From positions 1,364,001 to 1,428,000 of the forward strand of contig NC_018002.1 in assembly GCF_000265295.1 (NCBI RefSeq): a stretch of DNA of 64,000 nucleotides. The letters run 5' to 3'. This DNA is from Sulfurospirillum barnesii SES-3. GTDB lineage: Bacteria > Campylobacterota > Campylobacteria > Campylobacterales > Sulfurospirillaceae. The notes beneath the pieces are model-generated. The model was not told the DNA's origin and ran no database searches. It saw only the letters and a program-made list of their open reading frames with translations. A program made the position numbers and the translations under genes. Shown here in pieces: positions 1-64,000 of this stretch; positions within the stretch are counted from its first letter, which is position 1, and the number at the start of each line of letters is the position of its first letter.

Positions 1-1
1 T

Positions 2-868
2 GATGATTTGGAGGCCTTGATTGATGATAAAACCAAAGCGATTTTCTTTGAAACGCTTTCCAATCCACAAATTGCTATTCCAAATATCGAAAAAATCGTC
101 GCAATCGCTCAAAAATACAACATTATAACCGTTGCGGACAACACCGTAGCAACGCCTATTTTGTTCCAACCGCTCAATCATGGCATTGATGTGAGTGTTC
201 ACAGTGCGAGTAAGTACATTTCAGGGCAAGGCAGTGCAATCGGTGGTTTGATTGTGGAAGCCAAAGGACTTAATGCCAAGCTCATTGGCAATCCACGCTA
301 CCCACACTTTAATGAACCTGATGAGAGTTACCATGGATTGGTGTATGCGGATTTGCCATTTCCTATCTTTTCACTCAGGATTCGCCTTTCACTCATTCGT
401 GACATCGGAGCAACCATTGCACCGTTTAACTCTTGGTTACTGATTCAAGGACTTGAAACGCTTTCCTTACGTGTCAAAGAGCATTCACGCAATGCCTATA
501 AAGTAGCATCCTTTCTAAAATCGCATCCAAAAGTGAAGAAAGTCTCGTACCCAGGATTAGAAAGTGATCCTTTACATGTAAGAGCAAAACAGTATTTTAC
601 TGATGCTCAAACATCAGGACTTTTAAGCTTTGAAGTAGAGGATTTGGAATTTGCAAAACATATTCTAAACAGCACTAAAATTTTCTCAGTAGTCGTCAAC
701 ATTGGGGACTCAAAATCCATCATTACGCATCCTGCGAGCACTACACATCAACAGCTTTCCGTTGAAGAGTTAGAAAAAGCTGGTGTAAAAGCAGGACTGA
801 TTCGCCTTAGCATTGGGCTTGAAAATGCGGATGATTTAATTCATGATTTAAAAATTGCGTTAGGATAA
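2..868 (+). CDS. metY: O-acetylhomoserine sulfhydrylase, 5' end cut by window
   Basis: PLP enzyme of the Cys/Met metabolism family that makes homocysteine from O-acetylhomoserine and sulfide in the cytoplasm. The reading frame is open to the window edge, so roughly the first third of the usual ~430 residues is missing. The Schiff-base lysine lies in SASKYISGQG about 69 residues into the visible part, and the PLP-nitrogen aspartate is in VADNT. The EPDESYHGLVY stretch is typical of the MetY branch rather than cystathionine gamma-synthase. It is followed after 9 bases by an Rrf2 regulator and then cysK, which suggests a sulfur-assimilation operon. A TTTACATGTAAG palindrome at 571-582 encodes Leu-His-Val. 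Confidence 0.9.
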   Translation, partial: DDLEALIDDKTKAIFFETLSNPQIAIPNIEKIVAIAQKYNIITVADNTVATPILFQPLNHGIDVSVHSASKYISGQGSAIGGLIVEAKGLNAKLIGNPRYPHFNEPDESYHGLVYADLPFPIFSLRIRLSLIRDIGATIAPFNSWLLIQGLETLSLRVKEHSRNAYKVASFLKSHPKVKKVSYPGLESDPLHVRAKQYFTDAQTSGLLSFEVEDLEFAKHILNSTKIFSVVVNIGDSKSIITHPASTTHQQLSVEELEKAGVKAGLIRLSIGLENADDLIHDLKIALG

Positions 869-877
869 GGAGAAACC

Positions 878-1291
878 ATGTCACTGCTTTCAACCAAAGG
901 AATGTATGGCTTAAGTGCCATGTACCAGCTTTTTTTATCGAAAAGCGATAAACCTTTACAAATTAAGGAGATTTCCTCACGTGCGGAGATTCCTCAAAAC
1001 TACCTTGAACAACTCTTGATTTTATTGCGTCAAGCAGGTCTGGTGAACAGTGTTCGAGGGGCGTATGGTGGCTATTTACTCGCTAAATCAGCAGAAGATA
1101 TTTTGATTAAAGATATTCTTATCGCATTGGAGGGAAATTTGCTCATCCTTGATAGTGAGATAAAAGACCCTGTCTTACGCCTTTTTTATGAAGAGTGTAA
1201 TACCAAATTGCAAGAAATTTTCAATGTGCCTTTGTCCGAATTTAACACGTACTCAGAGCGTCTGAGCCAACAACTAAACTACAGTATCTAA
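878..1291 (+). CDS. Rrf2-family transcriptional regulator (cysteine-metabolism type)
   Basis: A 137-residue protein with the N-terminal winged helix of the Rrf2 family: YGLSAMYQLF, then IPQNYLEQLLILLRQAGLV and the wing VRGAYGGYLLAK. The three clustered cysteines of IscR/NsrR are absent (only one Cys, in EECNTK), so an Fe-S cofactor is unlikely. It sits between metY and cysK, spaced 9 and 15 bases, with a good GGAG ribosome site. This matches the CymR subgroup, which controls cysteine synthesis together with CysK. The CymR-like role is inferred from position; membership of Rrf2 is clear. Confidence 0.85.
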   Translation: MSLLSTKGMYGLSAMYQLFLSKSDKPLQIKEISSRAEIPQNYLEQLLILLRQAGLVNSVRGAYGGYLLAKSAEDILIKDILIALEGNLLILDSEIKDPVLRLFYEECNTKLQEIFNVPLSEFNTYSERLSQQLNYSI

Positions 1292-1306
1292 TCTAAGGAG
1301 ATTCTT

Positions 1307-2236
1307 ATGTATGCACACAATGTTACAGAACTTATCGGAAATACCCCTCTTGTCAAACTCAACCATGCTTCTTTAGCATCCAATGCGTTGATTTTGGGAA
1401 AATGTGAGTTTTTAAACCCCTCTCATTCGGTCAAAGATCGCATTGGGTTTAATATGATTAAAACAGCGTTGGAGAAAGGCTTGATTGATAAACATTCTAT
1501 TATTATTGAGCCAACCAGTGGAAATACAGGTATTGGACTTGCCACCGTGTGTGCAAGCTTAGGCTTAAAGCTTATTCTCACTATGCCCAGTTCCATGAGT
1601 TTGGAACGTCGTAAGCTTTTAGCAGCGCTTGGGGCGGAACTGGTATTAACAGAGCCAACACTGGGTATGAGAGGTGCGGTTGAAAAAGCGACAGAACTCT
1701 CTAAAGAGACACCAAACTCCTTTGTGCCACAACAATTTGCCAATGAATCCAATCCAGCGATTCATTACGCCACAACCGCAGAGGAAATTTGGAAAGATAC
1801 AGAGGGCAAAATTGATATTTTTGTTGCAGCAGTAGGTACAGGAGGAACCATTACAGGAACAGGTAAACGCCTGAAAGAGCTTAATCCTAACATTCAAATT
1901 ATTGCCGTAGAGCCTGAGAGCTCTCCTGTACTTTCAGGTGGAAACCCAGGACCGCATAAAATTCAAGGTATTGGTGCAGGTTTTGTTCCTGCCGTTTTGG
2001 ATACACATATTTACAATGAAGTGGTTAAAGTCAGCTACGAAAATGCTGTAGAAACCTCACGTAATCTTGCTAAACAAGAAGGTATTTTGGTAGGAATTTC
2101 AGCAGGTGCGAACGTCTATGTTGCCTCTGAAATTGCAACAAGAGCTGAAAATAAAGGCAAAACGATTGTTACTATTTTATGCGACACGGGTGAGCGTTAT
2201 TTAAGTGCGGGATTGTATGAATATAAGGAGTCGTAA
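1307..2236 (+). CDS. cysK: cysteine synthase A (O-acetylserine sulfhydrylase)
   Basis: Fold-type II PLP enzyme that replaces the acetyl group of O-acetylserine with sulfide to give cysteine. Visible landmarks are the PLP lysine K43 in HSVKDRIG, the substrate loop TSGNTG at 70-75 and the phosphate-binding GTGGT at 177-181. Length (309) is normal for the family. The start has an AAGGAG site 7 bases upstream. It is the last gene of the metY-Rrf2-cysK group and its stop codon lies inside a terminator hairpin. Confidence 0.95.
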   Translation: MYAHNVTELIGNTPLVKLNHASLASNALILGKCEFLNPSHSVKDRIGFNMIKTALEKGLIDKHSIIIEPTSGNTGIGLATVCASLGLKLILTMPSSMSLERRKLLAALGAELVLTEPTLGMRGAVEKATELSKETPNSFVPQQFANESNPAIHYATTAEEIWKDTEGKIDIFVAAVGTGGTITGTGKRLKELNPNIQIIAVEPESSPVLSGGNPGPHKIQGIGAGFVPAVLDTHIYNEVVKVSYENAVETSRNLAKQEGILVGISAGANVYVASEIATRAENKGKTIVTILCDTGERYLSAGLYEYKES

Positions 2237-2248
2237 AAACGACTCCTT
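2225..2248 (+). terminator. intrinsic terminator after cysK
   Basis: Ten-base perfect stem (AAGGAGTCGT pairs with ACGACTCCTT) with an AAAA loop, overlapping the cysK stop codon. Only a weak T-run follows. A TTTACATGTAAA palindrome begins four bases after the stem. Confidence 0.7.
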
Positions 2249-2308
2249 GTCTTTACATGTAAAAAAATCTATGCTACTATTGGGTATCAATTTCCAAGGC
2301 AAACATGC

Positions 2309-3088
2309 ATGAAAAGGGTACCCAGTTTTCTGATTAAAAAACCGCTTCTCTTAGGCTTTATTGCGCTTATTCTTAACCTTTTTATTAGCACACTTCCTCT
2401 GATTGTTTTATACAAAGATTATAATCAAGAACACGCTCACCTTGCATTTATGGAAACCTTTACACGCCATCAAAATTTAATGGAAGCCATACTTATCTAC
2501 GCCATTTGTTTTTCTTTTGTCTTTGCAGGGGTCATTACACTACTCTCCTTATTTCTGAAAAAATCCTACCTTCAAATTGAAACACTTTCTCATTTTGATG
2601 GGCTTACAGGGCTCTACAACCGCCTAATGTTTGTAACTCTCTTTAAACAAGAACTACAAAAAGTCAAACGAACACATGAGCATCTTTTTTTAGTCATTAT
2701 TGATTTAGATGATTTCAAATCCATTAATGATAATTTTGGGCATCTTGTGGGTGATTTAGCTATTAAAACCACCGCAACAACGCTCAAAAACACCTTACGT
2801 ACAGCTGATATTATTGGACGTTTTGGTGGGGATGAATTTGTCATAGCCATGCTCACCAGTGATAAAGATGCTGCTGCGCAAAGTGTCAATCGTATTTTAA
2901 ATGCCTTTAACAATAAATCTATTCCCCTGATACGAAATAACCTACCGCATGATGTATACATCAATCTTAGTATTGGTTACACCTATTATAAGGCAGACGA
3001 TGACTTTACCAGCATGCTTCAACGTGCCGACCAAGCCCTTTACATCTCCAAAGAAGCAGGAAAAAATACCGCAACCTTTTTAGCCTAA
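2309..3088 (+). CDS. membrane diguanylate cyclase (GGDEF)
   Basis: Makes the second messenger cyclic di-GMP from two GTP. Two predicted membrane helices (about residues 13-35 and 59-83) flank a short periplasmic loop, followed by a cytosolic GGDEF domain. The active-site motif GGDEF (173-177) is intact, D132 in IDLDDFKSIN is the metal ligand, and the inhibitory I-site RTAD (164-167) lies exactly five residues upstream, so product feedback inhibition is expected. The gene stands alone between the cysK terminator and valS. The signal it senses cannot be told from the sequence. Confidence 0.92.
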   Translation: MKRVPSFLIKKPLLLGFIALILNLFISTLPLIVLYKDYNQEHAHLAFMETFTRHQNLMEAILIYAICFSFVFAGVITLLSLFLKKSYLQIETLSHFDGLTGLYNRLMFVTLFKQELQKVKRTHEHLFLVIIDLDDFKSINDNFGHLVGDLAIKTTATTLKNTLRTADIIGRFGGDEFVIAMLTSDKDAAAQSVNRILNAFNNKSIPLIRNNLPHDVYINLSIGYTYYKADDDFTSMLQRADQALYISKEAGKNTATFLA

Positions 3089-3186
3089 ACTCTTTACATG
3101 TAAAACACTTTCAAGCACGCATTAATCAAGCTTTTACCCCCATTTTTGTATAATCGCTCAAAAATTTACATAAGGCGCACAGACTC

Positions 3187-5817
3187 ATGAGCGAAAAAAG
3201 TACCGTTTACAATCCTAAAGAGATTGAAGAGAGTTACTACAAAATTTGGGAAGACAGAGGCTATTTTGAGATTGATGGCAATAAAGCCATTCAAGAAAGT
3301 GGTAAAAACTTCTGTATCATGATGCCCCCTCCAAACGTCACAGGAAGCCTGCATATCGGGCACGCCCTCACCTTTACCCTTCAAGATATTATCACCCGTT
3401 TTAAACGTATGGATGGGTTTAAAACCCTTTGGCAACCTGGAACCGATCATGCGGGGATTGCGACACAAAATGTGGTTGAAAAGCAACTCTTAGCTGGGGG
3501 GATTACAAAAGAAGAGCTAGGTCGTGAGAAGTTCTTAGAAAAAGTCTGGGAATGGAAAGCATACAGTGGCGGACAAATCGTGCATCAAATGCGAAAACTT
3601 GGTGTAAGTCCAGCATGGAGTAGAGAGCGCTTTACAATGGATGATGGGCTTAAAAACTCGGTTAAAAAAGCCTTTGTCAAATACTACAATGAAGGCTTAA
3701 TCGTTCGTGGTAACTACATGGTCAATTGGTGTACCCATGATGGTGCGCTCAGTGACATCGAAGTGGAATTTGAAGCCAACAAAGGCAAACTCTACCATCT
3801 CAAATATTTCCTAAAAGACTCCAAAGAGTTTTTAGTCGTCGCCACCACACGCCCCGAGACCTACTTTGGTGACACGGCTGTTATGGTGCACCCTGAAGAT
3901 GAGCGTTATAAACACCTTTTGGGCAAAAAAGTCGTTCTGCCACTCATTGATCGTGAGATTGAGATTATTGCCGATGAGCATGTTGATATGAGCTTTGGAA
4001 CAGGCTGTGTTAAAGTGACCCCAGCGCACGACATCAACGACTACGAGGTGGGCAAACGCCACAATTTAGAATTTATCACTATTTTTGACCCAAGCGGTAT
4101 CTTGAATGAGCAGTGTGGCGAATTTCAAGGTCGTGAGCGCCTTGAAGTAAGAAATGACGTTGTTTCAAAACTAGAATCGCTTGGTTTTATCGATAAAATT
4201 GAAGATTATGAAAATCAAGTAGGACACTGCTACCGTTGTAAAAATGTGGTTGAACCTTACATCTCTAAACAGTGGTTTGTTAAAAAAGAGATCGCTGAGG
4301 GCGCTATTGCTAAAGTCAATGAACACTTAGCAGAGTTTTACCCAAGCCACTGGCTCAATTCATACAATGCATGGATGAAAGAGCTTCGTGATTGGTGTAT
4401 TTCACGCCAACTTTGGTGGGGACATCAAATTCCTGTATTTTATTGCGATGCGTGTGGACATGAGTGGGCGAGTGAAGCGGAGAGTGAGCATGAATGCCCT
4501 ACATGTAAAGCTTCCAGCATCCATCAAGACCCCGATGTTCTGGACACATGGTTTAGCTCAGGTCTGTGGCCTTTTTCAACGCTGGGTTGGGAAAATGGCG
4601 ATGCTTACAAAGGTGAAAAATGGAATGAGAGTGACTTAAAAGAGTTCTATCCAAACACCCTCCTCATCACTGGTTTTGACATTCTCTTCTTCTGGGTTGC
4701 ACGTATGATGTTCTCAGGTGAATACACCCTAGGACAGCTTCCATTTAAAGACATTTACCTCCATGCTCTGGTTAAAGATGAACACGGTCAAAAGATGAGT
4801 AAAAGTAAAGGCAATGTTATCGATCCACTCGATACCATCAGCGAATACAGTGCCGATACCTTACGCTTTACCCTTGCTATCTTAGCGGTTCAAGGTCGTG
4901 ACATTAAGCTTAGCGGCGAAAAACTGGAGCAAATCCGTAATTTTACCAATAAACTCTACAACGCTTCACGCTTCTTGTTGATGAATGCAAATTCGTTTGA
5001 AGACCTTGACAACATCGAAATCAAAACAGCTCTGGGTGCGTACATGAAAAGCCGTTTGGCAGTAGCACAAGAAGAGGTACGTGGACACTTTAGCGATTAC
5101 CGTTTTAACGATGCAGCAACCACACTTTACCGCTTCTTATGGGGTGAGTTTTGCGACTGGGGTATTGAGCTTAGTAAGGCCGATAAACCTGCGATTTTAG
5201 AGTTAGGATCTATCTTCAAAGAGGCAATGAAACTCTTGCATCCCTTTATGCCCTTTATCTCAGAGTTTTTATATCAAGAGCTTTCAGATACTACACTAGA
5301 AGCAGCAGAGTCTATTATGGTCAAACGCTATCCACACGATTTAAAACGTGACGAGGCTATTGAGCAAACCTTTGAATTGGTCATTGAAGCCATTGTGGGT
5401 ATTCGTCGTGCCAAAGCTAACATTGATCTTGGTAACAAAAAAATTGAACACGCTTACATTAAAGTGGCAGATGCTTCAACGCTTAAAGATGGTATGAAAT
5501 ACATTTGTTTATTAGCAAAAGTTGAAAATATCGACTTAACAGAGGTGAAAATTGCAAATGCTGCCAGTGATGTCGGTGACAATGTTGAGGTATTTATTCC
5601 CCTAAGCGGTGTGGATTTAAGCCCCATTATTGAGCGCTTGAATCATCAAAAAATAAAACTAGAAAAAGAGATCCAAAAACTAAGCGGTATGCTCTCAAAC
5701 GAGCGTTTTGTTGCCAATGCACCCAAAGAGGTCATTGCTGAAAATCAAAAAGGTCTGGATGATGCCAGAGCTAAAATGGAAAAAATTGAGAGTGAGTTAA
5801 ACTCATTGAGTCTTTAA
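3187..5817 (+). CDS. valS: valyl-tRNA synthetase
   Basis: Class I aminoacyl-tRNA synthetase charging tRNA-Val; 876 residues, normal length. The HIGH signature is at 56-59 (GSLHIGHAL), KMSKS is near 536-540, the editing domain lies between them, and the C-terminal ~70 residues form the family's coiled coil (EKEIQKLSGML). A zinc-type cysteine cluster with CPTCK carries one TACATGTA copy at 4500-4507. The ATG has a TAAGG site. A TATAAT hexamer at 3149-3154 is a plausible -10 box. Confidence 0.96.
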   Translation: MSEKSTVYNPKEIEESYYKIWEDRGYFEIDGNKAIQESGKNFCIMMPPPNVTGSLHIGHALTFTLQDIITRFKRMDGFKTLWQPGTDHAGIATQNVVEKQLLAGGITKEELGREKFLEKVWEWKAYSGGQIVHQMRKLGVSPAWSRERFTMDDGLKNSVKKAFVKYYNEGLIVRGNYMVNWCTHDGALSDIEVEFEANKGKLYHLKYFLKDSKEFLVVATTRPETYFGDTAVMVHPEDERYKHLLGKKVVLPLIDREIEIIADEHVDMSFGTGCVKVTPAHDINDYEVGKRHNLEFITIFDPSGILNEQCGEFQGRERLEVRNDVVSKLESLGFIDKIEDYENQVGHCYRCKNVVEPYISKQWFVKKEIAEGAIAKVNEHLAEFYPSHWLNSYNAWMKELRDWCISRQLWWGHQIPVFYCDACGHEWASEAESEHECPTCKASSIHQDPDVLDTWFSSGLWPFSTLGWENGDAYKGEKWNESDLKEFYPNTLLITGFDILFFWVARMMFSGEYTLGQLPFKDIYLHALVKDEHGQKMSKSKGNVIDPLDTISEYSADTLRFTLAILAVQGRDIKLSGEKLEQIRNFTNKLYNASRFLLMNANSFEDLDNIEIKTALGAYMKSRLAVAQEEVRGHFSDYRFNDAATTLYRFLWGEFCDWGIELSKADKPAILELGSIFKEAMKLLHPFMPFISEFLYQELSDTTLEAAESIMVKRYPHDLKRDEAIEQTFELVIEAIVGIRRAKANIDLGNKKIEHAYIKVADASTLKDGMKYICLLAKVENIDLTEVKIANAASDVGDNVEVFIPLSGVDLSPIIERLNHQKIKLEKEIQKLSGMLSNERFVANAPKEVIAENQKGLDDARAKMEKIESELNSLSL

Positions 5818-5864
5818 CGCTTTGATTTAAAAACAAAAGTAACCCTAAAAACAAAGGAGAAGAA

Positions 5865-6929
5865 ATGCGTTTTATTGTAACACTGGTGATGGCATTGCTT
5901 AGTTTTAGTACATTTGCACATGCCCAAACCAATGAGAAAGTTTACACTCTAAGCCTTGCAACCACATGGGCTGAACAAGTTCCATTTTTAGGAACAGCAC
6001 CTGCTACACTAGCTCACATGGTTGAGACAATGTCCAATGGACGCTTAAAAATAAAAATTGACTCCCCCAATAAACACAAATCCCCTTTTGGAGTGATGGA
6101 TATGGCAAAAGCAGGTCAATACGACTTAGCTTATACCGCTTCATACTACTACAAAGGTAAAGATTATAAGCTTGTGTTTTTTACAACCGTTCCTTTTGGT
6201 ATGCTCAGTTCTGAGCAATACGCTTGGTATAACTACGGTGGTGGTAAAGAGTTGGCGGCTAAAGTTTACGGCGAACACGGTTTGATTTCTTACCCTATGG
6301 GAACAACGGGGATGCAAATGGGTGGTTGGTTTAAAAAAGAGATTAAATCTTTAGAAGACCTCAAAGGCTTAAAATTCCGTATCCCTGGACAAGGTGGCGA
6401 AGTGATGGCGAAACTGGGTGTTAATGCGATGAGTACACCTCCAGGTGAGCTTTACACAGCACTAGAGCGCAACACGATTGATGCGGTTGAGTGGATTTCT
6501 CCTGTGTTTGACTTTGCGATGGGCTTTCATAAGCTAGCCAATTACTACTACACAGGTTGGCAAGAGCCTGCAAGCGAAATTCAACTCCTTGCTAACAAAA
6601 AGAAAATTGATGCACTCCCTGCTGATTTAAGAGCGATTTTAGAAACAGCAATTAAAGCCGTAGGCGCTCAGTTGATAGAACAATCAACCCATGCCAATGC
6701 TGAAGCATGGGCAAACATTGCCAAAGATTACCCTAATGTTAAAGTACAACAATTCCCATCCGATGTTATGGCAGCTTTGAAAAAAGCAGCTATCGAAATT
6801 GAAGACGAACAAGCAGCAAAAGATCCTGTCTTTAAAGAGATTTTGGACTCTCAGCGTGCGTACTTGGCAAAAGTTCGTCCATGGACACTCATGGGTGAAT
6901 ACGGTTACCTGAAACAACTCGAAAAATAA
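5865..6929 (+). CDS. TRAP transporter periplasmic solute-binding protein (DctP family), paralog 1
   Basis: A 354-residue secreted protein: signal peptide of about 20 residues ending AHA, then the DctP/TakP-type fold. Conserved pieces are KGLKFRIPGQGGEVMAKLG (the ligand-carboxylate arginine lies in FRIPG), TPPGELYTALERNTIDAVEW and ENRxA-like C-terminal helices. It captures an organic acid or similar solute for a DctQM membrane pair, but no DctQ or DctM is present in the window. The next gene is a close paralog (roughly 55-60% identical by eye). AAAGGAG ribosome site. The ligand is unknown. Confidence 0.88.
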   Translation: MRFIVTLVMALLSFSTFAHAQTNEKVYTLSLATTWAEQVPFLGTAPATLAHMVETMSNGRLKIKIDSPNKHKSPFGVMDMAKAGQYDLAYTASYYYKGKDYKLVFFTTVPFGMLSSEQYAWYNYGGGKELAAKVYGEHGLISYPMGTTGMQMGGWFKKEIKSLEDLKGLKFRIPGQGGEVMAKLGVNAMSTPPGELYTALERNTIDAVEWISPVFDFAMGFHKLANYYYTGWQEPASEIQLLANKKKIDALPADLRAILETAIKAVGAQLIEQSTHANAEAWANIAKDYPNVKVQQFPSDVMAALKKAAIEIEDEQAAKDPVFKEILDSQRAYLAKVRPWTLMGEYGYLKQLEK

Positions 6930-6937
6930 TATTACCC

Positions 6938-6962
6938 GTGTTAGAGGACTATCCTCTAACAC
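6938..6962 (+). terminator. intrinsic terminator after TRAP binding protein 1
   Basis: Perfect 11-base stem (GTGTTAGAGGA with TCCTCTAACAC), three-base loop, followed by ATTTTGT. It separates the first TRAP gene from the riboswitch-controlled second one. Confidence 0.75.
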
Positions 6963-6970
6963 ATTTTGTG

Positions 6971-7055
6971 CTAGGAGTGCTGGTTTTCCCAGCTGAGATA
7001 AGAGAGATGACTCTTAAATCCTTGACCTGATCTGGATAATGCCAGCGTAGGAAAG
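6971..7055 (+). promoter_or_regulatory. TPP riboswitch (THI box)
   Basis: Contains the diagnostic THI-box blocks in order: GGAGTGCTG, GCTGAGATAAGAGAGATGACTC split as P2/P3 arms, CTTGACCTGATCTGGATAA and TGCCAGCGTAGGAAA. The CUGAGA and ACCUGAUCUGGAUAAUGCCAGCG core is the pyrimidine- and pyrophosphate-binding part of the aptamer. It lies 56 bases upstream of the second TRAP binding-protein gene and reads in the same direction, so thiamine pyrophosphate should switch that gene off. Confidence 0.93.
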
Positions 7056-7076
7056 CTTCTTCTTTTTCTATTCTTC

Positions 7077-7113
7077 CATTTATCCTTCACATTTACATGT
7101 AAAAAGGAAAATG
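7077..7113 (+). promoter_or_regulatory. candidate ribosome-site-sequestering hairpin (riboswitch expression platform)
   Basis: CATTTATCCTT (7077-7087) can pair, with one bulged base, with AAGGAAAATG (7104-7113), which is the Shine-Dalgarno sequence plus start codon of the TRAP gene. The loop holds a TTTACATGTAAA palindrome. The pairing is seen directly; its role as the expression platform is inferred. Confidence 0.45.
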
Positions 7114-8163
7114 ATGCGATTCATACTATGTATCTTATGCTTATCTGCAAGCGTTGTTTTTGCTGAGTCAAAAATCTATACCCTTACTCTCGCCTCTTCT
7201 TGGGGTGAACAGATTCCTATTTTAGGAAGCGCTCCTTATAAAGTAGCCAAACTTGCTGAGGAGATGTCGCAAGGACGCTTAATCATCAAAGTTGATTTAC
7301 CCCAAAAGCACAAAGCCCCCTTAGGCATTATGGATATGGTCAAAGAAGGGCTTTACGATATAGGCTACACAACGCCTGTGTATTACAAGGGCAAAGACTA
7401 TAAGTTGGTCTTTTTTATGACCGTCCCTTTTGGTATGACCACCACAGAACAGTACGCTTGGTATTATTACGGTGGGGGCAAAACACTCAGCGAAAAAGTC
7501 TATGCACCCCATGGTCTTATCTCTTACCCAGGAGGAAGTGTGGGTATATCGATGGGCGGTTGGTTTAAAAAAGAGATTGTATCCTTAGAGGATTTAAAAG
7601 GTTTAAAAATTCGCATTTCAGGACAAGGTGGCGATGTGATGGCTCGCCTTGGTGTCAATGCCCTTAGCACCTCTCCAGGAGAGCTTTATATGGCAATGGA
7701 GACAGGTCTTTTGGACGCTGTTGAGTGGATAAGTCCTGCGTTTGATATGGCGATGGGCTTTCACAAAGTTGCACCTTATTACTACACAGGTTGGAGTAAG
7801 CCTAGCGGTGAAGGGCAATACCTTGTCAATCAAAAAAAGTTTCATACCTTGCCTCAGGATCTAAAGCGCATCTTAGAGAGTGCCATCAAAATCACCGCAC
7901 GAGAGCTTCTTGATGAGTCTAATGATGCCAACGCAAAAACATGGGCAAAGATGCAACACGAGTACCCACACATCAAAATCAACCATTTTCCAAAAGAAGT
8001 TATGAACGCACTCAAAAAAGCAGCACACGAGGTCGAGGAAGAACAAGCCAACAAAGATGCACTTTACAAAGAGATTTTAGAATCCCAACGCTCTTATATC
8101 GCTAAGATTCGCCCTTGGAGTATGATGGGTGAAGTGGATTATTTGAGCGAAATAGCCAAATAG
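7111..8163 (+). CDS. TRAP transporter periplasmic solute-binding protein (DctP family), paralog 2, TPP-controlled
   Basis: 350 residues with a signal peptide (cleavage near VFA-ES, residue 18), and the same DctP-type architecture as its upstream neighbour: KGLKIRISGQGGDVMARLG, SPGELYMAMETGLLDAVEW and PWSMMGE at the C-terminus. It follows a clear THI box, which is normally found on thiamine synthesis or thiamine/precursor uptake genes. That suggests this binding protein carries thiamine, a pyrimidine or thiazole precursor, or a related compound; this is inference. No membrane subunits are nearby, so it must share a transporter encoded elsewhere. Confidence 0.88.
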   Translation: MMRFILCILCLSASVVFAESKIYTLTLASSWGEQIPILGSAPYKVAKLAEEMSQGRLIIKVDLPQKHKAPLGIMDMVKEGLYDIGYTTPVYYKGKDYKLVFFMTVPFGMTTTEQYAWYYYGGGKTLSEKVYAPHGLISYPGGSVGISMGGWFKKEIVSLEDLKGLKIRISGQGGDVMARLGVNALSTSPGELYMAMETGLLDAVEWISPAFDMAMGFHKVAPYYYTGWSKPSGEGQYLVNQKKFHTLPQDLKRILESAIKITARELLDESNDANAKTWAKMQHEYPHIKINHFPKEVMNALKKAAHEVEEEQANKDALYKEILESQRSYIAKIRPWSMMGEVDYLSEIAK

Positions 8164-8186
8164 AATCCTTACATGTAAGGATTCTA
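8161..8186. terminator. 26-base perfect palindrome shared by two convergent stop codons
   Basis: TAGAATCCTTACA followed by its exact reverse complement. Its first three bases are the TAG stop of the plus-strand TRAP gene and its last three are the TAG stop of the minus-strand mogA. The centre is TACATGTA. It could act as a bidirectional hairpin, although a U-tract is missing. Confidence 0.6.
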
Positions 8187-8711
8187 CGCTTTAGGGCGAA
8201 AGGGTTTGATGACCTCTTCATGACACGTTAAATACGCTCCGCCAATGAGGTCAATACAATAAGGCACGGCGGGGAAAACAGCGTCCAAGCACTCACGAAT
8301 GGATTTGGGTTTTCCAGGCAAATTGATGATAAGGCTTTTACCTCTAATGCCCGCTACTTGGCGTGAAAGAATTGCCGTTGGAACATACTTTAGGCTTACT
8401 TGACGCATGAGTTCACCAAAGCCAGGCATCATCTTCTCACACACCGCTTCTGTGGCTTCGGGAGTAACATCACGAAGAGCCGGACCTGTGCCACCTGTGG
8501 TGACAATTAAAGAGCACTCTTGAACATCTGCCATATCTTTGAGCGCTTCTTCAATAAGACTCTGCTCATCAGGAATCACCTCATACACACGTTCCCACTC
8601 ACAACTTAAATATTCACCTAAAACGTCCATAATCGCTTTTCCAGAAAGGTCTTCATACACACCTGCACTCGCACGATCTGAAACGGTTAAAATACCTATT
8701 TTTGCTTTCAT
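8184..8711 (-). CDS. mogA: molybdopterin adenylyltransferase
   Basis: Adenylates molybdopterin before molybdate insertion in Mo/W-cofactor synthesis. The 175-residue single domain begins IGILTVSDRAS and carries the MPT-binding GGTG at 73-76 within TTGGTGPALRDVTPEAT, as well as the NLPGKPKSIRECL loop. Length fits MogA/MoaB. It lies 10 bases downstream of hisD on the same strand, so it is probably co-transcribed with it. Confidence 0.9.
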   Translation of the reverse strand: MKAKIGILTVSDRASAGVYEDLSGKAIMDVLGEYLSCEWERVYEVIPDEQSLIEEALKDMADVQECSLIVTTGGTGPALRDVTPEATEAVCEKMMPGFGELMRQVSLKYVPTAILSRQVAGIRGKSLIINLPGKPKSIRECLDAVFPAVPYCIDLIGGAYLTCHEEVIKPFRPKA

Positions 8712-8721
8712 CCAAACGCTC

Positions 8722-10014
8722 CTATTTTTTTAAACGCACTCTTACACTCGCCTCATGCGCACCCAGTCCTTCAGTATGTGCCAAAAGCGCACACGCTTCA
8801 CCGATTTCATCCAGTCCTTGTTTGCTCATGCTGATGATGGAAGAACGTTTTAAAAAGTTTTCAACACCCAAAGGTGAGTAAAACTTCGCTGTTCCTCCCG
8901 TTGGAAGCGTATGATTGGGCCCTGCGATGTAATCACCGATGGGCTCAGGCGTGTAAGCCCCCATAAAAATAGCCCCTGCATGGCGAATACGAGGCAGTAA
9001 ATCAAACGGGTGCGATGTCACCACTTCTAAGTGCTCAGGTGCGATTTGGTTCATCAAATCCACCGCTTCGTCCATGCTAGACGTCACAATAATCGCCCCA
9101 CGCTCTTTAATCGAAACCTCGGCAATCGCTTTACGCTCTAATGTTTCAAGCCACGCATACACCTCGTCACGTGTTTTTTCGGCGATTTCCAAAGAAGGTG
9201 TGATAAGAATAGAACTTGCCATTTCATCGTGTTCGGCTTGAGAGAGCAAATCAATCGCCAAATGGTGAGGGTTCGCACTCGCATCTGCTAGCACACCAAT
9301 CTCACTAGGCCCTGCTATCATGTCGATGTTCACTTCACCAAAAACGAGTTTCTTAGCCGTCGCAACAAAAATATTGCCAGGACCTGTGATGACATCCACT
9401 TTAGGAATGCTCCCAGTGCCATACGCCATCGCTGCAATAGCACTCGCACCGCCTACCTTATACGCCTTTTGGATGCCACACAAGTGCATCGCAGCCAGTA
9501 GCAAAGGATTAAGCTCATTATGAGGGGCTGGAGTACAAACGACAATCTCTTTCACACCTGCCACAATAGCGGGAATGGCATTCATCAAAAGTGAGCTTGG
9601 GTACGCCGCTTTGCCACCAGGAATGTAAAGCCCAGCTCTGTCCACGGGGGTGACTTTTTGCCCCAAAACCGTGCCATTGTCTTCAAAATCAAGCCATGAT
9701 TTTGGCATGAGTTTTTCATGGTAAGCATAAATGCGTTTATACGCAAGTTCCAGTGCTTCTCTTAGTTTTGCATCAAGCGCATCGTAGGCTTTTTTCATAG
9801 CATCCGTGGAGACTTCTAGTGAAGCGTCATTTTCAACATGCCATTTATCAAATTTTTCAATATGGCGTTTTAAAGCCTCATTACCTTCTATTTTAATCTC
9901 CGCAATAATACCACTCACGATTTTAGAGACATTGTCCATATCCATATGCCCTCGACGTAAAAGTTCATCAAATTGGGCTTTAAAATTTTCTTCATTTGTT
10001 TTTAAAAGTAGCAT
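8722..10014 (-). CDS. hisD: histidinol dehydrogenase
   Basis: Catalyses the last two oxidation steps of histidine synthesis, L-histidinol to L-histidine with NAD. 430 residues, normal length. Recognisable blocks are PGGKAAYPSSLLMNAIPA, GPGNIFVATAKKLV, the zinc and catalytic segment LLSQAEHDEMA and the PEHLEVV histidine. No other his gene is in the window, so the pathway is dispersed. It starts 10 bases after the PLP enzyme gene upstream. Confidence 0.95.
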   Translation of the reverse strand: MLLLKTNEENFKAQFDELLRRGHMDMDNVSKIVSGIIAEIKIEGNEALKRHIEKFDKWHVENDASLEVSTDAMKKAYDALDAKLREALELAYKRIYAYHEKLMPKSWLDFEDNGTVLGQKVTPVDRAGLYIPGGKAAYPSSLLMNAIPAIVAGVKEIVVCTPAPHNELNPLLLAAMHLCGIQKAYKVGGASAIAAMAYGTGSIPKVDVITGPGNIFVATAKKLVFGEVNIDMIAGPSEIGVLADASANPHHLAIDLLSQAEHDEMASSILITPSLEIAEKTRDEVYAWLETLERKAIAEVSIKERGAIIVTSSMDEAVDLMNQIAPEHLEVVTSHPFDLLPRIRHAGAIFMGAYTPEPIGDYIAGPNHTLPTGGTAKFYSPLGVENFLKRSSIISMSKQGLDEIGEACALLAHTEGLGAHEASVRVRLKK

Positions 10015-10024
10015 AATTTCTCCT

Positions 10025-10903
10025 TTATAAGGTCTTCATTATAGTTTTTTTTCGCTTATAGCGTTCTTCCATCGAGATATTACCCAAAAGACCGCCTTGG
10101 TGGAGGTAAATGGGGTCTCCTTGAAGTGTGGGTAAATGCTCTAAAAAAACACTCCATCCCACGGGGTCATAGACCAAATCAAACTCCACACCCATTTCTG
10201 TCTTTAATTTTTCCCATAATACATACAATTCTATGTATAATTTTCCATAATGGTACTTCTTGGAACCTTCCAAAATTCTAGGATAACAACGCAAAGAAGG
10301 CTCAACCATTTCCCACTGCTGTTGTAAATAAGCACTATTGCCAACGGTGTTACATGTAAAGATGGGAAAAGGCAAATGCTTTTGCAAAAAAAGTGCGGTG
10401 GTTCCAGTACCCGAGGGTAAAAAAAGGTAAGGCTCTTTGAGTCCTGCTTGATAGACATCGGCTTTGAGTTCCTCGGCTAAGCGTTGCATACCTTCTTCCG
10501 CCTCTCTTTGCCGTCCCCCTTCACTTACATGTAAACTGTGCTCATCGAGATATTCAAGCACGGTATCTTCACGAGCATGTGACTCAATCACCCTCATACC
10601 ATTCTCCAAAGCCGCTTGATAGTTGCCTATGGGATTCTCTTTTAAAAACGAAGGGATATGGTCGCACACATAGAAAAATTCCCAATTTTTGAGACGAGCT
10701 AAAACGGAGAGCGAATACATAGCATTGGATTGGTTGGAGCCTGAGCTTACAATGCGTTTAATATGAGGGAAATCATGCGTTAAAAAATAGTGAAACTTTC
10801 GTGCTTTATTGCCTGAAAAATCAGGATGCAAAAGGTCATCACGTTTGAGGTAGAAGGTACGGTTATGAAAAAAGTGTGATTCAAAAATGGAAGGAGAAAA
10901 CAT
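10025..10903 (-). CDS. PLP-dependent D-cysteine desulfhydrase / ACC deaminase family protein
   Basis: Tryptophan-synthase-beta fold PLP enzyme. The lysine is K33 in DFSGNKARKF, preceded by YLKRDDLL, and SSGSNQSNAM plus LPSGTGTTALFL form the phosphate-binding loops. I start it at the ATG at 10903 (292 residues). An in-frame TTG at 10945 would place the start inside the fba terminator hairpin and adds residues unlike the family. The true substrate (D-cysteine, ACC or another small amine) cannot be read from the sequence. Two TACATGTA copies lie inside the gene (10351, 10526). Confidence 0.8.
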   Translation of the reverse strand: MFSPSIFESHFFHNRTFYLKRDDLLHPDFSGNKARKFHYFLTHDFPHIKRIVSSGSNQSNAMYSLSVLARLKNWEFFYVCDHIPSFLKENPIGNYQAALENGMRVIESHAREDTVLEYLDEHSLHVSEGGRQREAEEGMQRLAEELKADVYQAGLKEPYLFLPSGTGTTALFLQKHLPFPIFTCNTVGNSAYLQQQWEMVEPSLRCYPRILEGSKKYHYGKLYIELYVLWEKLKTEMGVEFDLVYDPVGWSVFLEHLPTLQGDPIYLHQGGLLGNISMEERYKRKKTIMKTL

Positions 10904-10921
10904 GTTTACATGTAACGTAAA

Positions 10922-10943
10922 GAAAGCCTCAAACGAGGCTTTC
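10922..10943 (-). terminator. intrinsic terminator after fba
   Basis: Nine-base perfect stem (GAAAGCCTC with GAGGCTTTC), four-base loop, eight bases past the fba stop, preceded by an A/T run. On the minus strand TTTACG follows. Confidence 0.7.
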
Positions 10944-10950
10944 AAAAAGA

Positions 10951-12027
10951 TTAGTTACGATTCATACAATTAAGGTCTTCAAAGGCTTGAAGCAAGCGAT
11001 TTTTCACTGCTTCTTCACCAGGACGAAGCCATTTGCGTGGGTCATAGTATTTTTTATTAGGCTTATCTTCACCCTCTGGGTTACCAATTTGTCCTTGAAG
11101 GTATGCAGCATATTTTTCAATATACCCCTTTGTTCCTTCCCAAAATGCCCACTGTGTATCGGTGTCAATGTTCATTTTAATGACACCATAACCCACCGCT
11201 TCACGAATATCAGCGAGTTCACTGCCACTTCCACCATGAAAAACAAAATTGACAGGTTTTGCTTCTGTTTTAAATTTTTCCTCAATGTATTTTTGAGAAT
11301 TATCTAAAATTTTTGGTGTTAAATGCACGTTCCCTGGTTTATAAACCCCATGCACATTGCCAAAAGAAGCAGCAATGGTAAAATTTGGACTCACTTTCAT
11401 GAGCTCTTCATACGCATACGCAACATCTTGAGGTTGCGTGTACAAAGCAGAATTATCCATGTGTGAATTGTCCACACCGTCTTCTTCGCCGCCTGTGCAT
11501 CCAAGTTCTATCTCTAAGGTCATTCCCATTTTACTCATTCTCTTAAGGTAGGCAACACACGTTTGAACATTCTCCACCAAAGGCTCTTCCGAGAGATCAA
11601 GCATATGTGAACTAAAAAGAGGTTTGCCTGTTTTTGCAAAATGCGCTTCACTGGCATCTAAGAGACCATCAATCCATGGTAGGAGTTTACGTGCGGCGTG
11701 GTCTGTATGCAAAATGACAGCCACTCCATAAGCCTCTGCTACAGTATGGACATGCAATGCCCCACTGATAGCGCCCAAAATACCTGCTTGAAGCCCACCA
11801 ACCCCTTTACCTGCGTAAAACTCAGCGCCTCCATTGGAAAACTGAACAATCACAGGAGAGTTAGCCACTTTTGCTGCTTCTAACACCGCATTGATGGAGT
11901 TCGTGCCCACAACATTCACCGCAGGAAGTGCGTAATGATTTGCTTTAGCAATAGCAAATAGTTTTGCTACATCATCCCCTGTCACAACACCTGCTTGGAT
12001 ACAATCAAAAATTTTTGCATTTACCAT
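10951..12027 (-). CDS. fbaA: class II fructose-bisphosphate aldolase
   Basis: Zinc-dependent aldolase interconverting fructose-1,6-bisphosphate and the two triose phosphates in glycolysis/gluconeogenesis. 358 residues, the length of the E. coli FbaA type. Zinc and catalytic blocks are seen in HTDHAARKLLPW, LEIELGCTGGEEDGVD, VHGVYKPGN and FHGGSGS. The downstream hairpin ends the transcript. It lies 29 bases after the PPIase gene but is probably separately transcribed. Confidence 0.95.
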   Translation of the reverse strand: MVNAKIFDCIQAGVVTGDDVAKLFAIAKANHYALPAVNVVGTNSINAVLEAAKVANSPVIVQFSNGGAEFYAGKGVGGLQAGILGAISGALHVHTVAEAYGVAVILHTDHAARKLLPWIDGLLDASEAHFAKTGKPLFSSHMLDLSEEPLVENVQTCVAYLKRMSKMGMTLEIELGCTGGEEDGVDNSHMDNSALYTQPQDVAYAYEELMKVSPNFTIAASFGNVHGVYKPGNVHLTPKILDNSQKYIEEKFKTEAKPVNFVFHGGSGSELADIREAVGYGVIKMNIDTDTQWAFWEGTKGYIEKYAAYLQGQIGNPEGEDKPNKKYYDPRKWLRPGEEAVKNRLLQAFEDLNCMNRN

Positions 12028-12056
12028 AAAAAAACGCCCTTTACTTTGGTCTTAAA

Positions 12057-12869
12057 TTACTTAAGTGTTACTTTCGCACCTTGACGTAGTTTTTGAGCTT
12101 TATCAGCAACTTCAACACGGAATTTTTCCATTTTTAAACCATTTTCAATTTGAGGTTTCACCATCTCAAACGACGCTTTTTCAGCTGCTTTGGTATCTTC
12201 AACTAAAATAACATGGTAGCCAAATTGAGTTTGAACAGGTGTTGTTGTGTACTCACCTTTTTTAAGTGCAAACGCTGCATCTGCAAAAGGTTTTACCATT
12301 TGATTAGCAGCAAACCAACCTAAATCACCACCACCTTGACCGCTAGGTCCTGTTGATTTTGTGGTTGCTAATTCAACAAATTTGTCATTGAGTTTTTGAC
12401 CACTTAAACCACTAAGCTCTTTAATTGCAGCTTTGGCTTCTTCTTCGCTTTTCACTAAAATATGACGTGCTTTAACCGTTGCTGGTTGCATAAATTTATC
12501 CGCATTTTTGTCATAATAATCTTTCACTTCTTTGGCATCTACTTTAACATTGTTATAGATTTTTTTCATCCAAAGTTCTAAAGAAAGATCCTCTTTAATA
12601 CGCTTAAGCGCATCGGTATACTCTTTATCTTTTTCAACGCCGCTTTTGAGGGCTTCTTTGGTTAAAAGTTTGCGCTCAACTGCTTGTTCAACAATCTTTT
12701 GTTTTGCATCAGAGGGAAGTTCTTCAAACTTTGCACCTTGCATTGCTCTCATAAGCACAGCAATATCTTGATCGGTTACATCTTCACCATTAACAGTTGC
12801 GTAAACTGCTGCATTTAAACTCATTCCAAGTACCGCAGATGCAATACCACTTAAAATAACTTTTTTCAC
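12057..12869 (-). CDS. periplasmic peptidyl-prolyl cis-trans isomerase (PpiC/PEB4-like)
   Basis: 270 residues with a signal peptide (cleavage near NAAVYA, residue 24), an N-terminal SurA-type chaperone part (residues ~25-125) and a parvulin domain from about 130 (VKARHILVKSEEEAK, GGGDLGWF, TTPVQTQFGYHVILV). The layout matches Campylobacter PEB4/Cbf2, which helps fold outer-membrane proteins. Transcribed alone, divergently from nth. Confidence 0.9.
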   Translation of the reverse strand: MKKVILSGIASAVLGMSLNAAVYATVNGEDVTDQDIAVLMRAMQGAKFEELPSDAKQKIVEQAVERKLLTKEALKSGVEKDKEYTDALKRIKEDLSLELWMKKIYNNVKVDAKEVKDYYDKNADKFMQPATVKARHILVKSEEEAKAAIKELSGLSGQKLNDKFVELATTKSTGPSGQGGGDLGWFAANQMVKPFADAAFALKKGEYTTTPVQTQFGYHVILVEDTKAAEKASFEMVKPQIENGLKMEKFRVEVADKAQKLRQGAKVTLK

Positions 12870-12952
12870 TCAAATCCTTTGTTGAAATAATTTTTGAATT
12901 GTATCTAAAAGGATTATCGGTATAATTTTTTCTAAACGAAGCAAAGGTAAAA

Positions 12953-13594
12953 ATGAAAAAGGCAAGCAAAGCAGAAATCAAAGCTATTAAAGCACTCTTT
13001 TTAGAGCATTATCCCAAAGCAGTGACAGAACTTAACTATAAAAATTTATACGAATTACTCGTCTGTGTCATGCTCTCAGCGCAATGTACCGATAAACGTG
13101 TTAACCTCATCACCCCTGCTCTTTTTGAGCGCTACCCCAATGCTCATGCGCTAGCCAATGCCAATCTTGATGAGATTAAATCGTTTATCAATTCTTGTTC
13201 TTTTTTTAACAATAAAGCGCTCAATCTTCTCAAAATGGCACAAAAGGTCGTCGAACACTATGAGGGTGAAATCCCTTTGGATGAGGAAAAATTAATGGGA
13301 CTTGCTGGTGTTGGGCAAAAAACAGCCCATGTGGTCATGATAGAATACACCAATGCCAATCTTATGGCGGTTGATACGCATGTTTTTCGTGTGGCACATC
13401 GCCTAGGACTGAGTAGTGCAAAAACTGCCATTAAAACAGAAGAAGATTTGACCAAACTTTTCAAAGATGACTTAGCCACGCTTCATCAAGCGATGGTGCT
13501 TTTTGGCAGATACACCTGCAAAGCCATCCATCCCTTATGTGAAAATTGTTTTTTACAAGCTTATTGTAAAACGACCCAAAGCTTTAAAGTTTAA
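12953..13594 (+). CDS. nth: endonuclease III (DNA glycosylase/AP lyase)
   Basis: Base-excision repair enzyme removing oxidised pyrimidines and nicking the abasic site. Helix-hairpin-helix LAGVGQKTAHV with catalytic K123, the catalytic D141 in AVDTHVFRVAHRLG, and a C-terminal 4Fe-4S cluster C189-x6-C196-x2-C199-x5-C205. 213 residues, normal. Its stop codon directly abuts the stop codon of the convergent thioredoxin-like gene with no base between. Confidence 0.95.
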   Translation: MKKASKAEIKAIKALFLEHYPKAVTELNYKNLYELLVCVMLSAQCTDKRVNLITPALFERYPNAHALANANLDEIKSFINSCSFFNNKALNLLKMAQKVVEHYEGEIPLDEEKLMGLAGVGQKTAHVVMIEYTNANLMAVDTHVFRVAHRLGLSSAKTAIKTEEDLTKLFKDDLATLHQAMVLFGRYTCKAIHPLCENCFLQAYCKTTQSFKV

Positions 13595-14158
13595 TTACCC
13601 CGTTACCGTATCGATCCATTTGATAGAACATCCTTGTGAGGGGTGTTGGATTTTAGGCGCTTCTTGTTTACTAAATAAAAGCGTTATCGCTTCTCGTAAC
13701 TCTTCTTCTTTAACGCTACGCTCATCTCTCCAATTATCATCCAATCTGCCATGATAATAGAGTTTTTCTTCAGCATCAAATAAAAACAAATCAGGCGTAC
13801 ACACTGCACCTAAACTTTTAGAAACGGTTTGTGCTTCATCAATTAAATAAGGATATTCGATACCTAGCTTTTCAATTTTATCCAACATATGCGCAGGAGA
13901 ATCTTCAGGATAATTGGGATGAATATTGGGATTAATTGCAACAGTAGTAATGTCTAATTTTTTCGCAAATTCAGCCACAGCATTTAAGCGCTTCCAAATC
14001 GCATTAGCATACGGACAATGGTTACACATAATCGCAATTAAAAAACCGCCTTTACCATAAAGTTCTCTACTGGAATAACGCTTTCTTGTAGGATCTTCTA
14101 ATTCAAAATGCTCTAATGTTTTACCCAAAGGTAATGAAAGAGAATGTATTAACGCCAT
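13595..14158 (-). CDS. thioredoxin-fold redoxin family protein
   Basis: 187 residues, no signal peptide. An AhpC/TSA-like thioredoxin fold with an active-site-like C45-N-H-C48 in IMCNHCPYANAIW, the cis-proline region AVCTPDLFLF and the C-terminal PSQGCSIKW block. These identify the widespread family often annotated as thioredoxin-family or redoxin protein. Exact reaction unknown; a thiol peroxidase or reductase role is possible. It lies three bases downstream of pepD on the same strand. Confidence 0.8.
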   Translation of the reverse strand: MALIHSLSLPLGKTLEHFELEDPTRKRYSSRELYGKGGFLIAIMCNHCPYANAIWKRLNAVAEFAKKLDITTVAINPNIHPNYPEDSPAHMLDKIEKLGIEYPYLIDEAQTVSKSLGAVCTPDLFLFDAEEKLYYHGRLDDNWRDERSVKEEELREAITLLFSKQEAPKIQHPSQGCSIKWIDTVTG

Positions 14159-14161
14159 AAT

Positions 14162-15454
14162 TTATTCCTTCAATGTATTAATCAACGCTTCAACCACCTG
14201 TGCAGTCTGGTAAACCGACGCTATGTCACACTCTTCTCTTAGCGAATGAGGGTAACGAATAGTAGGACCTATAGAAACCGCTTCAATCTTTTTTTTCTGA
14301 TGGGCAATAAGCTCCCCACACTCCAATCCTGCATGAATCGCTTTAAAAGGCGCATAAGGATAAAAATCTTTCATGCTTTCTTGAACTTTTTTAGCAAACA
14401 GACTAACCTCAGGCTTCCAAGCGCCATGCCATCCCTCTTGAGCTACTTCAAATCCTAAAGCATGAAAAAATGCTTGAGTTTCGTTGGCAAGTATAGCCAA
14501 ATTTTCATCATCCATGGCACGCAAAGCACAATCCAAACGCAGGGTATTTCTCTCTTGAGAAAGTACTCCTAAATTGATACTGATAGAGGGAATATCAAGC
14601 GCTCTATCCCACTCTCGAACACCCTGTGCAAACGCACCCAATGTTTTTATAATGCATGTAGATTGTTCTATATACGTTGTGTACGTGTGCTTTTCTACGC
14701 TCTTTACATGTAAGCGTGAATCCTTTACATGTAAAGGAGTTTTTGTTGCCACAATTGCCCATGCACTCTTTGCAATGGCATTGCGCCTCTGTCCACCCTC
14801 TAGTGCAATCAGATACAAATCTTCATGCGCTAAAAGCTCATAGCCTAATGCTTTAATGGCTGAGGGTATTTTTTTATCAATATCCACGCCCGAATGTCCA
14901 CCCATAAAATCAAATGCAGAAATTTCATAGATTAAATGCTCTTTTTCAAGGGGTGAAAAATTTAGTTTCATAGAAGCGATGACATCCACACCTCCTGCAC
15001 ACCCAATGTAAATTTCTCCCGCTTCTTCGGCATCAAGATTAAGCAAATACGCAGCTTTTAAAGGCATGGTAAACTGCATGGCTCCAATAAGCCCTACCTC
15101 TTCATCTGCCGTAAACAAACATTCTAAATTATCATGATGTTGCATTGCCCAAAACATGATTGCCATGCCCATGCCATTATCTGCACCCAGTGTTGAGTTT
15201 TTAGCTTTTAAAAGTCCGTGTTCCTCAACAATTTCAATACGTTCAACCTCGCCGATACAGACCATATCATAATGAGATTGTAAGCAAATATGGGGCACTC
15301 CTTTTTGACACAAAACATTTCCAACTTCATCTTCTTGCACTTCAAATCCACACGTTAATGCAAATGCCTCAATGTACTCCCTCATTTGCGTAGTATGAAA
15401 ACTACACCGAGGAATTGCCGTAATAGCTCTAAAATGCTCTAAAATCTGCTCCAT
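14162..15454 (-). CDS. pepD: Xaa-His dipeptidase (aminoacyl-histidine dipeptidase), M20 family
   Basis: Cytosolic metallo-peptidase splitting dipeptides with C-terminal histidine and others. Zinc-site blocks: LQSHYDMVC, LGADNGMGMA, FTADEEVGLIGA, LLNLDAEEAGEIYIGCAGG, and HAGLECGEL near the C-terminus. I prefer the ATG at 15454 (430 residues) because AAGGG lies just upstream. The ATG at 15478 has no ribosome site and sits right after a TATAAT-like hexamer. Two TTTACATGTAA palindromes 21 bases apart (14705 and 14726) each encode Leu-His-Val-Lys in a linker-like stretch. Confidence 0.92.
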   Translation of the reverse strand: MEQILEHFRAITAIPRCSFHTTQMREYIEAFALTCGFEVQEDEVGNVLCQKGVPHICLQSHYDMVCIGEVERIEIVEEHGLLKAKNSTLGADNGMGMAIMFWAMQHHDNLECLFTADEEVGLIGAMQFTMPLKAAYLLNLDAEEAGEIYIGCAGGVDVIASMKLNFSPLEKEHLIYEISAFDFMGGHSGVDIDKKIPSAIKALGYELLAHEDLYLIALEGGQRRNAIAKSAWAIVATKTPLHVKDSRLHVKSVEKHTYTTYIEQSTCIIKTLGAFAQGVREWDRALDIPSISINLGVLSQERNTLRLDCALRAMDDENLAILANETQAFFHALGFEVAQEGWHGAWKPEVSLFAKKVQESMKDFYPYAPFKAIHAGLECGELIAHQKKKIEAVSIGPTIRYPHSLREECDIASVYQTAQVVEALINTLKE

Positions 15455-15499
15455 AACAACCCTTGAAAATTTAATCATTGAAATGCTATTATAGCTACC

Positions 15500-15730
15500 A
15501 TGAAAACAATATTAATCCTTTTAACTGCCCTTCTCTTACAAGGTTGCCTCTATTTTAACGACCGAGGTGTATCGCATCGTTATTACAACGGATGTAAAGA
15601 ATACTACGATAGCATGGGCATCTATCATAAAGAGTGTGATGAAAATCTTCTTGAATACAAAACGGTCACCGATGGCGTCAAAAAAGGGGTCAATAAGAGT
15701 GTTGAAACCAGTAAAAGCCTTTTTGAGTAG
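15500..15730 (+). CDS. small predicted lipoprotein
   Basis: 76 residues. A lipoprotein signal peptide with lipobox LLLQGC puts the lipidated cysteine at residue 16. The mature part is only 61 residues, with three more cysteines and a charged C-terminus. I recognise no family. It is divergent from pepD and ends 7 bases before cmoB, so it may be translated from the same message as cmoB. Confidence 0.7.
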   Translation: MKTILILLTALLLQGCLYFNDRGVSHRYYNGCKEYYDSMGIYHKECDENLLEYKTVTDGVKKGVNKSVETSKSLFE

Positions 15731-15737
15731 CCTGTAA

Positions 15738-16637
15738 ATGCCTTTAAACACCCTTCGACAAGAACGCTTAAACTGGCTTCAATGGAAAGATATTGCACCG
15801 ATGCGTGAGGCGCTGCAAACACTGCCTTCCCCAAAAAATATCACCATAACGCTTGAAAATTGTATCAGTATTCATTCTTTACATGTAAACGAATGGGAAA
15901 GAGAGATAATTCATAACTGTGCCTTAGCGCTTCGTCCGTGGAGGAAAGGTCCTTTTGAGCTCTTTGGCACCTTTATTGACACAGAGTGGCAGAGTTTCAT
16001 CAAATACAACCTCTTAGAACCGTATTTTAATTTGGAAGGAAAAGTGGTTGGCGATATTGGCTGTAATAATGGCTATTATCTTTTTCGTATGCTGAAACAA
16101 AACCCTAAAAAGCTTGTAGGATTTGATCCTTCTGCTTTGTATAAAACTCAGTTTGATTTTATCAACCATTTGATTCAAAGCGATATTGTCTATGAAATGT
16201 TAGGGGTGGAGCACTTACCTCTGTATGAACATAAGTTTGATACCCTCTTTTGCTTAGGTGTGCTCTATCATCGAAGTGACCCTATTGCAACCCTAAAAGC
16301 ACTCTATCAAGGGCTCAATCCTGAAGGAGAGCTTATCTTAGATACCTTTATGATTGATGGCGATACCCCCGTGGCACTGTGCCCATCAAAAACCTACTCT
16401 AAAATTCCTAATGTTTACTTTGTACCAACCATTCCAGCCCTTATCAATTGGCTAGAACGTGCAAAATTTAGAGAGATAGAAGTTTTAGAAATCAAAAAAA
16501 CCGATGCGAATGAACAACGAAAAACAGAGTGGATTTATGGGGAGAGTTTAGAAAACTTTTTAGATGCCTCCAACCCAGAACTCACCATAGAGGGGTTTCC
16601 TGCCCCTAAACGCGTTTACATTAAAGCAAAACGATAA
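15738..16637 (+). CDS. cmoB: tRNA U34 carboxymethyltransferase
   Basis: Transfers the carboxymethyl group of carboxy-SAM to 5-hydroxyuridine at the tRNA wobble position (cmo5U). The SAM-type Rossmann motif is [14 protein letters not shown]. Family blocks [32 protein letters not shown] and [11 protein letters not shown] are also present. 299 residues against about 320 usual. Its partner cmoA is in the same window at 36991-37695. Confidence 0.93.
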
Positions 16638-16684
16638 AAGAGACGATTTGCGAGCAAACAGAATAAACCCAGCAAGGATGCTAG

Positions 16685-17227
16685 ATGGCAAAAAATAAAA
16701 TGAGTTTGGCTCAAGAGGCACTTGAAAATACTCCCTCTTTTGAGGATGAGGCAGAAAGTACAGAAGAGCTTTTAAACGATACAACTTTTTTAAATGATGA
16801 ACTCAAAACTCATGGAAAAATTAAAAGTACTTTTGCGGGGAACCTTGTAGAACTTAAAAAAAATAGTGCCAAAGTTATGTTGCAAACCACAAATGAAATG
16901 GTAGTTGATGAATTTGGACTCATTCACAGCGGTTTTATTTTTGCTTCGGCTGAATATGCTGCTATCTCAGCAGTCAATGAAGAAAATTTAGTTATTATTG
17001 GGTGTCGAAGTAAATTTTTTGCACCTGCAAAAGTAGGTGATTTAATTACATTTGAAGCCAAAGGAAGATTTGAAGAGGCGCGTAAACGAGAAATTAAAGT
17101 GATTGGAATGATTAATGAGATTAAAGTGTTTGAAGGCATCTTTCAAGCGGTTATTCTTGAACACCATATCCTTCAAACAAAAATAGATGAATTGCAAGCC
17201 ACCATTAACTCCAAAGAGCTCTCATAA
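16685..17227 (+). CDS. PaaI-like hotdog-fold thioesterase
   Basis: 180 residues: an acidic N-terminal extension of ~45 residues, then a hotdog domain with DEFGLIHSGFIFASAEYAA (the conserved G-x-x-H-x-G helix) and the beta-strands LVIIGCRSKFFAPAKVGD and EIKVIGMI. Likely hydrolyses an acyl-CoA thioester; substrate unknown. Good AAGGA site. The last six bases overlap the convergent MBL gene. Confidence 0.78.
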   Translation: MAKNKMSLAQEALENTPSFEDEAESTEELLNDTTFLNDELKTHGKIKSTFAGNLVELKKNSAKVMLQTTNEMVVDEFGLIHSGFIFASAEYAAISAVNEENLVIIGCRSKFFAPAKVGDLITFEAKGRFEEARKREIKVIGMINEIKVFEGIFQAVILEHHILQTKIDELQATINSKELS

Positions 17228-17815
17228 AACCGCAAGCCAATGCGGTACATTTTTTTGCTCATGTTGAAGCGTTGTAGGAGATCCATGCCCTGGATAAATC
17301 TCCCAATTGCCTTCAAGGGTTAAAAACTTTTCCAAACTAATACGCATTTGTTCCGCATCACTGTATGGAAAATCATACCTTCCAATCGAATTTTTGAAAA
17401 TAAAATCCCCACTAAAGAGTGCGTTTTCTATCAAAATGACACTGCATCCAGGCGTATGACCTGGAAAATGCATAAATGCAACATTTATTCCCTCAATTGC
17501 AAATGTTTCATCGCCCCTTACACACACATCCGCATGGCTTGATGGTGTTCCTTGCAAAAAAGGATCATTCTCAAGCATAAAACAATCACCCTCAGGAGCA
17601 TAAATAGGTATGTTTAACTTCTCAGCAAGCTCATGATTGCTCCAGACATGATCAAAATGACCGTGTGTATTTAAAATTGCCACAGGATTTTCAACTTCGC
17701 CCAACACCCATGCGGTAGCATTTACCCCTGGATCAATAATGATTTCTTTGTCATTTATTTTGACGATATAACAGTTTGTACCATAAGCACCACATGCTTT
17801 ACTTTTAATATCCAT
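17222..17815 (-). CDS. MBL-fold metallo-hydrolase (glyoxalase II-like)
   Basis: Metallo-beta-lactamase fold with the binuclear metal motif H51-x-H53-x-D55-H56 (NTHGHFDHVWS), HFPGHTPGC, LFSGDFIF and YPGHGSPTT. The short 197-residue form lacks the substrate-binding C-terminal domain of true glyoxalase II. I begin at the ATG at 17815, which has an AGAG ribosome site and matches the family start; an upstream start at 17866 would add 17 residues unlike the family. Confidence 0.85.
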   Translation of the reverse strand: MDIKSKACGAYGTNCYIVKINDKEIIIDPGVNATAWVLGEVENPVAILNTHGHFDHVWSNHELAEKLNIPIYAPEGDCFMLENDPFLQGTPSSHADVCVRGDETFAIEGINVAFMHFPGHTPGCSVILIENALFSGDFIFKNSIGRYDFPYSDAEQMRISLEKFLTLEGNWEIYPGHGSPTTLQHEQKNVPHWLAVL

Positions 17816-17954
17816 TGTCAACTCTCTGTCATAATATAAAATTAGGAGTGATTTTATCACATTCAACCTTGAATTGACAAACCTTAAAAGAATGCATTAA
17901 TTGTAAGTTTTGTATAATGATTGAAAATTGAAATCACTCTAAAAGGTTGTTACA

Positions 17955-18722
17955 GTGAAAACATATGCCTCTCTTGAGAAGTATCTAATCTCATTCTTAC
18001 AAGATGAGGTTAAAAAAGCTGGATTCGCAAAAGTTATTTTAGGAATTAGCGGTGGTGTGGATTCTGCTGTTGTAGCTATCCTTGCTAAGAAAGCATTTAA
18101 TGAGAATTTTTTAGGCGTAATGCTTCCCTCTTCAACCTCTAGTAAAGCAAGTTTGGAACATGCAACTGAGCTGTGTGAAAAATTTTCAATCCCTGTTGAA
18201 AAAATCTCAATTGGTGCCTTAAGCGATACTTATTTTCAGGATAAAAAAGAGGCTTCAAAACTACGTATTGGTAATTTTTGTGCCCGCATGCGTATGGCAG
18301 TTTTGTACGATATTTCAGCACGAGAAAATGCTTTGGTACTTGGTACAAGCAATAAAAGTGAAATTTTATTAGGCTATGGAACCATTTTTGGTGATTTAGC
18401 CTGCGCCATTAATCCTATTGGTGAACTGTTTAAGACAGAAATTTTTGAATTTGCTGCACATCTAGGTGTTCCTTCATCTATTTTAACCAAAGCTCCCTCG
18501 GCAGATTTATGGGAAAACCAAAAAGATGAAGAGGAATTTGGTTTTAGTTATGCCCAAATTGATACAGTACTTATGGCTCATATGAAAGAGCATAAAACAA
18601 AAGCAGCACTTGTCGCTTCAGGATTTGAATCATCCCTTGTGGAGATGATTTTTGAACGTATAGAAAAAAATAGCTTCAAGGGTAAACTGCCCCTTATAGC
18701 ACCCGTTATAGACATAAAATAA
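17955..18722 (+). CDS. nadE: NH3-dependent NAD synthetase
   Basis: Amidates deamido-NAD to NAD using ATP and ammonia. PP-loop SGGVDS at residues 32-37; also LGTSNKSEILLGYGT and PSADLWENQKDEEEFG. No glutaminase domain, so it is the short ammonia-using form (255 residues). Starts with GTG. First gene of a plus-strand run that continues into the DegT-like gene 9 bases downstream. Confidence 0.95.
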   Translation: MKTYASLEKYLISFLQDEVKKAGFAKVILGISGGVDSAVVAILAKKAFNENFLGVMLPSSTSSKASLEHATELCEKFSIPVEKISIGALSDTYFQDKKEASKLRIGNFCARMRMAVLYDISARENALVLGTSNKSEILLGYGTIFGDLACAINPIGELFKTEIFEFAAHLGVPSSILTKAPSADLWENQKDEEEFGFSYAQIDTVLMAHMKEHKTKAALVASGFESSLVEMIFERIEKNSFKGKLPLIAPVIDIK

Positions 18723-18731
18723 AGGAATCTT

Positions 18732-19865
18732 ATGCGAGAAATACCATTTTATAAACCATTAGTTGACCAAAGAGAGCGAACACTCATTAATGAAGTCTTA
18801 GACTTAGAAAAAGCAAATAAAGTTGTTACACTAGAACAGGATTTTATGAAGTATATTCCATGTGGTGATGCCATTTCAACCGTAAATGGGACCGCCGCCA
18901 TGCATCTTGCCATGTGTGCACTTGATCTTAAACGAGGGGATAAAATCATCTGTTCAGTCAATGCATTTCCTTCCGTAGCGGAGGTTATTCGACATTTTGA
19001 TGCGGAGCCTATTTTTGTTGACATTGACAAAGATGATTTTAATATTGATGTTGAGCAATTAGAGAGTATGCTCAAAAACAACACAGCCAAAAAACTTAAA
19101 GGTGTTTTTATTAGCCATGTTGCAGGACAAACAGCAGATTTGGATGCGATTTACGCATTGGCAAAAAAATATGATATTAAAATTGTTGAAGATGCAACTG
19201 CTGCTCTTGGGGCAACATACAAAAACAAGAAGGTAGGTTCACTTGAGGCAGATATTACGGTTTTTCGCTTTAATCCACAAGTCAATCACTCTATCTCCAG
19301 TACAGGTATGTTAACCACAAAAGATCCAGAACTTGCAAGCCGTGCACGATTACTTCGTAATCATGCTATTGTGGGAGAGGGTTGGGATAAATTTGGTAAC
19401 TTAGGCTATGTCTATGACGTGGTTGATATTGGCTTAAAATATGACCTCAATGAACTCAATGCCGCTTTTGCTATTGGGCAACTTGAAAAAAATGAGCAAT
19501 TTATCGAGAGACGATTAGAAATTGCAGATATCTACAACAGAGAACTGGCTTCATGCCCACATGTTTCAACACCTATTAAAAAAAGAGACCATATTTACTC
19601 ACAATACATTATCAAAATTGATAAAAACAGAGATAACTTTGCTAAAGAGCTTAAAGAACGTGGTATTTATACCGCACTGCACTATATTCCCATGCATCTT
19701 TTGAGTTATTACAAACAAAAATATAACTTAAGAGTTAATGATTTTCCAAAAGCATTAAGTAATTACCAACAAATCTTATCACTACCCATTTATTGTAGTC
19801 TCAGTGATAAAGATGTCCTTTATATTTGTGAACAAATCAAAGAAATTGCTAAAAGTCGTGTTTAA
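18732..19865 (+). CDS. DegT/DnrJ/EryC1/StrS-family PLP-fold protein lacking the catalytic lysine
   Basis: 377 residues of the sugar-aminotransferase family. Expected landmarks are present: NGTAAMHLAM at 52-61, the PLP aspartate D154 in IVEDATAALGATY, and the C-terminal HYIPMHLLSYY block. Where family members carry the Schiff-base lysine (FxFHPxK), this protein reads FRFNPQVNHSISSTG, with valine at 184 and no lysine nearby. It therefore cannot form the usual internal aldimine. It might be a dehydratase-like variant (the family's ColD uses His), another PLP chemistry or a non-catalytic relative. It lies between nadE and lpxK. Confidence 0.85.
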   Translation: MREIPFYKPLVDQRERTLINEVLDLEKANKVVTLEQDFMKYIPCGDAISTVNGTAAMHLAMCALDLKRGDKIICSVNAFPSVAEVIRHFDAEPIFVDIDKDDFNIDVEQLESMLKNNTAKKLKGVFISHVAGQTADLDAIYALAKKYDIKIVEDATAALGATYKNKKVGSLEADITVFRFNPQVNHSISSTGMLTTKDPELASRARLLRNHAIVGEGWDKFGNLGYVYDVVDIGLKYDLNELNAAFAIGQLEKNEQFIERRLEIADIYNRELASCPHVSTPIKKRDHIYSQYIIKIDKNRDNFAKELKERGIYTALHYIPMHLLSYYKQKYNLRVNDFPKALSNYQQILSLPIYCSLSDKDVLYICEQIKEIAKSRV

Positions 19866-20796
19866 ACGTTCAAAGTATATATTATGGGTAGAAGATTATC
19901 TCTTCTACCCAACATCTTTCTTTCAAACGTTCCTTTCATACCTTCTCTTGCCCCTAAGCCTGATTTATTGTGGTGTTGTCTTATGGAAACGCTATAAAGG
20001 TGAAAAAGAACAAAAATCTTTTGGTATTCCTATTATCAGTATTGGAAATTTGACCGTTGGAGGCAATGGAAAAACACCCTTTAGTATTGCTTTAGCAAAA
20101 GAGTATACGGACATAGGTATTATTCTTCGAGGCTATGGGCGTAAGTCCAAAGGACTCATTTTAGTTTCACAACGTGGGCAAGTCTTGTGTGATGTTATGG
20201 CGAGTGGTGATGAAGCTATGCTCTATGCCAAATCCCTACCTCATGCGACTGTTATCGTGAGTGAAGACCGTATAGAAGCCATTCGTTTTGCTAAAAAAAA
20301 TGGTGTTAAACTCATTTTTTTAGATGATGGTTTTTCAAAAAGCAGTATTGCAAAAATAGATATTTTAATGCGCCCCAACCCAGAGCCTAAAAACATGTTT
20401 TGTCTACCAAGTGGGCCTTACAGGGAGCCTCATTTTTTATATAAACGAGCTGATTTAGTCATTGTAGAAGATGAAGATTTTACACGCCATGTTGAAGTGT
20501 TCAATCCAACATCTCGCATGCTTTTGGTGACTGCCATTTCAAAACCAAGCCGATTGGATGCCTATTTACCCAATAATATTATTGGAAAAGTCACTTTTGA
20601 AGATCATTACATGTACACCGAAGAAGAGCTTATAAATCTTTTGGAAACCCATCGTGCAAGCTCTATTTTAACCACACAAAAAGATGCTGTTAAAATGTCA
20701 CATTTTTGTGTTCCTCTTTCTCTTTTAAACCTTGAAATTGAAATTTCAGAGCACACACGAGCAAATATCAACACTCTTTTAGCTCATATAAGCTAA
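19858..20796 (+). CDS. lpxK: tetraacyldisaccharide 4'-kinase
   Basis: Phosphorylates the 4' position of the lipid A precursor at the inner membrane. One N-terminal membrane helix (SYLLLPLSLIYCGVVL), then the P-loop GNLTVGGNGKTPF and the downstream block FLDDGFSKS. I place the start at the GTG at 19858, just before WVEDYLFYPTSFFQ, the typical LpxK N-terminus. It overlaps the DegT-like stop by eight bases. Longer in-frame starts (from GTG 19804) would add 18 residues buried in the upstream gene. About 312 residues, normal length. Confidence 0.88.
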   Translation: MFKRSKYILWVEDYLFYPTSFFQTFLSYLLLPLSLIYCGVVLWKRYKGEKEQKSFGIPIISIGNLTVGGNGKTPFSIALAKEYTDIGIILRGYGRKSKGLILVSQRGQVLCDVMASGDEAMLYAKSLPHATVIVSEDRIEAIRFAKKNGVKLIFLDDGFSKSSIAKIDILMRPNPEPKNMFCLPSGPYREPHFLYKRADLVIVEDEDFTRHVEVFNPTSRMLLVTAISKPSRLDAYLPNNIIGKVTFEDHYMYTEEELINLLETHRASSILTTQKDAVKMSHFCVPLSLLNLEIEISEHTRANINTLLAHIS

Positions 20797-20831
20797 AATA
20801 AAACCTCCCATCATATCCTAAAGGATACTAC

Positions 20832-21683
20832 GTGCAACACAAAATTCAACAAGCACAAATTTTAATGGACGCATTGCCGTACATTAAGCAATTCAGCAAA
20901 AAAACCATTGTGATCAAATACGGCGGAGCCGCACAAATCAACCCAGAACTTAAAGAGCAATTTGCAAAAGATATTGTTTTGCTCTACCTTGTAGGTATTA
21001 AACCTGTTATTGTGCATGGTGGAGGAAAGAAGATCAATGCTTTACTCGATAAGCTTGAAGTTAAGAGCAATTTTATCGATGGCTTACGTGTCACGGATGA
21101 ACACGTAATGGAAGTAGTTGAGATGGTTTTAAGCGGAAGCATTAACAAAGAAATCACAACTTTATTGAATCATCATGGTGCAAAAGCGATTGGTATTACA
21201 GGGAAAGATGCTAATTTTATGCGTGCTCGCCCTATGGACGATGGTAAGTATGGGCTTGTGGGTGAAATCACCAAAGTGGACAAAAAAGTACTTAAGCATT
21301 TGATTCGTGAAAAATTCATTCCTGTCATTGCCCCTATAGCCGCAGGTGATGATATAGACCACCCAGGTTATAACATCAATGCTGATTTGGCTGCGAGTAA
21401 GATAGCCGTTGCCTTGCAAGCGAAAAAAATTATTTTTCTAACAGACACACCTGGTGTATTGGACAAAGAGGGTAATCTTATCTCCAGCCTTGATAAAGCC
21501 AAAATCAAAGCCCTCAAAAAAGATGGCACGATTAGTGGGGGTATGATTCCAAAACTGGACGCTTGCCTAGAAACTATTCGAGGTGGCGTTGAATGTGCAC
21601 ACATCATTGATGGAAGAGTTCAACACTCCATTTTACTAGAGCTTTTTACCAAAAATGGTATTGGCACCATTATTAAAGAATAA
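20832..21683 (+). CDS. argB: acetylglutamate kinase
   Basis: Second step of arginine synthesis, phosphorylating N-acetylglutamate. Amino-acid kinase fold: VIKYGGAAQ, VHGGGKKIN, the IPVIAPIAAGDD loop, NINADLAASKIA and LTDTPGVLD. 283 residues. GTG start preceded by AAAGGATAC. Other arg genes are not in the window. Confidence 0.95.
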   Translation: MQHKIQQAQILMDALPYIKQFSKKTIVIKYGGAAQINPELKEQFAKDIVLLYLVGIKPVIVHGGGKKINALLDKLEVKSNFIDGLRVTDEHVMEVVEMVLSGSINKEITTLLNHHGAKAIGITGKDANFMRARPMDDGKYGLVGEITKVDKKVLKHLIREKFIPVIAPIAAGDDIDHPGYNINADLAASKIAVALQAKKIIFLTDTPGVLDKEGNLISSLDKAKIKALKKDGTISGGMIPKLDACLETIRGGVECAHIIDGRVQHSILLELFTKNGIGTIIKE

Positions 21684-21690
21684 GGAAAGC

Positions 21691-23178
21691 ATGATGTTTA
21701 TTGAAACCCGTGGAAACGATGGAAAAAAATCACAAAAAGTCCCCTTCTCCTATGCTATTTTAAATCCTAGTGCTAGCTTTGGTGGACTTTATGTACCTGA
21801 GAACTTACCTAACATTGATACTGACTTTTTAGAAAAAGCTTCCAAGAAAAGCTATAAAGAGATTACGCTGGATATTTTAAGACTCTTCAACATTGACATT
21901 GAAGAAGAGGTCATGCAAAAAGCGGTTGCCTTGTATGATGCATTTGATGATGCTACTGAGCCAACACCTTTGGTTCAAATCGAAGACGACCTTTTTGTCA
22001 ATGAACTCTACCACGGTCCTACACGTGCTTTTAAAGATATGGCCTTACAACCGTTTGGGTATATTCTTTCACACCTTGCACAAAAGCTAGGTGAGCAGTA
22101 TCTCATTTTGGCGGCAACCAGCGGTGACACGGGACCTGCAACGCTGGATACCTTTGCCAATAAGCCAAACATCAAAGTGGTTTGCCTTTATCCCGATGGG
22201 GGAACCAGTGATGTTCAACGCTTACAGATGACCACACAAAAGAGTCCAAACCTTAAAATTATCGGTATTCATGGCAATTTTGATGATGCCCAAAATGCGC
22301 TCAAAAACCTGCTTGCATCGCCTAGTTTCAAAGAAGCACTCAGTGCTAAAGATATTAAACTCAGTGCAGCAAACTCGGTCAATTTTGGACGTATTATTTT
22401 TCAAATTATCTACCATATCTATGCCTATGTCGCCCTTCTTAAACAAGGCAAGGTTGCGCTTGGAAAACCTTTTTACACCATTATTCCTAGTGGCAATTTT
22501 GGAAATGCCTTAGGGGCGTATTATGCGAAAAAGATGGGCTTACCCATTCAGAAAATTTTGATTGCTTCTAACATCAACAATATTTTAACCGATCTGATTA
22601 GCACAGGTGTTTATGACTTGCGAAGCCGAACACTTTTACAGACCACCTCTCCTGCGATGGATATTCTCATTTCCTCCAACGTAGAACGTGTTTTGTTTGA
22701 CAAATTTGGAGCAGAACGTACGAAAGAGCTGATGGAAGCACTGAAAGAAGATAAACTCTATACACTCACACAAAAAGAATTAGCGTGCATACAAGACGAT
22801 TTTGAGGCGGTTTATTGCGATGATACCTTTGGCAAAGAGCAAATTAAGCACTATGCCAACAAAGGCTACATTATGGACCCGCATACGGCAACGTGTCTTA
22901 AAGCCTACAAAGAGCTTAAAATAAAACCACTTCCGTGTGTTCTATGCTCAACAGCTGAGTGGACAAAATTTGCGCCAACGATGTTGAATGCTATCAAAGA
23001 AGACAGTGTCACATACAGCGATAAAGAAGCACTTGAAGGTATCAGCAACGCTTTACATGTAAAGATTCCTGAGTGCATTCGTGCCTTATTTAATGAAGCC
23101 ATTATTCACGATAGCGTGGTTAAAAAAGAGAAGATTGAAGCAGAAATTTTTGACTTTTTAAACAAGGTTAAGCCATGA
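21691..23178 (+). CDS. thrC: threonine synthase
   Basis: PLP enzyme converting O-phosphohomoserine to threonine. The lysine is in HGPTRAFKDMAL; further blocks are AATSGDTGPATLD, NSVNFGRI and PSGNFGNALGAYYAKKMG. About 495 residues, the long ThrC form. The ATG at 21691 has an AAGGAAAG site; an upstream frame start at 21655 would lie inside argB. The end overlaps the kdsB start by four bases. Confidence 0.95.
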   Translation: MMFIETRGNDGKKSQKVPFSYAILNPSASFGGLYVPENLPNIDTDFLEKASKKSYKEITLDILRLFNIDIEEEVMQKAVALYDAFDDATEPTPLVQIEDDLFVNELYHGPTRAFKDMALQPFGYILSHLAQKLGEQYLILAATSGDTGPATLDTFANKPNIKVVCLYPDGGTSDVQRLQMTTQKSPNLKIIGIHGNFDDAQNALKNLLASPSFKEALSAKDIKLSAANSVNFGRIIFQIIYHIYAYVALLKQGKVALGKPFYTIIPSGNFGNALGAYYAKKMGLPIQKILIASNINNILTDLISTGVYDLRSRTLLQTTSPAMDILISSNVERVLFDKFGAERTKELMEALKEDKLYTLTQKELACIQDDFEAVYCDDTFGKEQIKHYANKGYIMDPHTATCLKAYKELKIKPLPCVLCSTAEWTKFAPTMLNAIKEDSVTYSDKEALEGISNALHVKIPECIRALFNEAIIHDSVVKKEKIEAEIFDFLNKVKP

Positions 23179-23879
23179 TTATCATCCCAGCACGCCTTGC
23201 TTCCACACGCTTTGCGAATAAAATCCTAGCAGACATTCACGGTTTTCCTATGGTGATAGCCACAGCAAAGCGTGTGCAAAATCTTGACGATGTTGCTATC
23301 GCCGCCGATACTCACGAAGTGGTCACTTTGGCACAAAAGTATGGTTTTAAAGCCATTTTAACCTCCCAAGAACACCAAAGTGGAACAGACAGAATCAATG
23401 AAGCCGCTTCAAAACTAGGGCTTCATAAGGATGAAATCATTATCAACGTGCAAGCCGATGAGCCGTTTATTGAAGAGAATGTCGTGCAAAAAGTGATTGA
23501 AAAAGCTAAAAGTACTGAAGCGCTAATTACGAGTGCGTGCAAGAAGATTGATCTTAGCCATGTAAAAGATCCCAATCTTGTCAAAGTCATCTTAGATGCC
23601 AATGGCAATGCTATCTACTTTTCCAGAAGTGTTATTCCGTATGATAGAGAAGGTGGCTTTGAGGGCTATTTTGGGCATTTAGGCATTTATGCGTTTCGCA
23701 AAAGTGCGCTTGAGACCTTTTGTGCCCTTCCCTACGCACCTATGGAACATATCGAAAAGCTAGAGCAGTTGCGTGCGCTTTATCATGGCTATAACATTGC
23801 TATGGTGGAAGTGGAAAGTCAAAGTTTTGGCATTGACACCAAAGAAGATTTAGAGCGAGCCCTTGCTTTTTTTAAATAA
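23175..23879 (+). CDS. kdsB: 3-deoxy-manno-octulosonate cytidylyltransferase
   Basis: Activates Kdo as CMP-Kdo for LPS inner-core assembly. Begins IIIPARLASTRFANKIL with the nucleotide-binding R-x-x-S-x-R-x-x-x-K pattern. Also VQADEPFIEE, YFSRSVIPYD, GHLGIYAFRK and EKLEQLRAL. 234 residues. Start overlaps the thrC stop (ATGA). Confidence 0.95.
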   Translation: MIIIPARLASTRFANKILADIHGFPMVIATAKRVQNLDDVAIAADTHEVVTLAQKYGFKAILTSQEHQSGTDRINEAASKLGLHKDEIIINVQADEPFIEENVVQKVIEKAKSTEALITSACKKIDLSHVKDPNLVKVILDANGNAIYFSRSVIPYDREGGFEGYFGHLGIYAFRKSALETFCALPYAPMEHIEKLEQLRALYHGYNIAMVEVESQSFGIDTKEDLERALAFFK

Positions 23880-23885
23880 ACCAAA

Positions 23886-23909
23886 AAGAGAGCTTTAAAA
23901 AGCTCTCTT
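23886..23909. terminator. bidirectional terminator between kdsB and the 98-residue gene
   Basis: Ten-base perfect stem AAGAGAGCTT / AAGCTCTCTT with a TAAA loop, flanked by A-rich sequence on the left, seven bases after the kdsB stop. It overlaps the stop of the convergent gene. Confidence 0.75.
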
Positions 23910-24204
23910 AGATAGCTACTGGTTCAAACGTATTATTTTCATGACTGAAACGATACGCTTCCATTGGATTTTCTCCCACTTGAAACATAATCTTACATGT
24001 AAGGAATCCTGATTTTTTAAGCCCTTTTTCGACCACTTCTAAAATAAACGCACGGGTACTAAAAAGATGCGTCGTGGTATCACCCTCATAGGCAAATTCT
24101 TCTTCTTCGATAGGCGTAAAACCCTCTTTTTTCAAATGTTTTTCAAAAATAACCTTATCTTTTAGACCCTCAACCTCTACAATTAAAACTACATGCATTG
24201 CCAC
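23908..24204 (-). CDS. conserved hypothetical small protein (98 aa)
   Basis: No family recognised. GTG start with an AGGAG site nine bases upstream. The sequence is alpha/beta-like with an acidic EEEEF stretch and a central FLTCK encoded by a TCTTACATGTAAGG palindrome copy. No signal peptide or membrane helix. It follows dsbD by only a few bases on the same strand, so it may be co-transcribed with it. Confidence 0.65.
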   Translation of the reverse strand: MAMHVVLIVEVEGLKDKVIFEKHLKKEGFTPIEEEEFAYEGDTTTHLFSTRAFILEVVEKGLKKSGFLTCKIMFQVGENPMEAYRFSHENNTFEPVAI

Positions 24205-24208
24205 GATA

Positions 24209-25963
24209 CTACACTCCTAATTTTTCCAAATGTGCCAAAAATTCATCGGCATTTTTAAAGCCAACTAAACGTAATTCTTGGACTTCCTTTCCCTCTTTAA
24301 AAAATAAAATAGCAGGAGGACCATAAATAGTAAACGCTTTTTGAAGGGCTTGATCATCGGAGGTATTATAAGTTACATCTGCTTTTAACAATGTAAAATG
24401 AGCCAGTTTCTCTTTCACTCGCTCATCGCTAAAGGTTAAGTGTTCAAACTCAACACAATTCACACACCAATCCGCATAAAAATCAAGCATGACAGGTTTT
24501 GTAGCATTTTTGAGATGGGTATTCAGTGCATCTATGGTTTTTACCTTCGTAAACAAAGAAGATGGTTCAGCAGAAAGTCCCTCTTTGGTTGTTAATTTTT
24601 CCAAAGGACGTAAAGGGTTATGTGCGCCACTGATAAAGCCAACAAATAACAATAAGCCATACACCAAAAAGAGGACTAAAAAACTTTTGAGAAGTTTATT
24701 CCACCCTGAAGCCTCTGTTTTTGAAGGTTCTAAAGCTCCAAAATAAATGGCAGAACTCACCACTAAAAGTGTCCATAACGCCATACTCACATGTGCAGGA
24801 AGAATGCGTGAGAGCATCCAAATGGCAACCCCTAAGAGCATCACACCAAAAATGGCACTCACCCTTTGCATCCAAAGACCAGGTCTTGGCATATACCGAC
24901 CTGCTGTGGTTCCAATAAGCAACAATGGAACACCCATGCCAAGGCTCATGACAAAAAGAGCCAAACCACCTAGGACAACATCACCACTCTGACCAATATA
25001 GATTAATGCCCCAGCCAAAGGAGCAGCCACACAAGGACCAACAATTAATGCCGATAAAAAACCCATAATGGCAATACCAAAAACACCTTGTGTTTGCATT
25101 TCACCCGTTTTTTTGCTGATTTTTGTCTGAATAAAATTGGGCATTTTAATCTCATAAAATCCAAACATAGAAAGTGCTAATAAAATAAAAATAAGGCTAA
25201 AAACAGAAATAACCCATGGGTTTTGTAAAGAAGCTTGCAGATTTGCGCCAAAAAGAGCTGCTAAAATCCCTGCTATTGTGTACGCAAATGACATGGCTAA
25301 AACGTACACCAAAGAGAGTAAAAAGCCTTTTTTTGCATTCATTTTCATACTGGGTTGAGAAACAATAATAGAGGATAAAATAGGAATCATTGGAAACACA
25401 CACGGAGTGAGTGAGAGCAATAAACCAAAACCAAAAAAACTAAGCACTACCCAAAAGACATTGCCTTGCATCAATTGTTTGGCAATGGCGTCTTGTTCTG
25501 AAAGCGTTAAGGAGTTCGTCTCAAAAGAAACACCGTTTTTTCCTAGGACAATCTCTTTGTTCATGGGTTGATAACAAATACCAAGCATAGAACACCCTTG
25601 ATAAGAAAACTTAAGCGTTGCAGAACCATTTGTGGCATATTCATCCAAAAGCATCTGCGGTATAAATAACTCAAACGATTTTTGTTGTATCAAATACTCT
25701 TCATGAGGCTCAGGGGCTGGTCGTTCCACCCACGACATCAAATCAAGCAGCTTAGGTTTTGTGAGCTCTAATTTCATTTTATCATCGTACAGATAAATGC
25801 CCTCACCCAATCCAACCTTGATCACCACACCTTGTCTACTTTGTGTAAATTGAACATCAAAAGCTTCCTCAGGGGTTAATACTTTTGATTTTTCAACACC
25901 AAAAAGTGATACAATCAAAATAAAAAAAAGCAAAACATATCGTTGTATATATCGCACAAGCAA
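24209..25963 (-). CDS. dsbD: thiol:disulfide interchange protein DsbD
   Basis: Carries reducing power from cytosolic thioredoxin across the inner membrane to the periplasm. Domains in order: signal segment (~1-22); N-terminal beta domain with the redox pair C124/C130 (GCSMLGIC); a membrane core of about eight helices (~170-430) with LTPCVFPMIPIL and GPCVAAPLAG carrying the transmembrane cysteines; and a C-terminal thioredoxin domain with WCVNC near residue 500. 584 residues, full length. Confidence 0.95.
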   Translation of the reverse strand: MLVRYIQRYVLLFFILIVSLFGVEKSKVLTPEEAFDVQFTQSRQGVVIKVGLGEGIYLYDDKMKLELTKPKLLDLMSWVERPAPEPHEEYLIQQKSFELFIPQMLLDEYATNGSATLKFSYQGCSMLGICYQPMNKEIVLGKNGVSFETNSLTLSEQDAIAKQLMQGNVFWVVLSFFGFGLLLSLTPCVFPMIPILSSIIVSQPSMKMNAKKGFLLSLVYVLAMSFAYTIAGILAALFGANLQASLQNPWVISVFSLIFILLALSMFGFYEIKMPNFIQTKISKKTGEMQTQGVFGIAIMGFLSALIVGPCVAAPLAGALIYIGQSGDVVLGGLALFVMSLGMGVPLLLIGTTAGRYMPRPGLWMQRVSAIFGVMLLGVAIWMLSRILPAHVSMALWTLLVVSSAIYFGALEPSKTEASGWNKLLKSFLVLFLVYGLLLFVGFISGAHNPLRPLEKLTTKEGLSAEPSSLFTKVKTIDALNTHLKNATKPVMLDFYADWCVNCVEFEHLTFSDERVKEKLAHFTLLKADVTYNTSDDQALQKAFTIYGPPAILFFKEGKEVQELRLVGFKNADEFLAHLEKLGV

Positions 25964-26060
25964 CCTTTTTGAAGAAATAAAGTGATTGTATCCAACGAGC
26001 CTAAATATTTTTTAAATTAAAACGATTTTCACACATTACATGTAAAAAGGGCATTCATCT

Positions 26061-26942
26061 ATGAGCAAAGAGAAAAAATCACCAACGCCTTTAGAAGAAA
26101 CTTCATTAGAACACCCCTCTAAAAAAGAGGAAAAAGTTCAAGTTTGGGTTAAAAAAAGTGAATTAAAGTATGAAAAAGAACTCAAACACCTTCAAATTGA
26201 GCTACTAAAATTTCAAAACCATGTCAAAGAGAAAGGTTTAAAAGTACTTATCCTTATTGAAGGGCGAGATGCGGCGGGCAAAGGAGGCACGATTAAACGT
26301 ATCACGGAGCATTTAAATCCAAGAGGTGCTCGTATTGTGGCACTACCAAAACCCTCCGATACAGAACGAACACAGTGGTACTTTCAACGCTATACAGGGC
26401 ATTTACCCTCAGCTGGAGAAATTGTTTTATTTGATAGGTCATGGTATAACCGTGCAGGGGTTGAGCCTGTTATGGGATTTTGTACGCAAAAAGAACATAA
26501 AGAGTTTTTACGGGAAGTACCAAAATTTGAGAGAATGCTTGTAAACTCAGGGATTATTCTTTTTAAATTTTACTTTTCAGTGAGTAAAGAAGAACAAGCC
26601 AAACGCTTTTTGGAGCGAAAAAACGACCCTCTAAAACAGTTTAAACTCTCTCCTGTCGATGAAAAATCACAAGAGCTTTGGGATCACTACACCATTGCCA
26701 AATACTCTATGCTGTTAGCTTCGAATAACCCTCGAACTCCATGGATGATTGTTCTTTCAGACGACAAAAAACAGGCTCGACTAAACACCATCAAACACAT
26801 TTTAAGAAATGTAGAGTATCCTGAAAAAATCAAAAACAAACATTTAAAAACTAGTCCAGAAATTTTACGTACAGGAAGAGAAGAGATAGAAATTATGGAG
26901 CAAAACCTACCTAATGAAAATCTTTCACATTTAAATGGGTAG
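26061..26942 (+). CDS. ppk2: polyphosphate kinase 2
   Basis: Transfers phosphate between polyphosphate and nucleotides (usually polyP-driven GDP/ADP phosphorylation). Walker A GRDAAGKGGTI at 68-78, Walker B and lid FDRSWYNRAGVE from 124. 293 residues, single-domain class I. The charged N-terminal ~30 residues are unlike the core. A TTACATGTAAA palindrome lies just upstream of the AAAAGG ribosome site. Transcribed alone, convergent with dnaK across the inserted IS. Confidence 0.93.
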   Translation: MSKEKKSPTPLEETSLEHPSKKEEKVQVWVKKSELKYEKELKHLQIELLKFQNHVKEKGLKVLILIEGRDAAGKGGTIKRITEHLNPRGARIVALPKPSDTERTQWYFQRYTGHLPSAGEIVLFDRSWYNRAGVEPVMGFCTQKEHKEFLREVPKFERMLVNSGIILFKFYFSVSKEEQAKRFLERKNDPLKQFKLSPVDEKSQELWDHYTIAKYSMLLASNNPRTPWMIVLSDDKKQARLNTIKHILRNVEYPEKIKNKHLKTSPEILRTGREEIEIMEQNLPNENLSHLNG

Positions 26943-26960
26943 AGCTTTACATGTAAAGGT

Positions 26961-26985
26961 ATGACCTAGCCAAAAGCTAGGTCAT
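26961..26985. terminator. terminator hairpin between ppk2 and the IS (original dnaK terminator)
   Basis: Ten-base perfect stem ATGACCTAGC / GCTAGGTCAT with a five-base loop. It lies 18 bases past the ppk2 stop and was, before IS insertion, about 27 bases past the dnaK stop on the other strand, so it probably served both genes. Confidence 0.7.
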
Positions 26986-26991
26986 GCAGGG

Positions 26992-26999
26992 GTTTTACT
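26992..26999. repeat. IS target-site duplication, left copy
   Basis: GTTTTACT, identical to 28310-28317. Eight bases is the usual duplication for IS256-family insertion. Confidence 0.9.
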
Positions 27000-27023
27000 G
27001 GGAGCGTTAGAAATTCTGTGTCA
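27000..27023 (+). repeat. IS terminal inverted repeat, left
   Basis: Starts GGGAGCGTT and ends TCTGTGTCA; matches the reverse complement of 28286-28309 at 20 of 24 bases. Confidence 0.88.
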
Positions 27024-27058
27024 ATCAGGTAGTATTTCAAATACACAAGGATTGAACG

Positions 27059-28260
27059 ATGGAATTTCAGATAGACACAGAGGCAATATTACAGCACATA
27101 CGTGAGGGCAAAGCCCTTGGAGGGAAAGATGGAGCACTGGCTCCTCTTATTAAACAACTAACAGAAGCAGCACTTCAAGCAGAGATAGAATCGCACCTTA
27201 CCCAAGATTTGCAAAAGAATCGTAAAAATGGATTTAGCTCTAAAACAATGAAGAGTGAAGTAGGTAACTTCGAACTCGATGTTCCAAGAGATCGAACTGG
27301 TAGATTCGAGCCTCAAATCGTGAAGAAAAATCAAACCCATATGTCGGATCAAATAGAGCAAAAGATACTCTCACTCTATGCCCTTGGCAACAGTTATAGC
27401 CAAATAGTTGACCTTATTGAAGAAATATACGGTGTAGGCTTCTCTAAAGCCACCATAAGCGCCGTAACCGATAAAATCCTACCCATGTTACAAGAGTGGC
27501 GCGTTCGCCCCTTGGAAGAGCTGTATCCCTTTATATTCTTAGATGCCATTCACTATAAAGTGAAAGATGAAGGCAAATATATTTCCAAAGCATTTTATAC
27601 CGTGCTTGGTGTTAAAACCGATGGTAAAAAAGAGATATTAGGTCTTTATTTAGGTGAAAGTGAAGGAGCAAAGTTCTGGTTACAAGTGCTCACAGATCTG
27701 CAAAACCGTGGAGTGAAAGATATATTGATTGCCTCAGTCGATGGACTTAAAGGATTTCCTGAAGCGATTAACTCAGTATTTCCCAATACAGAAGTTCAGC
27801 TGTGTATCGTCCATCAAATACGCAATTCCCTCAGGTTTATAGGCTCAATCAATCAAAAGCAATTTGCTAGTGAACTTAAAGCAGTCTATCAAGCATTTTC
27901 CAAAGAAGAAGCTGAAAATGAACTGGATAAACTGGAAGAAAAATGGGGTAAAAATACCCTATTGTTTTTCAATCATGGCGCAACAAATGGGATAACCTCT
28001 CACTGTATTTTCAGTACCCTGAAGATATTAGACGTGTTATTTATACCACCAATATTATTGAATCCGTTCATCGCCAGTTTAGAACATTGACAAAGACTAA
28101 AGGGGCTTTTCCAAATGATGATAGCTTACTCAAACTTCTTTTTATGGGTATTAAAAATGCAGAAAAAAAATGGACAATGCCTATACGAAATTGGAGTCTA
28201 ACCCTCTCACAACTCTCAATTTATTTCGAGGGTAGACTCAACAAGGCTTTAAATTTATGA
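27059..28260 (+). pseudogene. IS256-family transposase, single-base frameshift
   Basis: DDE mutator-type transposase. The intact first frame (27059-28090) contains YPFIFLDAIHYKV (first Asp) and DILIASVDGLKGF (second Asp), followed by CIVHQIRNSLRF. After 27949 the A-run has five A where six would keep frame. Reading on in the next frame restores FQSWRNKWDNLS, YPEDIRRVIYTTNIIES and KNAEKKW to a TGA at 28258-28260. With one base restored the product is 400 residues, normal for the family. Confidence 0.9.
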
Positions 28261-28285
28261 TACAATTTTAGGAACTACTTGGTGC

Positions 28286-28309
28286 TGACACAGATTTTTG
28301 AACACTCCC
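28286..28309 (-). repeat. IS terminal inverted repeat, right
   Basis: Reverse complement begins GGGAGTGTT and ends TCTGTGTCA, paired with the left repeat at 27000-27023. Confidence 0.88.
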
Positions 28310-28317
28310 GTTTTACT
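28310..28317. repeat. IS target-site duplication, right copy, spanning dnaK stop
   Basis: GTTTTACT. On the minus strand it reads AGTAAAAC and includes the dnaK TAA stop (28313-28315). Confidence 0.9.
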
Positions 28318-30199
28318 CGACTTCAGCGTCGATGACATCGTCATCTTTTTTTGATTTTGGTTTTTCACTACCAGTGGCACCCGCTTCGCCTTGATCTTTT
28401 TTGTACATGGCTTCTGCGAGTTTATGGCTTGCTTCACTTAAAGATTTGACTTTCGCATCAATTTCTTCTTTGGTTGCACTCTCATTGCTAAGAACATCTT
28501 TAAGCTCTTTGAGTGCTGCTTCAATTTTTGCTTTCTCTTCAGCACTAATGGCATCGCCCATTTCACCTAAGGATTTTTCTGTTTGGTGAGCCAAAGCGTC
28601 AGCTTGATTTCTAGCATCCACAGCATCTTTACGTTTTTTATCTTCTTCTTTGTGAAGCTCAGCATCTTTTACCATTCTCTCGATTTCAGCATCATCCAAT
28701 CCTGAACTACCAGAGATTTTAATTTCTTGTGCCTTACCTGTTGCTTTATCTTTTGCAGAAACAGTTAAAATACCATTGGCATCAATGTCAAACGCAACTT
28801 CGATTTGAGGAACGCCACGAGGTGCGGGTGGAATGCTCTCGAGGTTAAATTGACCAAGGGACTTATTATCTCGTGCAAACTCACGCTCGCCTTGAAGCGC
28901 ATGAATGGTAACGGCTGGCTGATTGTCTTCTGCAGTTGAGAACACTTGCGATTTTTTAACAGGAATGGTTGTACCTTTTTCAATCAATTTCGTCATCACA
29001 CCACCCAAAGTCTCGATACCAAGGCTTAATGGAGTTACATCTAAAAGAAGAATGTCTTTGACATCCCCTTTAATAACCGCACCTTGAATAGCAGCACCAA
29101 TGGCTACAACTTCATCAGGGTTTACTGATTTATTAAGCTCTTTTTCAAAAAATTCTTTTACTTTTTGTTGAACTAAAGGAACACGTGTTGATCCACCGAC
29201 CATAACGATTTCTTTAATCTCAGCTTTTTTCAAATCAGAATCATTGACTACTTCTTTAATTTTTTTGATGGTAAGCGCCACCAAATCTTCAATCATAGAC
29301 TCAAATTTTGCACGAGTAAGCTTTTTAACAAGGTGTTTTGGACCTGTGGCATCTGCCGTGATAAATGGCAAATTAATCTCAGTCTCATTCGAAGAAGAGA
29401 GCTCTTTTTTAGCATTTTCCGCTGCTTCTTTAAGACGTTGAAGTGCCATAACGTCTGATTTCAAATCAATGCCATTTTCATTTTTAAATTCAGCTACCAA
29501 CCAGTCAATAAGTCTATTATCAAAGTCATCACCACCCAAGAATGCATCACCACCTGTAGAGAGAACTTCAACAACATTATCGCCTGTCTCAAGCACAGTT
29601 ACGTCAAATGTACCACCACCTAGGTCATAAACAACGATTTTCTCAGCCTCTTTTTTATCTAAACCATAAGAGAGTGCTGCAGCTGTTGGCTCGTTGATGA
29701 TACGAAGAACGTTAAGTCCTGCAATCGTACCTGCTTCTTTCGTTGCTTTTCGCTGAGAATCGTTAAAATAAGCAGGCACGGTAATCACGGCGTCTGTGAC
29801 CTCTTCACCCAAATATGCTTCTGCATCTTCTTTGAGTTTCATCAAGACTTTTGCGCTGATTTCTTGTGGGGTATAGACTTTACCATCAATTTCAATAGCA
29901 CATGCACCATTTCGATCCACAACCGCATACGGAAGGCGTTTTTTAGCCTCGTTTGCTTTGTCTTCGTTGCTCATAAGACCCATAATTCTTTTAATCGAAT
30001 AGATGGTTCTTTTTGGATTGGTGACCGCTTGACGTTTCGCTGTATCTCCGACTAAAACTTCTTCTTTATCTGTAAATGCTACTACAGAAGGTGTTGTATT
30101 TTTACCCTCTTTGTTTGGAATAACTTTACTCTCGCCTCTTTCATAAACACTCACACATGAGTTGGTTGTTCCTAAATCAATTCCTATAACTTTTCCCAT
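28313..30199 (-). CDS. dnaK: molecular chaperone DnaK (Hsp70)
   Basis: ATP-dependent chaperone, 628 residues. The N-terminal actin-like ATPase begins [17 protein letters not shown], with [14 protein letters not shown] and [11 protein letters not shown]. The substrate-binding domain has [17 protein letters not shown], and the C-terminus ends in the GrpE-family-typical DDVIDAEVE. The gene is complete even though an IS lies directly behind it. AAAGGAT ribosome site. Third gene of hrcA-grpE-dnaK, 107 bases after grpE. That gap holds only a short GGCTA/TAGCC repeat and no clear promoter. Confidence 0.98.
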
Positions 30200-30306
30200 T
30201 TTTTTATCCTTTGATTTTAATTTTTATACGCCAACAAAGCAAAGCTTCTTTTGGCTACGTTAGCCACTAGGGCACTAAAGCACAACCTTGCGGTCGTATT
30301 CAAATG

Positions 30307-30867
30307 CTACTTAACAATACTCACCATTGCTGGTCTTAAAATACGCTCTTTGATTTTGTAGCCTTTTTGAAAAACTTGCAAAATCTCACCGCTATTTTTT
30401 TCTTCACTTTCTAATTGCATGACCGCTTCATGAAAGTTTGGATCAAAGCCACCCTCACTCTCCACTAGTTCTACCCCATGCTTTTCAAATGCTTTTCTAA
30501 ACTGTTCAATGGTTAGCTCCAAACCTTCTTTCACCTTAGCAAGAAGCTCACCGCTGTCTACTTCTTGATTGCTACCTGCAAGAATTGCCATCTCTAACGC
30601 ATCAATTACAGGTAAAAGATCACGTGCAAAAACTTCGTGTGCATACGAAATGGCTTGCATTTTCTCTTTTTCCAAACGACGCTTCATATTATCAAAATCA
30701 GCATTGGCACGTAAGTACTTATCTTCAAGTTCTACAATTTTTTCTCTTAACTCTTCTACTTCGCTTTTTTGTTCACCTACCTCTGCGTCTACATCCTTGC
30801 AACATTCAGGAACAATTTCAGCAGAAATATCTGTAATACCCTGCTCTTCTTTTAATGTTTCGTCCAC
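30307..30867 (-). CDS. grpE: nucleotide exchange factor GrpE
   Basis: Releases ADP from DnaK. Long charged coiled coil (residues ~30-75, EVEELREKIVELEDKYLRA), then the beta-wing domain with VDSGELLAKVKEGLELT, GGFDPNFHEAVMQ and KGYKIKERILRPAMV. 186 residues. Three bases separate it from hrcA. Confidence 0.96.
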   Translation of the reverse strand: MDETLKEEQGITDISAEIVPECCKDVDAEVGEQKSEVEELREKIVELEDKYLRANADFDNMKRRLEKEKMQAISYAHEVFARDLLPVIDALEMAILAGSNQEVDSGELLAKVKEGLELTIEQFRKAFEKHGVELVESEGGFDPNFHEAVMQLESEEKNSGEILQVFQKGYKIKERILRPAMVSIVK

Positions 30868-30870
30868 ATA

Positions 30871-31674
30871 TTACTCCTTAACTTGATTAAAAAAATCTTC
30901 GAAATTACTCTCAATTCGTCCAAAACAGAAAAAATCCACCGTTGAGTCTTCATCTTTTAATTGTGCTTTTTGTTTAATTGCCATACATCCACGTGGTACA
31001 AAACCATCAAAATAGAGTCCATCTTCAATGGATTGAACAAAATGGAGCATTCCAAATCTATTAATAAATGTATCATTTTTCAATTCATGAGCAATCGCAT
31101 ACATCTCTTTATCTCCCTCTCTTAAAAGGGCAGATTGTGAAAAAAGCATTGAAAGCTTATCATGCAGTTCATACAAACCCACTTGTGCCGCAATATCTTT
31201 TAGTTCTCTCATTTGGACACCAATCATTCTTTGCAAAAAATGCTCTACTTTACTATTATAAGGTAAGACCACTTCATGCTGTTCAAAAACCAAAATCAGA
31301 AAACGATTTGCAACCCGAATAATTTCCTTGAAAATACTCTCTGTTGAATTTTCAACAATACAAAAAAGCTGATGGTGATGCGTGGAACGCTTAATCGCAT
31401 CAATGCTCTTAAGCTTAACAGGATGCGTTGTATCTAGCTTTTCTTGCCAATACCCCATCAGTGCACGCAAAGTGGGCACCCTTCCACTGCTAACATGCAA
31501 TTGCTCTAAAGCTCCCTCATCTGAGAGCTTTTTAAAGTAAATGCGAATAGTAGAGGGAGAAATGCCTAATGTCATCTTCATTTGTAATTCTGAGGAACCA
31601 ATAGGCATTCTTGATTCTAGATAGGCTTGTATAATTGACTCTAAAATCAGTTCTTGCTTTGAAGGTTTTTTCAT
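30871..31674 (-). CDS. hrcA: heat-inducible transcription repressor HrcA
   Basis: CIRCE-binding repressor of chaperone genes. The N-terminal winged helix is KKPSKQELILESIIQAYLES with PIGSSELQMKMTLGISPSTIRIYFKKLSDEGAL, followed by the GAF-like middle domain. At 267 residues it is shorter than the ~340-residue Bacillus form, as is usual in Campylobacterota. I use the ATG at 31674; a GTG at 31683 is an alternative. The CIRCE-like operator overlaps its ribosome site, suggesting self-control. Confidence 0.93.
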   Translation of the reverse strand: MKKPSKQELILESIIQAYLESRMPIGSSELQMKMTLGISPSTIRIYFKKLSDEGALEQLHVSSGRVPTLRALMGYWQEKLDTTHPVKLKSIDAIKRSTHHHQLFCIVENSTESIFKEIIRVANRFLILVFEQHEVVLPYNSKVEHFLQRMIGVQMRELKDIAAQVGLYELHDKLSMLFSQSALLREGDKEMYAIAHELKNDTFINRFGMLHFVQSIEDGLYFDGFVPRGCMAIKQKAQLKDEDSTVDFFCFGRIESNFEDFFNQVKE

Positions 31675-31676
31675 AA

Positions 31677-31703
31677 TTAGCACTCTTCCTCTTTAATTGC
31701 TTA
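31677..31703 (-). promoter_or_regulatory. degenerate CIRCE operator upstream of hrcA
   Basis: Plus-strand TTAGCACTC, a nine-base spacer, then AATTGCTTA. The first arm is a perfect CIRCE half; the second matches 6 of 9 bases of GAGTGCTAA. It lies between the promoter and the hrcA start, including the ribosome site. Confidence 0.7.
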
Positions 31704-31707
31704 TTGA

Positions 31708-31737
31708 ATTATACAACATTGAGTGTAGTATTGTCAA
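31708..31737 (-). promoter_or_regulatory. housekeeping promoter of hrcA-grpE-dnaK
   Basis: TTGACA, an 18-base spacer and TATAAT on the minus strand, ending five bases before the CIRCE-like operator. A full match to the sigma-70 -35 and -10 hexamers. Confidence 0.75.
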
Positions 31738-31812
31738 GCAATAAGAACTTAGAAAGCACAAAAAGGTTACATGTAAAAACGTGAGAAAAAATTTTGAGTG
31801 ATTTTTAAAACG

Positions 31813-31845
31813 TTGTTCTAAATGCGTATTAGATGTTTAGAACAA
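31813..31845 (-). terminator. candidate terminator after the small HTH operon
   Basis: Ten-base perfect arms TTGTTCTAAA / TTTAGAACAA around a 13-base loop, four bases past the stop of the 57-residue gene, with TTTTAAAAAT following on the minus strand. The large loop makes a protein-binding site an alternative reading. Confidence 0.5.
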
Positions 31846-31848
31846 ACG

Positions 31849-32022
31849 CTAATAACGAATAGAGTGATTGGAGTTTTTTTTATGGCGTAGAAAAAGCATT
31901 TTAAGATAATGCTTAAACTCACTTTTTTTTTCTTTCATACGTGCGAAAAAACCCTCATTTTTCCCAAGGCTAAGAAAAATGTCATTTAAAGCTTGTCGTT
32001 CACGTTTTGATAAAGTACTCAT
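31849..32022 (-). CDS. 57-residue hypothetical protein coupled to the HTH gene
   Basis: Starts at an ATG overlapping the TGA stop of the upstream HTH gene by four bases (ATGA), a typical sign of translational coupling. The product begins MSTLSKRERQALNDIFLSLG and is strongly basic in its C-terminal half (KEKKSEFKHYLKMLFLRHKK). No family recognised. A partner of the HTH protein is a reasonable guess only. Confidence 0.6.
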   Translation of the reverse strand: MSTLSKRERQALNDIFLSLGKNEGFFARMKEKKSEFKHYLKMLFLRHKKNSNHSIRY

Positions 32023-32270
32023 GCTGTTTCATCCTTCAGTTCCAAGGCAATACGTTTAATTAAACGAATTGCATCTCCCTCATCCAGTGTACCAAGCATT
32101 TTGAAAATAGCTGATGCTGCTTGTGGCTGAGAGTTTCCAAGCCTCCAATCCTGATAGGTCCGCATTGACACACCAAGTTTGTCTGCCATCTCACGCTGAG
32201 AAATCTTTTTACCCAAAAATTTTGATTCCACCGCATTATGTAAAAGATTGAAAATATCGTTTGTTTTCAT
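32019..32270 (-). CDS. small helix-turn-helix (XRE-like) regulator
   Basis: 83 residues with a single HTH at about 21-45 (KKISQREMADKLGVSMRTYQDWRLG), where recognition-helix residues SMRTYQDWR are visible. No effector domain. First gene of a two-gene unit with the 57-residue protein. An inverted repeat upstream at 32312-32331 overlaps the likely -35 region, suggesting self-repression. Confidence 0.78.
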   Translation of the reverse strand: MKTNDIFNLLHNAVESKFLGKKISQREMADKLGVSMRTYQDWRLGNSQPQAASAIFKMLGTLDEGDAIRLIKRIALELKDETA

Positions 32271-32298
32271 AGCAACGATTTTAACAAAGGCTGGTTTA

Positions 32299-32331
32299 AT
32301 TATACATAAATATAACTAATTTATAAGTTAT
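32299..32331 (-). promoter_or_regulatory. candidate promoter and operator of the small HTH operon
   Basis: A TATAAT -10 box (minus strand, 32299-32304) with an inverted repeat ATAACT-N8-AGTTAT at 32312-32331 over the -35 position. The rest of the 289-base gap to rpsO is AT-rich sequence with one TTTACATGTAAA at 32495-32506 and the rpsO terminator. Confidence 0.4.
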
Positions 32332-32509
32332 TATATATAAAAAATAACAATTTAGTGTTTTTTTATACGATTATAATTCATAAAACTTATTTATCTGTTA
32401 CTTTTATACGTTTTTCTGTATAATTTTAGACATAAAAATTATTAAAAATAGAGTAATTACTCAAAAAAGATTAAAGAAAAACAATTAAAAATGATTTACA
32501 TGTAAAGAA

Positions 32510-32543
32510 GTAAAAAAAGAGGAGAAGGAGAAAAATCTCCTTC
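32510..32543 (-). terminator. intrinsic terminator after rpsO
   Basis: Eight-base perfect stem GAAGGAGA / TCTCCTTC with an AAAA loop (32524-32543), followed on the minus strand by TCTCCTCTTTTTTT, a good U-tract. Confidence 0.8.
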
Positions 32544-32559
32544 GTTTGACAAGCACTGA

Positions 32560-32838
32560 CTATTTTTTATTATCTCTAATAGAAAGCTCTTTAATAATTT
32601 TGCTGTACGTTGCAAAATCTTTATGTTTAAGGTATTTCATCAATCGTTTACGTTGACCAACGAGTTTAAGAAGTCCTAATCTTGAAGAGTGATCTTTTTT
32701 ATTACTCTGAAGATGCTCTGTTAAATCAACAATTCTTTTTGAAAGAAGTGCGATTTGTACCTCTGGAGAACCTGTGTCTCCCTCTTTTCTGCCAAACTGA
32801 CTAACAATTGCTTGTTTTTCCGCCGAACCTAAAGCCAT
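32560..32838 (-). CDS. rpsO: 30S ribosomal protein S15
   Basis: 92 residues. Typical S15 core: GDTGSPEVQIALLSKRIVDLTEHL, KKDHSSRLGLLKLVGQRKRLMKYL. Binds 16S rRNA in the platform of the small subunit. Strong AGGAGG ribosome site. Single-gene unit with its own promoter and terminator. Confidence 0.98.
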   Translation of the reverse strand: MALGSAEKQAIVSQFGRKEGDTGSPEVQIALLSKRIVDLTEHLQSNKKDHSSRLGLLKLVGQRKRLMKYLKHKDFATYSKIIKELSIRDNKK

Positions 32839-32890
32839 AATGACCTCCTGATTGGTATTTAAATTTACTTTAAAAAAATTAAAGCTTGAA

Positions 32891-32919
32891 ATTTTAGCAA
32901 AAAAAACTAAAATTGTCTA
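32891..32919 (-). promoter_or_regulatory. promoter of rpsO
   Basis: TAGACA, a 17-base spacer containing a T-run, and TAAAAT on the minus strand, about 50 bases before the start codon. Confidence 0.55.
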
Positions 32920-33033
32920 TAAACCTTTAAAAACACTATGCCACGCTGTCATTAAAGCAAAATATAACGTTTATTTAGTACAATATTTATCTTATTTTTA
33001 AAATAGTACATAACTTAATCTTTAGGAAAACAG

Positions 33034-33444
33034 ATGCTCTTAACGAAAGCTAGCGAATATGCGCTCTTGTCATTAATTATTATCGCTCAAAAAAATGCCC
33101 CTCAAGATGTCGACACGCTTTCAACCCAACTAGGACTCTCTAAAAGTTTTTTAGCTAAAATTCTTCAATCCCTTGCAAAAGATGCCATTCTTTCTTCTTT
33201 TAAAGGTGCTCATGGAGGGTTTATGCTTGCAAAAAAACCTGAAGAGATAACCTTAAAAATGATTGTGGAATGCGCTGAAAAGAAACAAACAATGGTCTTT
33301 GAATGTGCCCCCTCAGCGCAAAAATGTCCTGGAGGTGGTGGCAAAGGAAGTAATTGCCGTGTATGGCCTATTTTAAATAAACTTCAATTAAAAATTGATT
33401 CGTTTTTGGATACCATGACGCTTAAAGATATTATTGAACATTAA
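33034..33444 (+). CDS. Rrf2-family regulator with three cysteines
   Basis: 136 residues. The N-terminal winged helix is SEYALLSLIIIAQ, LGLSKSFLAKILQSLAKDAIL and FKGAHGGFMLAK. The C-terminal part carries three cysteines spaced C-x6-C-x9-C (FECAPSAQKCPGG...SNCRVW), similar in kind to the Fe-S ligands of IscR/NsrR/RsrR though with different spacing. It ends nine bases before flhA, and the two are probably co-transcribed. A redox or NO sensing role is inferred. Confidence 0.85.
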   Translation: MLLTKASEYALLSLIIIAQKNAPQDVDTLSTQLGLSKSFLAKILQSLAKDAILSSFKGAHGGFMLAKKPEEITLKMIVECAEKKQTMVFECAPSAQKCPGGGGKGSNCRVWPILNKLQLKIDSFLDTMTLKDIIEH

Positions 33445-33453
33445 AGGTATGGC

Positions 33454-35646
33454 TTGGCAAAAAATCAAAATTCACTTTTCGCAAAGGTTATTCCGTATTT
33501 AGAACCTTTGGTCAAAGCTAAAGACCTTACGGTAGTCGTTTTTATTGTTTCTATTTTGGCGATTATTATTGTTCCCCTTCCCAGTACTGTACTGGATTTT
33601 TTTCTGGTTATTTCACTTTCTGTTTCGGTACTTATTATTTTAATTTCTTTGTACATCCCTAAACCAACGGATTTAACGACATTTCCAACACTGATTCTAA
33701 TTATTACCCTTTTTAGACTTTCATTAAATATTTCTACCACTCGTATGATTTTAACCAATGGCCACGAAGGTCCTGATTCAGTCAGTGAGATTATCTCTAG
33801 TTTTGGGCAATTTGTTGTGGGTGGTAATTATGTTATTGGTATTGTGGTCTTTTCTATTCTTGTATTAATTAATTTTATGGTGATTACCAAAGGTTCTACA
33901 CGGGTTGCGGAAGTTGCAGCACGTTTTACACTTGATGCGATGCCTGGTAAACAAATGGCCATTGATGCGGATTTAAATGCAGGGCTTATTGATGAAAAAA
34001 CCGCACGAAAAAGGCGTGAAGATATTATTCAAGAGGCAAACTTTTACGGGGCAATGGATGGTTCGAGTAAGTTTGTCAAAGGAGATGCTGTTGCGGGTAT
34101 TATTATTACCATTATTAACATCATCGGTGGTTTTCTTATCGGTGCATTTCAACACGATTTAGATTTAGGTGTCAGTGCTCAAACCTATACCATTTTAACC
34201 ATTGGCGATGGCTTAGTATCGCAACTTCCTGCACTCATTAGCTCAACAGCTACTGGTATTATCATTACCCGTGCCAATAAATCAGATGATCAAAGCTTTA
34301 CCGATGGTGCAGTGGACCAGCTTTTTGGAGAGTACAAAACCCTCTTAATTGTTGGCTTTATATTAGTTATGTTTGCGCTTGTTCCAGGACTACCAACACT
34401 CTCATTAGGCTTTGTTGGATTGCTCTTTTTAGGCTTAGGATACCTTGGTAAACAAACAGCTGATGGTCACTTTTCGTTTCAAAAATTCTTTTCGCAAACT
34501 CCTGCCGCCCTACAAAAGGCAAAACAAGAAGCAGATACAAAAGCGCAAAGTGCACAAGCACAAAAAAAGAGCCCTGAAGAGCTACGCAAAGAAGAAGAAA
34601 CAACCCTAAATGATATTTTAAAACTTGAAATTTTAGAGCTTGATTTGGGCTACCAGCTCATCAAACTCGCAGACCCTGCACAAGGAGGGGATCTACTCGA
34701 TCGTGTTAAAAGTATGCGTCGTAAAATTGCCTCAGATTTTGGCTATTTAATTCCACAGGTTCGTATTCGTGACAACTTACACTTAAGCCCTAACCATTAT
34801 CAACTTTTGCTTAAAGGCATTGAGATTGGTAGCGGTGAAATTTACCCCGATAAATTTATGGCAATGGACAGTGGACTCACCATTGATAAAGTACAAGGAA
34901 TTCCAACCAAAGAGCCTGCCTTTGGGCTTGATGCCATTTGGATTGAAGCGAGTGCTAAAGAAGATGCGATTATTAAAGGGTACACAACGGTTGATCCAGC
35001 AACGGTTATATCAACCCATTTAAGTGAATTGATTAAAAAATATGCCGAAGAGCTTCTCACCCGTCAAGAAGTCCAAAGCCTTGTGGATAAACTCCAAAAA
35101 GATTACCCTGTGGTAGTTGCAGATTGTCTAAAAGTGGCCAATATTGGGCTTATTCAAAAAGTACTTAAAGCACTGCTTCATGAGAAAATTCCTATTAAAG
35201 ACCTTCTTACGATTGTGGAAACCATCAGTGATGTAGCAGAGGTCACTAAAAATGTCACGATTATTGTGGAACAAGTACGAGCGAAACTTTCTCGGGTTAT
35301 TACAAAGCAATACAAAGATGAAAATGGTATTTTAAAACTCTTAACGTTTAACGCAACAACCGAGCAAAGGCTTCTTGATTCATTGCGAGAGCGCGATGGT
35401 ATACGTGACTTAATTTTAAATATTGGTCAAATTAATACACTGGTTAAAGCATGCAGCGATGAAGCAACAAAACTCCTCCACAAAGGAATTGCGCCTGTGG
35501 TTATTATTGTAGATCCTCTGCTTCGTAAATCACTCTCAGATATTTTTGAGAAATTTGGCCTTGATATTGTGGTGCTCTCTCACGCAGAAATTGATTCAAA
35601 CTCAAAATTTGAAGTGATGGGCTCCATCGAAATTGACAAACTATAA
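33454..35646 (+). CDS. flhA: flagellar biosynthesis protein FlhA
   Basis: Export-gate membrane protein of the flagellar type III apparatus. About eight membrane helices in residues ~20-325, including the FHIPEP signature region RVAEVAARFTLDAMPGKQMAIDADLNAG, then a long cytosolic domain that docks chaperone-substrate complexes. 730 residues, full length. Starts with TTG after AAAGG. No other flagellar gene is in the window. Confidence 0.97.
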   Translation: MAKNQNSLFAKVIPYLEPLVKAKDLTVVVFIVSILAIIIVPLPSTVLDFFLVISLSVSVLIILISLYIPKPTDLTTFPTLILIITLFRLSLNISTTRMILTNGHEGPDSVSEIISSFGQFVVGGNYVIGIVVFSILVLINFMVITKGSTRVAEVAARFTLDAMPGKQMAIDADLNAGLIDEKTARKRREDIIQEANFYGAMDGSSKFVKGDAVAGIIITIINIIGGFLIGAFQHDLDLGVSAQTYTILTIGDGLVSQLPALISSTATGIIITRANKSDDQSFTDGAVDQLFGEYKTLLIVGFILVMFALVPGLPTLSLGFVGLLFLGLGYLGKQTADGHFSFQKFFSQTPAALQKAKQEADTKAQSAQAQKKSPEELRKEEETTLNDILKLEILELDLGYQLIKLADPAQGGDLLDRVKSMRRKIASDFGYLIPQVRIRDNLHLSPNHYQLLLKGIEIGSGEIYPDKFMAMDSGLTIDKVQGIPTKEPAFGLDAIWIEASAKEDAIIKGYTTVDPATVISTHLSELIKKYAEELLTRQEVQSLVDKLQKDYPVVVADCLKVANIGLIQKVLKALLHEKIPIKDLLTIVETISDVAEVTKNVTIIVEQVRAKLSRVITKQYKDENGILKLLTFNATTEQRLLDSLRERDGIRDLILNIGQINTLVKACSDEATKLLHKGIAPVVIIVDPLLRKSLSDIFEKFGLDIVVLSHAEIDSNSKFEVMGSIEIDKL

Positions 35647-35675
35647 CACCATTCAACTAAGCATTAAGGAATTTT

Positions 35676-36701
35676 ATGAATTACAAACTACACCACCTCT
35701 CACACACTGATTTAGATGGCTATGGCTGTCAAATGGTAAGTGCCCATTTTTTTGATTCGATTAGCTTTTATAACTCTAATTATGGCAAAGAAATTAACGA
35801 ATGTTTTAATCAAATTTTAGCCCAAATTCAAACTTCTTCCCTTGAAAAACATGTGATTCTTATTACGGATTTGAATTTAACGATGGAGCAAGCCACGGAG
35901 TTTCAAGCCAAAGTCAATATTGCGGAAAAAGAAATACTCCTCCTCCTTTTAGACCATCATAAAACAGGAGAAGAATGTGCTAATACTTATGAATGGTATT
36001 ACCTAGACTCTAACCGCTGTGCAACGAAAATTACCTATGACTTTTTTAGCGCATTGTATGGTCACAATGAAGCCTTATCTCGCTTTGTTAATGTGGTCAA
36101 TGCCGTCGATATTTGGTTAGAAAATGAACCAGAATTTGAATTAGGAAAAGTGTGTATGGGACTGGTAAGTGGGGCTAAAGAGGTCAATAAAGTGATGTTT
36201 CCTGAAGAAAATACCCAATATATCTTTTCACTTCTTTCACAAGCGCAAGAATACTTTACATGTAACGATGCACACATCGCTTTGGATGATGCCATTCATG
36301 GGATAAAAAAGAATTATTTTAAAACGACAACCAACAATACCCTAAGCAATCTCATCTCTGCGTATAATGTTATTCTCCTTAGCAAGAACAAAGAAAAAAT
36401 GCAGATTAGCTACAAAGAGTATAAGGGCATTCTCACCTACAATATTGGTAATGTTTCTGTTATTGGCAACGACTTTCTAAGTGCCAATCCTGATTTTGAT
36501 TTTTTCATGGATGTAACCTCTAAAAAGACGATTAGTTTACGTTCAAATGGCGCTGTTGATGTCAGTAAAATCGCTGCGCAAATTGCCAATGGAGGCGGAC
36601 ATCATAATGCCAGTGGTGGACTTCTCAGCAACTTCAAAGACGCTTTTATCTATGATAGTATCAAATCTCAAGTGATGACTATCATCGCTAACAAAGGATA
36701 A
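35676..36701 (+). CDS. DHH-family phosphoesterase
   Basis: 341 residues. The DHH domain has HTDLDGYG (H10, D12, D14), LITDLN and LLDHHKTG. The C-terminal DHHA1 domain has GGGHHNASGG. This arrangement is that of RecJ-like/NrnA-like phosphoesterases acting on nanoRNA, pAp or cyclic dinucleotides; the substrate cannot be chosen from sequence. AAGGA site. Followed after three bases by a small acidic protein gene. Confidence 0.85.
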   Translation: MNYKLHHLSHTDLDGYGCQMVSAHFFDSISFYNSNYGKEINECFNQILAQIQTSSLEKHVILITDLNLTMEQATEFQAKVNIAEKEILLLLLDHHKTGEECANTYEWYYLDSNRCATKITYDFFSALYGHNEALSRFVNVVNAVDIWLENEPEFELGKVCMGLVSGAKEVNKVMFPEENTQYIFSLLSQAQEYFTCNDAHIALDDAIHGIKKNYFKTTTNNTLSNLISAYNVILLSKNKEKMQISYKEYKGILTYNIGNVSVIGNDFLSANPDFDFFMDVTSKKTISLRSNGAVDVSKIAAQIANGGGHHNASGGLLSNFKDAFIYDSIKSQVMTIIANKG

Positions 36702-36704
36702 ATA

Positions 36705-36971
36705 ATGGATACGAAACAACTTGAAAAAGAGCTTCACTCTGCCAAAGAAGAGATTGAAGAAATGGCGATGCAACTCGCAGACATGTTAGGCGCTGCACTC
36801 TATTTTGCAGGCGTTAAACAAGAAGATTTGCCAAAGGCGATTGATGTGTACGTGAACAGCTTAGATGAAGTTTTTGAAGATGAAGACGAAGAGAGTGAAA
36901 TGGGCTTTGAAGAGGTCATTGAAGTGATTAATTTTATGAAAACAAAACACCCTAAACTTTTCCAAAAATAG
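36705..36971 (+). CDS. small acidic hypothetical protein (88 aa)
   Basis: Mostly helical, beginning with a charged coiled-coil-like stretch (KQLEKELHSAKEEIEEMAMQ), then an acidic cluster EVFEDEDEESEM. No family recognised, no signal peptide. Three bases after the DHH gene, so co-translated with it. Confidence 0.7.
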   Translation: MDTKQLEKELHSAKEEIEEMAMQLADMLGAALYFAGVKQEDLPKAIDVYVNSLDEVFEDEDEESEMGFEEVIEVINFMKTKHPKLFQK

Positions 36972-36979
36972 CATTTTCA

Positions 36980-37004
36980 CGAAAAAGGGTTTAGCCCTTT
37001 TTCG
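36980..37004. terminator. terminator between the 88-aa gene and cmoA
   Basis: Ten-base stem CGAAAAAGGG / CCCTTTTTCG with a five-base loop, nine bases after the 88-residue gene. It overlaps the last codons of the convergent cmoA. Confidence 0.7.
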
Positions 37005-37695
37005 CTAAAAATGTCGCAAAATTTCCCCATTTAAAAATCGTTTCAATGGTTGTAAAACCTACACTTTTAAGCATCGCTTTGTTTTCCTCTTCGGTATAAG
37101 GAATCAACACGTTTTCCAGCGCTTCTCTTTTTTGTGCAATCTCAAAATCACTGTATCCTTGCGTACGTTTAAACGCATAATACAAATCAATCATCTCTTT
37201 ATTGAGTACCTTGTCGTCAAAGACAATTTTTTCACTAAAGATAAAAAGACCATCAGGGTTGAGTGCATCATAAATTTTACGCACAAAATCGCCCCGTTGC
37301 AACGGGCGAATAAACTGAAGCATATAATTAGCAATAATCACATCTTTATTTTGCAAATGCACTTGTGTAATATCTGCTTCTTGAAGCGCTATTGTTGCCC
37401 CATAAGCGTGTATCTTTTGAGCAGCAATGCGTAACATCGCCTCAGCATTATCAATGCCTAAAAGATGGTAACTTTTGTTCATTTTATGCAGGGCTAAAAG
37501 GGTATTGGCGGTTGAGCATCCAAGATCAACCACATGTGCACCTTCCTTTACATGTAAACAAATCATTTTACATGTAAGTTCTAAAACCTCTTTGTAAAAA
37601 GGGATAGAACGCTCAAGCATGTCATCAAAAACAATGGCAACATCTTCATCAAATTCAAACTGTTTGGTAATAGGTTTGGTAAATACTTTATCCAT
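36991..37695 (-). CDS. cmoA: carboxy-S-adenosyl-L-methionine synthase
   Basis: Makes carboxy-SAM from SAM and prephenate for CmoB, which lies at 15738-16637 in the same window. SAM-fold motif VVDLGCSTANTLLAL; also DDMLERSIPFYKEV, IANYMLQFI and KWGNFATFLAKK. I begin at the ATG at 37695, overlapping the ribF stop by eight bases, which gives the family start MDKVFTKPI. Two TACATGTA copies 20 bases apart (37549, 37569) encode Leu-His-Val-Lys and Leu-Thr-Cys-Lys. Confidence 0.93.
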   Translation of the reverse strand: MDKVFTKPITKQFEFDEDVAIVFDDMLERSIPFYKEVLELTCKMICLHVKEGAHVVDLGCSTANTLLALHKMNKSYHLLGIDNAEAMLRIAAQKIHAYGATIALQEADITQVHLQNKDVIIANYMLQFIRPLQRGDFVRKIYDALNPDGLFIFSEKIVFDDKVLNKEMIDLYYAFKRTQGYSDFEIAQKREALENVLIPYTEEENKAMLKSVGFTTIETIFKWGNFATFLAKKG

Positions 37696-38528
37696 GAGAC
37701 TTCTTTTCCATAAAATCACCTAAATAAAAATAACATGTTTTTAAACGCTTTTGTGCATTTTTAATATCAGACTCAATTTGCTGTTTCAAATCGCTCAGGG
37801 CATTAAATTTTTGATTTTCTCGTAAAAATGCTACAAAAAAGAGTTCCACAGGTGTTGTGACTTCCACAATATCTTCCCCAATGATGTGTGTTTCAACAGA
37901 AAAAAGCCCATCGGTACTGTGCCGTGTTCCAATGAACGAAACCGAATCATACACGTTGAACCCAATACGTGAACGTGTCGCATATACCCCTTCATGCGGA
38001 ATCAAATAATCTGAAATTTTAAGGTTTAAGGTAGGAACCAACTCTTTTTTCCCAATGCCCTGACCATTGACAATACTGCCTGTTATAGCGTACTCACGCC
38101 CTAAAAAACGATTGGCTTCTTCGATTTTTCCTTCTACCAAATACGAACGAATTAAGCTAGAATGAATGGAGACACCATGATACGTAAACTCATCAACCAC
38201 TTCAACGTCGCCATCAAACAGCTTTTGCAAATCATAGGCATTGCACGCACGGTGTTTACCAAAAACAAAATCATACCCCACAACGATCTTCTTCAAATGA
38301 ACAAACTCTTTTTTAAGCAGTGCAACAAATTCCGCCCCACTCAGGTGTTTCACCTTTAAAAAATGCAAAAACATACACGGACACCCTGCATATTCACTGC
38401 GTTTAATCCCAGGAGTCAAATTAGCTTCATCTTTATCAATAACACACAATGCACCATGCTCACCCAAGCGATTAATCAATTGCCGATGCCCTACATGAAT
38501 ACCATCAAAACTACCGATGGCTAACGTA

Positions 38529-41935
<3,407 letters not shown>

Positions 41936-41946
<11 letters not shown>

Positions 41947-42508
41947 CTTTTTTAATTTCCTCGCTAGAAACTTCTTCTACTACATCATCCTTAGGTGCCT
42001 CTTCATGTGTTTCTATATCCTTTTGCGTTTCAAGAGAGGTATATAAACCAAGAGCATCTTTGGTAGCAGACGATACCTCAGTATAACTCCCCTCCCGAAT
42101 ATGCTTCCAAATATCACGCTTAACAAGGCTCATCACATAACGTCTATCACCACCCACCACACGTCCTAATTCATGACCGCCGCATTCGTGACAGACAAAA
42201 AACGTAAGCTTATGCTGTAAGGTCTCTTCAGAACGACAATTTTCATCATCCACCATAAGCATTGCTTGACATTTAGGACAGTAACACCACAGCCCAATAA
42301 CTTCACCTTGTTTATATTTCCAGCGCCATAGCACTTTAAATAAAATCATCTCACGAAATTTATAATATTTAGGACGCATCAAATAGCGTACCATAAAAGG
42401 GGAAGCAATAAGAATAAGAAAAATTGCCACAGCCCCCGTGTTAATGACCCACAAGGGAATATCATAAAGGGTACTGATTCGGCTTAGAAGATCAACTATT
42501 TTTTCCAA
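41936..42508 (-). CDS. membrane-anchored zinc-ribbon protein, function unknown
   Basis: 190 residues. One membrane helix (~22-45, VINTGAVAIFLILIASPFMV), a basic stretch, then a zinc-ribbon made of CYCPKC and FVCHECGGHE (paired CxxC motifs, about residues 74-111). The C-terminal ~40 residues are acidic and low-complexity (ETHEEAPKDDVVEEVSSEE). I recognise no named family. It lies between folP and the TauE-like gene in the same operon. Confidence 0.7.
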
Positions 42509-42516
42509 AGAAATTC

Positions 42517-43659
42517 CTAAAAAGTAGAATTAAGCGCACGAAGCACGCTGAGGGCTTGAACATGCTCATAAACATCATGCGCACGTATCACAGAAGCACC
42601 ATGCTCGTATGCTTTTAAATGCAGCGCTAAAGTGCCTGCCAAACGTTTTTCAATCGGTGCTGGGTAAATCGTATCAATCATAGATTTTCGACTCGCTCCT
42701 ACAAGTAAAGGATAGCCAAAATGTAAAAAATGCTCATGATGCTTGAGTAATTGCAAATTGTGCTCTAAGGTTTTACCAAATCCAATGCCCACATCCAAGA
42801 TAAGGTTATGAATACCAAAAGCATGCGCTTTTTCAATACGTTCTTGAAAAAAAGCATCGACGTCAAGGATGACATTGTCATACAGGGGTGCTTTTTGCAT
42901 GGATGAGGGTGCTCCTTGCATATGCATTAAAACGACCGTTGCTTTGTATTTTGAAGCCACTCGAGCAACGGCATCATTTGCAAGCGCTGTAATGTCATTA
43001 ACAATCTCAAAACCATGAGAAAGCGCATACTCTAAACACAAAGGAGAGTAGCTATCCAGAGAGAATTTAGCTTTACATGTAAGCTTGTTTTGTGCAATGA
43101 GATCAACAATGGGGACAATGCGCAAAAGCTCTTCTTCCTCGCTGATAGCAAGGCTTCCAGGACGGCTTGAAACGCCCCCTAAATCAATAATACCTGCACC
43201 CTCATCTATCATCTTTTCAATGCGGTGCAATGCGCTTTTCCCATTAAAACGGCTTCCTTGAAAAAAGCTATCTTCATTGGCATTAATAACACCCATGACG
43301 GTAAAATCATCTTTACATGTAAACGAAAATTGACTCAGTGTTTGGGCTAACGCTTTTAGTCCAAATGGCTGTGCTTTTTCTTTAAAACTGAGTTCTTTTA
43401 ACTGTTTATCATTGGCGATTAAAAGCGCATCCACCAAAGGTTTTTTACATGTAATGGTCTCTTTGGGTACTGCCAAATCTGCCCCAATAGAAAGAGCATC
43501 TTGCTTTAAAATATTCGCAGCAGGACTTTTTAAATCTTTAATATAAATAAAATTTAAATGCGCCTTTTGTTTTAAAATCGCTATACCCTCTTTTGTCACA
43601 CCTAGGGATTGAAATAAAGAGAGAACATCTGTGGTCGATGAGAGTTTATAACACTTCAC
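42517..43659 (-). CDS. folP: dihydropteroate synthase, long form
   Basis: Joins p-aminobenzoate to pterin in folate synthesis. Core TIM-barrel blocks: VMGVINANEDSFFQGS, IIDLGGVSSRPGS, FSLDSYSPLCL, VLMHMQGAPSSMQ, LDVGIGFGKTLEHN and LVGASRKS. 380 residues: an extra ~105-residue N-terminal region precedes the barrel, also found in Helicobacter. Three TACATGTA palindromes (43074, 43314, 43446), all encoding Thr-Cys-Lys, make it the densest gene for that motif. Confidence 0.93.
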   Translation of the reverse strand: MKCYKLSSTTDVLSLFQSLGVTKEGIAILKQKAHLNFIYIKDLKSPAANILKQDALSIGADLAVPKETITCKKPLVDALLIANDKQLKELSFKEKAQPFGLKALAQTLSQFSFTCKDDFTVMGVINANEDSFFQGSRFNGKSALHRIEKMIDEGAGIIDLGGVSSRPGSLAISEEEELLRIVPIVDLIAQNKLTCKAKFSLDSYSPLCLEYALSHGFEIVNDITALANDAVARVASKYKATVVLMHMQGAPSSMQKAPLYDNVILDVDAFFQERIEKAHAFGIHNLILDVGIGFGKTLEHNLQLLKHHEHFLHFGYPLLVGASRKSMIDTIYPAPIEKRLAGTLALHLKAYEHGASVIRAHDVYEHVQALSVLRALNSTF

Positions 43660-44276
43660 TTGTATTTCCTAAGCATAATGGTTAACAAAAGCGTTGTTAA
43701 AATCATCTGAGGTCGTGCATTGAGTTCAACCAAATGCAACAATTTTTGGAACATTTCTAGTTCATTTTCACTAAAGCGAAGACGATACTCATGTATTGCC
43801 TCATACACAATCGCTTGAGCCAACTCTTTTAAAAAACTCTTTTCACACCCTTGATGCTTTTGTACAAAAGGGTACACATCGCTTAAATCTAACTGTTTTA
43901 AATTCAATCCTGAGTGTAGTATTTCACGCTCAAAAAAGAGCTCTTTTTGAACTAATCGTGAACGAATCGTTGGAAGCAAGGCATTTTTAGAAGGGGCTAC
44001 AACAATAAAGACAATATTTCGAGGAGGTTCTTCAAAAATTTTCAAGAGCGCATTTTGAGCCTCAACACGATACCCCTTTGCCACTAAAATAAGATATTTG
44101 TGTGTTGATTCTGCAATATATGCCTCTTTAATGACCTCTTTGGCATCTTCGAGTAAAAATTCATCTTTGGTGAAGAAAAGATGCCGCTCTTTGGCATAGG
44201 TTTCTTGTAAACTCTCTTTAGCTTTTTCCACATTTTTTGAAATTAAAATATGGCTAAAAACCTCTGATTCACTCAT
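43656..44276 (-). CDS. holB: DNA polymerase III subunit delta' (short form)
   Basis: Clamp-loader subunit. The recognisable AAA+ part is ILVAKGYRVEAQNALLKIFEEPPRNIVFIVVAPSKNALLPTIRSR, with the family's SRC-like arginine segment. No Walker A is present, as expected for delta'. About 206 residues, shorter than in E. coli but like Helicobacter. I start at the ATG at 44276, overlapping the hobA stop by eight bases. Its position between hobA and folP supports the call. Confidence 0.85.
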   Translation of the reverse strand: MSESEVFSHILISKNVEKAKESLQETYAKERHLFFTKDEFLLEDAKEVIKEAYIAESTHKYLILVAKGYRVEAQNALLKIFEEPPRNIVFIVVAPSKNALLPTIRSRLVQKELFFEREILHSGLNLKQLDLSDVYPFVQKHQGCEKSFLKELAQAIVYEAIHEYRLRFSENELEMFQKLLHLVELNARPQMILTTLLLTIMLRKYK

Positions 44277-44820
44277 TTTCAAACGTAACCTCAGCAAAAA
44301 GTACCGCATCAATACTTTTATCCAAGAGTCTAAAAAGCTGAATTAATTTAATATCTAAACTATCGTCATTGCTTAAAAGATAGAAACTGTTCTGAATATG
44401 CTCATCCATAATCCACATAAAACTATCATCTTTACGTTTAGGAATTTGCATTTTTATATCGCTATTTTTTCCAACATAAAAGAAGGTATAGCCACTAGGA
44501 AACGCCTGTGAGAGCATATTTTCTAAAAGTTCAATATCGTCTTTTGTTTTCACTTGATACAAATTAGGATAGAGCGTTTGCAATGAGATAAAGGGCAAAA
44601 TAGGTCTGTTCTTATTTTGCGTGTTAATAGCACGCAACATGTAATGACAAAACCACTCCCTATCCTCATCGGTAATAACAATAAAAGTATGCCCGTCTAA
44701 AAGATTTTTGAGCATGGAAGCACAAAGCGGTACCCATTCGAACCGCTTCTCCTCCATCCAACTCATCGATGAGCCATCTTTTCGTATCTGCTCTAACGTC
44801 CACGTTAAAAATTTTTGCAT
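44269..44820 (-). CDS. hobA: DnaA-binding replication initiator regulator HobA
   Basis: 183 residues, SIS-like fold protein that tetramerises with DnaA domain I at the origin in Helicobacter and Campylobacter; a functional counterpart of DiaA. The N-terminal MQKFLTWTLEQIRKDGSSMSWMEEKRFEWVPL region and the flanking order lysC-hobA-holB-folP both match. It is a taxon marker for Campylobacterota. Three bases after lysC. Confidence 0.9.
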   Translation of the reverse strand: MQKFLTWTLEQIRKDGSSMSWMEEKRFEWVPLCASMLKNLLDGHTFIVITDEDREWFCHYMLRAINTQNKNRPILPFISLQTLYPNLYQVKTKDDIELLENMLSQAFPSGYTFFYVGKNSDIKMQIPKRKDDSFMWIMDEHIQNSFYLLSNDDSLDIKLIQLFRLLDKSIDAVLFAEVTFENE

Positions 44821-44823
44821 TAA

Positions 44824-46026
44824 TTATTTATCCAGTTGGTAAGCACTGTGCAAAGCACGCACCGCTAATTCACCGTATTTGGCTTGAATAACCATGGAGA
44901 TTTTAATTTCACTGGTACTAATCATTTCAATATTAATACCCTCTTTTGCCATTGTATCAAACGCTTTACATGCAACCCCACTGTGTGATTTCATACCCAC
45001 ACCCACAACAGAGACTTTAACAATGTCACTATCATACTCAACCACTTCACTCGCATTGAGCTCTTGCATAGCTGTTTTTGTCATTTCAAGCTCATTTTGA
45101 GGAACCGTAAAACCCAAATTGGTTGTGCCATCGTGTCCTACATTTTGAATAATCATATCAACATTGACGTTACTATCAGCAAGTTTTTTAAAAATAACAG
45201 CTGCAATACCAGGCTTATCCGTCACACCACGAAGCGTAACTCTGGCTTGATTTTTATCGAGTGCAATACCGCTCACTAATGGTTGTTCCATAATATTATC
45301 TTCCTTTGTTATAAGTGTTCCCTCATTTTTGTTAAAACTGCTACGAGTGACTAAATTAACATTGAGCTTTTTAGCCATCTCAACAGAGCGGCTTTGAAGC
45401 ACTTTTGCCCCTAAACTAGCAAGCTCTAACATCTCATCGTAACTGATTTTATCGAGTTTTTTTGCTTTGGGCTCAATACGAGGATCCGTGGTATAAACCC
45501 CATCAACATCCGTATAAATCTCACACAAATCAGCTTCAAGAGCCCCTGCAATCGCCACAGCAGAAAGATCACTTCCTCCCCTGCCAAGGGTTGAGACTTC
45601 ACCATTGTGTGTCACACCTTGAAATCCAGCCACAACGATAATCTTCCCCTCCGCTAAGGCTGCTTGCATCTCATGCGTATCAATATGCTCAATTCTCGCT
45701 TTCGTATGGACATTATCCGTTACAATACCAGCTTTTCTTCCACTCATTGAAACCGCAGGATACCCCTGGGCTTCTAGCGCAATAGCTAAAAGTGCACTGG
45801 TTACACGTTCACCTGAACTAAGAAGCATATCCACCTCACGAGAATTGGGTGTTTTGCTAAAATGCGCTGCAAAATCTAAAAGCTTATTGGTTTCACCGCT
45901 CATGGCAGAGACGACCACAACAAGATTATGCCCTTCTTGTTTACTTTCAATCACTCTTTTGGCAACGGCTTCAATACGCTCCACATTACCAACACTTGTT
46001 CCTCCGTACTTTTGAACAATCAACAT
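44824..46026 (-). CDS. lysC: aspartokinase
   Basis: First step of the aspartate family (Lys, Met, Thr). N-terminal kinase domain with VQKYGGTSVGNVERI, VSAMSGETNKLLD and EIYTDVDGVYTTDPR. C-terminal paired ACT domains (~265-400) for feedback control. 400 residues. One base after rppH on the same strand. Confidence 0.96.
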   Translation of the reverse strand: MLIVQKYGGTSVGNVERIEAVAKRVIESKQEGHNLVVVVSAMSGETNKLLDFAAHFSKTPNSREVDMLLSSGERVTSALLAIALEAQGYPAVSMSGRKAGIVTDNVHTKARIEHIDTHEMQAALAEGKIIVVAGFQGVTHNGEVSTLGRGGSDLSAVAIAGALEADLCEIYTDVDGVYTTDPRIEPKAKKLDKISYDEMLELASLGAKVLQSRSVEMAKKLNVNLVTRSSFNKNEGTLITKEDNIMEQPLVSGIALDKNQARVTLRGVTDKPGIAAVIFKKLADSNVNVDMIIQNVGHDGTTNLGFTVPQNELEMTKTAMQELNASEVVEYDSDIVKVSVVGVGMKSHSGVACKAFDTMAKEGINIEMISTSEIKISMVIQAKYGELAVRALHSAYQLDK

Positions 46027-46027
46027 C

Positions 46028-46498
46028 TTAGAGATACCCTTCTTTTTTAAAATATTCTAACACTTGCTTATAGACAGGACGTTTAAAATAGGTAATAAAA
46101 TCAAAAACCTCTTCTAAAGTGACAAACTTAAAATCACAAAATTCTGGCTCTTTGGTTGCTAAATTAATTTTAGCCTCTTGTTTAAGTCGTACTAAAAAAT
46201 ATTTTTGGCTTTGTCCATCAAAAGGGTACATTTTTTGAGCAATTTTTTGAGGAAAGTCGTATTGTAACCATTCAGGGAACTCTGCGATAATCTCAACATC
46301 TCCTGTGCCAATCTCCTCTTCTAATTCACGAAAAAGTGCTTCTTCTGGTGTTTCACCCGCATCAATACCACCTTGTGGAAATTGCCACGCCCCATCAATA
46401 TCACTACGACTGGCAATAAACAGCTCACATTGAAACGGATATTTTGAAGAGACCACCACAGCAGCAACATTGGGTCTGTAACGTTTAGGTGATTCCAT
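46028..46498 (-). CDS. rppH: RNA pyrophosphohydrolase (Nudix)
   Basis: Removes pyrophosphate from mRNA 5' ends or hydrolyses dinucleoside polyphosphates. Nudix box GGIDAGETPEEALFRELEEEIG at about 43-64 with all conserved Glu residues. Begins YRPNVAAVVVSSKYP. 156 residues, RppH/NudH type. First gene of the minus-strand operon running to lysC and beyond; divergent from the hemW-like gene. Confidence 0.93.
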   Translation of the reverse strand: MESPKRYRPNVAAVVVSSKYPFQCELFIASRSDIDGAWQFPQGGIDAGETPEEALFRELEEEIGTGDVEIIAEFPEWLQYDFPQKIAQKMYPFDGQSQKYFLVRLKQEAKINLATKEPEFCDFKFVTLEEVFDFITYFKRPVYKQVLEYFKKEGYL

Positions 46499-46574
46499 AA
46501 TTGCACATTACCTCTATATTTTTGTTACAATGGTAACGAAAAAGTCATTAAACTTGCTTGATACAAGGAAATCC

Positions 46575-47630
46575 GTGCTCGCTTATTTGCATATCCCCTT
46601 TTGCGATAGTAAATGCCATTACTGCGCTTTTAACTCTTACACAAATCAAAATGCTTTAAAACAAACCTATATGAAAAGCATCACCAAACAGCTTGCCTTT
46701 ACGTTGGAAAAATTTCAGCTTAAACCAGCAGAAATCACTTCACTCTTCATAGGAGGAGGAACGCCCTCAACCATCCATGCCTCATGGTATGCACCTTTCT
46801 TTGAAATGCTTTCTCCTTATTTCAGTGCAGATGTTGAAATTACCTCTGAAGCCAATCCTCACTCAGCCAGTAAAGCATGGCTGCAAGAGATGAAAAGCTT
46901 AGGACTCAACCGTCTTAGTTTTGGGGTTCAAAGTTTTAATGAAAAAAAGCTTCATTTTCTAGGGCGTAATCACTCACCAAAACATGCACAAGAGGCTATT
47001 ACACAAGCTTATGAGCTTGGGATTTCAAACATTTCACTGGATCTTATTTATGGTACAGCATTCGATACCTTAAGCCTCTTAAATGAAGATTTACAGCGTG
47101 CAAAACATCTCCCTATCAATCATTTGAGTGCTTATGCCTTAACCCTTGAAGAAGACACCCCTTTTTACACCCAAAAAAATGTGACGAACCGTTCGGAAAA
47201 ACTTGCCAAAAAGTTTGTACGTGAGATTATTGATGCAGGATTTCCTCAGTATGAAATTTCAAATTTTGGGACCTATCAAAGCAAACACAATAAAGGATAT
47301 TGGGAGCAACAAGATTATCTGGGTATTGGGGCAGGTGCTGTGGGATTTTTTAAAAATAAACGTTTTTATCCTTCTAAAAATATAGAAACGTACATTCAAA
47401 ATCCACTTTTTGCAGAGGTGGAAGACTTAAGTTTTGAAGATTTACATGTAGAGATGATTTTTTTAGGACTTAGAAGTATTATTGGCATAGCATTGGAGCA
47501 TTTTAGCCCCAAAGAACAAGAAAGGGTCATGCTTTTGCTCAAAGAAAAAAAGCTTACATGTAAAGAAAATAGAGTCTATAATAATGACTATTTTTTAAGC
47601 GATGAAATAGCGTTATTTATCACTCAATAA
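46575..47630 (+). CDS. hemW: HemW-like radical SAM protein
   Basis: Radical SAM protein with the cluster motif C-x3-C-x2-C in HIPFCDSKCHYCAFNSY, GGGTPSTI, SFGVQSFNEKKL and SLDLIYGTAFDT. This branch is HemW (haem chaperone), often misnamed oxygen-independent coproporphyrinogen oxidase; it lacks the extra features of HemN. I use the GTG at 46575 because AAGGAA lies directly upstream and the family begins YxHIPFC. The ATG at 46530 has no ribosome site. The C-terminal 18 bases overlap the convergent kefB. Confidence 0.88.
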   Translation: MLAYLHIPFCDSKCHYCAFNSYTNQNALKQTYMKSITKQLAFTLEKFQLKPAEITSLFIGGGTPSTIHASWYAPFFEMLSPYFSADVEITSEANPHSASKAWLQEMKSLGLNRLSFGVQSFNEKKLHFLGRNHSPKHAQEAITQAYELGISNISLDLIYGTAFDTLSLLNEDLQRAKHLPINHLSAYALTLEEDTPFYTQKNVTNRSEKLAKKFVREIIDAGFPQYEISNFGTYQSKHNKGYWEQQDYLGIGAGAVGFFKNKRFYPSKNIETYIQNPLFAEVEDLSFEDLHVEMIFLGLRSIIGIALEHFSPKEQERVMLLLKEKKLTCKENRVYNNDYFLSDEIALFITQ

Positions 47631-49235
47631 CGCTTCATCCTCTTCCATCGCAACTTTCAAAAGAGCTTTAGCTGCCTCTCTTCCTTCATTTACAATATGT
47701 TTTACATGTAAAGATTTAAGAAGCTTCTTTTCATCATAATCACTGGCTTTTGCCACAATTTTAATAGGCGCATTAAACGATTTTAAAATCTCACAGAGTA
47801 AAATTAATTTTTTCTCGTTATTGATCGCAATAATAACCGCTTTGGCATTTTCTACAAAAGCATTTTTCAATATCGTTTTTTCTGCGGCATTTCCAAAATA
47901 AACAGGCTCACCCCTGCTTTGCCCAAGCTTTACGAGATTAATATCATGCTCTAAAACCAAATAATTCACGTTCATCTTTTTCAAACGGTAGACAATCTCT
48001 TGCCCCAATTTTCCATACCCACACACAATAATATGATCTTTAATGCCAGAAGAATGAATCATAAAATCACCATTATTGGGCTCTTGACTCATCGCATCCA
48101 CGATTTTTTTCATATTTTTTAAAATAAACGGTGTCATCACCATAGAAATCACGACCGTTACAATCAAAATTTGTGACACCGTTGGGCTGATTAAGTGACT
48201 GGAACTTGCAAGGGCTAAAATAGCTAACGTGAACTCACCTCCTTGACACAATGCCAACCCCGTTTTAAGAGCAACCCTACCACCCACAGAAAAGAAGAGT
48301 ATGCCAAACACAACCAATGTTTTAAACACCATCATGAGAGCCAAAGAAAATAAAATCATCCCATAATTTTGTGCTATCAAGTTAAAATCAATTTGCATAC
48401 CAACGGTGATAAAAAAGAGCCCCAATAACAAGTCACGAAACGGAACCAAATCGGCTTCAATTTGATGTTTGTATTGGCTTTCTGACATCATCATGCCTGC
48501 TAAAAAAGCACCCAGTGAGTAGGAAAATCCTAACATATGCGCTAAAAAAGAGGCACCTACGACAAACAAAAGCACCGCCGCAATAAAAATTTCCTCCGTA
48601 TCCGCCCACACCACCAAAGATAAAAAACGATTCAGTACGTATTTAGCAATTAAAAACATGAGTCCTAAAATAATAACAACACTGTAAAATGTCTGCAATA
48701 AAAGGGTAGAAAGTGAACTTTCTTGATTAGAAAAAATATTAATCATTAACAAAATAGGAATAACCGCTATATCTTGAAAGAGTAAAATACCCAAAGCTTT
48801 GCGACCATAAACGGTATGAATCATACCCCTATCATTAAAAATCTTAAGCACAATAGCAGTAGAAGAAAGAGCAAGCGCATACCCAATAATAATGGCACTT
48901 TTTTTCTCAATTCCAAAAAGAAATTCCGCACTTAATGCGATGACACCGCCCACGAGGCATACTTGTAAAAGCCCATAGAAAAAAACATCTTTTTTCATTG
49001 CCATAAGATGCTTGATAGAAAACTCTAAACCAATCGTAAACATTAAAAATACAATCCCAAATTCAGCAACATGAGTTAAAGAGTCATTATTACGACCTAA
49101 TTCAAAGAGATAGGCAATCGCAAAGCCTGTAAAAATATACCCAATAATAGTTGGAATATTAAAACGCTTTAATAAAATATTTAAAAAAGTAGCAATGGCT
49201 GTTGCACTCAGAATTATGGTCAATAAATTATCCAA
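47613..49235 (-). CDS. kefB: cation:proton antiporter with TrkA-N domain (KefB type)
   Basis: About 12-13 membrane helices (residues ~5-385, CPA2 family; FGIVFLMFTIGLEFS and LALCQGGEFTLAIL), followed by a cytosolic NAD-binding RCK domain with HIIVCGYGKLGQEIV (GxGxxG). 540 residues. Exchanges K+ or Na+ for protons. It follows hspR by two bases, the same order as in C. jejuni. Confidence 0.9.
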   Translation of the reverse strand: MDNLLTIILSATAIATFLNILLKRFNIPTIIGYIFTGFAIAYLFELGRNNDSLTHVAEFGIVFLMFTIGLEFSIKHLMAMKKDVFFYGLLQVCLVGGVIALSAEFLFGIEKKSAIIIGYALALSSTAIVLKIFNDRGMIHTVYGRKALGILLFQDIAVIPILLMINIFSNQESSLSTLLLQTFYSVVIILGLMFLIAKYVLNRFLSLVVWADTEEIFIAAVLLFVVGASFLAHMLGFSYSLGAFLAGMMMSESQYKHQIEADLVPFRDLLLGLFFITVGMQIDFNLIAQNYGMILFSLALMMVFKTLVVFGILFFSVGGRVALKTGLALCQGGEFTLAILALASSSHLISPTVSQILIVTVVISMVMTPFILKNMKKIVDAMSQEPNNGDFMIHSSGIKDHIIVCGYGKLGQEIVYRLKKMNVNYLVLEHDINLVKLGQSRGEPVYFGNAAEKTILKNAFVENAKAVIIAINNEKKLILLCEILKSFNAPIKIVAKASDYDEKKLLKSLHVKHIVNEGREAAKALLKVAMEEDEALLSDK

Positions 49236-49237
49236 GC

Positions 49238-49612
49238 CTATTCCCCAAATAAAATAATTTCGTAACTGTTTTTATGTTTCACCAAAGGATTTTTTGTTTG
49301 CGTACTTTTCTTCGTAAGCCCATTCACTTCTAAGCGTAAACTCTCAATCAACGACTCATATTCATCAATTTTATCTTTAAGCTGCATAATAATATCAACG
49401 CCTGCTAAATTCACTCCCAAATCACGGGTTAAGCGTTGAATCATTTTGATTTTATCAATATCCCTTTGTGAATAAAGCCTCATTTTACCATCTGTACGTG
49501 AGGGGCTCACCAAACCCTCTCGTTCATACTGACGCAAGGTTTGGGGATGAATGGTTAACACTTTTGCAACCACACTAATCAAATAAACTGGCTCTTCATA
49601 ACCATGATGCAT
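49238..49612 (-). CDS. hspR: MerR-like heat-shock repressor HspR
   Basis: 124 residues. Winged helix PVYLISVVAKVLTIHPQTLRQYEREGLVSPSRTDGKMRLYSQRDIDKI, then the coiled coil DIIMQLKDKIDEYESLIESL. It lacks the effector domain of typical MerR proteins, as expected for HspR, which senses heat through DnaK/CbpA. Placed 11 bases after cbpA in the same unit. No clear HAIR operator was found upstream of cbpA. Confidence 0.9.
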   Translation of the reverse strand: MHHGYEEPVYLISVVAKVLTIHPQTLRQYEREGLVSPSRTDGKMRLYSQRDIDKIKMIQRLTRDLGVNLAGVDIIMQLKDKIDEYESLIESLRLEVNGLTKKSTQTKNPLVKHKNSYEIILFGE

Positions 49613-49623
49613 ATAAGACTCCT

Positions 49624-50517
49624 TTAATTGGGTAGTTTGGCTTCTAACACTGCTTTTAACTCACTATCCAGTGATGATACAGTGGGTAAAACAATGTTAG
49701 CAACAAGGTATAAATCACCTTTGTTTTGTGTTTTGCGGTTCAGTGCACCGTACTCTTTCACCCTAAACTTTTGCCCATTTTTTGTATCTTCTTTTACTTT
49801 GAGCGTAATCTCTTTATAAAGGGTGTCAAGCACTATTTTACCCCCAAAAAGTGCGGTTTTTAAAGGGATGTCTATGCTTTTAATTAAATCATCCCCTTCT
49901 CTGGTATATTCAGGACTTGAGGCAACTTCAACACTTAAAATCAAATCCCCTTTTTGACCTTGAAATGCCTTACCTTTGTCTTTAACACGCATCTTCTCAC
50001 CATGTTTAATTCCTGCAGGTATTTTGACATCAAAACTCTCATTATTGTACGAAAGAGAGTGTTTTCCACCCAAAATTGCAACATTAAAAGGAATCACAAT
50101 TTTGGCACTCACATCTAAATCTGGCTGAGAATACCCACCAAAACCACCTCCGCCAAAGCCTGTGTTCCCAAAGCCACCAAAGCCCCCTTGTCTGCTACTA
50201 AAACCACCAAAACCGCCTCCGCCGCCAAAGATAGAGCGTAAAATATCATCTAAATTCGCTCCTCCTTGTGCATGGGCAAAATCATGAAAATTTTGTCCAC
50301 CAAACATACTGTCACCGTATTGGTCATATTGATGGCGTTTTTGTTCGTCACTTAAAATTTCATACGCCGCATTAATTTCTTTAAATTTTTCTTCCGCACC
50401 TGCGTCTTTGTTAATATCAGGATGATACTTGCGTGCCAAACGGCGATACGCCTTCTTTATCTCTTCTGCACTCGCATCTTGCGATACATCTAATGTCTCA
50501 TATAAACTCTTACTCAT
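49624..50517 (-). CDS. cbpA: DnaJ-like co-chaperone CbpA
   Basis: J domain at 1-65 with H32-P33-D34, a long Gly/Phe-rich linker (~68-130, [22 protein letters not shown]), and two C-terminal substrate-binding beta domains. The four CxxCxGxG zinc repeats of DnaJ are absent, which makes it CbpA rather than DnaJ. 297 residues. First gene of cbpA-hspR-kefB. Confidence 0.93.
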
Positions 50518-50547
50518 AACCTTAAACCTCGTATAATATTTATAGCC

Positions 50548-50577
50548 ATTATACCATAAAACTTTAGTCTATATCAA
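50548..50577 (-). promoter_or_regulatory. promoter of cbpA-hspR-kefB
   Basis: TTGATA, an 18-base spacer and TATAAT on the minus strand, about 30 bases before the cbpA start. Confidence 0.65.
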
Positions 50578-50678
50578 TCAACTTATGGTCTATTTTATCC
50601 AAATATTTACTTTGTGTTTACCTCCATCCCTTATAATTCTAACTATCATTTAAAGAAGTTTTCATTAAGGAGTTTCTC

Positions 50679-52097
50679 ATGAATAAGATTATTTCCCTCT
50701 CTCTTTTTACAGCGCTCTCTTTGTTTGGGGCAAGTGTTACTTTAGAGCAAATGCCACAAGACTCACAGCGTATTGATGCCACAACGTCCAATGTTATTAT
50801 CTCTTATCACAACGCAATTAAAGAGAGTAAAAAGAGTGTTGTCAACATTGCAACCACGAAAAAAACAAAACAAAATGAACAGCTCAACGAACTCATGCAA
50901 AATCCATTCTTTAAAGAGTTTTTTGGTAACCGTATGCCTGAGTTTAGGCAACAAGAGCGTAAATCACACTCCCTAGGTTCTGGTGTGATTATCTCCAAAG
51001 ATGGCTACATTGTCACCAATAATCATGTGGTTGAAGGCGCTGATGAAATTGTGATTACGCTCCCAAATGATGAAAAAGAGTATAAAGCAAAAGTGATTGG
51101 AGAAGACCCAAAAACAGACCTTGCTGTGGTTAAAATTGATGCTACAAATTTACATGTAGCAAAATTTGGAGACTCTTCAAATCTGCTTGAGGGTGATTTA
51201 GTTTTTGCGATTGGTAACCCTTTTGGTGTAGGAGAAACCATTACACAAGGGATTATTTCAGCGCTAAATAAAAGCAATGTAGGGCTGAATCAATACGAAA
51301 ATTTTATTCAAACGGATGCTTCTATTAACCCTGGTAATTCTGGTGGGGCTCTGGTTGATAGCCGTGGTGCCTTAATTGGAATCAACAGCGCCATTCTCTC
51401 CAGAAGTGGTGGCAATAATGGCATTGGCTTTGCAATTCCTTCCAATATGGTACAAAAAATAGCAAGCAGTCTCATTGAAAATGGAAAAGTTGAGCGTGGT
51501 TTTATGGGTGTTTCGATTGCCGATTTAACCAAAGATCTGAAAGAACTGTATGACAACAAACAAGGTGCAGTTATTTTGATGATTGAGAAAAACTCACCTG
51601 CGGAAAAAGGAGGACTTCAAGTCTCAGACCTTATTCTTGAAGTAGATGGTGTTAAAATTAAAAATGCCAACGAACTCAAAAATACAATTGCGGCTATTAC
51701 GCCTGATAAGAGTGTTAACATTACATACGAACGTGATAAAAAAATTAAAAACACCAAAATAAAACTGGCAAAAATGGATTCAGAAATCCTAACCAGTAGT
51801 GACGGTAAAAGCACATCAAGCTCTATTGAGGGATTAAGTCTTGTGGAAATCAATGCCCAAACAAGGAAACAATACCAGCTTTCAAAAGAGAGTGAGGGTC
51901 TTTTGGTAACAGAGGTCAAAGAGGATTCTAAAGCTGAAAAAATAGGCTTTAGACAAGGGGATGTCATTATTCAAATTGAACAAATGCGTATCAGTTCTCT
52001 TCATGATTTCACGAATGCACTTAAAGAGTACAAAAACAGTAAAAAACGTGTCATCATCAATCGTCAAAATTATCGATCCATCCTTGTAATGCCTTAA
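50679..52097 (+). CDS. htrA: periplasmic serine protease/chaperone HtrA (DegP/DegQ)
   Basis: 472 residues: signal peptide (~18), trypsin-like domain with the triad H116 (TNNHVVEG), D147 (DPKTDLAVV) and S221 (GNSGGAL), then two PDZ domains (~265-365 and ~375-470). Degrades or refolds misfolded envelope proteins. A TTACATGTAGC palindrome at 51151 encodes LHV at 158-160, where the family commonly has a proline in place of His. Divergent from cbpA; cprRS follows. Confidence 0.95.
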   Translation: MNKIISLSLFTALSLFGASVTLEQMPQDSQRIDATTSNVIISYHNAIKESKKSVVNIATTKKTKQNEQLNELMQNPFFKEFFGNRMPEFRQQERKSHSLGSGVIISKDGYIVTNNHVVEGADEIVITLPNDEKEYKAKVIGEDPKTDLAVVKIDATNLHVAKFGDSSNLLEGDLVFAIGNPFGVGETITQGIISALNKSNVGLNQYENFIQTDASINPGNSGGALVDSRGALIGINSAILSRSGGNNGIGFAIPSNMVQKIASSLIENGKVERGFMGVSIADLTKDLKELYDNKQGAVILMIEKNSPAEKGGLQVSDLILEVDGVKIKNANELKNTIAAITPDKSVNITYERDKKIKNTKIKLAKMDSEILTSSDGKSTSSSIEGLSLVEINAQTRKQYQLSKESEGLLVTEVKEDSKAEKIGFRQGDVIIQIEQMRISSLHDFTNALKEYKNSKKRVIINRQNYRSILVMP

Positions 52098-52123
52098 AAT
52101 AGGAGGTTTTTACCTCCTATTTT
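52096..52123 (+). terminator. intrinsic terminator after htrA
   Basis: Twelve-base perfect stem AAAATAGGAGGT / ACCTCCTATTTT with a TTTT loop, beginning at the htrA stop codon. It separates htrA from cprRS. Confidence 0.8.
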
Positions 52124-52159
52124 GTTATAATACAGTTACATGTAAGGAGTGTATAGGCA

Positions 52160-52840
52160 ATGACAAAAATTTTGATGATCGAAGATGATTTAGAGTTGGC
52201 TGAAATTTTAACAGAGTATTTAGAACAGTTTGAAATTGCAATTAGTGTTGCTGATGATCCTTATATTGGTTTATCTACCCTTGATACACAGACATTTGAT
52301 CTTGTGATTTTAGACCTTACCCTTCCAGGCATTGACGGACTAGAGGTATGTAAAGAGATTCGTAAACATCATACACTTCCTATTATTATCTCTTCTGCAC
52401 GAACCGATATTACCGATAAAGTTACCGCACTTGAAAATGGTGCGGATGATTATCTACCAAAGCCCTATAATCCACGAGAACTTCAAGCACGTATTATGAG
52501 TTTATTACGAAGACAAAAGGGAGTGACAACAACAGAGCACCCTTTGCAGAAGACAAAAGCCTTTCATTTAAATGAACACCAAATGAGTATTCTTTTTCAG
52601 GAAAAAGAACTTCACCTCACTGCGGCAGAATACGGGATTTTGGCATATTTGATTAAAAAAGAAGGTGGTGTCGTCTCACGTGAAGAGCTTATTTACAACA
52701 TTGAAGCCATTGGTGAAGAGACAAGCAATAAAAGTATTGATGTTATCATTGGGCGCATTCGCCAAAAACTGGGAGAAAATCCAAAAGAACCTAAATATAT
52801 TCATGCTATTCGTGGCATTGGTTACAAGTTTTTACAATGA
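52160..52840 (+). CDS. cprR: OmpR-family response regulator (CprR-like)
   Basis: 226 residues. Receiver domain with phospho-acceptor D52 (VILDLTLPGIDG) and lysine in YLPKPYNPREL; C-terminal winged helix (LHLTAAEYGILAYLIKKEGGVVSREELI, GIGYKF). The neighbourhood htrA-cprR-cprS matches C. jejuni CprRS, which is essential there and affects envelope and biofilm traits. A TTACATGTAA palindrome lies just before the AAGGAG site. Confidence 0.88.
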   Translation: MTKILMIEDDLELAEILTEYLEQFEIAISVADDPYIGLSTLDTQTFDLVILDLTLPGIDGLEVCKEIRKHHTLPIIISSARTDITDKVTALENGADDYLPKPYNPRELQARIMSLLRRQKGVTTTEHPLQKTKAFHLNEHQMSILFQEKELHLTAAEYGILAYLIKKEGGVVSREELIYNIEAIGEETSNKSIDVIIGRIRQKLGENPKEPKYIHAIRGIGYKFLQ

Positions 52841-54072
52841 CTAAATCGTCTATTTTTTACAGCATTACCTTTATTTTTGCTACCAGTATTGTCAGTATTT
52901 TTTTAGCACTCCTTTTTTTATTAGAATACGACAAGCAAACGTATACTGAAAAGCTTAATACAAAGTATTCCATTATCTCTCGTGCAACCTTATTTCATCT
53001 TAATAATTTTATTACCAATGAAGAGCTCAAACGGCAAGTTCAGGGGTATCAAATGCGTGAAATTAGCGATAAAGAGCTAAAAAGTAGCATTATTGAAAAA
53101 GCGCAAATTATCCAAAAAATTGCTGATAAAATTGGAACGAGTGCAATTTTACGCTATGAAAACAGCCACTATTTGCATATTGAAACCAAATACTCATCCT
53201 TACTGCTTAAAGATGAAGACTTTCAGCCCTACCGTTATGACTTAATTAAAATTATTTTTGGTAGTGTTTTTGCAATTATTATTATTGCTTATATGCTTAC
53301 GATTCGAAAATTAAAACCCTTACGCAAACTCAAGCGGCAAATGGATCGTTTTGCCCAAGGGGATTTAAACATTGACTGTAAGGCAGATGGAGAAGATGAA
53401 ATATCTCAGGTGGCAAATTCATTTCATAATGCGGTAGAACAAATTAACAAACTCAATCACTCCAGACAACTTTTTTTACGAAATATTATGCATGAGCTTA
53501 AAACGCCTATTACCAAAGGGCGTATTAGTGCTGAAATGCTTGAAGAGAGTAAACAAAAAGAGCGTTTGATTTCAACCTTTGAAAAGTTAGAATTACTGAT
53601 TAATGAATTTGCTTCCATTGAACAAATCACCTCAGGTGAAGGACTTAAAAATATCAAGCCTTATCTCTTAGTAGATTTACTAGATGAAGCAATTGATCTT
53701 GCCATGATTTCACCCTCACAAGTTCACAATGAAATCATGGATGAAGAAATTATTTTACATGTAGACTTTCGGCTCTTTACAACTGCTATGAAAAATGTGA
53801 TTGACAATGGTATTAAATATTCAAACGACCAAAAAATAAAAATACTTGCAACACACTCTAAAATTTCCTTTATCAGTCAAGGAAAACCCCTTACAAGAGA
53901 GCTTTCACACTATTTAGAACCTTTTGTACAAGAAAAAAACTCCCACCAAAGTTTTGGGTTGGGTCTTTATATCGTCCATAATATTATAAAAGCTCATCAT
54001 ATTACTTTTACCTACGAACACAAAGAAGGATATAATTATTTTAGTTTTGAAAAAATAGAAACACTCATGTGA
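52837..54072 (+). CDS. cprS: sensor histidine kinase (CprS-like, ArsS family)
   Basis: 411 residues. Membrane helix ~9-30, short periplasmic sensor (~31-138), second helix ~138-156, HAMP-like linker (LRKLKRQMDRFAQGDLNI), H-box with H219 (RNIMHELKTPITKGR), then an ATPase domain with NVIDNGIKYS and GLGLYIVHNI. The start overlaps the cprR stop (ATGA), so the pair is translationally coupled. Confidence 0.88.
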   Translation: MTKSSIFYSITFIFATSIVSIFLALLFLLEYDKQTYTEKLNTKYSIISRATLFHLNNFITNEELKRQVQGYQMREISDKELKSSIIEKAQIIQKIADKIGTSAILRYENSHYLHIETKYSSLLLKDEDFQPYRYDLIKIIFGSVFAIIIIAYMLTIRKLKPLRKLKRQMDRFAQGDLNIDCKADGEDEISQVANSFHNAVEQINKLNHSRQLFLRNIMHELKTPITKGRISAEMLEESKQKERLISTFEKLELLINEFASIEQITSGEGLKNIKPYLLVDLLDEAIDLAMISPSQVHNEIMDEEIILHVDFRLFTTAMKNVIDNGIKYSNDQKIKILATHSKISFISQGKPLTRELSHYLEPFVQEKNSHQSFGLGLYIVHNIIKAHHITFTYEHKEGYNYFSFEKIETLM

Positions 54073-54116
54073 ATTTTAGAGTACAATTAAAAAAATTAGG
54101 TTAGGAAGGAGTTTTT

Positions 54117-54518
54117 ATGTCGGGTATTACATTTTCGCATAACGATCTAAGCCATTTTATTGACCATCATATTGCTTTACTAGAGCGCTTTGGTATTCAA
54201 GATGAAATACAATTTTCTCTTATTTTTTTCTCATTAGAAGATAAGAAAGAGATGGACTGCCTCAAAATGTTTCAAGATATTCTTCGAAAAACAGATGCTA
54301 TTTTTAGCCACTCTAATCACTATGTTGTCATGCTTACTGGTACAGATTGGAATGGGGCGACAGAGGTATTAAAAGGCATTCAAGAATTTTTAGACCAAGA
54401 ATCCTCCGATAGTATTGTTTGTTATCCAGAAGATGGACACAATGCCCAAGCCTTATTAAAAAAACTCAACCTTATGGTCGAAAAACACTGTAATATCACT
54501 TCAGAACTGCTAAAGTAG
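54117..54518 (+). CDS. small protein resembling a degenerate GGDEF domain
   Basis: 133 residues, no membrane helix. The segment FQDILRKTDAIFSHSNHYVVMLTGTDWNGATEVLKGIQEF follows the GGDEF-domain pattern (R/K-x-x-D, beta-hairpin, helix), but the signature is SNHYV (66-70) instead of GGDEF, so it cannot make c-di-GMP. Strong GGAAGGAG site, 44 bases after cprS, ended by its own terminator. Family assignment is my reading of pattern only; it may be an accessory protein of CprRS. Confidence 0.65.
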   Translation: MSGITFSHNDLSHFIDHHIALLERFGIQDEIQFSLIFFSLEDKKEMDCLKMFQDILRKTDAIFSHSNHYVVMLTGTDWNGATEVLKGIQEFLDQESSDSIVCYPEDGHNAQALLKKLNLMVEKHCNITSELLK

Positions 54519-54537
54519 TAGGAAATTCCTACTACTT
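54513..54537. terminator. terminator between the 133-aa gene and lolC
   Basis: Stem AAGTAGTAGG / CCTACTACTT around AAATT, followed by TTTTATT, starting at the stop codon of the 133-residue gene. Confidence 0.8.
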
Positions 54538-54538
54538 T

Positions 54539-55741
54539 TTATTCATTACGCAAGGTATCTAAAACGTTAATTTGTGTTGCTTTATGTGCGGGATAATACG
54601 AGGAAAGTGCCACAATAATGCTCGTACCAAAAACGATTAAGCCAAAATCAAGCATGGAAAGTTCCAGTGGCAATTTAGCCGTTCCGTACACATCCGCAGG
54701 CAAAGAGACAAGGTCAAATGAGCTTAAAAGGAAAAGTGCTAAAAATCCCAATACCATACCAAAGAGCATTCCTCCACCCCCAATTACAATACCCAAGTAA
54801 AAAAATGTATTTTTAATCTCTTTTTTATACGCACCCAAAGAGAGAAGCAGTGCTATCTCTTTACGTCGATTCATAACTGTCATTAAAAGAGAACTAATAA
54901 TGTTCAATGATGCGATCAAAATAATGAGCATTAAAACAATAAAAAGGGCCCTTTTCTCTAAGGCAAGTGCGGCAAAAAAATTACCATTCATTTGCCACCA
55001 TCCTACAATACCCAAATGTTCGGGAAGGACTTTACGAATTGCTTCTATATCAGTAAAAGGATCGTCTGAATAGATGTGAATACCATCGTATTGCCCATCT
55101 TCATACTGCAAAACTTGCGCAAGAGAATCAAGGGTTGTATACATATACGCTTTATCGTATGCAATAAGACCTGAACGAAAGGAACCTTGATAATTAAAGC
55201 GTTTCATTTTAGGAATTAAACTCATACCACCAGGATCATTTTTTGTAAAAATCAATGTAGCCTTGTCATCTGTTGCAAATTGATGTGTTTTAGCAATTTC
55301 ACTGCCCGTAATAAGGTCATATTTGTCCAGTGTCTTATCTTTAATGGCATCCGCTAAAATAGCATTAATCTTAGCCTCTTGTTCAAAATGAACACCAAAA
55401 AGCATACCACCTTCTAGTCTATTGCCTTTTTTTATAATCACTTGCGTGGAGATGTAAGGACTAAATTTAAGTTTTGGAAACTCTGCTTCCAAACGTTGTA
55501 AATCAACCTCACTTACAGCATTAAAACTACGAGAATAAATGGAAAGCGGGTAATTCATCGTAAAAAGTTTTTTTTCAAATTCTTTATCAAAGCCATTCAT
55601 AATTGCCATAGCAACCATTAAAACCATTAAACCAATAGCCACACCAAAAAATGCTAAAAAAGAGATAACGGTAATAAAAGGTTGCGATGCATCAAAACGT
55701 AAATACTTTTTGACAAGATAAAAACTAAGATTCTTTTGCAC
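54539..55741 (-). CDS. lolC: lipoprotein-releasing ABC permease (LolC/LolE)
   Basis: 400 residues. N-terminal membrane helix (ISFLAFFGVAIGLMVLMVAMAIM), a large periplasmic domain (~45-250), and three C-terminal helices of the FtsX/MacB type ending LSSYYPAHKATQINVLDTLRNE. Extracts mature lipoproteins from the inner membrane for LolA, which lies at 58466. Ten bases after secA on the same strand. The single permease is likely a LolC/E-type homodimer; lolD is not in the window. Confidence 0.9.
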   Translation of the reverse strand: MQKNLSFYLVKKYLRFDASQPFITVISFLAFFGVAIGLMVLMVAMAIMNGFDKEFEKKLFTMNYPLSIYSRSFNAVSEVDLQRLEAEFPKLKFSPYISTQVIIKKGNRLEGGMLFGVHFEQEAKINAILADAIKDKTLDKYDLITGSEIAKTHQFATDDKATLIFTKNDPGGMSLIPKMKRFNYQGSFRSGLIAYDKAYMYTTLDSLAQVLQYEDGQYDGIHIYSDDPFTDIEAIRKVLPEHLGIVGWWQMNGNFFAALALEKRALFIVLMLIILIASLNIISSLLMTVMNRRKEIALLLSLGAYKKEIKNTFFYLGIVIGGGGMLFGMVLGFLALFLLSSFDLVSLPADVYGTAKLPLELSMLDFGLIVFGTSIIVALSSYYPAHKATQINVLDTLRNE

Positions 55742-55750
55742 CCTTTATCC

Positions 55751-58339
55751 TTATGCTAAAAGCCCTTTTTTAGGACCACTCTTGCCACAACACTGTTTAT
55801 ATTTTTTACCACTTCCGCAAGGGCATGGTTCATTACGTGCTGTTTTTTTCTCTTGACTGGCTTCATCGCCGTCTTCATTCCCAAAAGGATCTTGATGCAA
55901 AAGAGTTGTCTGGGCATTGGCTGCTTCCATTTTACGAATCATCTCTTCCATAACATGGCGCTCTTCTTCTTCTTTGTTGTCACGAAGCTGGACAATATGA
56001 AGGGTTTTAAAGCTTTCAAATTTAATCTGTTCAACCAATTCAATAAAGAGATTGTAACTCTCTTTTTTATACTCGGTTAAAGGATCTTTTTGATTGTACC
56101 CACGAAGACCAATACCTGTTTTTAAAATATCCATTTGATAAAGGTGTGCTCGCCATGCATTATCAAGTACTTGAAGGTATAAAATACGCTCAATCTCTTT
56201 ACGTTGTTGCTCATCCACAACAGACATTTTTGCATCAAAGCTCTGCGCAAGCTTTGCAATAATCACCTGACGCAGTTCTTCAAACTCTAAACCTTGCAAA
56301 TCTTTAATTTCAAAGCTTTCATTCACTTCATCACTCAAAACAGAAACAAGACGCTCAAAATTATACTCGCTGTGTGTCATACCCTCATAAATTTCAACTT
56401 TAAAAAGGGTATTGGTGACAAATTCAAAACGAATATCTTTAATTTTTGTTTCAATATCGTATGTTGGATTGAGCAGTTCATTTCTAAAATTATAAATCGT
56501 TTTACGTTGTTTATTAGCAACATCATCGTATTCAAGAAGATGCTTACGAGATTCAAAGTGAAGCGCTTCTACTTTTTTCTGAGCATTTTCAACCGCACGT
56601 GTCACCATTTTCGATTCAATATGTTCACCCTCTTCAATTCCTAAACGCTCCATAATTGCTTTAATACGATCACTTCCAAAAATACGTAATAAATTGTCTT
56701 CAAGGCTTAAATAAAAACGACTCTTACCCACATCACCTTGACGACCTGCACGACCACGAAGCTGGTTATCAATACGTCTGCTTTCATGACGTTCCGTACC
56801 AATAATATATAAACCCCCCAATGCCTTAATTTCATCGGTAATTTTAATATCAACACCACGTCCTGCCATATTGGTTGCGATGGTTACCGCCCCTTTAGCC
56901 CCTGCATCTTTGATGATTTGTGCCTCTTTTTCATGGTTTTTTGCATTTAAAACCGAATGGGGTACTTTCTCTTGTTTCAAAAGCGTGTGCAAAAGTTCAC
57001 TCTTCTCAATGGAAGCGGTTCCTACTAACACAGGTTGCCCTTTGCTATGGCACTCTTTAATATCTTTAATAACAGCTTCGAACTTCTCCCGCTCTGTCTT
57101 GTAAATTAAATCATTTTTATCATCCCTACGCATTGGCACATTGGTGGGAATAGAGATAACTTCTAAATTATATATTTGCGCAAATTCTGTTGCTTCTGTC
57201 TGAGCCGTGCCTGTCATACCCGCTAGTTTTTTATACAATCTAAAATAGTTTTGAAACGTAATGTCCGCAAGCGTTTGAGACTCTTCTTTAATCATCACAC
57301 CCTCTTTAGCCTCTAAAGCCTGATGCAATCCCTCTGAAAAACGTCTTCCCTCACTCAACCGTCCTGTAAACTCATCAACAATTACAATTTCGCCCTCACG
57401 TACCACATAATCCACATCTGCTGTAAAAAGATAATGTGCTTTCAGTGCTTGATCCAAGTGATGCGATAAAACTGCATTTTCAAGGCTGTAAAGATTGTCA
57501 ACGCCAAAGAGTTTTTCAGCATTTTCAATGCCCTCTTCTGTCATCAGAATGGTTCTGTTTTTTTCATCTACTGTAAAATCATTTTCTTTAAGAAGTTTTC
57601 GGGCAACACCATCAGCTCGTTTGTAACCATCTAAGGTTCGATTTGAAGGACCTGAAATAATCAAAGGCGTTCTCGCCTCATCAATCAAAATCGAATCCAC
57701 TTCATCAACGATCACAAAATTGTGAATACCTTGCACTTTCTCATCTAAAGCATAACGCATATTGTCTCTTAAATAATCAAATCCAAACTCGTTATTGGTC
57801 CCATAGGTAATATCCGCATCGTATTGTGCTTTTCGTTGTGCATCATTTTCCAAATCATTTGTAACGATGCCTACACTAAGCCCTAAAAAATTATAAATAC
57901 GAGACATATCGGTTGCATCCCGTTTAGCAAGATAATCATTCACAGTAACAACATGCACACCCTCACCTACCATCGCATTAAGCACAACAGGTAGAGTTGC
58001 AACCAGTGTTTTACCCTCACCTGTTTTCATTTCTGCAATATCACCATCATGCAACACCAAACCACCAATCATTTGTACATCAAAATGACGCATCCCCGTG
58101 GTACGTTTACTTGCCTCTCTGGTGATTGCAAACACATCATTCAAAACATCATCTAAAGATTTAAGACCTGATTGTACATCGCCTTTTAAAATAGTAAAAG
58201 CTTCTTTTAAGGCTTCATCATCCAATTGCTCGTACGTTGGTTCTAAAGCATTTATTTTTTTAACACGATGAGCAAGCTCTTTAATAACACGATCATTTTT
58301 CGTGCCAAAAATTTTACGAATCAGACTACTTAATATCAT
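55751..58339 (-). CDS. secA: preprotein translocase ATPase SecA
   Basis: Motor of the Sec pathway. Walker [15 protein letters not shown] at 104-117; [27 protein letters not shown] and GRAGRQGD helicase motifs; C-terminal zinc-binding [14 protein letters not shown] that contacts SecB/ribosomes. 862 residues, complete. Contains no TACATGTA copy despite its length. Confidence 0.98.
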
Positions 58340-58465
58340 ACGACTTCACCTCAATATTTCTTTGTATTTCGATGTTTATTTTCAATAAAACTTGAGATTT
58401 TATCATACTTTTACTATCTATTTGATAAAACTTCATATCTTAGTTGCCTTTTACAGGAGTCTTTT

Positions 58466-58981
58466 ATGCGATTTTCTCTGTTTCTTTTTATTCTTACATC
58501 ACTTCTTTTTGCAAAAATGGATCATTTTCAAACCATACAAAGCAATTTTTCCCAAAAAGTCACCAATGACCAAAATACAACCATTATTTACGAGGGGCTG
58601 TTTTATGCAACCAATGATAAAAAAGCACTCTGGATTTATGAAAAACCTGTCTCAAAAAAAATCTATTTCAACCAAAACCGTGTCTTAATTGTTGAACCTG
58701 AATTAGAACAGGTAATTATTACCACGCTACAAAACACCCCAAATATTGCTCAACTTCTACAAGAAGCAAAAGAAGTTAAACCCAATACGTATATCACGCA
58801 ATTTATGGAAACGACGTATACGATTCTTGCACAAAAAGGAACTATTGAGAAGGTAATGTATCGAGATAAACTAGATAACGCAGTAGAAATTGTGTTTTAT
58901 AACCAAACAACAAATCTCTTTTTGGATGATGAACTCTTTAAAGGTGAAATTCCAAAAGGATACGATGTTGTTCGTGAATAA
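58466..58981 (+). CDS. lolA: outer-membrane lipoprotein carrier protein LolA
   Basis: 171 residues with a signal peptide (~1-15, cleavage after LLFA). Typical LolA pieces: FQTIQSNFSQKVTND, GLFYATNDKKALWIYEKPVSKKIYFN. Shuttles lipoproteins from LolCDE across the periplasm. Divergent from secA, with AGGAGT before the ATG. Together with lolC it gives most of the Lol pathway here. Confidence 0.9.
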   Translation: MRFSLFLFILTSLLFAKMDHFQTIQSNFSQKVTNDQNTTIIYEGLFYATNDKKALWIYEKPVSKKIYFNQNRVLIVEPELEQVIITTLQNTPNIAQLLQEAKEVKPNTYITQFMETTYTILAQKGTIEKVMYRDKLDNAVEIVFYNQTTNLFLDDELFKGEIPKGYDVVRE

Positions 58982-59002
58982 ACGTAATAGTTACATGTAA
59001 AG

Positions 59003-59027
59003 AAATGGGCTAAATTATAGCCCATTT
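59003..59027. terminator. terminator between lolA and nhaA
   Basis: Ten-base stem AAATGGGCTA / TAGCCCATTT with a five-base loop, 21 bases after the lolA stop and reaching the nhaA stop on the other strand. A TTACATGTAA copy lies between lolA and the stem. Confidence 0.75.
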
Positions 59028-60202
59028 TATACTGCTTTTGAAACCTGACGTAACACGAAGTAGCCAATCACTCCAGAGAGGAACGAACCTATTAAGACAG
59101 CAAGTTTATCTGCATAATGAAAGAAATCCGTATCGTTGTAGGCCAAAGTGTTTACAAAAAGACTCATGGTAAAACCAATACCTGTTAAGATAGCAACACC
59201 ATAGAGCTGTTTGAAATTACTACCTGAGGGTAGTTTTGCAACGCCCATTTTAATGGCAAGAAAACTAAAACCAAATACCCCAAGTTGCTTTCCTAAAAAG
59301 AGACCAAGAGCAATACCCAATGAAACATCCGAGAAAAGTGCTGAAGCGGATAAATTACGAAGGTCTACGCCTGCATTTACAAAGGCAAAAAGAGGAAGAA
59401 TAAAAAATGCGACCCAATAATGTAAATCATGCTCTAATTCTTTAACCATTGAAAAACGCTCTCCAGTAGAGCCTATGGAGTACAAAGGAATACTAAAAGC
59501 GATCAAAACACCTGCAATGGTTGCATGAACACCAGACTTCAGTACACTCACCCACAGAACAATGCCCACCAAAATATATGCTGCTTTCTTAGCAACATTC
59601 ATGCGATTTAAAAGCAATAAGACTAATAATGCAACACCAGCTACACTAATAGAGAGTATTGATAAATCACTGGTGTAAAAAAGAGCAATAATCACAATAG
59701 CACCAAGGTCATCAATAATAGCCAATGCCATTAAGAAAATCTTTAATGAAGCAGGAACTCTTGTGCCTAGAAGAGAAATAATCCCTAAAGCAAATGCAAT
59801 ATCTGTTGCCGTAGGAATAGCCCAACCGTTCATTGCAAAGGTATCTTTATAATTAAATACAATGAAAACAAGTGCAGGAACCAACATACCACCCAAAGCT
59901 GCAATTGAAGGAAGTGCTATTTGACTTCTACTGGAGAGTTCTCCCTCTAAAACTTCACGTTTTACTTCTAAGCCAATCAAAAAGAAGAAAATAGCCATTA
60001 AGCCATCATTGACCCATAAAAGCAGTGGTTTTGCAATACCAAATGTTCCAACACTTATTTGAACAGGTGTATGCAAAAATTTTGTATATATATCCGCTAA
60101 AAAACTATTTTGTAGAACAAGCGCACAAACCGTTACAACAATAAGAATAATTCCCGCAGAAGATTGCCGTTGAATAAACTCTTTAATCATTTTTTTAAAC
60201 AT
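59027..60202 (-). CDS. nhaA: Na+/H+ antiporter NhaA
   Basis: 391 residues, about 12 membrane helices. Unwound-helix motif PTATDIAFALGII with Asp and the paired aspartates in AIIDDLGAIV that bind Na+. Exchanges protons for sodium at alkaline pH. Single gene; the 135-base upstream gap to mnmE is AT-rich, with no clear signal beyond a possible nhaA promoter. Confidence 0.95.
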   Translation of the reverse strand: MFKKMIKEFIQRQSSAGIILIVVTVCALVLQNSFLADIYTKFLHTPVQISVGTFGIAKPLLLWVNDGLMAIFFFLIGLEVKREVLEGELSSRSQIALPSIAALGGMLVPALVFIVFNYKDTFAMNGWAIPTATDIAFALGIISLLGTRVPASLKIFLMALAIIDDLGAIVIIALFYTSDLSILSISVAGVALLVLLLLNRMNVAKKAAYILVGIVLWVSVLKSGVHATIAGVLIAFSIPLYSIGSTGERFSMVKELEHDLHYWVAFFILPLFAFVNAGVDLRNLSASALFSDVSLGIALGLFLGKQLGVFGFSFLAIKMGVAKLPSGSNFKQLYGVAILTGIGFTMSLFVNTLAYNDTDFFHYADKLAVLIGSFLSGVIGYFVLRQVSKAV

Positions 60203-60337
60203 ACAGATCCCTTATAATCTTAGATTTCTTGCACACTCTTTAATCAAAGGGTACACAACAAAGCTAAAATACTATTATAGTATCAAAAGGGCATAAATAC
60301 TTTATAAATAAACACATGAGACATATTGGTAAAATAT

Positions 60338-61675
60338 TTATTTTCCAAGACAAAAATTACTAAACATTTTATCTAAAATCTCATCTCTTTCAAATGCCAT
60401 AGAAATTGATGAGATAGCCATGATAGCATCATTAACATGAAAAGCAAACAATTCAAGTTCTCCTTCTCTTAAGAGAAGTGAAGCACTTTTAATATTCTCA
60501 TAGGCTTTTTGCACCGCATCCATTTGTCTTACAGATGTAAGTAAAAGAGTATCTTCATGCGCCGTTTCATCTAAAATTCTTTGCAAGGCATTCACAAGAG
60601 CTTGTGTATCTTGTTGACATACAAGCATCATAAAATCATTTCCTAAATAATCCACTTCAAACAGACGAGGGAGATCGGTTTTATTCAGAACTTTAAGAAT
60701 TTTTTTCTTTGAAGCATACGTATTTAAAAGATTCAAAATGACAGCATCTTCATCGTCATAGTGCTTACTATTATCAAACATTGCAATCACAATTTCTGAC
60801 TCTTCAATCGCCATAATAGAACGCTCAATACCAATTTTTTCGATGCTATCATGAGCTTCTCTAATACCTGCTGTATCGACAATTCTTACCAAATGTGTTC
60901 CGATGCGTAACTCTTCTTCTATCGTATCACGAGTCGTACCTGCAATGTCACTAATAATGGCTCTATCATAACTCAGAAGATGATTTAACAATGAGCTCTT
61001 CCCAACATTAGGCTTTCCAATAATCGCAATTTTAAAACCTTGAATAAGCCCTTGACGACGTTTACTACTCTCATATGTTTTTAAAAGCTCACTGGATAAA
61101 TACAGTAATTTTTCATTGATTTTTTCTATCATATCTAAGGGTAAATCTTCTTCAGCATAGTCAATATTGACTTCAACAAAAGCGAGAATTTCAACCAAAA
61201 GTTCTCTTACATGTAAAACAAAATTTTTTAGCTCACCTTTAAGCTGACGTGTCAACATTTTCGCCGCTTCAACGCTTTTTGTCTCAATTAATGCAGCAAT
61301 AGCTTCTGCTTCACTTAAGTCAATTCTGCCATTAAGAAATGCTCTTTTCGAAAATTCACCAGGATAAGCAAGTCTCGCACCATACTGTATTAAGGAATGT
61401 AAAACCATATTGGCAACAATGCTTCCACCATGGCACTGAAATTCGACAACATCCTCAGCTGTAAAACTATGAGGTGCTTTAAAATAGATAACAATAGCCT
61501 GATCAATAAGATCATTGGAGGGATCATACAAAAAACTCAGTGTCGCAACACGAGGTTCCAAGGTTTCCTTATGGGAAAGCTTTTGGGCAAGAGCAAAAGC
61601 ATTGGCACCACTTAAGCGTACAATCGCAATGGAGCCAATACCTGAACTAGTAGCAATAGCAGCAATAGTATCTAT
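60338..61675 (-). CDS. mnmE: tRNA modification GTPase MnmE, apparent AUA start
   Basis: With MnmG makes the wobble-uridine (c)mnm5 modification. Domains: N-terminal formyl-THF/dimer domain (DTIAAIATSSGIGSIAIVRLSG), G domain with GKPNVGKSSLLN and DTAGIREA, and C-terminal CLGK with the essential Cys. The conserved N-terminus is encoded, but the codon at the normal Met position is ATA (61675-61673), with AGGAAA six bases upstream and in-frame stops just before. The first ordinary start, TTG at 61561, would remove 38 conserved residues. With ATA it is 445 residues, normal length. Confidence 0.9.
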   Translation of the reverse strand: MDTIAAIATSSGIGSIAIVRLSGANAFALAQKLSHKETLEPRVATLSFLYDPSNDLIDQAIVIYFKAPHSFTAEDVVEFQCHGGSIVANMVLHSLIQYGARLAYPGEFSKRAFLNGRIDLSEAEAIAALIETKSVEAAKMLTRQLKGELKNFVLHVRELLVEILAFVEVNIDYAEEDLPLDMIEKINEKLLYLSSELLKTYESSKRRQGLIQGFKIAIIGKPNVGKSSLLNHLLSYDRAIISDIAGTTRDTIEEELRIGTHLVRIVDTAGIREAHDSIEKIGIERSIMAIEESEIVIAMFDNSKHYDDEDAVILNLLNTYASKKKILKVLNKTDLPRLFEVDYLGNDFMMLVCQQDTQALVNALQRILDETAHEDTLLLTSVRQMDAVQKAYENIKSASLLLREGELELFAFHVNDAIMAISSISMAFERDEILDKMFSNFCLGK

Positions 61676-62619
61676 GCGTTTTTCCTATTAAAATCATTGA
61701 CGACAATAAATTTACCGCCATCTTTTCCTGATTTAATTCCAACATATTTTTCAGGAAATTCTGAACGAAGCGCCTCAAGCGCAATCTTGATAAGAACACC
61801 ATCTAAAATTTTAGTTTGACCTTTTCCGCTGTTACGAATACGTTCAATCACAGGTGTTAAATATTTTTCAATCATCTCTTCTTGATTTTTTAAAAATTCG
61901 GCAATTTCTAAACGAATATTTAAACCATACTTAAGATTAATCCAATTGTAGAGCAAATAAGAGAGTGCCTTATATCGGTATCCCTCTTTTCCAATGAGCA
62001 AAGCAGCATCTTCGCCCGTAAATTCAATCAAAATAGTCTCTTCATTGTATTTGGATACCACAGGCGATTCAAGTGTAAAACAGCTGTATTGAAAAAGGTG
62101 TTTAATCTGTACATTAATTTCATCAATAATATCATCCAATGCACGCTTTTCATGATGAAAATTTTGGTCAATAGTATGAGATACAAGAGAATTACGTAAT
62201 TCTCTTGTATGCGCATGCACACTTTTAGGTGGCATCATTTCAGGGACAATACCACTTTTTTCTTTTACTACTGAGCCTTGAGTTTCTAGAATTGTTTCAG
62301 AAACATCATGTTGTATAAGATCTTTATTTTTATTTTTTGAGCGTCTGTTTTTCGAACGTCTACTCTTCTCTTTACGTTCATCATCATTCTCTTTATGAAC
62401 ATCAGAATGAGAAAAAATATGTTCTTTACGCTCAAAATTTTCTCTTTTTATCTCACCCTTGCGTTTGACTTCAATAATGGCACCTTTTTTAAAAAAGCCT
62501 AAAAAGCCATTTGAACCATTTTGAATAATACTAATCTCTAACTCCACAACCGAACAAGACAATTCACTCGCTGCTTTAGAATAAGCTTCTTGAAGTGTTG
62601 GTGCTTCAACTCTTATCAT
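61672..62619 (-). CDS. jag: Jag/KhpB-type RNA-binding protein
   Basis: 315 residues. N-terminal Jag_N domain (VEAPTLQEAYSKAASELSCSVVELE...GFLGFFKKGA), a charged low-complexity linker (~70-165, RSKNRRSKNKNKD), then a KH domain (LLIGKEGYRYKALSYLLYNW) and a poorly conserved C-terminal domain in the R3H position. It lies between yidC and mnmE, the standard order. Stop TAG overlaps the mnmE AUA by three bases; the start overlaps the yidC stop by one. Confidence 0.88.
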   Translation of the reverse strand: MIRVEAPTLQEAYSKAASELSCSVVELEISIIQNGSNGFLGFFKKGAIIEVKRKGEIKRENFERKEHIFSHSDVHKENDDERKEKSRRSKNRRSKNKNKDLIQHDVSETILETQGSVVKEKSGIVPEMMPPKSVHAHTRELRNSLVSHTIDQNFHHEKRALDDIIDEINVQIKHLFQYSCFTLESPVVSKYNEETILIEFTGEDAALLIGKEGYRYKALSYLLYNWINLKYGLNIRLEIAEFLKNQEEMIEKYLTPVIERIRNSGKGQTKILDGVLIKIALEALRSEFPEKYVGIKSGKDGGKFIVVNDFNRKNA

Positions 62620-64000
62620 TATTGAGCCTTTTCTTCTTTATGTTTTTTTGCAAAAAGTTTATTGACATAAAACTGCTGAACAATGGATGCTAAGTTATTT
62701 GTAAACCAATACAACGTAAGACCTGCTGGAAAAGTTACAAAGAAAAAAGTAAAAATCAACGGTAAAAACTTCATAATCTTTTCTTGCATTGGATCATTAA
62801 AGGTCGTTGGCGTGATCTTTTGATGGAAAAACATGGTAAGACCCATAAGCACAGGTAGAATAAAATAAGGATCCATGACCGCTAAATCATGTACCCATAA
62901 AATCCACTCTGCTCCCTTAAGTTCAATGGCATTTTGTAAAACACGGTACACAGCAAAGAAAACAGGGATTTGGAGTAAAATAGGTAAACATCCTCCCATA
63001 GGATTTGCACCATGCTTTTTATAAAGTTCCATCATATGCATATTGAGTTTTTGCTTATCATCACCGTATTTTTTCTGTAGCTCTTTAACTTTTGGTGCAA
63101 GTTCTTTAAGTTTGTTCATGGAGACCATACCCTTATACGTCAAAGGATACAACACCAACCGTACGATAATAGTCATTGCAACAATTGCCCAACCCCAGTT
63201 ACCAAAAATACCGTGTAAATAAGAAAGTAACGAAAAAAGTGGTTTTGCAATAAACGTAAAAAAGCCATACTCAACAACATCGGTTAATTCAGGTTCAATT
63301 GTTTTAAGCTTCCTATGCTCTTTTGGTCCGATATAGCCACTAAGTTTAAAATCATCCTGGCCCTTAGCAAATAAGAGAGGGTCACTGTTTTTACCAGGTA
63401 AAATAACTGTCTCAAGACCAGAATTTAGTTCATAGAAAAATGTTGTGTAATATTTATCAGCAGCAGCAATCAATCGTGCATTTGCAAAGCGTTCATCCCC
63501 TTTGGCATCACCATCACTGATAGTGTGAATCGTGCTATCTGCTTTTTTAATTAACGCACCATGAAACGTGTAACTGTCCACAGCTGCATTGGGTCTAAAA
63601 CCAGGAGAAATAAAATAATCTTTAGCATTTGAAAGCTTTACATGTAAATCATATTTACCCGATGGAAAGAACGTAATTGTTTTAGTGAGTGTTACATCTG
63701 CTAAGTGTTGTGTTAGCACAAGAGCACTACCATTTTCAGTTACATCAACATTTGGTTTATCTGAAGTATAAGACATTACAAAAGCATCAGCATTAACTTT
63801 TTTGTCACTAAAACGAATTTCTAAAGGCAATACACCTTGTGAACCATCAATGAGTTGTATTCGATCACCATGGTCATCTTGATATTTTGATTCACCCAGA
63901 TAAAATTTTGCAATTCTTCCTAAACGATCAATCTTTACCTCATAATCAGGAGCTTTTATCGTAGCGATAATTTCATGCTCAGATCCAGACGCTACGGTTG
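62619..64000 (-). CDS. yidC: membrane protein insertase YidC, 5' end beyond window
   Basis: Inserts proteins into the inner membrane, alone or with Sec. The visible part has most of the periplasmic domain and the five-helix core: YLHGIFGNWGWAIVAMTIIVRLVLYPL with the conserved hydrophilic-groove Arg, PVFFAVYRVLQNAIEL and FPAGLTLYWFTNNL. The frame runs open to the window edge; the true start and first membrane helix lie outside. One TTTACATGTAAA copy at 63637. Confidence 0.95.
   Translation of the reverse strand, partial: TVASGSEHEIIATIKAPDYEVKIDRLGRIAKFYLGESKYQDDHGDRIQLIDGSQGVLPLEIRFSDKKVNADAFVMSYTSDKPNVDVTENGSALVLTQHLADVTLTKTITFFPSGKYDLHVKLSNAKDYFISPGFRPNAAVDSYTFHGALIKKADSTIHTISDGDAKGDERFANARLIAAADKYYTTFFYELNSGLETVILPGKNSDPLLFAKGQDDFKLSGYIGPKEHRKLKTIEPELTDVVEYGFFTFIAKPLFSLLSYLHGIFGNWGWAIVAMTIIVRLVLYPLTYKGMVSMNKLKELAPKVKELQKKYGDDKQKLNMHMMELYKKHGANPMGGCLPILLQIPVFFAVYRVLQNAIELKGAEWILWVHDLAVMDPYFILPVLMGLTMFFHQKITPTTFNDPMQEKIMKFLPLIFTFFFVTFPAGLTLYWFTNNLASIVQQFYVNKLFAKKHKEEKAQ

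Follow-up and report, generated by a model that had tools for sequence, protein, structure and literature searches.

The octamer TACATGTA is a palindromic (mirror-symmetric) word that is iterated throughout the genome of Sulfurospirillum barnesii SES-3 (G000; relatives are likewise denoted by G numbers), and the data support its maintenance at the DNA level, independent of the proteins that many of its copies encode. It is probably a mark for DNA self-recognition and not anything the proteins need. Our leading reading, to which we give a probability of roughly 0.45, is that Sulfurospirillum-type Campylobacterota use this highly iterated palindrome as a self-recognition word, which may act in transformation.

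In the 64-kb window (the whole stretch of DNA analysed), 36 copies of TACATGTA were found against 0.73 expected, and the maximum in 100 shuffles was 4. The whole genome (2,510,109 bp, one contig) held 1427 copies compared with 29 of the reversed word, an excess of ~50-fold over expectation; order-2 and order-3 Markov expectations were exceeded 30- to 50-fold (statistics were based on samples of 120–264 kb plus whole-genome counts). By our own gene model, 26 window copies lay in genes and 10 in intergenic DNA, which makes up ~4% of the window. The sites are listed below, with the peptide encoded by each in-gene copy.

50679..52097, + strand, gene for an HtrA/DegP-like serine protease (Pfam Trypsin_2 and PDZ; PDB matches to HtrA/DegP), carrying the next copy
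51151..51158, in htrA, TTA CAT GTA read as LHV (NLHVAKFGDSS)
573..580, metY-like gene 2-868 (+ strand), LHV
2254..2261, intergenic
3095..3102, intergenic
4500..4507, gene 3187-5817, TC; KC in G002, G005, G003 and G009
7094..7101, intergenic
8170..8177, intergenic between convergent genes, at the midpoint of a longer inverted repeat
10351..10358, gene 10025-10945, TC
10526..10533, gene 10025-10945, LHV
10907..10914, gene 10025-10945, LHV
14705..14712, gene 14162-15478, LHV
14726..14733, gene 14162-15478, LHV
15880..15887, gene 15738-16637, LHV; SQI in G009
20608..20615, gene 19804-20796, YMY; sole window site kept also in G009
23054..23061, gene 21655-23178, LHV
23994..24001, gene 23908-24204, TC; ESC in most word-less orthologues
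26037..26044, intergenic
26948..26955, intergenic
31768..31775, intergenic
32497..32504, intergenic
36257..36264, gene 35676-36701, TC
37549..37556, gene 36991-37719, LHV
37569..37576, gene 36991-37719, TC
39021..39028, gene 38529-39245, LHV
39815..39822, NAD-dependent DNA ligase gene 39242-41188, LHV; LHV (LHVKDL) kept elsewhere by other codons
43074..43081, pterin-binding enzyme gene 42517-43659, TC
43314..43321, gene 42517-43659, TC
43446..43453, gene 42517-43659, TC; peptide retained with other codons too
47443..47450, gene 46530-47630, LHV
47555..47562, gene 46530-47630, TC
47703..47710, gene 47613-49235, LHV; LQV, LEV or LDV where the word is absent
52137..52144, intergenic
53756..53763, histidine kinase gene 52837-54072, LHV; peptide (LHVDFRLF) kept elsewhere by other codons
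58992..58999, intergenic
61208..61215, gene 60338-61561, LHV; GHV or EHV in word-poor relatives
63639..63646, gene 62619-end, LHV

CATG forms the exact centre of the word, and 31 of the 36 window copies extend to TTACATGTAA. The extended consensus in Sulfurospirillum is roughly AANCTTTACATGTAAAGNTT, with a palindromic core and symmetric flanks. Single-mismatch versions were depleted in ~260-kb samples of word-rich genomes (59 observed vs 125 expected in G000, 59 vs 117 in G002 and 60 vs 97 in G005; ratio 0.47–0.62), where perfect copies numbered 159, 143 and 168, respectively; the word-poor control G009 gave 110 vs 139. Mismatches at positions 1/8 were also scarce (11 observed vs 28.8 expected). 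Density was 7–8 times higher in non-coding DNA (3.0–3.6/kb) than in genes (0.4–0.5/kb), with the maximum between convergent genes (7.6/kb) and the minimum between divergent genes (1.5/kb). No covariation of left and right flanks was detected among non-coding and convergent copies, which excludes hairpin terminators as a general account of TACATGTA; single cases, such as the copy at 8170, are hairpins.

Across 264 kb of the genome, the in-gene copies were read as LHV (63), TC (41) or YMY (7), and 48 lay outside genes, giving densities of 0.44/kb in genes and 3.6/kb outside. For the window, the preliminary description had counted 25 in-gene copies (15 LHV, 9 TC, 1 YMY); ours (26; 16, 9 and 1) agrees except for one copy, probably owing to a gene cut by a window end. 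The fixed peptides that it reported were indeed seen, but any palindrome of 8 bp is bound to give such a set when translated in its three frames. The TAA stop to which it pointed accounts for the rarity of the YMY frame: in 71% of the YMY copies (264 kb) the base after TACATGTA had shifted from A, which makes the stop, to C, while the 8-bp core was exact. The core is therefore the conserved unit, and coding demands are accommodated in the flank. LHV and TC are by-products of the word, which fixes the codons wherever it lies in a gene and the amino acids at many of these sites.

Maintenance of the DNA word itself, for which selection had been suggested, was supported when syntenic stretches from relatives were retrieved and orthologous codons aligned site by site. 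Word-rich relatives (79–84% protein identity) retained the exact word at 69–89% of in-gene sites (in the larger sample, 70/79 for G000-G005, 66/82 for G000-G002 and 62/90 for G005-G002), compared with 6/82 for G000-G009 and 5/98 for G005-G009. The background codon identity product in word-rich pairs was 0.03–0.06 for TTA CAT GTA and 0.16–0.28 for ACA TGT; retention between word-rich species was thus 3- to 30-fold over background. At the aligned in-gene sites of the window, the word was kept at 21/25 in G002, 20/25 in G001, 17/23 in G005 and 1/23 in G009. G009 kept the peptide at 7 of these 23 sites and had replaced TACATGTA by both synonymous and non-synonymous changes. The loss of the word is not explained by divergence, since the proteins of G005 and G009 share 87% identity.

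We compared residue identity between G009 and G005 at sites where G009 had lost the word. Identity was below background for His (0.55 vs 0.82, P=4e-6), Cys (0.58 vs 0.94, P=2e-9), Thr (0.52 vs 0.80, P=2e-4), Leu (0.79 vs 0.93, P=1e-3) and Val (0.70 vs 0.80, P=0.05), and adjoining residues were ordinarily conserved (0.83). The effect was weaker with G000 as the reference (His P=0.02, Cys P=8e-5). The word therefore sets the residue at many sites. A strict dependence, with LHV and TC appearing only where the word is present, did not hold, because G009 kept the peptide by other codons at 16/53 lost LHV sites and 12/33 lost TC sites; the dependence is supported on average and is not general. The suggestion that the word overrides family residues at a cost to the protein stands as far as residues are set at many sites; words settling at protein-tolerant positions would give the same pattern, and the two accounts fit the data alike.

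The two proteins offered as examples of this override differed in strength. At the htrA site the exact word was present in G016, G015, G001, G013, G018, G023, G010, G014 and G022, and genomes without it encoded LQV (G005-G009 and G017) or LNV (G002). Distant homologues among the PDB matches had NLPT, NLSA or NLPA at this position (presumably H. pylori, C. jejuni and AlgW, judging from the PDB entries). In MetY, where G005 has DPLHV, G009 DPLHT and G002 DALHI, the family sequence is AYHN/PYHD as had been indicated, but its His is conserved, making the example weaker than claimed: His is ancestral, and Leu and Val are the additions of the word.

TACATGTA was above control in all 24 genomes of the genus, mostly at 1000–1700 copies, with word-poor members G009 (109), G022 (270) and G017 (342). 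Other genera of the family were mostly word-rich, G059 being an exception, and the remaining families of the order were at background apart from one, f17, taken to be Sulfurimonas-type from locus L293. Enrichment was patchy between f17 congeners: G191, G143, G121 and G290 held 848, 611, 608 and 368 copies, respectively, and their congeners were at background, which suggests independent gain or loss and makes this group useful for tracing the gene responsible. The 8-bp core was the same everywhere, and the flanks were CTTTACATGTAAAG in Sulfurospirillum, CTTACATGTAAG in G121 and loose in G191. One-off words were not depleted in the word-rich G191 (ratio 1.16); therefore this signature is not universal. 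No alternate palindrome comparable to TACATGTA was found in 260 kb of G009; its strongest palindromic octamer, GCACGTGC (10 vs 1.9 expected in 260 kb), makes a weak candidate for a further such word. An apparent asymmetric motif in G145 was traced to a CRISPR-like array (contig C7 ~166138-168402; L355:6138-8402) whose 33 repeats, ATTACATGTAGACCCGATAAAAAGGGGATTGAAAC, all contain TACATGTA; without the array, density in G145 was 0.47/kb, with a CT-word flank. The Synechocystis CRISPR1 repeat, which contains a HIP1/CGATCG site, offers a parallel (PMC6604393).

TACATGTA shares several properties with the DNA uptake sequences of Neisseriaceae (DUS) and Pasteurellaceae (USS). Copies are on the scale of a thousand, perfect copies outnumber singly mismatched ones, flanks are graded and form lineage dialects around a conserved core (PMC3630211), and a stop codon in one frame limits placement in genes (PMC1626085, PMC3630211). 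TACATGTA differs in that its core is fully palindromic with symmetric flanks and shows no orientation, its convergent copies lack flank covariation, and its role in uptake is only putative. To our knowledge, the known DUS and USS are not palindromes. In Neisseria a pilin receptor, ComP, reads the DUS core. Judged by its one-off copies TACATGTA resembles an uptake sequence, although its symmetry and its extension to a 10-mer are HIP1-like.

Under the self-recognition reading, a sequence-specific protein would read TACATGTA, and copies carrying it would be favoured; the most likely process would be natural transformation, with uptake or recombination biased toward word-bearing DNA of kin. N6-adenine methylation at the central CATG, by the orphan methyltransferase described below, may be needed, by analogy with Campylobacter jejuni, in which CtsM acts in DNA uptake dependent on methylated RAATTY (PMC10046745). 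C. jejuni belongs to the same order, and the analogue here would be an orphan adenine methyltransferase that marks self DNA; RAATTY, however, is a short, ubiquitous motif, whereas TACATGTA is an iterated octamer. The massive exact enrichment, conservation far above that of codons and near-complete loss in a nested lineage argue for self-recognition, as do the depletion of one-off copies below perfect ones and a fixed core with lineage-specific flanks as in DUS dialects. We also counted in its favour the non-coding and convergent density, the central position of CATG, the kinship of the methyltransferase with enzymes partnered with ICEA/NlaIII-type nucleases, and the universality of ComEC, found in 36/36 genomes tested, word-poor ones included. 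The same universality excludes ComEC loss as the cause of word loss, and competence therefore does not discriminate word-rich from word-poor genomes. Counted against the reading are the palindromic form, unlike DUS/USS, the presence of ComEC in word-rich and word-poor genomes alike, the imperfect tracking of the word by the methyltransferase, and the one-off ratio of G191.

The foremost alternative, somewhat unlikely in our estimate, is a HIP1-like system of methylation without uptake, in which an orphan CATG adenine methyltransferase would mark the words, to be kept by repair that depends on methylation or by a chromosomal protein that reads the methyl mark. HIP1 (GCGATCGC) and alternate HIPs occur in cyanobacteria (PMC4390886). 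TACATGTA is likewise a palindromic oligomer grossly over-represented genome-wide, an octamer found once per ~1.5–1.8 kb (~1.1 kb for HIP1 in Synechocystis; PMC6604393). The palindrome extends to a 10-mer in 86% of its copies, compared with 88% in Synechocystis 6803. HIP1 also holds orphan methyltransferase sites (PMC4390886), and S. barnesii has an orphan methyltransferase whose predicted site falls within TACATGTA. This D12-class adenine methyltransferase gene (MethyltransfD12, ~324 aa; PADLOC MTase_II 4e-111) occupies G000:C1:2225021-2225992; its neighbours are a transglutaminase-like gene and a histidine kinase (names assigned by eye), and the retrieved stretch contained no nuclease gene. 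Its ~50% identical relatives in at least 10 Campylobacterota genomes adjoin ICEA (PF05315) nucleases, 14–100 bp apart, and an ICEA-like gene was found at 15/80 further loci. ICEA nucleases form an NlaIII-like, CATG-specific family; on this gene pairing the specificity of the orphan is predicted to be CATG. The gene was present in 17/24 genus genomes, and the 7 without it were poorer in words per Mb (P=0.013, no phylogenetic correction); in the ComEC tree, the word-poor G009+G017 and G021+G022 are sister pairs without it.

Several observations stand against the HIP1-like account. The orphan methyltransferase is neither necessary (G013, G018, G019, G110, G252, G143 and G290 are word-rich without it) nor sufficient (G059, G173 and many other families have it without enrichment), so that it was rejected as the sole driver; it is no more than a lead to the partner of the word. 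N6_N4_Mtase (PF01555), absent from most word-rich genomes, was also rejected as a driver. MutL (PF01119) was found in 0/22 genomes of both word-bearing families (control positive in 11/14), therefore the published MutS/MutL ratchet for HIP1 cannot act here as described; this absence would fit with MutL-type mismatch repair being generally missing from these Campylobacterota. In HIP1 genomes one-off copies are common, at end positions (PMC4390886), whereas those of TACATGTA are depleted, and not common at the ends. TACATGTA also differs from HIP1 in being A+T-rich and in occurring in another phylum.

Two side observations concern GATC and a plasmid. GATC was strongly depleted in G000 (664 vs 1751 expected, 264 kb) and G002 (650 vs 2016, 260 kb), much more weakly in G005 and G009, which suggests a history of GATC-targeting restriction in the G000/G002 branch. 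The S. diekertiae plasmid pSDCE1 (NZ_CP059996.1; 39.9 kb) has 14 words and 2 copies of the reversed control; on it, a Dam-like methyltransferase gene (L236:1692-2732), a 51% relative of the chromosomal orphan, holds 4 words; no TACATGTA was found inside the chromosomal methyltransferase genes examined.

Quite unlikely, in our judgement, is that TACATGTA is bound by an abundant protein of chromosome organisation, segregation or replication that needs dense sites genome-wide. The palindromic core with graded, lineage-specific flanks would fit a dimeric DNA-binding protein, and so would the near-random spacing (variation coefficient ~0.9–1.0) and the occurrence of words on plasmids too; such sites normally tolerate mismatches, however, and here near-misses are depleted, and the G009/G017 clade lost its words despite conserved synteny and proteins. 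Neutral mutational or compositional bias, or an avoided or relaxed restriction site, is very improbable: no support was found for it (ACATGT outside TACATGTA is slightly rare), the Markov models fail, one-mismatch neighbours are depleted, and the composition of G009 is similar. That LHV and TC are conserved protein motifs which the DNA word merely follows is refuted as a general explanation and has next to no probability, since, although other codons keep the peptide at 39815, 43446 and 53756, the same word occurs in three frames and most densely in non-coding DNA, and word-less G009 orthologues mostly change the residue (LHV kept 26%, TC 37%).

Returning to self-recognition, a stronger version, in which natural transformation in this MutL-less branch of Campylobacterota is driven by a palindromic, methylation-linked word that has dialects of its own and can rewrite residues throughout the proteome, is rather doubtful at present. 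No earlier report of TACATGTA was found in a literature search that covered part of the literature. Iterated words are well described as HIP1 in cyanobacteria and as DUS/USS in two proteobacterial families, and the reason for HIP1 is still open. The present word is a third, independent case, in Campylobacterota, and it separates rival theories by combining the lack of MutL with uptake-sequence strictness and HIP1-like symmetry. G009 and G017 are natural "knock-out" sister species for gene-by-gene comparison, and the orthologous sites allow a clean estimate of the extent to which constraint on DNA can determine protein sequence. If true, a methylation-linked self-recognition word would unite the phenomena of HIP and DUS within a single system.
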